IMG/VR virus record: IMGVR_UViG_3300009481_000057
Location: 1 to 32,429 of that record
Reading direction: 5' to 3' (one strand)
Length of the DNA stretch: 32,429 nucleotides
From: a virus
The translations under genes were made by a program, and so were the position numbers. Below are positions 1 to 32,429 of this stretch, piece by piece; within the stretch, counting starts at the first letter, position 1; every line of letters starts with the position of its first letter. The notes beneath the pieces were generated by a model that worked only from the letters and a program-made list of their open reading frames with translations, was not told the DNA's origin and ran no database searches.

Positions 1-693
1 AGAGAGCCCATCAGAGCTCGAGAAAAGTTTCATATAGAAAACTTTGATTGGACCGAAAAACAAAAAGAGTTTATTAAGATAGCTCTAAATAAAGAGTCAA
101 AGATATTATTTGCCAAAGGTCCAGCTGGATGCTCTAAAACCCTTTTAAGTGTTTATTGTGCTTTGCATTTATTAAACGAAGGTAAGGTCTCCGAAATAGT
201 TTATGTAAGGTCTGCTGTAGAAAGTTCTGATTCCAGAATGGGCTTCTTGCCGGGAGACGCAGACCAAAAGCTTCATTTCTATAATTTGCCATTCCTTCAT
301 AAGTTAGAAGAGTTAGTGTGTCCTAATGTAATTAAAAAACTTCAGAAAGATGAAAGAGTATCCACTTACCCAGTAAATTTCTGTAGAGGTATGAGTTGGA
401 ATTCTAAATGTCTGATATTTGACGAATGCCAAAATAGCACGGTAAAAGAGATAGTTACTGTATTGACTAGATTAGGTATGAGCTCTAAATGCTTTGTGTT
501 AGCTGACCCTGCTCAGACTGACTTAAAGAACGGAGCCAGAGGAGGTTTTGAAAAAATACAAAACTTATTTACAGATAAAGAAAGCAAGGACTTTGGTATA
601 AATACTTTTGAGTTTGACGAATCCGATGTGGTGAGATCAGAGCTTGTCAAATTTTTAGTGACAAAATTTAAAGACGTTACAACTGTGAGTTAG
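1..693 (+). CDS. phoH: PhoH-like ATPase, 5' truncated by window edge
   Basis: The frame is open from the first base, so the N-terminus lies outside the window and about 230 codons are visible. A Walker A motif GPAGCSKT sits at visible codons 40-47 and a Walker B CLIFDE at 137-142. Between them is the PhoH-family block VRSAVESSDSRMGFLPGD, which closely resembles the usual RPAVE...GFLPGD signature. PhoH proteins are cytoplasmic NTPases, sometimes linked to RNA metabolism, and are common in marine phages, where their role is unclear. The TTG at 163 is not the true start because the P-loop lies upstream of it. The TAG stop overlaps the end of the convergent minus-strand gene by 4 bases. Family assignment is firm; function during infection is not. 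Confidence 0.93.
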   Translation, partial: REPIRAREKFHIENFDWTEKQKEFIKIALNKESKILFAKGPAGCSKTLLSVYCALHLLNEGKVSEIVYVRSAVESSDSRMGFLPGDADQKLHFYNLPFLHKLEELVCPNVIKKLQKDERVSTYPVNFCRGMSWNSKCLIFDECQNSTVKEIVTVLTRLGMSSKCFVLADPAQTDLKNGARGGFEKIQNLFTDKESKDFGINTFEFDESDVVRSELVKFLVTKFKDVTTVS

Positions 694-989
694 TCATCTT
701 TTTTATCAACAACTGTCTGCCTCCATCCATCTTTATGTAAGATGTTGGTTAAAGTGCTGCAGAACCTTCTCACTTTTGTCTCAGATACATCCCAAAAGAA
801 AGCGTGAAAGACTTCCTCCATCATTACTGCCATTTCTCTTTTTGGTGGAAGATCAGGTGAAACATGAATCTTCGGACCTTTATAGTCAGGTGGATCACAT
901 AGGCCATCTGCGTTATAACTATAGTGAGGGCTTTTTCTGAAGATCTTATACTTTATCCCATCGTTATTAGTAAATGTGTAATTAGACAT
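690..989 (-). CDS. Small protein with degenerate zincin-like EExxH motif
   Basis: This 99-residue protein is the only convincing minus-strand gene. Residues 58-62 read EEVFH, followed by AFFWDVSE, a layout like the HExxH helix of small phage zincins (a helix, then W/D...SE) but with Glu in place of the first His. The N-terminal half contains a possible strand (IHVSPDLPP) just before that helix, as in ImmA/IrrE or DUF45-like peptidase folds. The missing His suggests loss of catalysis or altered metal binding. It converges on phoH, with a 4-base overlap, and diverges from the zinc-ribbon gene across about 60 bases. No family is assigned with certainty. Coding status is supported by length, full openness and placement between tightly packed genes. 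Confidence 0.65.
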   Translation of the reverse strand: MSNYTFTNNDGIKYKIFRKSPHYSYNADGLCDPPDYKGPKIHVSPDLPPKREMAVMMEEVFHAFFWDVSETKVRRFCSTLTNILHKDGWRQTVVDKKDD

Positions 990-1049
990 AACATTTTTTG
1001 TGTAAATTAGTGTCTAGTTGTAATAACTATTTGCTTAGTTATAAAAGAT
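990..1049. promoter_or_regulatory. Divergent intergenic region with inverted repeat
   Basis: This AT-rich gap separates the minus-strand gene from the start of the + strand run. It contains GTGTAAATT at 1000-1008, resembling the element seen before several later genes. It also holds a perfect 7-base inverted repeat, ATAACTA (1023-1029) and TAGTTAT (1036-1042), separated by 6 bases and ending 7 bases before the next ATG. It is a plausible promoter or operator for one or both directions. No clear Shine-Dalgarno sequence precedes the ATG at 1050. Confidence 0.4.
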
Positions 1050-1379
1050 ATGTCTAAGTTCAACAAAGTTACTTATTGTAAAAACTGTGGTGGCTCTAAC
1101 CCTTGGGTTATGGAAGCTAAGAGTTCTTTATTGCAAAAACCAAAATTCTGTACGTCTTGTGGAACCAATTTGTCCACAGGTCAAAAGCCAGCGGCTAGCA
1201 TAAAAGAGGTTGCGGCAGCAGTTGAAGTCAAGGAAGAAGAGGTTTCGATCAGTAGAGACATACCTCCTCTTGAGCTAGATTTACAAGAATGTTATTTTCC
1301 TAAAAGAGACTCTCAAGCTCTGGGTAACTTATTAAAACCAGTACCTAAAGAAGATGCCCAAGAAGAAGGCTTGCAGTAA
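1050..1379 (+). CDS. Zinc-ribbon protein, hypothetical
   Basis: This 109-residue protein has two CxxC knuckles, C10-x2-C13 and C34-x2-C37 (YCKNC and FCTSCG), giving a short N-terminal zinc ribbon. The remainder is low complexity and acidic (VEVKEEEVSISRD) and probably disordered. Zinc ribbons of this type occur in nucleic-acid-binding and transcription-associated proteins, but nothing here fixes a substrate. Its 3' end overlaps the start of the sigma factor gene by 26 bases in another frame, so the two are probably co-transcribed and the ribbon protein may act with the sigma factor. That link is inference from position only. Confidence 0.75.
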   Translation: MSKFNKVTYCKNCGGSNPWVMEAKSSLLQKPKFCTSCGTNLSTGQKPAASIKEVAAAVEVKEEEVSISRDIPPLELDLQECYFPKRDSQALGNLLKPVPKEDAQEEGLQ

Positions 1380-2052
1380 AAAATTAAAATTTGAAGATTG
1401 TATAGAGTTAATAGACAGAGAGATTTCTAAAAGAAAGAATAAGTGGACTCTAACATCTATAGCTTGGATGGATTTTGACGATATTTCTCAAATTCTTAAA
1501 ATACATATTTTCAAGAAGTGGCATCTTTACGATGAGTCAAAGCCTTTGGCTCCTTGGCTTAATAGGATAATTTCAAATCAACTTAAAAATCTCATTAGAA
1601 ACAATTATAGTAATTATTGTAAACCTTGTTTAAAGTGCGCAGCTTCAGAACCAGACTCAGCATGTTCTATATACGGAACTCAAGATGGTAGATGTCCATT
1701 GTTTAAATCGTGGCTTCAGAAAAAGAAACCAGCTTATGATGTAAAGATGGCGTTGCCTCTAGAGAATCATAAAGAGCAGATTAATGAGACCGAGATATCT
1801 TCAGCTAACATAGAATTAGGTATTCAAAAGTTAAACTTTAAATTAAAAGAAATTTTAAAACCTAATGAGTGGATAGTCTACGAAGGATTCTATATAGATA
1901 ATAAGACAGAACAAGAGATAGCTCAAACTTTAAATTTTAAAACAACAGAGAAGAATAGAACACCGGGATACAAACAAATAAAGAATATACAAAAAGCTAT
2001 TATAACTAAAGCAAGAAAGATTTTAGAAAAGAATGATTTAGATTGGATATGA
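1354..2052 (+). CDS. Sigma-70-like late transcription factor (T4 gp55-like)
   Basis: This 232-residue protein has a region-2-like segment at residues 38-84 (FDDISQ, FKKWHLYD, PWLNRIISNQLKNLIRN), the helical pattern that binds core polymerase and the -10 element. A C-terminal helix-turn-helix of region-4 type lies near 170-225 (EWIVYEGFY, EQEIAQTL, then a basic helix). Between them sits a cysteine cluster, C89, C92, C95, C104 and C114, which could bind metal and is not a standard sigma feature. By analogy with T4 gp55 it would direct host RNA polymerase to late promoters. Its start overlaps the zinc-ribbon gene and its stop overlaps the next ATG (ATGA). The sigma assignment is good; the late role is inferred from family and context. 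Confidence 0.8.
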   Translation: MPKKKACSKKLKFEDCIELIDREISKRKNKWTLTSIAWMDFDDISQILKIHIFKKWHLYDESKPLAPWLNRIISNQLKNLIRNNYSNYCKPCLKCAASEPDSACSIYGTQDGRCPLFKSWLQKKKPAYDVKMALPLENHKEQINETEISSANIELGIQKLNFKLKEILKPNEWIVYEGFYIDNKTEQEIAQTLNFKTTEKNRTPGYKQIKNIQKAIITKARKILEKNDLDWI

Positions 2053-3140
2053 CTTTAACTAATGAACAAAAATTTGCTCTTACTTCTGTAAGGGATAGAT
2101 TCTTAGCTGGTGAAGAAGTTGACATATCATTAATGTACTTAATACAGGATGTCGCAGGTTTCACAGGAAGGGATGGTAGAAGTAAAGAGGGTAGGGCTGT
2201 AAAAGCTTATCTTAGTGAAATAGATTTCAACGCAATACCAGCCAGTGAATATCAGAAAGTAGACAAGCCAGAATTATCCGAAGAGCAGAAAGAATTCATT
2301 GCAAATCATAGGGGTACAATGAAATATGTTGAGATGTCTCGTATAATTTTTGGAGACGAGACTCTGACAAGCTTAAGCGCGGAAACTAGAATGGTCACAG
2401 ACTATTGCAAAAGTTTAGAAGGTCAAGATTTTGAAACGCCAGAAGAAGATCAAGAGAGATTTGAGTACAAGCCACCTAAGCATCCTGACAGGGTACTGAG
2501 TAGAGTTAATAGGTTTATCCATGATAGCGGAATAGATAAAGATAGAATAACTCCAAGGCAGAAAAAGAATTTAGAAAAGTTGATGGGCTACCTTCATACT
2601 TTTAGATTTGTTCATCAAATAAGTAACTATGAACATGAAACAGAAAGAGAGTTGTTTGAATCTTCTTTTGTTAGATACACACACGACAAGGCAGATTTAA
2701 CACAAGAAGAAGTTGATCAATATATAGTCTTATCTGGAGAAGTGGTTATAGCATCTAACATTCAGAGAAGAGTTGGCAGGCTTCAGAGACTACTTGATGA
2801 TACAGCTAACGATAACGAGGGCAGAAGAATCTCCATGAGTTTAGTTGAGGCTATAAGCACGGCGCAGAGTGAGTATAACTCTTGTGTTAATAGACAACAT
2901 AAGTTATTAAGTGATTTAAAGCAGAAAAGAAGTGATAGGTTAAGTAAGCAAGTTCAAGAAAATGCCAGCATACTCAACTTAGTAGAAACTTGGAAGGAAG
3001 AACAAAGCCGTAAGGAACTCATAAAGATGGCGGAGCTTAGAAAGAAAGCTATTAAAGATGAGGTCGATAAGCTTACAACTATTGATGATATTAAAGCTAG
3101 AATATTTGGCTTATCAGAGGAGGAAGCAATAAATGGATAA
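2049..3140 (+). CDS. Possible terminase small subunit, helical DNA-packaging protein
   Basis: The chosen ATG overlaps the sigma stop (ATGA) and gives 363 residues; a TTG two codons earlier is less likely. The N-terminal third carries two similar helical segments (around residues 25-55 and 85-125, the second MKYVEMSRIIFG) that could be helix-turn-helix units reading DNA. The C-terminal third, from about 228, is strongly helical and charged, with RQHKLLSDLKQKRSDR and a long coiled coil ending in FGLSEEE. Two HTH-like units plus an oligomerising coiled coil, placed two genes before the large terminase, fit a small terminase subunit. Sequence identity alone does not prove this. An alternative is a transcription or replication accessory protein. 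Confidence 0.45.
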   Translation: MTLTNEQKFALTSVRDRFLAGEEVDISLMYLIQDVAGFTGRDGRSKEGRAVKAYLSEIDFNAIPASEYQKVDKPELSEEQKEFIANHRGTMKYVEMSRIIFGDETLTSLSAETRMVTDYCKSLEGQDFETPEEDQERFEYKPPKHPDRVLSRVNRFIHDSGIDKDRITPRQKKNLEKLMGYLHTFRFVHQISNYEHETERELFESSFVRYTHDKADLTQEEVDQYIVLSGEVVIASNIQRRVGRLQRLLDDTANDNEGRRISMSLVEAISTAQSEYNSCVNRQHKLLSDLKQKRSDRLSKQVQENASILNLVETWKEEQSRKELIKMAELRKKAIKDEVDKLTTIDDIKARIFGLSEEEAING

Positions 3141-4089
3141 ACCACTTAGTGAATGTATGAAGATGGAGCATGTCTGTAAGATAGACGGAGAGAAGTTCGA
3201 AACAGAGAAGAAGTTACATATGCATCTCCGTAAACATAAAATGCGTATGGCTGAATATTATCAAAAGTATTACCCAAGGAGAGACTTACTTACTGGAGAT
3301 TTAATTAAATTTAAAAATAAAGCTCATTACTTTGCTAATTACTTTAATTCTAGACCTAATATGAAAAAGTATTTAGAATCCGCTTCTGAAGAAGATGCTA
3401 GAAAGTTTTGCGTACAAGTTATTAAAGATAGAATGGAGAGAAGAAAGATTAAATATTCTCCTACTCAAGTGGAACTTCGTTCGTCAATGATGCCACCTAT
3501 ATTTTATTATCAAAAACTTTTTGGTAACTATTATGACCTGTGTTGGGATCTTGGGTTATTAAAAAGATTTAATAAGCTACCTAAAAATGAGATAAAAGAA
3601 AGCATAGAAGAGGGTTATGAAATTGTAGTTGACACAAGAGAACAGAAACCTTTAAACATTAATTATGGAACTAGGAGAGAAGGTTTAAAATTTGCAGATT
3701 ACTGGCTTGACAAAGAAGGTAATAAATGTTATGTAGAAAGAAAAGAGACTAAAGATTTTATAGGCACATTTACTGGTGGCTGCGATAGGTTCTCTAGAGA
3801 ATTAGAAAGAGCAGAAGAGCAAGATGCTTATGTTGTTGTAGTCGTAGAAAATTCTTTAGATAACATGATGAAGTTTAACTATTTAAAATACATCACCAAA
3901 AAGGTTCAGGTTACTCCAGAGTACGTTATGAGAAATGTGAGAGACATTATACAGAAGCATGATAACGTACAGTTTTTATTTGCAAAAGGTAGGACAGAGG
4001 CTACTAGATTAACTAGAAAACTTTTCTTCTGCGGGGAAGATTACAAAAAATTAGATTTGCAGTTAGCTTACGATCTTAAGTTATTATAA
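3133..4089 (+). CDS. ERCC4-fold nuclease with degenerate N-terminal zinc finger
   Basis: This 318-residue protein carries the XPF/Mus81 (ERCC4) nuclease signature: VVDTREQKPL (D167, E170), then YVERKETKDF (E202-R203-K204, D208) and DRFSRELERAEE. These acidic and basic residues form the metal-dependent active site in this family, which cuts branched DNA. The N-terminus has a C2H2-like stretch (VCKIDGEKF...LHMHLRKH) in which the second Cys is Asp, followed by a phage-typical block YYQKYYPRRDLLTG and FKNKAHYFANYFNSR. It overlaps the upstream gene by 8 bases with a strong GAGGAGGAA ribosome site, and its stop overlaps the terminase ATG. It may resolve branched DNA before packaging, a job done by gp49 in T4. 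That role is inference. Confidence 0.82.
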   Translation: MDKPLSECMKMEHVCKIDGEKFETEKKLHMHLRKHKMRMAEYYQKYYPRRDLLTGDLIKFKNKAHYFANYFNSRPNMKKYLESASEEDARKFCVQVIKDRMERRKIKYSPTQVELRSSMMPPIFYYQKLFGNYYDLCWDLGLLKRFNKLPKNEIKESIEEGYEIVVDTREQKPLNINYGTRREGLKFADYWLDKEGNKCYVERKETKDFIGTFTGGCDRFSRELERAEEQDAYVVVVVENSLDNMMKFNYLKYITKKVQVTPEYVMRNVRDIIQKHDNVQFLFAKGRTEATRLTRKLFFCGEDYKKLDLQLAYDLKLL

Positions 4090-5942
4090 TGTGGTCAAGT
4101 CCTGAAAAGTACGAAAGAGAAGTCGAAGATGTCAATAGTAGATTGGCTAAGATAGAAGGCTTCCTAGAGGAGAAAGAAGCTCGTAGTACTTTAGCTCAGT
4201 TTCTTAGAAACAATTTATATTTTACCACTTTTCTATTGACTGGTATAAAACTAGCCCCATTTCAAGAGATAACTCTAAGGGGTATGTTCAATCGAAACTT
4301 CAGTATGTGTGTCTGGGGTCGTGGCTGTGGAAAATCTTTCATAGCTTCGATTTATTGTTTTCTGCAATGTATATTTGAACCAAACACTAAGATACTTATA
4401 GCTGGCCCTACTTTTCGTACAGCGAGGTTTATATTTAACAATATAGAAAAGATAGTAGAAACGAAGGAGGCTACTCTTCTAGCTCAAGCTTTTGGCGCGA
4501 AGGCTAAAAGAAACGATCAATACGAATGGAAGATAAACGGGGGCACTATAACTGCTATTCCTTTAAGTGGTGAAAAGATTCGTGGTTTTCGTGCTAACAT
4601 ACTTGTTCTTGATGAGTATCTACTATTGCCGGAAGACATAATTAGAAACGTACTTATGCCATTCCTTGTCGCGCCTCAAGATATGAAGCGCAGAATGGAG
4701 ATAAAAGAAATAGAAGATAAGCTAGTAGCTGACGGGATAATAAAAGAAGAAGAGAGAACTAAGTTTGAGAATAAATCTAAGATGATAGCTCTATCATCAG
4801 CTAGTTACACTTTCGAAAATCTTTACAAGACTTATCAAGAGTGGGTCAACAAAATTCAGTCAGACGAAGAAGTTGGCGATGCCAAATACTTTGTTTCTCA
4901 GATGGGTTACGAGTCCTTGCCTGAGGAAATGATAGACAGGACGATTATTGAAGAAGCTCAAGAGGGAGGCTCATCACACTTTTCATTTCAGCGGGAATAT
5001 TGCGCTCAGTTTACGGATGGTAGCGATAGTTATTTCAGCGCAAAGAAAATGGAGATGTGTACTCTCAAGGGGGACGAAGAGCCCTGTACCTTAATGGTAG
5101 GTAGGGGCGGAAAGCGTTACGTTATGGGTATTGACCCTAACATGAGCGATAGCCCCACGGCTGACTATTTTGCTATGTCTGTCATGGAGATAGATGATGA
5201 TACAGGGCAGGGAACTTTAGTGCATACTTATGCTGGGTTAGGTAGTTTAAATAAACATGTAAAATATTTAGCTTATATTCTTCAGGCTTTTAATATTGTT
5301 TTTATATGTCTTGATAATGCTGGCTCTGATACATATTTAGATAGTTGTAATGAATCTCAATTTTTTAAAGATGTAGGTATAAATTTAAAAACCATACCTT
5401 TAAACTCTGATGCAGAAGGTATAGAATATCAAAAATCTATAAAGCAAGCTAAACAAAAATACAATCAAGAAAATTATCAAATTTGTTTTAATCAAGTATT
5501 TACTAGTAATTTTATTCGTAGGGCTAACGAACATCTTCAAGCTTGCATAGACTATAAGAAGATTTGGTTCGCTTCTAGGACAGCTTCTAACGAATCCTTT
5601 TTCAACAGGACTAGCTCCATAAGATTGCCGTACCCTAAAAAACTAGTATTTATTGATGATCGGAAAGACTGGTCTATGCTTGATTTTATTGAGCATCAGG
5701 ACGATATGATTTATCAAACTAAAAAACAATGCAGCTTGGTTGAGCATAAATCAACAGCTAGAGGCTCACAGAACTTCGATCTTCCTCAACACCTCAAAAG
5801 ATCCACTTCAGCTAACAAAGCAAGAAAAGATAATTATTCTTCATTAATGTTGGCGAATTGGGGGCTTAAGCTCTATAACGACATAACTAAGGCCGAAATC
5901 AACACTAATAAAGAAACTTTCGAGCCTATAATGCTTTTTTAA
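4089..5942 (+). CDS. terL: Terminase large subunit
   Basis: This 617-residue packaging motor has both expected halves. The ATPase has Walker A WGRGCGKS (76-83), Walker B ILVLDE (171-176) and a coupling motif SSAS (236-239). The RNase-H-fold nuclease shows GIDPNMSD (D349), ICLDNAGSD (D409) and a late acidic motif QDDMIYQ near residues 537-543. It translocates DNA into the prohead and cuts concatemers. The ATG overlaps the upstream stop (TAATG). Length is normal for T4-like enzymes. Codon choice becomes more AT-rich around 5230-5520, which may reflect patchwork ancestry or nothing more. The next gene is a fibre-like protein rather than the portal, an unusual interruption of the usual terL-portal order. 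Confidence 0.95.
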   Translation: MWSSPEKYEREVEDVNSRLAKIEGFLEEKEARSTLAQFLRNNLYFTTFLLTGIKLAPFQEITLRGMFNRNFSMCVWGRGCGKSFIASIYCFLQCIFEPNTKILIAGPTFRTARFIFNNIEKIVETKEATLLAQAFGAKAKRNDQYEWKINGGTITAIPLSGEKIRGFRANILVLDEYLLLPEDIIRNVLMPFLVAPQDMKRRMEIKEIEDKLVADGIIKEEERTKFENKSKMIALSSASYTFENLYKTYQEWVNKIQSDEEVGDAKYFVSQMGYESLPEEMIDRTIIEEAQEGGSSHFSFQREYCAQFTDGSDSYFSAKKMEMCTLKGDEEPCTLMVGRGGKRYVMGIDPNMSDSPTADYFAMSVMEIDDDTGQGTLVHTYAGLGSLNKHVKYLAYILQAFNIVFICLDNAGSDTYLDSCNESQFFKDVGINLKTIPLNSDAEGIEYQKSIKQAKQKYNQENYQICFNQVFTSNFIRRANEHLQACIDYKKIWFASRTASNESFFNRTSSIRLPYPKKLVFIDDRKDWSMLDFIEHQDDMIYQTKKQCSLVEHKSTARGSQNFDLPQHLKRSTSANKARKDNYSSLMLANWGLKLYNDITKAEINTNKETFEPIMLF

Positions 5943-5951
5943 GTGTAAGTA
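5943..5951 (+). promoter_or_regulatory. GTGTAAGTA candidate late-promoter element
   Basis: GTGTAA lies just after the terminase stop and about 20 bases before the ATG at 5969. The same hexamer recurs before genes at 15574, 23702 and 30057, and as GTGTATAA at 10940 and 15132. The downstream gene lacks a clear Shine-Dalgarno sequence. Promoter activity is inference. Confidence 0.3.
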
Positions 5952-5968
5952 AAGTCGAATAAGCTTTT

Positions 5969-7099
5969 ATGCCTAGTAAGATAGCAACTGGACAAATAGA
6001 CGAGGCAGGTTTTCGAGACCTGTTCCTCAAGAAACTCTCGGGTTCTGCTACCGTTTCATCTGGATTTTATACCATAGCGAACCCGTCTGGATATGTACCT
6101 TTGGCTGATGGGCCAGAATCTCTAACTGGATACAGTGGAGATATAATGTCTAGAACATCTGGATTAATATCTAATGTTTCTGGAGCTTTGGACGCAAGTG
6201 GAACTTTGCTTTTCGATAAAGCTGTAGATGTCTCTGGCTTTGCGACTGGACTGAATCATGATACGAGTGGCTATCTTCAAACAGAAATAGAAACTGTTTC
6301 TGGAAATTTTTCTACGGTCAGTGGCGAGTTTTTAAAGTCTGGCTCTTTCTTTTATTCAACAACAGGAGATTTTAGAACTGATGCTCCCACAGGAGCTCTA
6401 TCTTACACTTCTGGAGACACTAGAGGTCTTTACGTTGTAACCGGAGATTCTACACATAAAGAAGGCTGGTCTAAAGTATCACAACATGCTGATATGACAG
6501 GTTACGTGTCTTTGTCTAGCGGGGACATAAAGACTAGCTTAGAAGCTACTGGCACTAGCCTGACAAGTTTAATATCTAATGTAAATTCAGATAGTTCAAC
6601 CAAGTTTACAGCAAAGAAAACTTTTGGAGCAGGATTAAAAACTGACTTAATGGAGCTAGGAACCAATGGAGTCACAATGCGTGTCAACTCTAATAACTCT
6701 GTTAGCTTCGATGACACAAGTGGTTCTTTAGTTACTATAGCTCCCGGTTATGGTGCTGATGCACCTGTGTTTTCTGTAACAGATAAAGCGGGACTACCTT
6801 TAGTAGATATATACGATGATGATAGGTTAAACTTTGGACCTTATGGCAAAAATCCTTTTAACATTAGCGGAGAAAAAGCTTGCTTCGGTAATTACAGATC
6901 TTACTTTAGTGGCTCTGATATCCACTTAAGCGGAGATCTTACAGTTAACGATCTAATAACAGTTAGCGGCTTATCTGGTGGATACGCTATACTATCAAAC
7001 TTACCTGAACATCCACATACAGGTGGTTTGCCTATTGGCACACTTTTCGTAAGCGGAAACAATACTGCTGGTAAAGGCAGACATTTAATGATAATTTAA
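5969..7099 (+). CDS. Fibre-like structural protein with SG repeats (TGQID paralogue 1)
   Basis: This 376-residue protein starts with IATGQIDEAGFRDLF and reaches SGFYTIANPSGYV by residue 43. The 277-residue protein at 15574 shares this N-terminal module. The body repeats short SG-centred units (LTGYSG, NVSGAL, VSGFATG, TVSGNF, TVSGEF), typical of elongated beta-rich phage fibres. The C-terminal part (from about 290) holds LSGDLTVNDLITVSGL and a closing module LPEHPHTGGLPIGTLF. It is probably a virion surface or tail-fibre-associated component. The shared N-terminus may be the attachment module. It is placed between terminase and portal, with no clear ribosome site. No enzymatic motif is visible. 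Confidence 0.65.
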   Translation: MPSKIATGQIDEAGFRDLFLKKLSGSATVSSGFYTIANPSGYVPLADGPESLTGYSGDIMSRTSGLISNVSGALDASGTLLFDKAVDVSGFATGLNHDTSGYLQTEIETVSGNFSTVSGEFLKSGSFFYSTTGDFRTDAPTGALSYTSGDTRGLYVVTGDSTHKEGWSKVSQHADMTGYVSLSSGDIKTSLEATGTSLTSLISNVNSDSSTKFTAKKTFGAGLKTDLMELGTNGVTMRVNSNNSVSFDDTSGSLVTIAPGYGADAPVFSVTDKAGLPLVDIYDDDRLNFGPYGKNPFNISGEKACFGNYRSYFSGSDIHLSGDLTVNDLITVSGLSGGYAILSNLPEHPHTGGLPIGTLFVSGNNTAGKGRHLMII

Positions 7100-7100
7100 A

Positions 7101-9002
7101 ATGACAAAGAAAACAAAGAAACAAGAAGACGAGATTAAGCCAATGATGACTAGCTTTGCGGCTTCGCCTTATACTACTCTTGATAACCAATCCACTAGGA
7201 GCAGGAGGAATGTTGGAGGTCAAATAGAACGAACCAACAGGTTTGAAAATATTGATAATGGCTTAGTTCCTTATAAATACACAAAAGGAGTAAATAATAA
7301 AAGCTCTCTTGATGTTAGGGATGTAGTGATTCTTTGTCAAAAAGCTTATTATAATTTTGCTGTCTTTAGGAATGTCATCGACCTAATGACAGAATTCTCC
7401 TCCACTAATCTTTACTTTACAGGAGGCAGTCAAAAATCAAGAGACTTCTTAGATGCTTTATTTAAGAAGATTGATATGCAAAGTTTTCTTGATAAATTTT
7501 TTAGAGAATATTATAGATCTGGAAATTGTTTCATTCATAGATTTGACACTAAAATTCAACCAGATGACTTAAAAAGAATTACCCAAACTTACGGCGGAAG
7601 CAAGCTAACTTCAATTGCTGAAGAAAGCAAGCTGCCCTCTAGATACATTATTTTAAATCCTGCTGACATTCAAATGGGAGGAAATATATCTTTCTTTTCT
7701 GGTCAGTATTATAAAATATTGACGGACTATGAGCTAGAAAGAATTAGAAATCCAAAAACAGAAGAGGACAAAGAAGTATATGATTCACTTGATCCAGCAA
7801 CAAAGAAGAGTCTGCAAGGAAAGAATGTTGGAATTATTTCTTTGAAATTAAATCCCGACAAAGTAACGCCAGTATTTTATAAAAAACAAGATTACGAGCC
7901 CTTTGCTGTGCCTATGGGCTATCCGGTTCTAGAGGATATAAACTGGAAGTCAGAGATGAAGAAGATGGATATGGCTTTGACTCGTACTACAAATCAAGCT
8001 ATTTTGTTGATAACAATGGGCTCAGAACTTAAGGATGGTAGTTTGAACATTAACCAAAGAAGTATTGAGACTATGCAGAAGCTTTTTGAGAATCAATCTG
8101 TTGGTAAGGTTCTTGTTTCTGACTATACCACCGAAGCTAAATTTGTTCTTCCGGACATAGCAGGTATACTTGATCCTAAAAAATACAGTGTTGTAAATCA
8201 AGACATTCAAATGGGTCTCAACAATATTTTAGTTGGGGAAGATAAGTTTGCTAATACCAGCATTAAGATACAGGTATTTATTGAAAGACTTAAGCAAGGA
8301 AGAGATGCCTTTATTAATCAGTTTTTAAATCATGAGATTAAACGTATTTGTAAATCTCTAGGTTTTAAAAATTATCCTAAAGCTAACTTCCAAGAGATCG
8401 AACTTAAAGATAAGACGACTTGGAATAGAGTTGTAGCTCAGCTGATTCAATATGGTATCCTTACTGCTGAAGAAGGTCTTCAAGCTATAAGTTCAGGTAG
8501 ACTTCCAGAACCTGAAGAGTCTTTAGAATCTCAAAAGAGATTTAGAGAGCTTAAAGACCAAGGTTTTTATTCTCCTCTTCTAGGGGGTGGCGGAGCTGGA
8601 GCACCGACTCCAGCAGGTAGGCCTGACGGGTCTACATCTCCCCAGACTACCAAAAAGGTTTCTCCTATTGGAGAAAATACTTCTGGCTCTCAGAAATTTA
8701 GCGTGGACAAAATAAAACAGAATTTAGCATTAGCTGAAAAGTTAGAAGCAGAGATTCAAGAGAAGCTTAAACTAAAATATGATAATAAAAGAGTAACAAA
8801 TAAAATTAAAACTCTTTCTTCTGAATTATGTAAAATAGTTATTGCCAATGAGTCATCTGATAAATGGTTAGATAAAGCTGCTGAATATATTAATAACCCA
8901 ACAGATACAAATGCAGAAGTTGTTAAAGAAATACAAAGTATAGCAATGGAGCATCAAGTTGATGAGTATTTAGCAAGTTTATTATATGCAAGTAAGGTTT
9001 AA
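7101..9002 (+). CDS. Portal protein
   Basis: This 633-residue protein sits just after the terminase block and before the head genes. The core from about residue 70 to 480 has the portal pattern: VRDVVILCQKAYYNFAVFRN, IDLMTEFSS, FFREYYRSGNCFIHRFD and RYIILNPADIQMGG. Later come MDMALTRTTNQAILLI and SIKIQVFIERLKQGRDAF, which resemble the stem and wing helices of portals. The C-terminus (from about 500) has a glycine/proline-rich linker (GGGGAGAPTPAGRP) and then a charged helical tail. Portals form the dodecameric ring through which DNA enters the capsid. It starts 2 bases after the preceding stop. The call rests on pattern and context together. Confidence 0.85.
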   Translation: MTKKTKKQEDEIKPMMTSFAASPYTTLDNQSTRSRRNVGGQIERTNRFENIDNGLVPYKYTKGVNNKSSLDVRDVVILCQKAYYNFAVFRNVIDLMTEFSSTNLYFTGGSQKSRDFLDALFKKIDMQSFLDKFFREYYRSGNCFIHRFDTKIQPDDLKRITQTYGGSKLTSIAEESKLPSRYIILNPADIQMGGNISFFSGQYYKILTDYELERIRNPKTEEDKEVYDSLDPATKKSLQGKNVGIISLKLNPDKVTPVFYKKQDYEPFAVPMGYPVLEDINWKSEMKKMDMALTRTTNQAILLITMGSELKDGSLNINQRSIETMQKLFENQSVGKVLVSDYTTEAKFVLPDIAGILDPKKYSVVNQDIQMGLNNILVGEDKFANTSIKIQVFIERLKQGRDAFINQFLNHEIKRICKSLGFKNYPKANFQEIELKDKTTWNRVVAQLIQYGILTAEEGLQAISSGRLPEPEESLESQKRFRELKDQGFYSPLLGGGGAGAPTPAGRPDGSTSPQTTKKVSPIGENTSGSQKFSVDKIKQNLALAEKLEAEIQEKLKLKYDNKRVTNKIKTLSSELCKIVIANESSDKWLDKAAEYINNPTDTNAEVVKEIQSIAMEHQVDEYLASLLYASKV

Positions 9003-9005
9003 AAC

Positions 9006-10166
9006 ATGAGTGAAAATCAAGAAAATATTCAAGACGTAAATCAGTACTTTGGTGCTGCAGAGATAGATGTAATGGTTCCGGATATTCCTTTACCTCCAGA
9101 GCCAGAAGAAAAGAAAGAAGTTAAGGACGAAGTAGACGGAGCGTTTAAATTTGCCTTTATCGGTGCTGGGCAAGGTGGCTCTAGAATTGCTGAAAGCTTT
9201 CATAAATTAGGATACAGAAAAATCGGTATCGTCAATACTGCTCAACAAGATCTCAACTCTATAAACGTAGAGAACAAGCTTTGTATTGGTGCTGGTGGAG
9301 CAGGTAAAGATAGAAGTGTTGCAGCTAAATGTTTTGAAGAAAGAAGAGATGATGTTCTTGATTTTATGCGTCGTTCTTTTGGGGAAGATGTAGATAGAAT
9401 CTTTGTTTGTGCTGGGGCTGGAGGAGGATCTGGTGCAGGCACCTTAGTTCCTTTGGTTAAGACCGCTCAGGAGCTTCAAGAGACAATTAAATCTGGCTCT
9501 AAAAAGGTTGGGGTTATTTTGGCCTTACCTAAGTATTCTGAGGGCAGGAAAGTAAACGCTAATGCTTATAACACTTTGAAAGAAGCTTGCGAGTTAGTTA
9601 ATCAGGGTGTTGTGTCTCCTCTTGTTATCATTGATAACGAAAAGACAAGTAAGTTGTATTCTAATGTGTCTGTTTCTAATTTTTGGCAAACAGCTAATAT
9701 GAGCACGGCTGGAGTATTTCATCTATTTAACATGACAGCTTCAAAAGATAGCTCTTATTCTTCTTTTGATTCTAGTGACTACAAAAATGTTCTAGATTCT
9801 GGTATTACTATCTTTGGGGCTACACCAGTTCCTAAGTGGGATGATCCTGTAAGTATTTCTAGAGCTGTCAGAAGCATCGCTCAGAGCGGTAGTATGTCAG
9901 GAGGTATAGATGTATCTACAGCTAATTCAGCTGGAGCTATCCTTATAGGAGGTAAAGAGGTATTGGATAATATTCCACAATCTAGTCTTGATGAAGCTTT
10001 TGATCAATTAACTAGAATTCTTAGGTCTGGAAGTGTAGTACATAGAGGGATATACAGTGGTGATAAAAATAACCTTACTGTGTTTACAATTATTGGTGGT
10101 ATAGCGACTCCAGAAGAGAAGCTAAAAGAGCTAATGAAACTAGGAGATTTAGACAAAGCAGTTTAA
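9006..10166 (+). CDS. Tubulin/FtsZ-superfamily GTPase
   Basis: This 386-residue protein has the full FtsZ-like series after an acidic N-terminal extension of about 45 residues. The motifs are T1 GAGQGGSR (53-60), T2 VNTAQQDL (76-83), T3 GAGGAGKDR (95-103), the tubulin signature GAGGGSGAGT (137-146), T5 LPKYSEGRK (174-182) and T6 VIIDNEK (207-213). The T7 synergy loop SFDSSDYKNVL (253-263) keeps both aspartates, D255 and D258, used for GTP hydrolysis across a filament interface, although the usual Asn is Ser. The C-terminal domain ends in TVFTIIGGI. It is therefore predicted to bind GTP and polymerise. It lies between portal and capsid genes, 3 bases after the portal stop. Jumbo-phage PhuZ and plasmid TubZ are relatives in function, but the motif set looks closer to FtsZ. 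Confidence 0.88.
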   Translation: MSENQENIQDVNQYFGAAEIDVMVPDIPLPPEPEEKKEVKDEVDGAFKFAFIGAGQGGSRIAESFHKLGYRKIGIVNTAQQDLNSINVENKLCIGAGGAGKDRSVAAKCFEERRDDVLDFMRRSFGEDVDRIFVCAGAGGGSGAGTLVPLVKTAQELQETIKSGSKKVGVILALPKYSEGRKVNANAYNTLKEACELVNQGVVSPLVIIDNEKTSKLYSNVSVSNFWQTANMSTAGVFHLFNMTASKDSSYSSFDSSDYKNVLDSGITIFGATPVPKWDDPVSISRAVRSIAQSGSMSGGIDVSTANSAGAILIGGKEVLDNIPQSSLDEAFDQLTRILRSGSVVHRGIYSGDKNNLTVFTIIGGIATPEEKLKELMKLGDLDKAV

Positions 10167-10228
10167 AAATAAAATTTCCATAATGGAAAAATTCAATGTA
10201 ATTGATTGTATAATAGGAGAAATTTAAA
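10167..10228 (+). promoter_or_regulatory. Intergenic region with inverted repeat and -10-like TGTATAAT
   Basis: The gap contains the dyad TTTCCAT-A-ATGGAAA (10175-10189), which has no T-run and so is more operator-like than terminator-like. It is followed by TGTATAAT at 10207-10214, an extended -10-like sequence, and a good ribosome site AGGAGA (10215-10220) 8 bases before the ATG at 10229. A dedicated promoter for the next, probably abundant, virion protein is plausible. Confidence 0.45.
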
Positions 10229-10855
10229 ATGGCAGTAGGAGACTCAGTAAGAAACGTATTCATGCTTTCCGCCAACTCGCCCGCTGGAGGCGCAGACGAC
10301 GGAGGCAGCAAGTTAACCTTCCTCACCAGTGGTGCAGGAGCAGGTAAAATCAAATTCATGGGTGCTGGCGCAGCAATTAAGTCAGCAACTGATGTAGCTA
10401 AAGCAACCGATGTAACAGGTATTGTAATTCCTTTACATGGTGAAACTTTAGAGTCAGTTGGCGCGACAGAATATACTCACGGCCCATTGAATATAGTCGG
10501 TGACCCAACCGTATCGGACTACTCTTTGACCTCTGGTGATCTATTTGATAACGCAGGAAACGAAGTCCACGGTGGAGCTCAAAAATTTGTAAACGCTGTT
10601 CTTGACGGAGCTTTTAGAGCTTACACTTCAGGTGTTGATCAAGGTAGCGGTATTAGCAGCATGACAGTGAGTAGGGGAGACTTAAGTCTGTCTAATACTT
10701 CAGTTACTGATGGAACCGGTATTGTTAATACTTATACCAGATCTTATACAGTGAACTTCAAATATTATCAATCTGGAGTTATCCAACAAGGCGATAATGA
10801 CACCGCTGCAAGACCTGATATTGCAACAGATGGTTCTGATGGCGTTCCGTTCTAA
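10229..10855 (+). CDS. Hypothetical virion protein, probably highly expressed
   Basis: This 208-residue protein is rich in Gly, Ala, Thr and Ser, has no cysteine, and shows a beta-rich pattern (VTGIVIPLHG, YTRSYTVNFKYYQSG). It belongs to no family I recognise. Three things suggest abundant expression: a -10-like TGTATAAT upstream, a strong AGGAGA ribosome site, and a strong intrinsic terminator 26 bases after its stop, so it may be on a short transcript of its own. Its position between the tubulin and the head genes fits a structural protein such as a head or tail component. A partner of the tubulin is also possible. No membrane segment or catalytic motif is visible. Confidence 0.7.
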   Translation: MAVGDSVRNVFMLSANSPAGGADDGGSKLTFLTSGAGAGKIKFMGAGAAIKSATDVAKATDVTGIVIPLHGETLESVGATEYTHGPLNIVGDPTVSDYSLTSGDLFDNAGNEVHGGAQKFVNAVLDGAFRAYTSGVDQGSGISSMTVSRGDLSLSNTSVTDGTGIVNTYTRSYTVNFKYYQSGVIQQGDNDTAARPDIATDGSDGVPF

Positions 10856-10880
10856 GTCTGATCGCTAATATTTCTCTATT

Positions 10881-10911
10881 GACCCCCCAATAAATTTGGG
10901 GGGTTTTTTTT
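10881..10911 (+). terminator. Rho-independent terminator
   Basis: A 9-base-pair stem, ACCCCCCAA (10882-10890) with TTGGGGGGT (10896-10904), closes a 5-base loop and is followed by a long T-run. It ends the transcript of the 208-residue protein and separates it from the capsid block. Confidence 0.93.
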
Positions 10912-10936
10912 ATTTTTTTTATAAGTTTTTTAAAAA

Positions 10937-10954
10937 TAAGTGTATAAACACTTA
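10937..10954 (+). promoter_or_regulatory. Perfect palindrome containing GTGTATAA
   Basis: TAAGTGT and ACACTTA flank ATAA, making an 18-base perfect dyad. It includes GTGTATAA (10940-10947), the same octamer found at 15132 after the second terminator. It sits right after a terminator and 9 bases before the preferred ATG at 10964. A promoter with or without an overlapping operator is the best reading. If so, the in-frame GTG at 10940 cannot be the start codon. Confidence 0.5.
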
Positions 10955-10963
10955 GGTAACTTA

Positions 10964-11416
10964 ATGCAATCTTATAGTAAAATGATGTCTCTTGATGTAG
11001 AATACTCCTATGGGAAAAGACTTACTCCGATATCCGGAGATGATAACGCCGCAATGGAGTTCTCAAGTAAAGTCATGGAACTCTTAACTAGCAAAGCAAA
11101 CGAACACAATTATACCACCGAACAGGAAGTTACTTCTGAAAAATTAAAAGAAATTTTTATAAAGAACTTTTCTGAATCTTTGCAGACAACACAGGCACTA
11201 GCCTCTGTAAATACTTTCTTACAAACTTGTTCTGCTGGAGTTGTAGATGACGGAGATCACTTTGAGCCCTCTATGGAAGAAATAAAAGAAGCGGAGCGAG
11301 AAGTGAAGAGACACAACTTAAGTAATTACGACTTTAGAGATGTAGATGATTTATACTTTCAAAGTGATGAACAAGCTAGAGCAGAAGCAAAAGAATGGAT
11401 AAATAGTGTAATATAA
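10964..11416 (+). CDS. Hypothetical acidic helical protein
   Basis: The ATG at 10964 gives 150 residues (MQSYSKMMSL...). An in-frame GTG at 10940 would add eight residues but lies within the palindromic promoter candidate. The protein is mostly helical and acidic, with a middle segment LKEIFIKNFSESLQTTQAL and a charged C-terminus (EEIKEAEREVKRHNLSNYDF, then EQARAEAKEWI). No family is recognised. As first gene of the unit leading to protease, scaffold and capsid, it could be a head-assembly or head-completion factor. It has no signal peptide or membrane segment. Confidence 0.65.
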   Translation: MQSYSKMMSLDVEYSYGKRLTPISGDDNAAMEFSSKVMELLTSKANEHNYTTEQEVTSEKLKEIFIKNFSESLQTTQALASVNTFLQTCSAGVVDDGDHFEPSMEEIKEAEREVKRHNLSNYDFRDVDDLYFQSDEQARAEAKEWINSVI

Positions 11417-11434
11417 AAATAAGGATAATTTAAA

Positions 11435-11728
11435 ATGGCTAGATCAACTAATTCTCAACAAACTCAAGGAGTACCTTCTGTATCAAGGACAGCCAATAAA
11501 ACAGGGGCTGGCGCGGTAGTCGCAGCAAGCAGCGGTGATACTATTGTTATAACAGATATACTAGCCTCGGCGGCTACAACACTAAGTACTTCGGCCGCAG
11601 GAGCAGACACTATTATTGCATACGCTCCGGCTGGTGGAACAAATTTAAACCAAGGTATTCAAGTACCAACTAGTTCTGGTGTCTACAGTAGCGCCGGTAA
11701 CGTAACAATGAACTATTATATAATCTGA
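11435..11728 (+). CDS. Small beta-sandwich virion protein
   Basis: This 97-residue protein has the alternating hydrophobic/Ala-Thr-Gly pattern of small beta-sandwich proteins seen in phage structural regions: GDTIVITDILASAATTLS, TIIAYAPAGG, then a closing GNVTMNYYII. A ribosome site AAGGA lies 8 bases before the ATG. The TGA stop overlaps the protease ATG by one base. It is likely a capsid-associated or decoration-like component. The fold is a guess from pattern and the function from context. Confidence 0.6.
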   Translation: MARSTNSQQTQGVPSVSRTANKTGAGAVVAASSGDTIVITDILASAATTLSTSAAGADTIIAYAPAGGTNLNQGIQVPTSSGVYSSAGNVTMNYYII

Positions 11729-13206
11729 TGAAATATACAACTATTTTCAGCTCAAATGTAAGGCCTGTAGTATCTGAAGAAAAAGATAAGTATTTAGCTT
11801 TAGCTTCTGCTATTGAGGTAGCTCAGTTCGTCCCTGAGGTTGATGAAAAACAAGTAGATCTTTTACCAATAGCTTTTAATGCATTTGTTGCTAATAGAGT
11901 TAATAAGAATGGCGATGTAGTTGATACTGATACAGCCATGGCCTTTTATAAAGATTTCAAAAACAAGCCAATTAATATTGAGCATAATAGAGATAGAGTT
12001 ATTGGTACTATTTTAACTGCTGGATTTTCTGAATTTGGTACTGACAAACCCTTAACAGAAGAACAGGTTCAAGAAATTAAAGGGCCATTTAATGTTACTT
12101 TAGGTGGTGTGATCTGGAAGGTAGTCAACCAAAGAGTAGCAGATCTTATTGAAGAGTCAGCTGACCCAAGTAGTAACGACTATATGAAAATTAGTGCTAG
12201 TTGGGAATTAGGTTTTAAAGATTATAATTTAGTGCTTTTAGAAGGAAGTGATAAGAACATAGAGAATGGGCTAATCGTTGATAATGTAGACGAAGTTGCA
12301 TCTATGGAAAAAGATTTAAAAGCTTTAGGGGGAGAGGGTAAGACTAGAGATGGAATGTTTGTTTACAGAAAAGTTGTAGGCGATGTTGTTCCCCTTGGTA
12401 TAGGTCTTACTGAGACCCCTGCTGCCGACGTTGTAGGTGTTTCTACTAAAGATACAGTAGAAAAAGAAGTCGAGCAAGAAAAAGACACTTTTGCTGAAGT
12501 AGAGACTGAACCAGTTAATGCTTCACAAATAACAGAAAATAATGTAATAACCCAAAACGAGGAGTTTGAAATTATGAAAATAGAAAGTATTAAAGACATC
12601 ACGAATGAGTCTTTGAAGGAGCTTTCTGCCTCGGCTGTTTCTGATTTTATCGAATCGGAACTCAAGGAAGCTTCCGAGAGATTTTCAGCCGAAAAGGAAA
12701 AGGTGGAAGCAAATCTCAAAGAAGCTCAAGAGAAGATCGAGTCCATTAACTTGGATTATGATAAAGTCAAAGCAGAACTCGAGTCTGTCAGCGAAAAGCT
12801 TACCGATCTTGAAGCCGAAAAAGCGGAAAAAGAATCCGAAGAGTTGTTCTCTCAGAGAATGGCCTCTTTAGACGAAAGATTCGCCTTGGAAGCAGAGGAT
12901 CGTGAAGTTCTTGCAGGTCAGATCAAAGAATTGGACGCAGAAGGCTGGGATGCCTTTGCTAAGAACATTGAAGTTCTGCTAAGAGACAAGTCAAGAGAAG
13001 TCTTGGCTAAGAAGGAAGACGAAGCTTCTAAAGAAGCTGAAGTTGAAGAAGAAAGTAAAGCTTCCGAGGAAGTTGTGGAAGACGCTATTGATAGAGGCGA
13101 ACAAGATACTGATGTTGTTCCAGCTTCTACTCAGGCTTCTGAAGGATCTACCTACGACAAGTACAAAAATGCTTTCGAGATTGATCAATTTGATATTAGT
13201 TACTAA
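11728..13206 (+). CDS. Prohead protease with C-terminal scaffold region
   Basis: This 492-residue protein has two parts. Residues 45-235 look like a phage prohead maturation protease: AFNAFVANRVNKNGDVVDT, then the His block PINIEHNRDRVIG (H86), and KISASWELG with candidate nucleophile S156 or S158. Residues about 283-440 form a long charged coiled coil (FSAEKEKVEANLKEAQEKIE and onwards) typical of scaffolding proteins, followed by an acidic tail. Protease-scaffold fusions are known in several phages and the protease normally digests the scaffold after assembly. The ATG overlaps the previous stop. An internal start at 12574 likely yields the scaffold alone. The capsid gene is two genes downstream. 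Confidence 0.85.
   Translation: MKYTTIFSSNVRPVVSEEKDKYLALASAIEVAQFVPEVDEKQVDLLPIAFNAFVANRVNKNGDVVDTDTAMAFYKDFKNKPINIEHNRDRVIGTILTAGFSEFGTDKPLTEEQVQEIKGPFNVTLGGVIWKVVNQRVADLIEESADPSSNDYMKISASWELGFKDYNLVLLEGSDKNIENGLIVDNVDEVASMEKDLKALGGEGKTRDGMFVYRKVVGDVVPLGIGLTETPAADVVGVSTKDTVEKEVEQEKDTFAEVETEPVNASQITENNVITQNEEFEIMKIESIKDITNESLKELSASAVSDFIESELKEASERFSAEKEKVEANLKEAQEKIESINLDYDKVKAELESVSEKLTDLEAEKAEKESEELFSQRMASLDERFALEAEDREVLAGQIKELDAEGWDAFAKNIEVLLRDKSREVLAKKEDEASKEAEVEEESKASEEVVEDAIDRGEQDTDVVPASTQASEGSTYDKYKNAFEIDQFDISY
12574..13206 (+). CDS. Nested in-frame scaffold protein (internal start)
   Basis: Inside the protease gene, an ATG at 12574 (Met283) is preceded by CGAGGAG, with GGAG at 12561-12564 and a 9-base spacing, better than most starts in this window. 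Initiation there gives a 210-residue, almost wholly coiled-coil acidic protein without the protease domain. This matches the known lambda arrangement, where Nu3 scaffold is translated within gene C. Codon choice also changes near this point, from AT-ending codons to more CTC, AAG, ATC and GCC, as in the capsid gene, which fits a product needed in many copies. Expression from this start is inference. Confidence 0.6.
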   Translation: MKIESIKDITNESLKELSASAVSDFIESELKEASERFSAEKEKVEANLKEAQEKIESINLDYDKVKAELESVSEKLTDLEAEKAEKESEELFSQRMASLDERFALEAEDREVLAGQIKELDAEGWDAFAKNIEVLLRDKSREVLAKKEDEASKEAEVEEESKASEEVVEDAIDRGEQDTDVVPASTQASEGSTYDKYKNAFEIDQFDISY

Positions 13207-13229
13207 TATAAAAAGGAAAATAAAATATT

Positions 13230-13871
13230 ATGGCAGCGTTTGTTAAAAACACTCAACGGCTAAAGCCTTTTAGGCAACACGCCGAAACGGACGTCGTAAA
13301 TCTTTTTGCCCTCAAAGACGATGATGGTGATGTAATCGCTTCTCACTCGGCCCTCGCTACAGATGGTGCCAAGTTGAACAAGGGATTGCTCGTATCTGTC
13401 AAAGATGGCTGGAAGAATACTGACGATCCTGTAAACAAGACTGGTATCGGTAACGCCGGTGCCTCTTACACGAACACGGTATCATTCCGTTATGGCGCAG
13501 CTGCGTCAGTGGAGCCTTGCGCTTCGGGTACTCAACCTCTTGGCCTTACTCTTTTCGACGTCGCTGAAGTCGATGAGAATGGTGAGAAGTTGATTTACAA
13601 CCCTCGCAAAGCCGCTGAAATGCAGGCTGTGGTTAGTGGTCAGGCAGTTCCTGTTTTGACCAAGGGTATTGTTCTTTACAGTGGAAATCTTACTAGTGGT
13701 GGAGCCGATTCTGTAACGGCTGGTACTAAGATCTACGCCGATGCGCTTTATGATGGAGAGCTTAGCTCTTCTTCTACTGAAAGCACTGGTGGCGCAGCTC
13801 AAACACTGGTTGGTTCTGCTCTCGGGGCAGTTGACGAAGACGGTTTCATTCTGTTGAAGATTGATCTATAA
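13230..13871 (+). CDS. Probable capsid decoration protein
   Basis: This 213-residue protein lies directly before the major capsid gene, the common place for a head decoration or stabilisation protein. It begins MAAFVKNTQRLKPFRQHAE, then has beta-rich segments (VVNLFALKDDDGDVIA, GLLVSVKDGW, TKGIVLYSGNLT) and ends GFILLKIDL. The middle part (AVPVLTKGIVLYSGNL, AGTKIYADAL) resembles small beta-barrel capsid-binding proteins such as gpD-like folds. A purine-rich ribosome site AAAAGGAAAA precedes the ATG. Codon choice matches the capsid gene, suggesting high expression. The role is inferred from order and pattern, not from a decisive motif. Confidence 0.6.
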   Translation: MAAFVKNTQRLKPFRQHAETDVVNLFALKDDDGDVIASHSALATDGAKLNKGLLVSVKDGWKNTDDPVNKTGIGNAGASYTNTVSFRYGAAASVEPCASGTQPLGLTLFDVAEVDENGEKLIYNPRKAAEMQAVVSGQAVPVLTKGIVLYSGNLTSGGADSVTAGTKIYADALYDGELSSSSTESTGGAAQTLVGSALGAVDEDGFILLKIDL

Positions 13872-13899
13872 TTTTAATTAGAAAGGAGATTTAATAATA

Positions 13900-15060
13900 A
13901 TGAGACTTAAATTGAAAAACACCCCAGAGCAAGTCGAACTCATCAAAGCGATGGGCTCTAAGAACTCGCTCGTAGCTCGTGAAGCTTCTGAAGCTTTCGC
14001 AGCTTTCCTCGGCCCTGTTGTGCAGAGAGTTCTGCAGCAGGCCGCTACGGCTGGAGCAATCTATACTGATGCTCCATTTAATCAAGATGAAGGAGCTAGC
14101 TATCCTCTTGACCTTTACTACAACGAAACCAATGATGGTTACGTAAGCGTATGGTCTCAAAACGTTGCTGGTGGTCTTCCAACTTCGCAGGATGTATCCG
14201 CGATTCAAGAGTTGAAGATTGCTACTTATCGTTTGGATGCTGCTGTTTCTATCACGAAGAAGTATGCCAGACAAGCAAGACTTGATGTTGTAAGCAAGCT
14301 AATTGAGCGTATGTCTCAAGAGGTTCTACTTAAGCAGGAAAGAAATGCTTGGGCTGTGGCTTTGAACGCTTTGGCTAATGCTACCACTAGCTCTGTTACC
14401 GCCAGCTCTGTTGGCATTACAAGCTTGAAGGCTGGCTCTCATGTCATTCCAGCGTACAATCAGAATAGATTCCAGTTGCAGGACTTGAATAAGTTGATGA
14501 CTCTTAATAAGAGAATCAATCAGTCTTGGGCCGCTGGTACTACTGATGCAGCTTACAGTAACGGCATTACAGACTTGTATGTTAGCCCTGAGATTAAGGA
14601 ACAGATCCGTGCTTTCGCTTATCAGCCAATGAACACTGTTCAGGCTACAAGTGGTCAGACTTCTATTCCTCTTCCTGATAGCATCAGAACTGACGTGTTC
14701 AATTCTGCTGGTATGCAAGAGATCTACGGTGTTAACATCGTTGAGCTTAATGAGCTTGGAGTCGGCCAGAAGTACAATACTCTGTTTGACGAGTTTGACA
14801 GCGGTAACGTTGGTCCTCACTCCTCTGCAGGTCAAGCTACTTCCTTCTCTGGCAGTTCTATGGAACTTGCTGTTGGTGTTGATAATAGCAAGGGTGCGTT
14901 TGTTCGCGCTATTGCTCAGGAGTCAGACACAGGTGATACTTTCACTACTACTCCAGACGATCAATTCACCCAGAGAAACGAGAGAATCGGTTTCTACGGT
15001 TCTTTGGAAGAAGGTCGCGTCTGCATCGACTCACGCGCTATCGTTGGACTTACCGTCTAA
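13900..15060 (+). CDS. Major capsid protein
   Basis: This 386-residue protein fits an HK97-fold capsid subunit. It has a helical N-terminus (LVAREASEAFAAFLGPVVQR), a long region with SITKKYARQARLDVVSKLIE and QEVLLKQERNAWAVAL (spine-helix-like), and a C-terminal beta-rich part ending CIDSRAIVGLTV. The gene has the strongest ribosome site in the window (AAAGGAG, 11 bases before the ATG), GC-richer codons than its neighbours and an intrinsic terminator right after its stop, all consistent with the most abundant virion protein. It follows the protease, scaffold and decoration genes in the standard order. No separate N-terminal delta domain is obvious, in keeping with a detached scaffold. Confidence 0.88.
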   Translation: MRLKLKNTPEQVELIKAMGSKNSLVAREASEAFAAFLGPVVQRVLQQAATAGAIYTDAPFNQDEGASYPLDLYYNETNDGYVSVWSQNVAGGLPTSQDVSAIQELKIATYRLDAAVSITKKYARQARLDVVSKLIERMSQEVLLKQERNAWAVALNALANATTSSVTASSVGITSLKAGSHVIPAYNQNRFQLQDLNKLMTLNKRINQSWAAGTTDAAYSNGITDLYVSPEIKEQIRAFAYQPMNTVQATSGQTSIPLPDSIRTDVFNSAGMQEIYGVNIVELNELGVGQKYNTLFDEFDSGNVGPHSSAGQATSFSGSSMELAVGVDNSKGAFVRAIAQESDTGDTFTTTPDDQFTQRNERIGFYGSLEEGRVCIDSRAIVGLTV

Positions 15061-15083
15061 TTTTAGAGCATAAATATATAACG

Positions 15084-15109
15084 AAGCCCCCGGAAACGGG
15101 GGCTTTTTT
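15084..15109 (+). terminator. Rho-independent terminator after capsid gene
   Basis: The stem AAGCCCCCG (15084-15092) pairs with CGGGGGCTT (15097-15105) around a GAAA tetraloop, and a T-run follows. It is a strong intrinsic terminator closing the capsid transcription unit. Confidence 0.95.
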
Positions 15110-15131
15110 ATTTCGTTTTTTAAGGGATTTT

Positions 15132-15148
15132 GTGTATAACTAATTATA
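15132..15148 (+). promoter_or_regulatory. GTGTATAA candidate promoter
   Basis: GTGTATAA (15132-15139) repeats the octamer found at 10940, again just downstream of a terminator. It overlaps a short dyad, TATAA-CTAA-TTATA (15135-15148). The next ATG is 28 bases further on and has an AAAGGA ribosome site. It is probably the start of the transcript for the tail and fibre genes. Confidence 0.45.
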
Positions 15149-15167
15149 ACGGTTAAAGGATTAAGTT

Positions 15168-15554
15168 ATGGCAGCGAAAAGAAAATCAACAGCTAAAAGT
15201 AAGAAAGTCTCTAAGAATTCTAAAGAAATGATTCAAACTCATGCTATGGAAGAAAAGGAGACTTATTCAAAGACAACTCTAGATCAAATTTGGGGAGATA
15301 CTGGTTTTTCTAAATACGGGACCTTAGAAGAAGATAAGTATATTTCACAAATCAAAGGTTTGAATAAGACAGACTTGCATGCACATGCAGTAAAGATGGG
15401 GATACTCCCTGTAGACAATAGAGAGCTCCTCACCAACAGACTAGTTAGAGAGTTTAAAAAGCATGCTCTTGCTTATAAGAAACCTAAACCATCTAATAAG
15501 AAAACTGTAGAGCCATCTGATACAGCTAAGTCTATCTTAGCGGAAGGAAGATAA
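15168..15554 (+). CDS. SAP-like domain protein, hypothetical
   Basis: This 128-residue protein has a Lys-rich N-terminus (AAKRKSTAKSKKVSKNSKEM). From residue 62 there is a helix-extended-helix segment, YISQIKGLNKTDLHAHAVKM then GILPVDNRELLTNRLVREFK, which resembles the SAP or Rho-N fold (L-x-K-x-D-L...A...G...R..L...L...F). Such folds often bind DNA or RNA. Similar small basic proteins lie downstream of capsid genes in marine myovirus-like genomes, where they may act in head completion or be packaged with DNA. Binding is inferred from the motif and charge; the biological role is unknown. Confidence 0.65.
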   Translation: MAAKRKSTAKSKKVSKNSKEMIQTHAMEEKETYSKTTLDQIWGDTGFSKYGTLEEDKYISQIKGLNKTDLHAHAVKMGILPVDNRELLTNRLVREFKKHALAYKKPKPSNKKTVEPSDTAKSILAEGR

Positions 15555-15557
15555 ATA

Positions 15558-15566
15558 GTGTAATTA
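15558..15566 (+). promoter_or_regulatory. GTGTAATTA candidate element
   Basis: TAGTGTAATTA follows the SAP-like gene's stop by 3 bases and precedes the ATG at 15574 by 7 bases. That ATG has no Shine-Dalgarno sequence. The short distance leaves almost no leader if this is a -10-type element, so it may be a translation-related or leaderless-type signal instead. Confidence 0.25.
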
Positions 15567-15573
15567 TGTCTAT

Positions 15574-16407
15574 ATGGCTCAACTTATTAGTACAGGTCAG
15601 ATAGATCTTGGTGGTTTAAAAGAATTCCTACTAAGACCAGATTCTGAGAGCTTATCCGGTAGTGCGAATAACATTACCGGATTTTATCCTTATTCAGGTA
15701 ACCCCTCTGGTTTTGTAGACGCCGGTCATGTCGAAAGCGTAAGCGGCGACTTATCTGGTTATATAGACTCTGTAAGTGGTGTCATAAATACAAGACTAGT
15801 AGAGTCTGGCACTAATTTAAGTGGATATACTTCCTCAGTAAGTGGTAATCTTAAAAGTGACATAACTTATCTAAGTGGTAAGAATTTAGAATTAAGCGGT
15901 AATTTTTCTACTACAAATTCAAGATCTGTTGATAATGAAGCTGACATAGATAGCCTTAGCGGCAACCTAATTACTTCTGGTCAGAATTTATCTTCATTAA
16001 TAACAGGCGTAAGTGGTCAAGGCGTTAGTGGTTTTGTTACGGGTTTGATTGACTCGACAAGCGGAGTCCTTGATGTCAAGATAACTAATTTAAATACAGA
16101 TTTAAGAGATCATGTAAATCAAGATTATCTTTCTAAAAGAAACGAATCTGAACTTGTCTCTGGATCGGTGTCTTTTGATAAAACTACCCGTTTTAAACAG
16201 AGTGTGGAGCTGGAAAGGGTTATTGATCACGACGAAGTAGCAACTTATCAGAGTGGCTCTAATATGTACACAATGGTTAGTGGAGCAACAGTAGGAGGGG
16301 CTGCTCATCAAGTTATGACAACTTATTTACGTTATCCTCATAGTGGAGATTCAGTTAGGCAAAATTTAATAGTAGGTTCTTTTATGTATAGTGGGGTTAT
16401 ACCATAA
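15574..16407 (+). CDS. Fibre-like structural protein with SG repeats (TGQID paralogue 2)
   Basis: This 277-residue protein shares its N-terminal module with the one at 5969: LISTGQIDLGGLKEFLL, then SGSANNITGFYPYSGNPSGF. A run of SG-spaced units follows (SVSGDLSGYIDSVSGVI, NLSGYTSSVSGNL, YLSGKNLELSGNF) to about residue 165, suggesting an elongated beta or coiled fibre. The C-terminus is different (MVSGATVGGAAHQVMTTYL, ending YSGVIP) and may be a tip or assembly domain. It is likely a tail-fibre or baseplate-associated virion protein. The stop overlaps the next ATG (TAATG), so it is coupled to the LamG protein at 16407. Confidence 0.65.
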   Translation: MAQLISTGQIDLGGLKEFLLRPDSESLSGSANNITGFYPYSGNPSGFVDAGHVESVSGDLSGYIDSVSGVINTRLVESGTNLSGYTSSVSGNLKSDITYLSGKNLELSGNFSTTNSRSVDNEADIDSLSGNLITSGQNLSSLITGVSGQGVSGFVTGLIDSTSGVLDVKITNLNTDLRDHVNQDYLSKRNESELVSGSVSFDKTTRFKQSVELERVIDHDEVATYQSGSNMYTMVSGATVGGAAHQVMTTYLRYPHSGDSVRQNLIVGSFMYSGVIP

Positions 16408-18341
16408 TGTCGGCCAGTAATTCAAATATGCGAAAGAAAGTGGATGGGCTTACTTTATATACAAATGAAATGTATTATAAAAGTTATCCCGGCAAGCCTA
16501 CTACTAACTTAATTCCTACTGCATCTAGCAACTCTGACTTTTCCGCTAGAGTTGGAAGTACTCCTAATGCTTTTTATAGAATATATAAAGATAAAGATCC
16601 AGATAAGCAAGGCATGTATAAGTCTTTGGCTACTGGGACTATGTCAAGTAACGATGTGGTATATAAGTATTCCGGGTGGTCTGATGAATACTATGGTGGC
16701 TCAGGAGTAAGTAATAAGCTTCACGGGTTACATTCTTTTGCTGCTTCAGATTTTCCTAGCTTAAAACTCCGTGTAGGTCAAGAATATATTTTTTCATGCG
16801 AAGTATTTGTCTCTAAGACGCACGGCAGAACAGAGGGGTTTTTCCCGGTAATATCTGCGACATCTACAGATCAAAACGGAAGACATTATGGATATTATGA
16901 TTTTTCTAAAACTGGAACTTGGCAGGTTGTGAGCGTAGTATTTGTACCTACCTTAAAAAGCCTTGTAACGGCTACTGCTGGCACTGCTGGTACAGCAGGC
17001 ACCTCGGGAACTTCTGGTATAGTAAGGACACTTAATCATACGATGTACTTTTGGCCAAACGAAGGCACAACTTCAGACAGCCAGAGGCAATATGGTTATA
17101 TGCTATATAAAAACCCTCAATTAGAAACTGGTAATAAAAGAACACAATTTACAAGGAATAGTGATTCGAGAAAATCAGCAAATAGCTTAAAAGATATAAG
17201 TGGAAATAAAAATTCTTTAAGTGTTATTAATAATTTTGATGATTCATCTTTACCTATATATTCCAAAGGAAAGTTTTCTAATTTAGGCTTGACGTCTACG
17301 GCTTCAGGCTTTGCTTCATCTTTTAATACTGGAAGTACTAATAAAAAGAGTTATGAATTTTGGGTTAACTTAAAGTCGGTTAATGAAGGCGTATCGACTT
17401 TGCTTTATTCTGATGTGGCAAGAGGGTCATCTTTGTTTGTCTCAAAGGAAAGCGTGTCTAGAAAGCAGCACGTATACGTAGAGAAAGGTAAAATATATTG
17501 TACCCTATACAATGAACTTGGAGTGGTTTTTAGTGCATATACAGACAGAAGCGAGATACTAAATTCTAATTTATATCATATAGTTGTCTCTATAGACATG
17601 ACAAAATCTTCTGATAATAAAGTTACTTTTTATGTGAATGGAGAAGCTAAACCTTCTTCTACTATGTCGGAGATACTACCTCCAGCTAATGTTAGATTAA
17701 ATTTATTCCCTTCTAATAGTAGTAAGTTGGCAGTAGGCAATATTTTAGCTTATAGAATTTCTTCTTATAATGCAGATGGAGAGTCTATGGCTTCTGCTTT
17801 AAAAACAATATATGTAAAATCTACGAATCAAGCAGTTAGAATAACTTGGTCAAATGTTAGAGACGCTTTTGCTTTTTCTGTTTATAAGTCAGTTAACTAC
17901 GTTGGCTCAGAAATGTCTAATAAGTCTTTGTTAAGTTTTGTAGGTAATCCTAATTTTGACAATGCTACTTCAACAAATATAACTTATGAAGACGACGGTA
18001 CTGTTTTAACAGGGACAGGTAGGCCTAAACCTAAACCTGACTTTGATAAATATGACGCTCTTAATACTAGTTTTTACGATGGCTCTGATTTGAAATTATC
18101 AATAGGAGACTATCCAAGAAGAGCTCCAACGCTTGTGACTGGGGAAAGTCTAATTGAGAAGACAGGAGCAGAAGGCAAGATATATCAAGTTTCAGTTTAC
18201 AATAGATCTTTGAGCTCTGGTGATGTTTTAAATAACTATATTCAGTCTTTAAGTAGTTTTAATGTTGGTAGTAGTTCAGCAGACTATAGTTTCTCTGCTT
18301 CTTCGGGGACTTCTACAGGTGGTTACGGAGGAGGATATTAA
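16407..18341 (+). CDS. Large LamG-type adhesin with carbohydrate-binding-like and Fn3-like domains
   Basis: This 644-residue protein is a mosaic. Residues 33-245 look like a beta-sandwich carbohydrate-binding domain (TNLIPTASSNSDFS, GQEYIFSCEVFVS, GTWQVVSVVFVP, YKNPQLETG). It is interrupted at 190-204 by a miniature GT(A/S) repeat. Residues 258-445 hold a LamG/concanavalin-like domain (KDISGNKNSL, KSYEFWVNL, YHIVVSIDMT, VTFYVNGEAK). Residues about 446-535 resemble a fibronectin-type-III insert (YRISSYNADGESMAS, VRITWSNVRDAFAFSVYK). The LamG closing strand follows (KIYQVSVYNRSLSSGDV) and the C-terminus is Gly/Tyr-rich (GGYGGGY). It is probably a receptor-binding or glycan-binding fibre component. 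Its last codons carry the ribosome site for the next gene. Confidence 0.7.
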   Translation: MSASNSNMRKKVDGLTLYTNEMYYKSYPGKPTTNLIPTASSNSDFSARVGSTPNAFYRIYKDKDPDKQGMYKSLATGTMSSNDVVYKYSGWSDEYYGGSGVSNKLHGLHSFAASDFPSLKLRVGQEYIFSCEVFVSKTHGRTEGFFPVISATSTDQNGRHYGYYDFSKTGTWQVVSVVFVPTLKSLVTATAGTAGTAGTSGTSGIVRTLNHTMYFWPNEGTTSDSQRQYGYMLYKNPQLETGNKRTQFTRNSDSRKSANSLKDISGNKNSLSVINNFDDSSLPIYSKGKFSNLGLTSTASGFASSFNTGSTNKKSYEFWVNLKSVNEGVSTLLYSDVARGSSLFVSKESVSRKQHVYVEKGKIYCTLYNELGVVFSAYTDRSEILNSNLYHIVVSIDMTKSSDNKVTFYVNGEAKPSSTMSEILPPANVRLNLFPSNSSKLAVGNILAYRISSYNADGESMASALKTIYVKSTNQAVRITWSNVRDAFAFSVYKSVNYVGSEMSNKSLLSFVGNPNFDNATSTNITYEDDGTVLTGTGRPKPKPDFDKYDALNTSFYDGSDLKLSIGDYPRRAPTLVTGESLIEKTGAEGKIYQVSVYNRSLSSGDVLNNYIQSLSSFNVGSSSADYSFSASSGTSTGGYGGGY

Positions 18342-18342
18342 C

Positions 18343-19182
18343 ATGTCAAGTAAAGTAAATTACGGAAAATATAGAGTTAACACGGATGGTTTGATATTTA
18401 GAGTAGACGGATATTCCTCTAGAAGTCACGATCATAATACTGAAAATTGGAAGGATTTGACAGCTAGCGGTTTAGATGTTAAATTAGATAGCAGTGGCCT
18501 GTATAACGAGACGAGTGGCTTCTATGAATTCAGAGCTGGCACATTAAATACTCACGCCGCAATAACCGGAGAAAATTTTACGGGAGTAAGGGACTTGGGT
18601 TTATTCAAAAACAAAAACTCTAGTTTTACTGTAGAGACCTTCTTTCAATTAAAAACAGGATCGCAGCTCACTGCTCCTGATGATGGAGCTGTGATATTTG
18701 GCAATACTGATCATAACAAAAGTGGATACTCTTATGGGTTCGTCGCTCAAACTGGAAATGGAGGGGAGATAAGCGGCTTAAAGTCTGTGCTTTCGTCCAA
18801 CAAAGAGGATAACGCAGCAGGAGCAGGAACTCATACTAATAGCCCTTTTACAGGAATCTCACATACTCTTTCAGATGTATCTTCTCCCTCAGTTCAACCA
18901 CATACATTTTATCATGCGGCTATGACTTATAACTCTTCAGATGGCGTTATGGTTAGTTATTTAGATGGGGTACCAAAGGATACAGGCAGTTTCCCTGCTT
19001 CTCAGGAGCTTCATAAATCAACAGGAGATGGCACCTATCAGCAGTTTTATATCGGGGGAAACCCAAGTTCTGGGATAAATGTAGATATAGGTATGGTTTC
19101 AGCTTACAATAGGGCGTTAGAGAGCGGAGAGGTTGTTTCTAACTGCAAGGCCGTAAAACATAGATACGGCGGTGGCTACTAA
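18343..19182 (+). CDS. LamG-type adhesin
   Basis: The ATG at 18343 is preferred (279 residues) because GGAGGAGG lies 8 bases before it and the previous stop is one base upstream; an upstream in-frame ATG at 18262 would overlap the preceding gene by 80 bases. The protein is essentially one LamG/concanavalin-like domain: NTDGLIFRVDGYSSRS, LTASGLDVKL, SSFTVETFFQL, TFYHAAMTYN, MVSYLDGVPKD and IGMVSAYNRALESGEV. It ends HRYGGGY, echoing the C-terminus of its neighbour. LamG domains bind glycans or proteins, so a host-recognition role on the virion is likely. No catalytic residues are visible. Confidence 0.7.
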   Translation: MSSKVNYGKYRVNTDGLIFRVDGYSSRSHDHNTENWKDLTASGLDVKLDSSGLYNETSGFYEFRAGTLNTHAAITGENFTGVRDLGLFKNKNSSFTVETFFQLKTGSQLTAPDDGAVIFGNTDHNKSGYSYGFVAQTGNGGEISGLKSVLSSNKEDNAAGAGTHTNSPFTGISHTLSDVSSPSVQPHTFYHAAMTYNSSDGVMVSYLDGVPKDTGSFPASQELHKSTGDGTYQQFYIGGNPSSGINVDIGMVSAYNRALESGEVVSNCKAVKHRYGGGY

Positions 19183-19220
19183 TTTTTGAAAAGTTATTAT
19201 TTATTGTTTAAAACTAATAA

Positions 19221-20255
19221 ATGAATGAAGTTCCTTTCCTAGAAGAGACTGTGCCTCTATTTGACACTCATAAACAAAGAGGTCAGCAGCTTGCCAAAGA
19301 TGTAGTTATTAAGATAAACTCTTTTTCTTTCGGAGATACTTTAGCTGCTACTCCAACCATAAGAAAGCTAGCAGAGTGTTACGCTAAAAAGATAATAGTA
19401 TGCACTTCCAAGCCTTTTCTTTTTGATCATAATCCTAATGTTCTTTTTACTATACATTTAAATGATTTTAACAATGAGCACTACGATAATTATGAAGTAT
19501 TTGATACTTTTAATTCTATAGGAAAAGAAGATAAGTCTGGAATAGAAAAGAAGTACGCAGCTTACGACATAAGAAAAATACACTGTACTGAAATAGGATT
19601 TGACCTAAGGCCAGAAGAGTTGCATTGCGACTATTATCCCGGACCAATTGAATTTAGTAAAGAAGATCAATCTTTTCTAAGTAATAGTAATTATGTAGTT
19701 ATGCATATTGGTCAAAACTGGCCTAGTAGAACTTGGCCTAGAGAAAGTTATGTGAATTTAATTAATGCTCTCAACTCAAGCGGTTTCAAAGTTGCTTTAG
19801 TAGGTTTTGATCAAAAACCTGAGCCGGGACAGTATAACCATGATAAGACTTGTTATAATTTTGAAGATTTAGAATTTGATGGCTTGAGTTTTCTAAACAG
19901 GACCTCATTAGACCAAGACTACTATATAACAAAGAACTCAGAAGCATGTATAACAATGGATACAGGCCAGCTTCACTTAGCGGGATGTACTGATACACAT
20001 ATTATTTATATGGGGGCTTCTGTTCACCCTTTATGGAGAGCGCCTTATAGAAACGGCTCTCAGTCTTATAAGATGACTTTTGTTGGTGGTACATGTAAAT
20101 CATTTTGCGCCTCTGACCCTAAATACTCTGTAGTTGAACATAGCACTATAAATAGTGTCCCTCCACTCCCGTTCTGCCTAGAGGGTAGACCTAACTATGA
20201 TTGCCAACCTACTTGGAAAGATGTTTTTGATGAAACATTAAAAATTTTAAAATGA
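19221..20255 (+). CDS. GT9-family (heptosyltransferase-like) glycosyltransferase with Cys4 finger
   Basis: This 344-residue protein has GT-B features of the ADP-heptose transferase family (GT9). The N-terminal loop NSFSFGDTLAATPTIRKL (33-50) matches the GDxLxxTP motif. The C-terminal domain has VVMHIGQNWPSRTWP and the donor-binding MDTGQLHLAG (246-255). Near the C-terminus, C292, C296, C319 and C328 form a possible metal finger (TCKSFC, PFC, YDC). TibC-type O-heptosyltransferases bind iron with a four-cysteine finger, so this protein may be related in function. It starts 38 bases after the adhesin and overlaps the next gene (ATGA). It probably transfers a heptose-like sugar in the cytoplasm; the acceptor is unknown. 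Confidence 0.82.
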   Translation: MNEVPFLEETVPLFDTHKQRGQQLAKDVVIKINSFSFGDTLAATPTIRKLAECYAKKIIVCTSKPFLFDHNPNVLFTIHLNDFNNEHYDNYEVFDTFNSIGKEDKSGIEKKYAAYDIRKIHCTEIGFDLRPEELHCDYYPGPIEFSKEDQSFLSNSNYVVMHIGQNWPSRTWPRESYVNLINALNSSGFKVALVGFDQKPEPGQYNHDKTCYNFEDLEFDGLSFLNRTSLDQDYYITKNSEACITMDTGQLHLAGCTDTHIIYMGASVHPLWRAPYRNGSQSYKMTFVGGTCKSFCASDPKYSVVEHSTINSVPPLPFCLEGRPNYDCQPTWKDVFDETLKILK

Positions 20256-23200
20256 AGAGAAGAGTATTATTTGTGCCTATGCATCTTTCTACTGGTGGCT
20301 CTCCTCAGTGGTTATTAGAACTAATAAAAGTATCAATATTAGAAAATGAAGTTTTTGTAGCGGAGTTTAATAATTATGGCACGTTTAATATACAAAAAGA
20401 TAAGATAATAAATCTTGTAGGAAAGAAAAGTTATGAGTGTATAGGTCCATGTTTTTCTGATAACTGGGAAGAAGAAAGGAATAGGCTCTGGGAAATAATA
20501 CAGGAATTTAAACCTCATATAATACACTTTAATGAAATACCTGAAAATTTTGAATATAATGGTTTTCCTAAAGAGTTATTAGAAAAAATTTATAGTCCAG
20601 ATAGATCTTATCAAATATTCGAAACTTGCCATGATAATGCATTTGATTTTGTCAATAAGGTCCATCATCCAGATGGATACATATGTGTTTCAGATTATCA
20701 TCCTAGGAAAATTAAAGATATTTTTCCTGAAGCAAATTGCTATATCTGGGATTATACAATACCTAAAAAGAATAGGCCTGATAGAGTTAAAACATTAACT
20801 AGCCTTGGCCTAGATCCTGATAAGACGCACGTACTCAACGTAGGCCTTTTTCATGAAAACAAAAATCAAAAATTCATTTACGACATAGCAAAACAAGTCT
20901 TAGATGAAAATGTTGAATTTCATTTTATAGGTAATGACTGCTATCTTTCTAATTGTGGTATTGAGGATGTAAACTTATCTAATTGCAAGGTGTGGGGCGA
21001 AAGGAGTGATGTTGAGACTTTCTATTCATGTATGGATATATTCTTTTTCCCATCCCTTAGAGAACTAAATCCTTTAAGCGTTAAAGAAGCTTTGTCTTGG
21101 GGTATGCCTGTTTTGATGAATAGGATAGAAGCATGTGACCTATATAAGAAATACGAGAATAATAAAAATGTAACTTTTATAGACGATGTCGATAGCAAAA
21201 AATATATTCTAGATAGAATTAAAAAGCCTGAGAAAAAAGATTTGAGGATAGGTCTGTATACAAGTTTTTACAATAATGCTAGATTCATACCGGGACTATA
21301 CGATGAAATATCCAATCAGACTTATTCTAATTGGAAGTGGTTCGTTACAGATGATTTCAGTAAAGATGATACAGTTAAAAGCGCGCTTCTTGATTTAGCT
21401 TCTAGAGATAGTAGAGTAGTTTATTGCGAGCAAAAGAGTAAGAAAGAAATGTTTTGGAATGCGCAGCGTTTCATAACGGATGATTGCGATTATCTAGCTT
21501 TAGTTGATGCTGACGATGGTATATATCCTAAAGCTTTAGAATTTCTAGCTCATATGCTTAAAAAGAATCCTAGCGCTTTCAGTTTTTCTACTTGGTTTCA
21601 TCAGTACGATGGAGACTTAAGCTTGAGAAAGAATATAACTAATCCGGACTATTCTTTTCCTAAAGGTAATTGGCACGATTATCTTGATAAACACGAAAAG
21701 GACCTTAAGTCGGATGCTTTTGATTGGTCTAATCTAAGGTCTTTTAGATTTTTCGGAGCCCTAAGGGGTCATAAAAATAAAGGCGACGTCAATATAGAAG
21801 TCAATAGTCCAGTCGAAACAGTTTCAGAAGACTCTATAAGAATGGCTCAACTGCAAAAATATGGAGACTATATACTGTTCCCTAGGCCTATGTATAAAGT
21901 TCTTAACCATGAGGAGTCTCACGCTACCCCCTCTAATGTCAACGATGAACAGGAAAAGGTGGGTAAGCAAAATTTATATAACTCAATAAAATCTACAAAA
22001 GGATATAGACATAATAAAATATTACCAACTTACTATAATTTCTTTGATGAGTTATGCGCTTTAGCTAAGTCCGATATACAATTTGAAATAGATAGAAAGA
22101 AGCTATGTTTAATTACTAATAGAGATGTATCAAAGTCTGAAGAAAGTAAGATTAGAGATTTGTATTTTGATCATGACTTTTATATTAATAAATTCGAAGA
22201 AGATATAGACTATTTCTTTTTCGATTGTAATAGTTTTTCTAAATTAGAATTATGTGAGGTTTTCAGTAAACTTAACAATATCAAAGGGCGTTTTCAAATA
22301 AACGCTTACTGCTTACTTGAGAATGAGGAAGAAGAAGGCGATAAGATAAAATACATAAACGAAATATCTTTAATGCCTTTTTCTTGGAATTCTTTTTGTA
22401 GGAATATTATTTTTAATTTTAATATAAATAAAATAAAAGACAAAGTATTTATAGAAATATGTAGCTCGTCGCTTGGAGATAACGTGGCTTGGGTTCCTTA
22501 TATTGAAGAATACAGAAAAGAGAATGACTGTGATGTTTATGCATTTACTTATAAAAATGATCTTTATAGAGATAGCTATCCTGAAGTAAATTTTGTAGAC
22601 AGGTTGGAAGACGTGGAAGTCATGAGCTTTGATAAAAGGCTTAAAGTAGGCTGGTTCGATGATACTCCAGATTGGGTTAAGAATCAAGAAGAGCAAAGAG
22701 CTGGGTCTTACTATTTAAATTTAGAACATAAAGAGCTTAGGCCTAAAATAGATATATTAAATAAAGAGAGAGTTATAGAAGATAAATATGTTTGTATCTC
22801 TGTGCAATCAACGGCTCAATGTAAATATTGGAACAACCCAACAGGATGGGATCAAGTTATTGAATACTTAAATTCTAAAGGTTATAAAGTTGTTTGTATT
22901 GATAGGCATGAAAGCTATGGAGGTAGAGAAAGGTATAATTATATACCATCAGGAGCTATTAATAAAACAGGAGACTTCGATTTGCAAGAAAGAATAACAG
23001 ACTTGTATAACTGTGAATTTTTCATAGGTTTAGGTTCAGGGCTTTCTTGGTTAGCGTGGGGTGTTGGGAAGGATGTTGTTTTGATAAGCGGATTCAGTAA
23101 CGAGGCCACTGAGTTTTATACACCTTATAGGGTAATTAATAAGAATACTTGTAATTCCTGTTGGAATAGAGAAAAGTTTGATCCTAATAATTGGGATTGG

Positions 23201-23293
23201 TGTCCAGACCATGAAGGCACAGAAAGAGAGTTTGAATGTTCAAAGCAAATAACTTTTGAAATGGTCAAAGAACAAATAGATAAATTAATATGA
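20252..23293 (+). CDS. Three-domain glycosyltransferase: GT4 + GT2 + BAHT/TibC-like O-heptosyltransferase
   Basis: This 1013-residue protein has three modules. Residues 1-325 form a GT4-like GT-B domain (VPMHLSTGGSPQWLLELI, GLFHENKN, FFPSLRELNPLSVKEALSWG with E271 and E279 as the EX7E pair). Residues 330-560 form a GT2-like GT-A domain (IGLYTSFYNNARFIPGL, WFVTDDFSKDDT, LALVDADDG with the DxD at 419-421). The final 300 residues match the autotransporter O-heptosyltransferase family (EICSSSLGDNVAWVPYIEEY, VQSTAQCKYWNNPTGWDQV, FIGLGSGLSWLAWG, VVLISGFSNEATEF). They end in a Cys4 finger at C967, C970, C984 and C996 that corresponds to the iron finger of TibC. Such enzymes add heptose to Ser in repeat passenger domains. 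Here the Ser/Thr-rich fibres downstream are candidate acceptors (inference). Confidence 0.85.
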   Translation: MKRRVLFVPMHLSTGGSPQWLLELIKVSILENEVFVAEFNNYGTFNIQKDKIINLVGKKSYECIGPCFSDNWEEERNRLWEIIQEFKPHIIHFNEIPENFEYNGFPKELLEKIYSPDRSYQIFETCHDNAFDFVNKVHHPDGYICVSDYHPRKIKDIFPEANCYIWDYTIPKKNRPDRVKTLTSLGLDPDKTHVLNVGLFHENKNQKFIYDIAKQVLDENVEFHFIGNDCYLSNCGIEDVNLSNCKVWGERSDVETFYSCMDIFFFPSLRELNPLSVKEALSWGMPVLMNRIEACDLYKKYENNKNVTFIDDVDSKKYILDRIKKPEKKDLRIGLYTSFYNNARFIPGLYDEISNQTYSNWKWFVTDDFSKDDTVKSALLDLASRDSRVVYCEQKSKKEMFWNAQRFITDDCDYLALVDADDGIYPKALEFLAHMLKKNPSAFSFSTWFHQYDGDLSLRKNITNPDYSFPKGNWHDYLDKHEKDLKSDAFDWSNLRSFRFFGALRGHKNKGDVNIEVNSPVETVSEDSIRMAQLQKYGDYILFPRPMYKVLNHEESHATPSNVNDEQEKVGKQNLYNSIKSTKGYRHNKILPTYYNFFDELCALAKSDIQFEIDRKKLCLITNRDVSKSEESKIRDLYFDHDFYINKFEEDIDYFFFDCNSFSKLELCEVFSKLNNIKGRFQINAYCLLENEEEEGDKIKYINEISLMPFSWNSFCRNIIFNFNINKIKDKVFIEICSSSLGDNVAWVPYIEEYRKENDCDVYAFTYKNDLYRDSYPEVNFVDRLEDVEVMSFDKRLKVGWFDDTPDWVKNQEEQRAGSYYLNLEHKELRPKIDILNKERVIEDKYVCISVQSTAQCKYWNNPTGWDQVIEYLNSKGYKVVCIDRHESYGGRERYNYIPSGAINKTGDFDLQERITDLYNCEFFIGLGSGLSWLAWGVGKDVVLISGFSNEATEFYTPYRVINKNTCNSCWNREKFDPNNWDWCPDHEGTEREFECSKQITFEMVKEQIDKLI

Positions 23294-23679
23294 AAGTAGA
23301 AGTATCAGACGGAGAAGTATTAGATAAGCTATCTATATTAGAAATAAAATTAGACAATATAGAAGATGAGACTAAGTTAGCTAATATAAGAAAAGAACAC
23401 AATATTTTAAAACAGACCATTGGTGAGCCGCCATGGCATGAGCATGTTTTTAGAAGATATGGCTTTTATGATCAATTAAAAGAGATAAATGAAACCCTAT
23501 GGGAGATAGAAGACGATATAAGATTAAAAGAAAAGAAGCAAGAATTTGATGCTAGTTTTATTAAATTAGCTCGACAAGTCTATCAAATCAACGATAAGAG
23601 GGCTGAAATAAAGAAAGAAATTAACATACACACTGGATCTAATTTATTAGAAGAAAAATCTTACGAAGATTATGGTTAA
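23290..23679 (+). CDS. DUF6165-family protein
   Basis: This 129-residue helical, charged protein starts VEVSDGEVLDKLSILEIKLD, the typical opening of DUF6165 (VS-x-GE-x-x-DKL-x-ILEIK). That small family of unknown function is often found beside glycosyltransferase genes. Helices continue through LANIRKEHNIL and DQLKEINETLWEIEDDIR. The ATG overlaps the stop of the triple glycosyltransferase (ATGA), so it is translationally coupled and likely part of the same sugar pathway, perhaps as an accessory or scaffold for the transferases. No catalytic motif or membrane segment is visible. Confidence 0.7.
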   Translation: MKVEVSDGEVLDKLSILEIKLDNIEDETKLANIRKEHNILKQTIGEPPWHEHVFRRYGFYDQLKEINETLWEIEDDIRLKEKKQEFDASFIKLARQVYQINDKRAEIKKEINIHTGSNLLEEKSYEDYG

Positions 23680-23683
23680 TAAT

Positions 23684-23695
23684 GTGTAATTTACA
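23684..23695 (+). promoter_or_regulatory. GTGTAATTTACA candidate element
   Basis: GTGTAA (23684-23689) begins a short dyad, TGTAA-T-TTACA (23685-23695), located between the DUF6165 stop and the repeat-fibre ATG at 23702, which lacks a Shine-Dalgarno sequence. It resembles the elements at 5943, 15558 and 30040. Confidence 0.3.
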
Positions 23696-23701
23696 TAGTA
23701 T

Positions 23702-26593
23702 ATGGCGGTTAAAAGGTACGTTGGAGACAAGATAGTCGGTCTAGACAATGAGAAGGACGGAGTCCTTCATACTGTGTCTGACGGAGCAAATTATTATTCT
23801 ACTGATTCCCCATATAATGTCTACATAAAAGAAAACTCAGCTTGGCAGCAAATAAGTGCTGGAGGAGGGGGAGGTTCAACTTCAGGTTCATCTGGTAGCT
23901 CTGGAACTTCTGGTACATCTGGCAGTTCAGGTACATCAGGTACGTCAGGCAGTTCTGGAACTTCGGGTACGTCTGGTAGCTCTGGAACTTCGGGTACATC
24001 GGGTAGTTCAGGTACATCAGGCACGTCAGGCAGTTCTGGAACTTCGGGTACGTCTGGTAGTTCAGGTACTTCAGGTACGTCAGGCAGTTCTGGTACTTCA
24101 GGCACATCGGGTAGTTCTGGAAATTCGGGTACATCGGGTAGTACAGGTACGTCAGGTACGTCAGGCAGCTCTGGAACTTCAGGTACGTCAGGCAGCTCTG
24201 GAACTTCGGGTACATCGGGTAGTTCAGGTACTTCAGGTACGTCAGGCAGTTCTGGAACTTCGGGTACGTCTGGCAGTTCAGGTACTTCAGGTACGTCAGG
24301 CAGCTCTGGTGCTGCTGGAACTTCAGGCACCTCTGGATCTAGTGGCTTAACAGGAGATAAATACTCAACAACTTCTTCTCAATCAAAGAGTATACCTACT
24401 TCTACCGGTGGGGCTTATGACATAGAATTTACAGACATAGATTCAGGTCTTAGTTGGACAGCGGGGCAGGATATACTTGTTTCTCATAATAATAGCAATA
24501 AATTTACAGGGACAGTAAATTCCTATAGTGGCACGACTATAAGAATTAAATGGATAGCTAATACAGGTACAGGCTCTTACAGTAGTTGGACTTTGACACA
24601 GAACGGAGCTCCGGGAGCAGCAGGAACCTCAGGTAATTCAGGCACATCAGGTACATCTGGTAGCTCTGGTGACGATGGCACTTCAGGTACGTCTGGTAGT
24701 TCAGGTACATCAGGTACGTCAGGCAGCTCTGGAACTTCGGGTACGTCTGGTAGTTCAGGTACATCGGGTACGTCAGGTAGCTCTGGTACTTCAGGTACTT
24801 CTGGTAGTTCAGGTACATCAGGTACGTCAGGCAGCTCTGGAACTTCGGGTACGTCTGGTAGTTCAGGTACATCGGGTACGTCAGGCAGCTCTGGAACTTC
24901 GGGTACGTCTGGTAGTTCAGGTACATCGGGTACGTCAGGTAGCTCTGGTACTTCAGGTACTTCTGGTAGTTCAGGTACTTCAGGTACATCAGGTAGTTCA
25001 GGTCAAGATGGCACTTCAGGTACGTCTGGTAATCAAGGTGTTCAAGGTAACCAAGGTAACCAAGGCAACCAAGGAAACGCAGGTTCATCAGGCTCATCTG
25101 GTAGTTCTGGTAGCTCTGGAACTTCAGGTACATCTGGTAGTTCAGGTACTTCAGGTACGTCTGGTAGTTCAGGTACATCAGGTACGTCAGGCAGCTCTGG
25201 AACTTCGGGTACGTCTGGCAGTTCAGGTACATCGGGTACGTCAGGTAGCTCTGGTACTTCAGGTACGTCTGGTAGTTCAGGTACTTCAGGTACATCTGGT
25301 AGTTCAGGTCAAGATGGCACTTCAGGTACGTCTGGTAATCAAGGTGTTCAAGGAAACCAAGGTAACCAAGGAAACCAAGGAAACTCAGGAACTTCAGGTA
25401 CCTCTGGTAATTCTGGTGACGATGGCACTTCAGGTACATCGGGTACGTCAGGTAGCTCTGGTACTTCAGGTACGTCTGGTAGTTCAGGTACTTCAGGTAC
25501 ATCTGGTAGTTCAGGTCAAGATGGCACTTCAGGTACGTCAGGTAGTTCAGGTCAGTCTGGAACTTCAGGTACGTCAGGTAGTTCAGGTCAGTCTGGAACT
25601 TCAGGTACGTCAGGTAGTTCAGGTCAATCTGGAACTTCAGGTACATCTGGTAGTTCTGGAACTTCAGGTACATCTGGTAGTTCAGGTAGCTCCGGTAGTT
25701 CAGGTAGCTCTGGTAGTTCAGGTCAATCTGGAACTTCAGGTACGTCAGGTAACTCTGGTGCGGATGGTACTAGTGGCTCTTCTGGTAATCAAGGCAACCA
25801 AGGTAATCAAGGTAACCAAGGTAATCAAGGTAACCAAGGAAACTCAGGCACTTCAGGTACATCAGGTAGTTCAGGTCAGTCTGGAACTTCAGGTACGTCA
25901 GGTAGTTCAGGTCAGTCTGGAACTTCAGGTACGTCAGGTAGTTCAGGTCAGTCTGGAACTTCAGGTACGTCAGGTAGTTCAGGTCAGTCTGGAACTTCAG
26001 GTAGCTCTGGTAGTTCAGGTCAATCTGGAACTTCAGGTACATCTGGTAGTTCAGGTCAGTCTGGAACTTCAGGTAGCTCTGGTAGTTCAGGTCAATCTGG
26101 AACTTCAGGTACTTCTGGTAATCAAGGCATCCAAGGTAATCAAGGCAACCAAGGTAATCAAGGCAACCAAGGAAACACAGGTGCCTCTGGTACTTCAGGT
26201 ACGTCAGGTAACTCTGGATCTTCAGGTAGCTCTGGTAGTTCTGGTAATGATGGAGGCGGCACAGGGGGTTCTGACATGCGCTATAAGAATAGTGTGAGTC
26301 AAATATCTAGCACAGTAGACAAAATTAAAAATTTAACCGGTATATATTTTCAATGGACAAATGATTCTCCTTTCTATGAAGATTATAGTGGTATGGATAG
26401 AATAGGCTTATCTGCTCAAAATTTAAAAGAAGAATTTCCAGCTTTAGTAACTAGTGGCGATGCAGTTGGCTATGATGGGCAAAATATACCAGATTTTCAT
26501 ACTGTGTGGTATGATAGAATGGCTGGCGTGTTTGTCGAGGCTATTAAAGAAATTGATCAAAGATTAAGAGTAGTAGAATCGGGGGTATTATAA
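23702..26593 (+). CDS. Giant Gly-X-Y repeat tail fibre with S74 intramolecular chaperone
   Basis: This 963-residue protein has an N-terminal adaptor of about 58 residues ([19 protein letters not shown]). Two long collagen-like arrays follow, dominated by the 9-residue unit GTSGTSGSS with GNQ blocks. An island domain at residues 216-304 ([38 protein letters not shown]) separates the arrays and resembles a module common in marine phage fibres. Residues 857-963 are a peptidase S74 endosialidase-type chaperone, [25 protein letters not shown] and [13 protein letters not shown]857 and K862 fit the self-cleavage dyad. The chaperone should trimerise the fibre and then be released. The arrays lack proline, so their fold may differ from classical collagen. 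Ser and Thr make up most X and Y positions. It is translated without a clear ribosome site. Confidence 0.88.
23885..24346 (+). repeat. 27-base tandem repeat array A (Gly-Thr/Ser-Ser triplets)
   Basis: The array consists of near-continuous copies of a 27-base unit encoding GTSGTSGSS. Synonymous third positions vary widely while the amino-acid period is kept, so selection acts on the peptide. The X-position Ser of GSS is almost always AGT or AGC, and the Y-position Ser almost always TCN. Confidence 0.93.
24614..26269 (+). repeat. Tandem repeat array B with GNQ and GQS blocks
   Basis: This is a longer array with the same 27-base core. It is punctuated by GNQG runs (near 25030-25078, 25336-25386, 25786-25842 and 26119-26176) and later by [12 protein letters not shown] units. 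Identical longer blocks recur within it, which suggests segmental duplication by unequal recombination. It ends just before the S74 domain. Confidence 0.92.
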
Positions 26594-27948
26594 TGGGGCA
26601 AAGTTACGGACCAAAATTAGTTACTGATAGCTTAGCTTTATGTCTTGACTTAGCTGACGCAGACCCAACCTACGCGCATTTTAATAACTCAGATATAGTT
26701 ACAGAAGTGGCTTTTACTAATGCAAACAGCAGTGACGAGGAAAGAATAGATAAAGGAACTGACCCGTGGGGAAGACAATCTTTTTTGGATAGGTCAGTAA
26801 ATAATGACGTAGGTAGTAACTATGACGGTGGAGATACTAGTAACGTATATGCCGTAGCTAATACAAGCAAATATAGATTTACTTATTTTTTCAGAGTAGA
26901 TAAGAAAGGCTCAAACGGTACATTGTACTTTGGTTTATATGGATATAATTCTAGCACTCAAAATATAGGTGTTTTTAGCCCTTCTGGTACTGGAAGTGCA
27001 AATACAAATCCGTATTTTTCGTACCCCGGACATGATCATGCCAATTTTACAGAAGGGCAGTGGTATATGTTTGTCGCATATGTGCATCCCGAAGGATCTA
27101 CAGATGTATCAGACGACACTGCTGGGTATTACCACATGGGCACTGGAGAAAAAGTTACAGGCCTTAGCGTTGGAAATATTAATTATAACGGTGTTTGGCA
27201 AAATGCCACCACACAAACTCGGTTTAGATATTATCTTTATTATTCTACGGACCCTACTGTTGAGATGAGCTGGTATCAAGCTCGCATAGATTTGATTGAC
27301 GGTAATGAGCCTTCTATTACTGACATGCTAAACTATCCTCCTGAGACTGTGCGAGATCTTACGGGCAATGCTAGAAACTTTAAAACAAATGGAGTGTCTT
27401 TTGATTCTACTTATAAGTCAATAAACCTAAATGGAAGCACTGACTTTTTAGAGCTTGGTACAGACCATGACTATAAAACAACTGGAGGTTTTACCATATC
27501 TACTTGGTTTAAACATGATGTGGCTGAAACTGGACTTGGGAACTTTACAGGCTCGGCAAGTATTACTTACAATAGTTGGTATTGGTCTGTTCATGGGCAA
27601 AAATTAGCTTTATGGGATCTGTCTCCCGGAAACGTTTGGAAATACGGAAACACAACAATAGCCGCAGATACATGGTACCACGCAACTTTAGTTAGTGACG
27701 CTAATAATACTCATTACTATTGTTATTTAAACGGTGAAGATGATATGAGTAGCGCTTGGAGTTCTTATAATGGATCGTGGCAATCTAGTAAAGCTGGCTT
27801 AAGAATTAGGTATATAGGAAGAGGTGACTCGAGTAATGGTAGGTATATAGATGGAAATATAGCTACTACTCATGTATGGACCAAAGCATTAACAGCGGCA
27901 GAAGTTAAATCTAACTTTAACGCTCATAGAAAAAGATTTGGAGTATAA
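26593..27948 (+). CDS. Two-domain LamG-type adhesin
   Basis: This 451-residue protein starts GPKLVTDSLALCLDLADADP, the N-terminal cap typical of phage LamG adhesins. It has a first beta-sandwich domain (residues 40-240: YRFTYFFRVDKKG, GTLYFGLYGYN, EGQWYMFVAYVHPEG) and then a LamG domain from about 255 (RDLTGNARNFKTNG, SINLNGSTDFLEL, FTISTWFKHD, WYHATLVSDA, TTHVWTKALTAAEV). It closes NFNAHRKRFGV, a C-terminal cap shared with the next genes. The start overlaps the fibre stop (TAATG), so it is coupled to the fibre. It probably binds surface glycans at the virion tip or decorates the head. Confidence 0.72.
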   Translation: MGQSYGPKLVTDSLALCLDLADADPTYAHFNNSDIVTEVAFTNANSSDEERIDKGTDPWGRQSFLDRSVNNDVGSNYDGGDTSNVYAVANTSKYRFTYFFRVDKKGSNGTLYFGLYGYNSSTQNIGVFSPSGTGSANTNPYFSYPGHDHANFTEGQWYMFVAYVHPEGSTDVSDDTAGYYHMGTGEKVTGLSVGNINYNGVWQNATTQTRFRYYLYYSTDPTVEMSWYQARIDLIDGNEPSITDMLNYPPETVRDLTGNARNFKTNGVSFDSTYKSINLNGSTDFLELGTDHDYKTTGGFTISTWFKHDVAETGLGNFTGSASITYNSWYWSVHGQKLALWDLSPGNVWKYGNTTIAADTWYHATLVSDANNTHYYCYLNGEDDMSSAWSSYNGSWQSSKAGLRIRYIGRGDSSNGRYIDGNIATTHVWTKALTAAEVKSNFNAHRKRFGV

Positions 27949-27951
27949 ATT

Positions 27952-29235
27952 ATGGGAGCATCAGGGGGACCAAATATAATTAGTGACGGGCTCGTCTTCG
28001 CCTTGGACGCCGCAGACCCTCAAACGTCTAAGGCTGGGTGCATGGGTTTCACCTCTGCTGAGCAGCTAATGAAAAATTTGGCTACCAATAGTGGTAAAGG
28101 AGATACTATAACCTCAACTTCTGATGTAAGGTTAGGTAACCTAAATTTCTACACTATATATTCTATAACTTACCCTGAAGGTGATTATAATCCAGCAGGC
28201 GCCTCAGGAACTCGAGACGGTATCACCCCGGGCTTTAATGACGTTACTTCAAGTGAGTTATTAGATTTTAGTAGAGATTTAAACTACGCAGTTTGGAATA
28301 ATAAAACGAATGGTTGGGTTGCTGACTCTTATTTTAATGGTGAGAGAATAGCTGGGCATTGTTATGATACTTACGATGGAGAACCATCACAACATGCGAA
28401 GTTTCAAAGTGACTACGAAGCTATAGTTAATGCTTTCCCAGATGCAACTCATATAGTTTGCGGCTCTCATGCTGCTGAAAATAATGATAGTAGTGCGGAT
28501 ACTTTAGCTATATTGAAAGATTTAGGTGGTCCTTCTTCTTGGCCTACTGACAGAGCAGAATATATATTGATAGGCAAACCCGGGTTAGGCGCTGGCAATG
28601 CTTACGTTTGGCAATACCAAAATGATAGTAGTTCAAGAGCGCATGCTAACGTTGGCTTACCAATATTAGGCGGTAAAAACAGCGGGGAAAATTATCTAGA
28701 TTTTGATGGAACTGATGATTATTTAAGTATAGCTCAATTTGATTTTACAAGTACCCACAGTCTAGAATGGTGGTTCAATGCAGATAATCTAACAGAAAAG
28801 TATACAGGTGGTTACGCAGGCCATATGTTGGCTTGGGGACACTCTCCATCAGAGAGAATATATCTCAAAACTAATGGAGGTTTAGGTATTTATATGCATG
28901 ATAGCAGCTCAGGTACTGCCTTTAATACTAGTAATTTTAGCGTTACAGCTGGAAACTGGACTCATATAGTAGTCACTTTTAATTGGGATGCTGAAAGTGT
29001 TAAATGTTATCAAAATGGCGTTTTAAAAGACACGATTGATACTTCATCTTTAGGTAGCTGGAATTATACTGGAGCATCAAATTCATATGACTATATAGAT
29101 TTTGGTAGAAATGTAAGCAATAATAACATTTTCTATGATGGTAAATTAGCGTGCATTAGAATTTATGATAAAATATTAACAGATACTCAAATTAAAGCAA
29201 ACTTTAACGCACATAGAAGGAGGTTCGGAGTATAA
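27952..29235 (+). CDS. LamG adhesin with embedded ILEI/FAM3-like domain
   Basis: This 427-residue protein starts GPNIISDGLVFALDAADP. Residues about 95-237 form a separate domain (TPGFNDVTSSELLDFSRDLN, GERIAGHCYDTYDG, DATHIVCGSHAAENNDSSAD, YILIGKPGLGAGNAY). It resembles the ILEI/FAM3 (interleukin-like) fold seen in some phage and bacterial surface proteins. A LamG domain occupies 245-415 (NYLDFDGTDDYLSI, HSLEWWFNADN, NWTHIVVTFNWD, KLACIRIYDKILTD) and the protein closes NFNAHRRRFGV. ILEI-like domains are proposed to bind carbohydrate. The ILEI assignment is by pattern only. It starts 3 bases after the previous stop, with GGAG in the preceding gene's last codons. Confidence 0.68.
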   Translation: MGASGGPNIISDGLVFALDAADPQTSKAGCMGFTSAEQLMKNLATNSGKGDTITSTSDVRLGNLNFYTIYSITYPEGDYNPAGASGTRDGITPGFNDVTSSELLDFSRDLNYAVWNNKTNGWVADSYFNGERIAGHCYDTYDGEPSQHAKFQSDYEAIVNAFPDATHIVCGSHAAENNDSSADTLAILKDLGGPSSWPTDRAEYILIGKPGLGAGNAYVWQYQNDSSSRAHANVGLPILGGKNSGENYLDFDGTDDYLSIAQFDFTSTHSLEWWFNADNLTEKYTGGYAGHMLAWGHSPSERIYLKTNGGLGIYMHDSSSGTAFNTSNFSVTAGNWTHIVVTFNWDAESVKCYQNGVLKDTIDTSSLGSWNYTGASNSYDYIDFGRNVSNNNIFYDGKLACIRIYDKILTDTQIKANFNAHRRRFGV

Positions 29236-30011
29236 TGGCTTTTCATAATAATCCAAGGATAGTTACAGATGACTTGCTTTTATGCTTAGATGCAAGTGAC
29301 TCCAGTTCATATTCGGGTTCTGGAACAGTCTGGAACAATCTTGCTGACCCTAATGGCATTTCTACTTATACTTTGAGCGGATGGACGTTGGGCACAAAAG
29401 ATGGCGTCAAGGGGCTGAGTCATAGCGAAAGCGTAACAACTGACAGCGCATATATTCGCTCAACTAATGTAAATGATTATTCGGCTAAAGTAGGATTTCA
29501 GTATTATATGTCTAATGGGCCTTTTACTATTTCATTTTGGGATTATCAAACGGCGTACGCAACAGATGGATCTCAAACATGCGGTTCAGCGTTTTCTACT
29601 GCCACCGACGGAACAAATGCCGACATCTATCAGATACAAATAAATCACGGATATAATTATCCGAGTTCCAACGGTTATTCTTTTAGGCTTCCAAATGGAG
29701 CTATTCCAGCAGACGCATTAGGTAATCCAGAACCTTTAAATGTTTGGGTGAACCACGTTTTAACTGTCAGTGATAATCATGCAGATGGCGTAGCTCATTA
29801 TTATAGAAACGGGGTTTTGCACACCACGAATACTACTTTCACCGCATGGCCTTTCAGTACAACTGACGGATATCATTATTTAATGAGAGACGTTGATGAT
29901 GAAAATAATTTCGCTGGACATCTAGCTCAGGTATTGATTTATAAAAGAGCTTTACCGGCAGCTGAAGTTAAGCAAAACTATAACGCTCATAAAAGTAGAT
30001 TTGGTTTTTAA
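29235..30011 (+). CDS. Single-domain LamG-type adhesin
   Basis: This 258-residue protein opens NPRIVTDDLLLCLDASDSSS with the SYSGSGTVWNNLAD element typical of marine phage LamG proteins. The domain continues through GPFTISFWDYQT, NVWVNHVLTVSDN, VAHYYRNGVLHT and GHLAQVLIYKRALPAAEV, and ends NYNAHKSRFGF. The start overlaps the previous stop, with GGAGGTTCGGAG just upstream providing the ribosome site inside the preceding coding sequence. It is probably a glycan-binding virion protein. It has the same N- and C-terminal caps as its two upstream neighbours but a different middle, consistent with domain swapping. Confidence 0.72.
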   Translation: MAFHNNPRIVTDDLLLCLDASDSSSYSGSGTVWNNLADPNGISTYTLSGWTLGTKDGVKGLSHSESVTTDSAYIRSTNVNDYSAKVGFQYYMSNGPFTISFWDYQTAYATDGSQTCGSAFSTATDGTNADIYQIQINHGYNYPSSNGYSFRLPNGAIPADALGNPEPLNVWVNHVLTVSDNHADGVAHYYRNGVLHTTNTTFTAWPFSTTDGYHYLMRDVDDENNFAGHLAQVLIYKRALPAAEVKQNYNAHKSRFGF

Positions 30012-30039
30012 TTAATACTAGCCAAACACCCTTATTTTA

Positions 30040-30048
30040 GTGTAATAT
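30040..30048 (+). promoter_or_regulatory. GTGTAATAT candidate element
   Basis: TAGTGTAATAT lies in the 45-base gap before the ATG at 30057, and no Shine-Dalgarno sequence follows. It matches the AGTGTAAT element at 15557-15564 and ends 8 bases before the start codon. Confidence 0.25.
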
Positions 30049-30056
30049 TCTCCTAG

Positions 30057-30422
30057 ATGGCTAGCAGTTACAATTTTTCCGTTAAACAAGGGTCTGAATT
30101 AAATACAAGGCTCACAATAACTAATGATAGTACCCCTGTAAATCTTAGTGGTTATTCTGTCAGAGGTGTTGTAAAGCATAAGTATGGCGATTCTAACGCT
30201 TTAATAGACCTAAGCCCTACCATTGTTACAGGTACTGAGGGTGCCTTATACCCAAGTGGTTACGTAGATATTTATCTTAGTGGTTCTCAAACAGCCGCTC
30301 TGCCTGTCGCAGAGGCTGTTTATGATATTGAAAGATATGTCACTGGTTCTGAGGGCGAAGAGACAGCTGTGATAAAGATGCTGAACGGTAAATTTACTAT
30401 TGGTCCTGAAGTAACCACTTAA
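30057..30422 (+). CDS. Small BppU-like baseplate/fibre adaptor protein
   Basis: This 121-residue beta-rich protein has the pattern FSVKQGSELNTRLTI, VNLSGYSVRGVVKHKYGD, VDIYLSGSQTAALPV, YDIERYVTG and LNGKFTIGPEVTT. It resembles the small N-terminal baseplate-upper-protein domain found in many phage fibres (qGsdf, dLtGys, YDie, ll.G.v.v.pevT). It likely anchors or caps a fibre. It is immediately followed, two bases later, by the repeat fibre at 30425, so the two may work as adaptor and fibre. Family assignment is by pattern only. Confidence 0.6.
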   Translation: MASSYNFSVKQGSELNTRLTITNDSTPVNLSGYSVRGVVKHKYGDSNALIDLSPTIVTGTEGALYPSGYVDIYLSGSQTAALPVAEAVYDIERYVTGSEGEETAVIKMLNGKFTIGPEVTT

Positions 30423-30424
30423 AT

Positions 30425-32429
30425 ATGGCTCAAGATGAAGTAACAGTTAATCTGCAGGGAAATGACGTAACTGCTACCGCGGTGAACGTTAGTGCGTCTA
30501 CTATTCCAACCTCTAGTGTTAATTTTGTTGGAGCTCAAGGACCTTCTGGCACTTCAGGAACCTCTGGTTCATCTGGAACTTCTGGTTCTTCGGGTTCATC
30601 TGGCTCTAGTGGTACTTCAGGTTCATCTGGAACTTCTGGTTCTTCAGGTTCATCTGGATCTAGTGGCACTTCAGGTTCGTCTGGTACTTCAGGTTCGTCT
30701 GGTACTTCAGGTTCATCTGGTTCTTCTGGCAGCTCTGGTTCTTCTGGATCATCTGGGTCTAGTGGCACTTCAGGTTCTTCTGGCACTTCAGGCAGCTCTG
30801 GAACATCAGGTAGCTCTGGTAACTCTGGTAGTTCAGGTACATCAGGCAGTTCTGGCACTTCAGGTTCATCAGGTACTTCTGGCACTTCAGGGTCCAGTGG
30901 TACATCTGGCTCTAGTGGTAGTTCAGGGTCTAGTGGTACATCGGGTAGAGACGGTAACTTTGGCGGAGCCTCATTTAAATATGATTTTGAATTAGATAAT
31001 ATAGCTAATAGCGATCCCGGATCTGGAAATATTAAATTTAACTCTTCTATATCTAGTGGTACTAGTAATGCGACAGCTATTTATTTAGATGATAGTGATA
31101 AAGATGGTTCTGATATACAATCCTTTTTAAGAACAGTTGATGATTCAAACTCTACAATAAAAGGACATGTAAAGATAACAAAAAGATTTGATACAAGTAA
31201 ATTTATTTTATTTACTATTAGTTCTGCAGTAGAGAAGACAGGTTATCATTCTATAAATGTTTCTGCTGTTTCGCAAAGTTCTTCTAGTCCTTTTGCTACA
31301 AGTGATGAACTAGTTGTAACTTTTGCCAGAACAGGTAATACTGGCGATGCAGGTACATCTGGAAATTCAGGGAGCTCCGGTTCTTCTGGAAGTTCAGGTT
31401 CTAGTGGTAACGCTGGCAGTTCAGGTACTTCAGGTAGTTCTGGTACTTCAGGTAGTTCTGGTAGCTCTGGTAGCTCTGGGTCTAGTGGGAGCTCAGGTTC
31501 TTCAGGTACATCTGGTAGCTCTGGAACATCTGGAAGCTCTGGATCTTCTGGGTCTTCAGGTAGCTCAGGGTCTTCCGGTACATCTGGTTCTTCCGGTACA
31601 TCAGGATCTAGTGGAAACTCTTTTTCTGTTAGTAATGATGGAAACAATAAAGTTATAACATCTGATGGAGATGGTACTTTCACAGCAGAATCAAATTTAA
31701 CATTTGACGGTACTACTGTAAACATTAAAAACGACTTAACTGTTTCTGGAAATTTAAGTGTTTCTGGCAATTTTACCCTTGGAGATGCAACTACAGACAC
31801 AATAACTACAAAGGGAGACCTACATGTAGAAGATGACGCTTTCTTTGGTGACGACGTCACAATAACTGGAGACCTTACGACTAAAAGCATAACCCCTACT
31901 ACTAGTGGGGAATATGACTTAGGCTCTTCTACTTTGTACTGGGGTAATATATACGCTAAGACTGGAAATTTTGATGCAAGCACTATAATCCTTGGAGATT
32001 CAGGAGCTGAAATATCTGTAAATTCAGATGGAAACATACAAACTAAAAGCAATGCAGGAGTAGTCGTAGAAGCTGGAGGTTTAAATACTAATTCCACTGC
32101 TCCCGGTAGCTTTATCGTAGAAAATGATATTCATGTAAGCGGAGGCGCTATAATTGGTGGAGAAGCTACTATAAGTGGTAATGCTGTAATTAGTGGATCA
32201 GAAATATATTTTAGCTCTATCCCTACGCAGTCTTCTATGACTGGAGTTCTCGCTGTTACTGACGATGGTAGACTTTACAAAAGTCATCATGCTGCATCTA
32301 GTGGTACTTCTGGATCTTCTGGAAGTTCAGGAAGCTCAGGAAGTTCTGGCAATACAGGTGCTACAGGAACTTCTGGCTCTAGTGGTACTTCTGGCTCTAG
32401 TGGTACATCTGGTAGTTCCGGCACCTCAG
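30425..32429 (+). CDS. Gly-X-Y repeat tail fibre 2, 3' truncated by window edge
   Basis: An ATG at 30425 opens a frame that stays open to the last base (668 codons seen); the gene continues beyond the window. After an N-terminal segment (MAQDEVTVNLQGNDVTATAV) come three Gly-Ser/Thr-Ser arrays separated by two globular modules. The first module (about 30962-31333) contains FKYDFELDNIANSDPGSG, IYLDDSDKDGSDIQSFL and LVVTFARTGN, a common phage fibre unit. The second (31616-32299) has NLTFDGTTVNIKNDLTVSGN, GEYDLGSSTLYWGNIYA and ISGNAVISGSEIYFSS, typical of beta-helical fibre shafts. The C-terminus is unseen; an S74-type chaperone is plausible by analogy with the fibre at 23702. The gene has no ribosome site of its own, so coupling to the upstream gene is likely. 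Confidence 0.82.
   Translation, partial: MAQDEVTVNLQGNDVTATAVNVSASTIPTSSVNFVGAQGPSGTSGTSGSSGTSGSSGSSGSSGTSGSSGTSGSSGSSGSSGTSGSSGTSGSSGTSGSSGSSGSSGSSGSSGSSGTSGSSGTSGSSGTSGSSGNSGSSGTSGSSGTSGSSGTSGTSGSSGTSGSSGSSGSSGTSGRDGNFGGASFKYDFELDNIANSDPGSGNIKFNSSISSGTSNATAIYLDDSDKDGSDIQSFLRTVDDSNSTIKGHVKITKRFDTSKFILFTISSAVEKTGYHSINVSAVSQSSSSPFATSDELVVTFARTGNTGDAGTSGNSGSSGSSGSSGSSGNAGSSGTSGSSGTSGSSGSSGSSGSSGSSGSSGTSGSSGTSGSSGSSGSSGSSGSSGTSGSSGTSGSSGNSFSVSNDGNNKVITSDGDGTFTAESNLTFDGTTVNIKNDLTVSGNLSVSGNFTLGDATTDTITTKGDLHVEDDAFFGDDVTITGDLTTKSITPTTSGEYDLGSSTLYWGNIYAKTGNFDASTIILGDSGAEISVNSDGNIQTKSNAGVVVEAGGLNTNSTAPGSFIVENDIHVSGGAIIGGEATISGNAVISGSEIYFSSIPTQSSMTGVLAVTDDGRLYKSHHAASSGTSGSSGSSGSSGSSGNTGATGTSGSSGTSGSSGTSGSSGTS
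30539..30955 (+). repeat. Gly-X-Y repeat array, first of fibre 2
   Basis: Triplets GTS and GSS alternate with a looser order than in the fibre at 23702. Ser codons are mixed here (TCN-TCN, TCT-AGT and AGC-TCT pairs), unlike the strict AGY-TCN pattern of the earlier arrays, suggesting separate amplification histories. Confidence 0.88.
31334..31615 (+). repeat. Gly-X-Y repeat array, second of fibre 2
   Basis: This is a Gly-Ser-Ser-dominated array between the two globular fibre modules, beginning [13 protein letters not shown] and ending GSSGN. Confidence 0.87.
32303..32429 (+). repeat. Gly-X-Y repeat array, third of fibre 2, cut by window edge
   Basis: [15 protein letters not shown] then GNTGATGTSG; the array is still running at the last base, so its true length is unknown. 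Confidence 0.85.

Follow-up and report, generated by a model that had tools for sequence, protein, structure and literature searches.

A tubulin gene paired with the portal gene in uncultivated phages and its possible role in virion assembly

The tubulins known so far in phages are PhuZ, present in phiKZ-like jumbo phages, and TubZ, found in a few plasmid-like phages. In the superfamily to which these proteins belong, the aspartates of the T7 loop act across the interface between stacked subunits, completing the catalytic site of the neighbouring subunit. In one published study, PhuZ-type tubulins are described as believed to position phage particles in phiKZ-like phages (PMC3678025). The passages available from the literature searched cover the PhuZ and TubZ types in jumbo phages and describe neither the tubulin clade presented here, nor its coupling to the portal gene, nor its N-terminal motif; the clade is apparently undescribed, and widespread in phages.

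The member studied here is encoded in a stretch of 32,429 nucleotides, referred to as the window, that corresponds to positions 1 to 32,429 of the IMG/VR virus record IMGVR_UViG_3300009481_000057, from an uncultivated marine phage. Its reading frame is open and the product has 386 aa. Conservation is given over 68 representatives, one for each of the clusters formed at 85% identity by 132 distinct complete tubulins obtained in wider viral scans. The gene includes the following features:

9006-10166, plus strand: tubulin/FtsZ-superfamily GTPase, 386 aa (Pfam, motifs, model, tree)
9063-9101, plus strand: N-terminal tail motif, core VPDIPLP, codons 20-32 (59 of 68 clusters; tail predicted disordered)
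9156-9185, plus strand: T1 nucleotide loop FIGAGQGGSR, codons 51-60 (motif and family alignment)
9414-9440, plus strand: T4 tubulin signature GAGGGSGAG, codons 137-145 (motif and family alignment)
9765-9782, plus strand: T7 synergy loop FDSSDY with D255 and D258, codons 254-259 (both aspartates in 68 of 68 clusters)

The identity of the product as a genuine GTPase of the tubulin/FtsZ superfamily is well supported, and the assignment to the superfamily is far above chance. The protein matches the Pfam families Tubulin (E 6.5e-11, 43.3 bits, cut-off 33) and Tubulin_2 (E 1.1e-6, 28.6 bits, cut-off 27). The nucleotide loops and T7 aspartates, which a preliminary description of this DNA had read as intact, are all present: the T1 core GAGQGGSR occupies residues 53-60, T2 is NTA (77-79), T3 is GGAGKD (97-102), T5 is PKYSEG and T6 is DNE. 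Residues G53, G55, G58, N77, T78, D82, G98, G100, G137, G139-141, G143, G145, P175, E179, N211, D255 and D258 are identical in the 68 clusters, and an active polymerising GTPase, as that description had proposed, is a fair prediction. The gene is under strong purifying selection, with a dN/dS of 0.041, similar to that of the terminase gene (0.040); for comparison, the value is 0.053 for the portal gene, 0.077 for the putative capsid gene, 0.093 for the putative protease gene and 0.21 for a 208-aa ORF downstream, and since synonymous sites are near saturation, the rank order is weightier than the values themselves. Each record searched carries one copy of the tubulin gene.

An AlphaFold2 model of the protein (mean pLDDT 81, pTM 0.82) was compared with the folds in the PDB, giving Z scores of about 31-35 for CetZ and TubZ and of at most 31 for FtsZ. 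With the single sequence, the best PDB match was TubZ/RepX (E 1.7e-15), CetZ and FtsZ came next at 1e-10 or worse, and the score with the ftsZ equivalog model, 56 bits, was well below its cut-off of 295. The earlier impression that the motifs are closer to FtsZ does not hold in view of these results and of the placement of the protein in a clade of its own.

TubZ/RepX, known from type III plasmid and phage partition, has in common with the phage tubulin the fold (Z about 35), the GTPase site and its occurrence in mobile elements; it differs in forming a separate clade in the tree and in carrying a long C-terminal helix and a flexible tail, both missing from the phage tubulin, which has the conserved N-terminal motif instead. 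A TubR-like gene adjoining the phage tubulin was not found, the neighbours being the portal gene and the 208-aa ORF; in the plasmid TubZ references, a small ORF is located directly upstream in most records. PhuZ of the phiKZ-like jumbo phages is also a phage-encoded tubulin and its job is analogous to the one proposed below, the placing of phage particles or DNA, but it is very distant, with a branch of about 7 changes per site that is too divergent to place. PhuZ of phage Noxifer aligned with the model of the phage tubulin with a Foldseek TM of 0.54, and no annotated portal is found beside the phiKZ PhuZ gene, unlike the gene described here. FtsZ shares the T1-T7 motifs and the two-domain fold (Z about 30), with about 20-24% identity over the fold; however, it has a C-terminal linker and an FtsA/ZipA-binding peptide that the phage tubulin does not have, and it occupies a separate branch of the tree. 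No structure had a higher fold score than that of the archaeal protein CetZ (4b45; Z 35.5 at 24% identity), which TubZ equalled; in contrast to the phage tubulin it is a cellular protein with a role in cell shape, and the tree places it with FtsZ, apart from the phage clade. The sole match in an annotated phage isolate was gp138 of Bacillus phage G (24% identity), which groups with TubZ and has thymidine kinase and other metabolic genes as neighbours, not a portal. The location in a head module, considered unusual for a phage tubulin in the preliminary description, indeed differs from those of phiKZ PhuZ and phage G gp138. The best viral structure match, A0A6J5RW92 (Foldseek E 2e-31, 26% identity), annotated as 'FtsZ Cell division GTPase' of an uncultured Caudovirales phage, is probably a distant member of the 65-cluster clade described below; it is a database entry for which no description was found in the literature searched.

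A first scan of viral contigs identified 66 tubulin loci with 63-100% identity, and in the wider scans the most distant members of the family share about 28-35% identity with the respective query; a single-sequence scan with one member, L127, matched L127 itself and two copies. As references the tree included FtsZ from E. coli, two FtsZ of archaeal type, two CetZ, eight TubZ from plasmids unrelated to the toxin-bearing plasmids and phages, the phage G protein and phiKZ PhuZ. In this tree one clade (support 98/91) takes in 65 of the 68 viral clusters, FtsZ, CetZ and TubZ fall outside it, and phage G goes with TubZ; the FtsZ references are few, and the long reference branches make the deep order less certain but do not affect the case against a recent host FtsZ. 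More distant phage tubulins lie beyond the 65-cluster clade (L289, L361 and L229), two of them, L289 and L361, without the N-terminal tail and the third, L229, in a record of 333 kb. Among the matches listed from two scans that covered 84,980 species genomes of bacteria and archaea there was no member of the clade, and two weak cellular matches (L294 and L295) proved to be chromosomal FtsZ genes in their usual division-gene neighbourhoods. At the sampling used, the tree and these scans rule out a recent copy of a host FtsZ. Phylogeny and synteny had been suggested beforehand as a check on the origin of the gene, and they gave a viral clade of its own within which synteny is conserved; because of this synteny and of the absence of cellular members among the matches listed, the gene does not behave as a recently copied host FtsZ lacking conserved neighbours.

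Residues 1-35 of the tubulin have a pLDDT below 50 and are predicted to be disordered. Across the family the motif in this tail has the form (L/V)PDIP(L/M)P, typically LPDIPMP, and is located about 30 residues ahead of T1; the sequence before T1 is otherwise freely variable. The pattern [LIVM]P[DEN][ILMDV] was found in the tails of 59 of the 68 clusters, compared with a mean of 7.3 and a maximum of 15 for shuffled tails, a count taken over related clusters, which hence are not 68 independent cases. The motif persists across the tree, grading into variants such as IPDLPIEDFEIPED, and the tail prolines P25 and P30 are kept in 60/68 and 55/68 clusters, respectively. At the other end the protein is short: the family median is 17 residues past the last strand (68 clusters), and the query tubulin ends about 20 residues past it, with a final helix at 370-379 in the model, so docking tails of the FtsZ and TubZ C-terminal type are absent. 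The N-terminal motif may represent a docking peptide. The C-terminal peptide of FtsZ also has the letters D-I-P, a short and weak likeness. The motif, the short C-terminus and the linkage to the portal as a lineage trait had all been overlooked in the preliminary description.

The genes and sites surrounding the tubulin gene in the window are as follows:

4089-5942, plus strand: terminase large subunit (Pfam Terminase_6N, E 1.6e-8; PHROG terminase, E 5.5e-26)
5969-7099, plus strand: 376-aa ORF with Ser/Gly-rich repeats, in the terminase-portal interval (no family match)
7101-9002, plus strand: portal protein, 633 aa (fold matches; weak PHROG portal hits in several members)
10229-10855, plus strand: 208-aa ORF past the tubulin gene, fast evolving (dN/dS 0.21; no family match)
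10881-10905, plus strand: strong intrinsic-terminator-like hairpin, after the portal-tubulin-208-aa stretch
11728-13206, plus strand: 492-aa ORF (conserved N-terminal domain; C-terminal half looks coiled-coil)
13900-15060, plus strand: putative major capsid protein, 386 aa (position; weak Phage_capsid_4 match, E 0.014, in two members)
15083-15106, plus strand: terminator-like hairpin after the putative capsid gene

The ORF at 7101-9002 alone gave no convincing family match. With its model (pLDDT 58.6, partly of low confidence), all 50 of the 50 PDB matches listed were portals (Z 9.6-12.6), and portals were also matched in a viral structure library. The identity of the portal thus comes from fold matches, and the distance of 3 bases between its stop and the tubulin start, given in the preliminary description, was confirmed. 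A possible ribosome-binding site, AAGG, precedes the tubulin start, and on the coding strand of the portal-tubulin interval there is no strong terminator-like site, the next one being the hairpin at 10881-10905. This operon-like layout shows a predicted coupling of tubulin translation to that of the portal. Residues 535-633 of the portal form a fairly confident helical C-terminal domain past a disordered linker, kept across the family; it is a candidate partner surface for the tubulin.

The setting of the tubulin gene in the head/packaging module, beside the portal, agrees with the preliminary description; the labels of protease and capsid given to the genes downstream should be taken as provisional. 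The 492-aa ORF has invariant E85, H86, S156 and S158 and gave no PDB profile match and no protease family match; it is perhaps a prohead protease-scaffold, a label that is mainly positional. The putative capsid protein gave no PDB profile match either. The 376-aa ORF may encode a virion surface protein; in several loci, relatives of this ORF and relatives of an ORF at 15574-16407 are similar to one another, at about 30-40%. Other genes of the window include an ERCC4-type nuclease (3133-4089) directly ahead of the terminase, a position conserved among close relatives; a protein with Sigma-70 region 2 near the head module (1354-2052), possibly a late sigma factor; a 1013-aa protein with similarity to glycosyltransferases (20252-23293; PHROG E 5.6e-6); and a 963-aa collagen-like fibre (23702-26593), formed mostly by TSGTSGSSG repeats, from which its C-terminal end differs. 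Searches of the 32,429 bases for tRNAs and Rfam RNAs found none.

The cases in which the portal is upstream of the tubulin all belong to one sub-clade of 36 clusters (support 100/99), of which 33 have the portal no more than 3 kb ahead of the tubulin, in 26 of these at 60 bp or less. A distant lineage, beyond the portal-tubulin clade, has the reverse order, tubulin-portal (L331:1967-3379, with a gap of 13 bp; L387:4682-5980, with a gap of 11 bp); therefore, the pairing with the portal recurs. In a subset of the clade a gene of about 365-450 aa ('MPRVRITSQSQALYVGPAPSTG...') is placed between both genes:

L045:4673-5971, intervening gene between portal and tubulin
L048:4442-5752, intervening gene between portal and tubulin
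L127:8871-9968, intervening gene between portal and tubulin

Similar genes are found directly after the portal in phages without a tubulin at that place (L382, L391), and the intervening gene perhaps encodes a tail structural protein.

When the portal was taken as the starting point, a tubulin was near in 17 of 80 loci and absent from 31 that have at least 4 kb of downstream sequence, which rules out a universal linkage. In the portal tree three tubulin-less groups are nested among the tubulin-bearing ones, for a minimum of three changes, and of 14 portal-first records searched over their full length, all of them fragments (of up to 97 kb), only that of L387 has a tubulin, with none in the other 13. 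Given these three portal lineages and 13 of 14 records without it, the tubulin is not obligate for head assembly. Where a portal could be recognised in outgroup tubulin lineages, it lies about 14 (G026), 63 (G011) and 99 kb (G015) away from the tubulin, and in the divergent members L232, L264, L283 and L257 a profile comparison of the large neighbouring ORFs revealed no adjoining portal. Portal and tubulin distances correlate with r 0.87 for all pairs and 0.17 for pairs more than 20% apart, and because of this last value the correlation says little on deep co-inheritance. The coupling to the portal strongly characterises a lineage but is no general rule.

A relative of 158 kb (G001) is a large phage that encodes DNA polymerase III alpha, DnaB, ribonucleotide reductase, ThyX, PhoH, RIIA/RIIB, several sigma factors, sugar-synthesis enzymes and six tRNAs; the sigma factors point to a bacterial host. 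Records of the wider tubulin family reach 200-333 kb. Against phage isolates, the terminase large subunit has only about 25% identity to proteins of Bacillus, Lactococcus and other phages, and the portal and the putative capsid protein gave no match. The family of the portal at 7101-9002 has at least 595 confirmed stretches in IMG/VR and no match among 50,697 phage records, which indicates a large uncultivated phage lineage. Phage_sheath_1, denoting a contractile tail, gave no match in 10 records.

The reading that explains the observations best, to which we nonetheless give somewhat less than an even chance, is that the tubulin forms a cytomotive filament, expressed late, that works on proheads or packaging complexes and is docked through its N-terminal tail. 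The protein would be expressed late, together with the packaging and head genes, and would form filaments, driven by GTP, by which intermediates of virion assembly (portal-nucleated proheads or packaging complexes) are held or moved in the cell; the PDIP-type tail would dock a partner, as the C-terminal tails do in FtsZ and TubZ, and the pairing with the portal would determine how much of the protein is made and when, and perhaps reflects direct contact. Such a role is favoured by the motifs conserved in 68/68 clusters, the fold, the identity of the portal, the recurrent linkage, the portal-tubulin interval free of strong terminator-like sites, the low dN/dS (about 0.04), the N-terminal motif, the short C-terminus and the precedent of PhuZ-type tubulins; it is limited by the fact that adjacency to the portal differs from contact, that three portal lineages have no adjoining tubulin and that the portal is distant in the outgroup lineages. 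A more specific version, doubtful though worth retaining, is that the filament engages the portal or prohead directly by the PDIP peptide and forms part of assembly or packaging in this large uncultivated lineage, independently of a phage nucleus.

The main rival to a filament acting on virion assembly is a motor for genome positioning or partition, similar to TubZ or to the PhuZ spindle, that centres or segregates phage DNA or a replication compartment, the proximity to the portal reflecting late co-expression only. We regard it as possible but on the unlikely side: TubZ/RepX as best PDB sequence match, a fold closest to CetZ/TubZ, the distance between tubulin and portal in the outgroup lineages and the large genomes with their own replication genes agree with it, whereas a small TubR-like gene directly upstream, as in most plasmid TubZ genes, and the TubZ-type C-terminal tail are both missing, and chimallin, which forms the nuclear shell of nucleus-forming phages, gave no match in 14 large records, a weak argument since the profile is Phikzvirus-specific and the records are fragments. 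Less likely, and in our view improbable, is a local assembly factor or a part of the prohead or portal vertex, i.e. a chaperone-like GTPase without long dynamic filaments; the tight coupling to the portal gene in both orders and a module composed of terminase, portal and head genes would suit it, but the T7 aspartates, which act between stacked subunits, are invariant in 68/68 clusters and thus favour polymerisation, and relatives that share this portal family apparently manage without the tubulin. Interference with host division, by co-assembly with or titration of FtsZ, or by competition of the PDIP tail for the partners of the FtsZ C-terminal peptide, is still more improbable. It draws on the superfamily kinship to FtsZ and on the common D-I-P letters; nonetheless, identity to FtsZ over the fold is low, the motif is at the opposite end and has no FLR part, and coupling to the portal is ill-suited to a host-takeover gene, so the disturbance of host division put forward in the preliminary description is not borne out. 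Finally, no evidence was found in favour of a host ftsZ captured recently or of a passenger gene in decay, and either is hardly credible given the viral clade apart from FtsZ (98/91), the dN/dS and the absence of clade members from bacterial and archaeal genomes among the matches listed.

These observations add a further clade to the phage tubulins, one that is widely sampled (68 family clusters, records up to 333 kb). They suggest that some phages use a cytoskeletal filament to build or place new particles; the portal-coupled branch makes it testable whether phage cytoskeletons work on virion assembly itself, and the N-terminal motif, being conserved, gives a practical starting point in the search for a partner.

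Follow-up and report, generated by a model that had tools for sequence, protein, structure and literature searches.

A candidate phage-encoded O-glycosylation cassette with a TibC-like domain directly upstream of a serine-rich collagen-like fibre gene

The window, i.e., the whole stretch of DNA that was analysed, is a 32,429-base IMG/VR virus record in which no end repeats were found. It encodes a large terminase (positions 4089 to 5942), with structural genes located 3' of it. The terminase shows 25% identity to those of isolated phages, which is too distant for naming a host. The features of the locus are the following:

18343 to 19182, + strand: Laminin_G_3/ConA-like protein (Pfam), the fixed upstream boundary of the cassette
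19221 to 20255, + strand: GT9-family glycosyltransferase, 344 aa (PF01075, 38 bits, cut-off 22; 1psw, E = 0.0015)
20252 to 23293, + strand: GT4-GT2-TibC-like fusion, 1013 aa (GT4, GT2 and GT9/TibC domains)
20252 to 21241, + strand: GT4-type domain, fusion residues 1-330 (PF13692/PF00534)
21245 to 22111, + strand: GT2-type domain, fusion residues about 332-620 (PF00535, 46 bits)
22403 to 23290, + strand: predicted TibC-like O-glycosyltransferase domain, fusion residues 718-1013 (TIGR04414, 315 bits; TibC 4rap, E = 4e-64; site conservation)
23150 to 23239, + strand: iron-finger-like Cys4 motif (C967, C970, C984 and C996; alignment with TibC Cys339/342/358/370)
23290 to 23679, + strand: DUF6165 protein (PF19662, 56 bits, gathering cut-off 27)
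23680 to 23701, + strand: fibre leader (DNA alignment), the right edge of the inserted cassette
23702 to 26593, + strand: collagen-like fibre, putative substrate, 963 aa (Collagen PF01391, 328 bits; Peptidase_S74 PF13884, 27 bits)
30425 to 32428, + strand: second Ser-rich collagen-like protein, open at the contig end (Collagen, 134 bits), a possible second substrate

The start of the Laminin_G_3/ConA-like gene was set by homology with 277-aa relatives, the longest open reading frame beginning at 18262. The genes for the GT9 enzyme, the fusion and the DUF6165 protein are joined by four-base stop/start overlaps of the ATGA type. These reading frames reproduce the coupled operon described in the original prediction, running from the GT9 enzyme into the closely following fibre gene, with a gap of 22 bases before the latter instead of the 23 given there.

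The fibre contains 298 Ser and 140 Thr residues and 237 Gly-X-Y triplets, chiefly GTS (114) and GSS (66), in line with the hundreds of Ser/Thr in such repeats that had been reported for it. Ser occupies the Y position in 199 of the 237 triplets and Thr in 3, and only one Pro is present in all of them. The repeats form two runs (residues 62-220 and 302-853) and are followed by an S74 chaperone domain (residues 857-916), the combination by which collagen-like phage tail fibres are recognised. The second collagen-like protein carries 196 Ser and 78 Thr in 668 aa, with a longest Gly-X-Y run of 49 triplets. An artefact of low-complexity DNA was considered and rejected: the sequence of the enzyme domains is unremarkable, and the repeat is read in frame as part of an intact open reading frame of 963 aa.

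The alignment of fusion residues 718-1011 with TibC (4rap) gave E = 4e-64, and the C-terminal part alone matched the NCBIfam family TIGR04414 at 315 bits (cut-off 200) and E = 1e-92. At the level of sequence, these matches are not chance, and they cover a slightly narrower span than the residues 710-1013 first proposed. In TibC, Asp110 is the catalytic base, Thr226, Lys230, Arg286 and Trp305 contact the donor, and Cys339, Cys342, Cys358 and Cys370 are iron ligands (PMC4358343). The catalytic Asp is kept in the fusion (D743), as are the four donor contacts (T854, K858, R914 and W933, respectively), which is what the suggested alignment against TibC was meant to reveal. The four cysteines noted earlier (C967, C970, C984 and C996) are indeed there, each aligned with an iron-binding cysteine of TibC. 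Modelling of the whole fusion gave a poor structure (pLDDT 61, pTM 0.37), so the assignment of the enzyme rests on sequence; a Foldseek search with this low-confidence model retrieved TibC as the best PDB fold match (E = 7e-21), which we regard as supporting only.

Deletion of the N-terminal beta-barrel abolishes TibC activity (PMC4358343). No counterpart of this barrel (TibC residues 1-97) was seen in the fusion, where the alignments begin at TibC residue 93 and at model position 71. The approximately 100 aa preceding the TibC-like domain are predicted, at low confidence, to be mixed alpha/beta, and in relatives such as L018 and L027 the protein starts within 4 residues of this domain. The hydrophobic beta-hairpin thumb tip implicated in the TibC dodecamer (F265 and V266) is also absent: GQGFVWN aligns with GGRERYN, the FV of TibC being replaced by a charged ER. 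No autotransporter substrate was found beside the enzyme, the partner gene encoding the collagen-like S74 fibre. Since the barrel, the thumb tip and the autotransporter partner are all missing, the predicted C-terminal domain is a TibC-like enzyme and not a BAHT in the strict sense. The BAHT-like label initially given to it holds for the catalytic domain, the donor residues and the Cys4 motif.

The GT9 enzyme is distant kin of RfaF/WaaC and TibC, and four of its cysteines (C292, C296, C319 and C328), invariant across 8 homologues, form a finger-like motif. The DUF6165 protein is predicted to be a helical bundle (AF2 pLDDT 88); a fold search against the PDB gave no match at E <= 0.001, and a literature search by its name returned no paper. 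In every cassette-bearing relative of the window with a contig long enough to show it, the DUF6165 gene is located between those of the enzyme and the fibre. The cassettes of relatives are enlarged by a second TibC-like gene, by an FkbM methyltransferase domain or by a carbamoyltransferase, as expected for a variable glycan.

Scanning IMG/VR with the fibre's non-repetitive N-terminus alone revealed 16 loci. In fourteen of them, the fibre has Gly-X-Y repeats and its gene is directly preceded by the TibC-like and DUF6165 genes. The other two (L096 and L097) have neither, and their Laminin_G_3/ConA-like gene runs straight into the fibre gene that it directly precedes. No TibC-like gene was found anywhere in these two records, nor any Gly-X-Y run in the complete L097 fibre (1981 aa) or in the 186 aa of the L096 fibre left before the contig end. 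Repeat fibres in relatives without the operon had been named as evidence against the proposal, and the fibres of these two relatives are repeat-free. After dereplication, the comparison stands at about 10 loci versus 2 (Fisher test; P = 0.015), with only two cassette-less loci. The leader just 5' of the fibre start is conserved between the window and the two cassette-less relatives, from which we infer that the cassette is cleanly inserted or lost between the Laminin_G_3/ConA-like gene and the fibre. A similar picture was obtained for another fibre type, whose N-terminus is unrelated: repeats and a preceding TibC-like gene occur in all 8 of its close relatives, and neither occurs in the 14.2-kb loci of 2 distant ones.

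This joint gain or loss of cassette and repeats at one locus bears on another explanation, in which the glycosyltransferases modify the LPS or O-antigen of the infected host, for superinfection exclusion or to mask the receptor, and are adjacent to the fibre only through shared evolution with the host receptor. Such is the published reading of the glycosyltransferases in pelagimyophage host-recognition clusters (PMC7029224), and the GT9, GT4 and GT2 families do include LPS enzymes. It explains neither the joint gain or loss nor the association with Ser-rich instead of Pro/Gln collagen repeats described below, and it does not predict a TibC-type peptide-modifying domain over an ordinary LPS transferase. 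We consider it quite unlikely.

The association of enzyme and repeats extends across the collection. A TibC-like enzyme was identified in 27 of the 80 IMG/VR records coding [10 protein letters not shown] repeats (best hits all at E <= 1e-76), compared with 0 of 50 length-comparable records retrieved by a P-loop pattern and 0 of 50 records with GPQGPQG (proline/glutamine) collagen repeats (Fisher test; P = 2.9e-7 per comparison and 1.7e-11 pooled), these records being fragments and the controls unmatched for habitat or phage lineage. The survey of operon and repeats across viral genomes called for at the outset thus agrees with the proposal, and the linkage is to Ser-rich repeats, not to collagen-like repeats generally. 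In the reverse test, where at least 4 triplets of the Gly-[Ser/Thr]-[Ser/Thr] type in the DNA were scored as Ser/Thr collagen repeats, these were present in 18 of 31 long TibC-positive records and in 0 of 31 controls. Neither gene strictly requires the other, since the partner is missing in 53 of the 80 repeat-coding records and in 13 of the 31 TibC-positive ones, all of them fragment contigs. A Ser-rich collagen gene lies at most 3 reading frames downstream of 27 out of 81 TibC-like loci, against 56 out of 698 other reading frames; the 27 loci correspond to 16 clusters, counted from an 85% grouping. The TibC-like enzyme is paired with three unrelated types of fibre N-terminus, and in many cases the two genes are directly adjacent. 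The co-occurrence, in this uncultured phage and in many unrelated ones, suggests that the phages concerned attach sugars to their own fibres during building.

It could also be that the TibC-like domain targets another virion or host protein, its linkage to Ser-rich fibres being an accident of shared large aquatic phage lineages. The 13 long TibC-positive contigs without Ser/Thr repeats, and controls that were not lineage-matched, are compatible with this. An accident of lineage fits poorly with the pairing of the enzyme with three unrelated fibre types, often side by side, or with the same-locus comparison, which stays within one lineage, making this explanation very improbable.

Among 88 viral representatives of the enzyme, the catalytic Asp is conserved in all, the donor-contact Lys in 80, the Trp in 85 and the Cys4 motif in 84. 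The Arg contacting adenine is kept in only 38 and lost in the other 50, and some viral TibC-like enzymes may therefore use another nucleotide sugar. This loss would be consistent with a fibre O-glycosylated with a sugar other than heptose, from another ADP- or NDP-sugar, as would the separation of the phage clade from the bacterial enzymes (best-scoring 80 of at least 516) and the lack of any heptose-synthesis (HldE-type) match in the window. Weak matches to the HldE-type profile occur in 8 of the 37 records tested, none reaching the curated cut-off, and since the profile also responds to genomes such as that of Bacillus subtilis, they say little about whether phages make ADP-heptose. The clade of the window retains the whole ADP-heptose site (Arg, Lys, Thr and Trp). 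We therefore judge a different sugar to be unlikely for this fibre, and heptose the likeliest in this clade.

In a tree of 148 representatives, 58 of the 60 bacterial ones grouped together with full support, along with a single viral one, and 87 of the 88 viral ones fell outside this clade; the bacterial set comprises the best-scoring 80 of at least 516 homologues and may lack further bacterial lineages. This distribution does not support a recent transfer from bacterial BAHTs, which we considered. One of the two bacterial exceptions, L495, appears to be viral, being a 4.4-kb contig that carries a collagen gene. Within these best 80 of at least 516, nearly all bacterial homologues carry an additional N-terminal stretch of some 80-200 aa, and no DUF6165 gene was found beside them. 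A long Ser/Thr/Gly-rich gene lies within 1.5 kb of 35 of 62 homologues from the same best-80 set, and these neighbours, judged by reading, are mostly of the strand-loop-strand type.

Annotated phages rarely carry the TibC-like domain, which is present in only four of 50,697 records (Microcystis phage Mel-JY01, LR756501, LR756503 and LR756504). Both Mel-JY01, an isolated phage, and the 735-kb megaphage LR756501 encode Ser-rich collagen repeats near the TibC-like gene. In Mel-JY01 (PP395634.1), the TibC-like fusion spans positions 4747-8430, and the Ser-rich collagen reading frame, of 1016 aa, spans positions 2-3052. The megaphage LR756504 has the gene and no collagen reading frame within 12 kb. 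As Mel-JY01 carries both genes, a direct test is possible.

The sequence match, the conserved residues of the catalytic and donor sites and three independent tests of co-occurrence all support the core of the original prediction, namely that a TibC-type enzyme acts on the Ser-rich fibre of the phage itself. The enzyme is not a strict BAHT. We propose that the cassette at 19221-23679 is probably a phage-encoded module for protein O-glycosylation, with the downstream Ser-rich collagen-like fibre, and perhaps also the one at 30425, as its substrate. TibC modifies Ser and not Thr, and BAHT genes are often directly 5' of the substrate gene (PMC4358343). The TibC-like domain would act when late genes are expressed, either ahead of fibre trimerisation or in the course of it, and would transfer a sugar to serines of the Gly-X-Ser repeats, most likely D-glycero-D-manno-heptose taken from host ADP-heptose. 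Extension of the glycan most likely falls to the fused GT4 and GT2 domains and to the GT9 enzyme, in an order that we can only suppose, and the FkbM methyltransferase and carbamoyltransferase of related cassettes may decorate it further. The most likely consequence would be a stiff, hydrated and protease-resistant fibre surface, and the glycan could perhaps also stabilise a nearly proline-free triple helix. A broader version of this proposal is possible, if rather doubtful: a virus-specific TibC-like family would glycosylate the Y-position Ser of nearly proline-free collagen, the O-glycan playing the stabilising role of hydroxyproline in animal collagen, and the modular cassette (extra TibC, FkbM and carbamoyltransferase) would diversify the glycan from phage to phage.

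Phage genomes, those of aquatic and jumbo phages in particular, are rich in glycosyltransferases near fibre genes, the usual guess being that they modify host LPS or DNA. One class of these enzymes now gains a specific and testable candidate substrate in the Ser-rich collagen-like fibres. If this is true, O-glycosylated fibres would be common in aquatic phages, with a bearing on host attachment, fibre stability and protease resistance, the TibC-type family would serve a substrate of very different protein fold, and a bacterial route to glycosylated collagen-like materials would become available.

The closest known systems are the TibC/AAH BAHTs (TIGR04414; PDB 4rap and 4rb4), which share with the window's enzyme the catalytic domain, the catalytic Asp, the donor residues, the Cys4 residues of the iron finger and a gene position 5' of a Ser-rich repetitive surface-protein gene. 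They differ in that the BAHT substrate is a beta-helix autotransporter and the candidate one here a collagen-like fibre. The window's enzyme, moreover, has no aligned N-terminal beta-barrel, has a charged thumb tip, is fused to GT4 and GT2 domains and belongs to virus-only clades apart from the bacterial one (again drawn from the best 80 of at least 516). The sugars of mimivirus collagen are hydroxylysine-linked, and the repeats of the Bacillus spore protein BclA are rich in Thr and Pro. Mimivirus encodes enzymes glycosylating its own collagen-like proteins (PMC8968730), although it is a eukaryotic giant virus and is not known to use TibC-type Ser O-glycosylation. BclA is a Gly-X-Y protein whose glycans are thought to aid triple-helix hydration (PMC8968730); unlike the window's fibre, it is cellular and modified by unrelated enzymes. 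Mycobacteriophage glycosyltransferases modify the phage's own virion proteins, according to the summary of Freeman et al. 2023 cited in PMC12619734, which places the glycans at the C-terminal ends of capsid and tail tube subunits; enzymes, substrates and hosts differ from those of the window. The pelagimyophage host-recognition cluster resembles the window in mixing glycosyltransferases with fibre genes in marine phages, whereas its authors (PMC7029224) treat these enzymes as modifiers of host LPS, and the passages concerned propose no TibC-type enzyme or fibre substrate. Protein glycosylation by viruses and phages is known in itself, and the novelty with respect to these precedents lies in the enzyme family, in the class of substrate and in its spread.

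The fibre is surrounded by five ConA/LamG-like proteins, which represent an expanded set of probable carbohydrate-binding virion proteins. Further downstream, a second Ser-rich collagen-like ORF continues past the contig end and is possibly a second substrate of the glycosyltransferase cassette.

Window features outside the cassette:
1354-2052, +, marginal match to sigma-70 region 2, shortly 5' of the terminase
3133-4089, +, ERCC4-type nuclease, shortly 5' of the terminase
9006-10166, +, Tubulin/FtsZ-family GTPase (PF00091, 43 bits; cut-off, 33)
16407-18341, 18262-19182, 26593-27948, 27952-29235 and 29235-30011, ConA/LamG-like proteins
30425-32428, +, second Ser-rich collagen-like ORF

The GTPase gene lies between the terminase on one side and the structural genes on the other. 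The top PDB match of its product was the plasmid tubulin RepX/TubZ (4ei7, E = 2e-15), and among annotated phages a distant relative was found only in Bacillus phage G.

The cassettes of related viral loci carry an FkbM methyltransferase domain in L008 (7868-11701), L084 (1852-5592) and L095 (1933-5592), the last of which encodes GT9-TibC-TibC-FkbM as one single fusion. A carbamoyltransferase-like ORF is also present in L008, L084 and L013. Separately, one record (L110, also G003; IMGVR 3300046010_015054) combines a TibC-like gene with both Ser-rich and Pro/Gln collagen repeats.

The GT9 enzyme of the window (19221-20255, +) showed four invariant cysteines near its C terminus, spaced C-x3-C-x22-C-x8-C, a motif reminiscent of, but not identical to, the iron finger of TibC.
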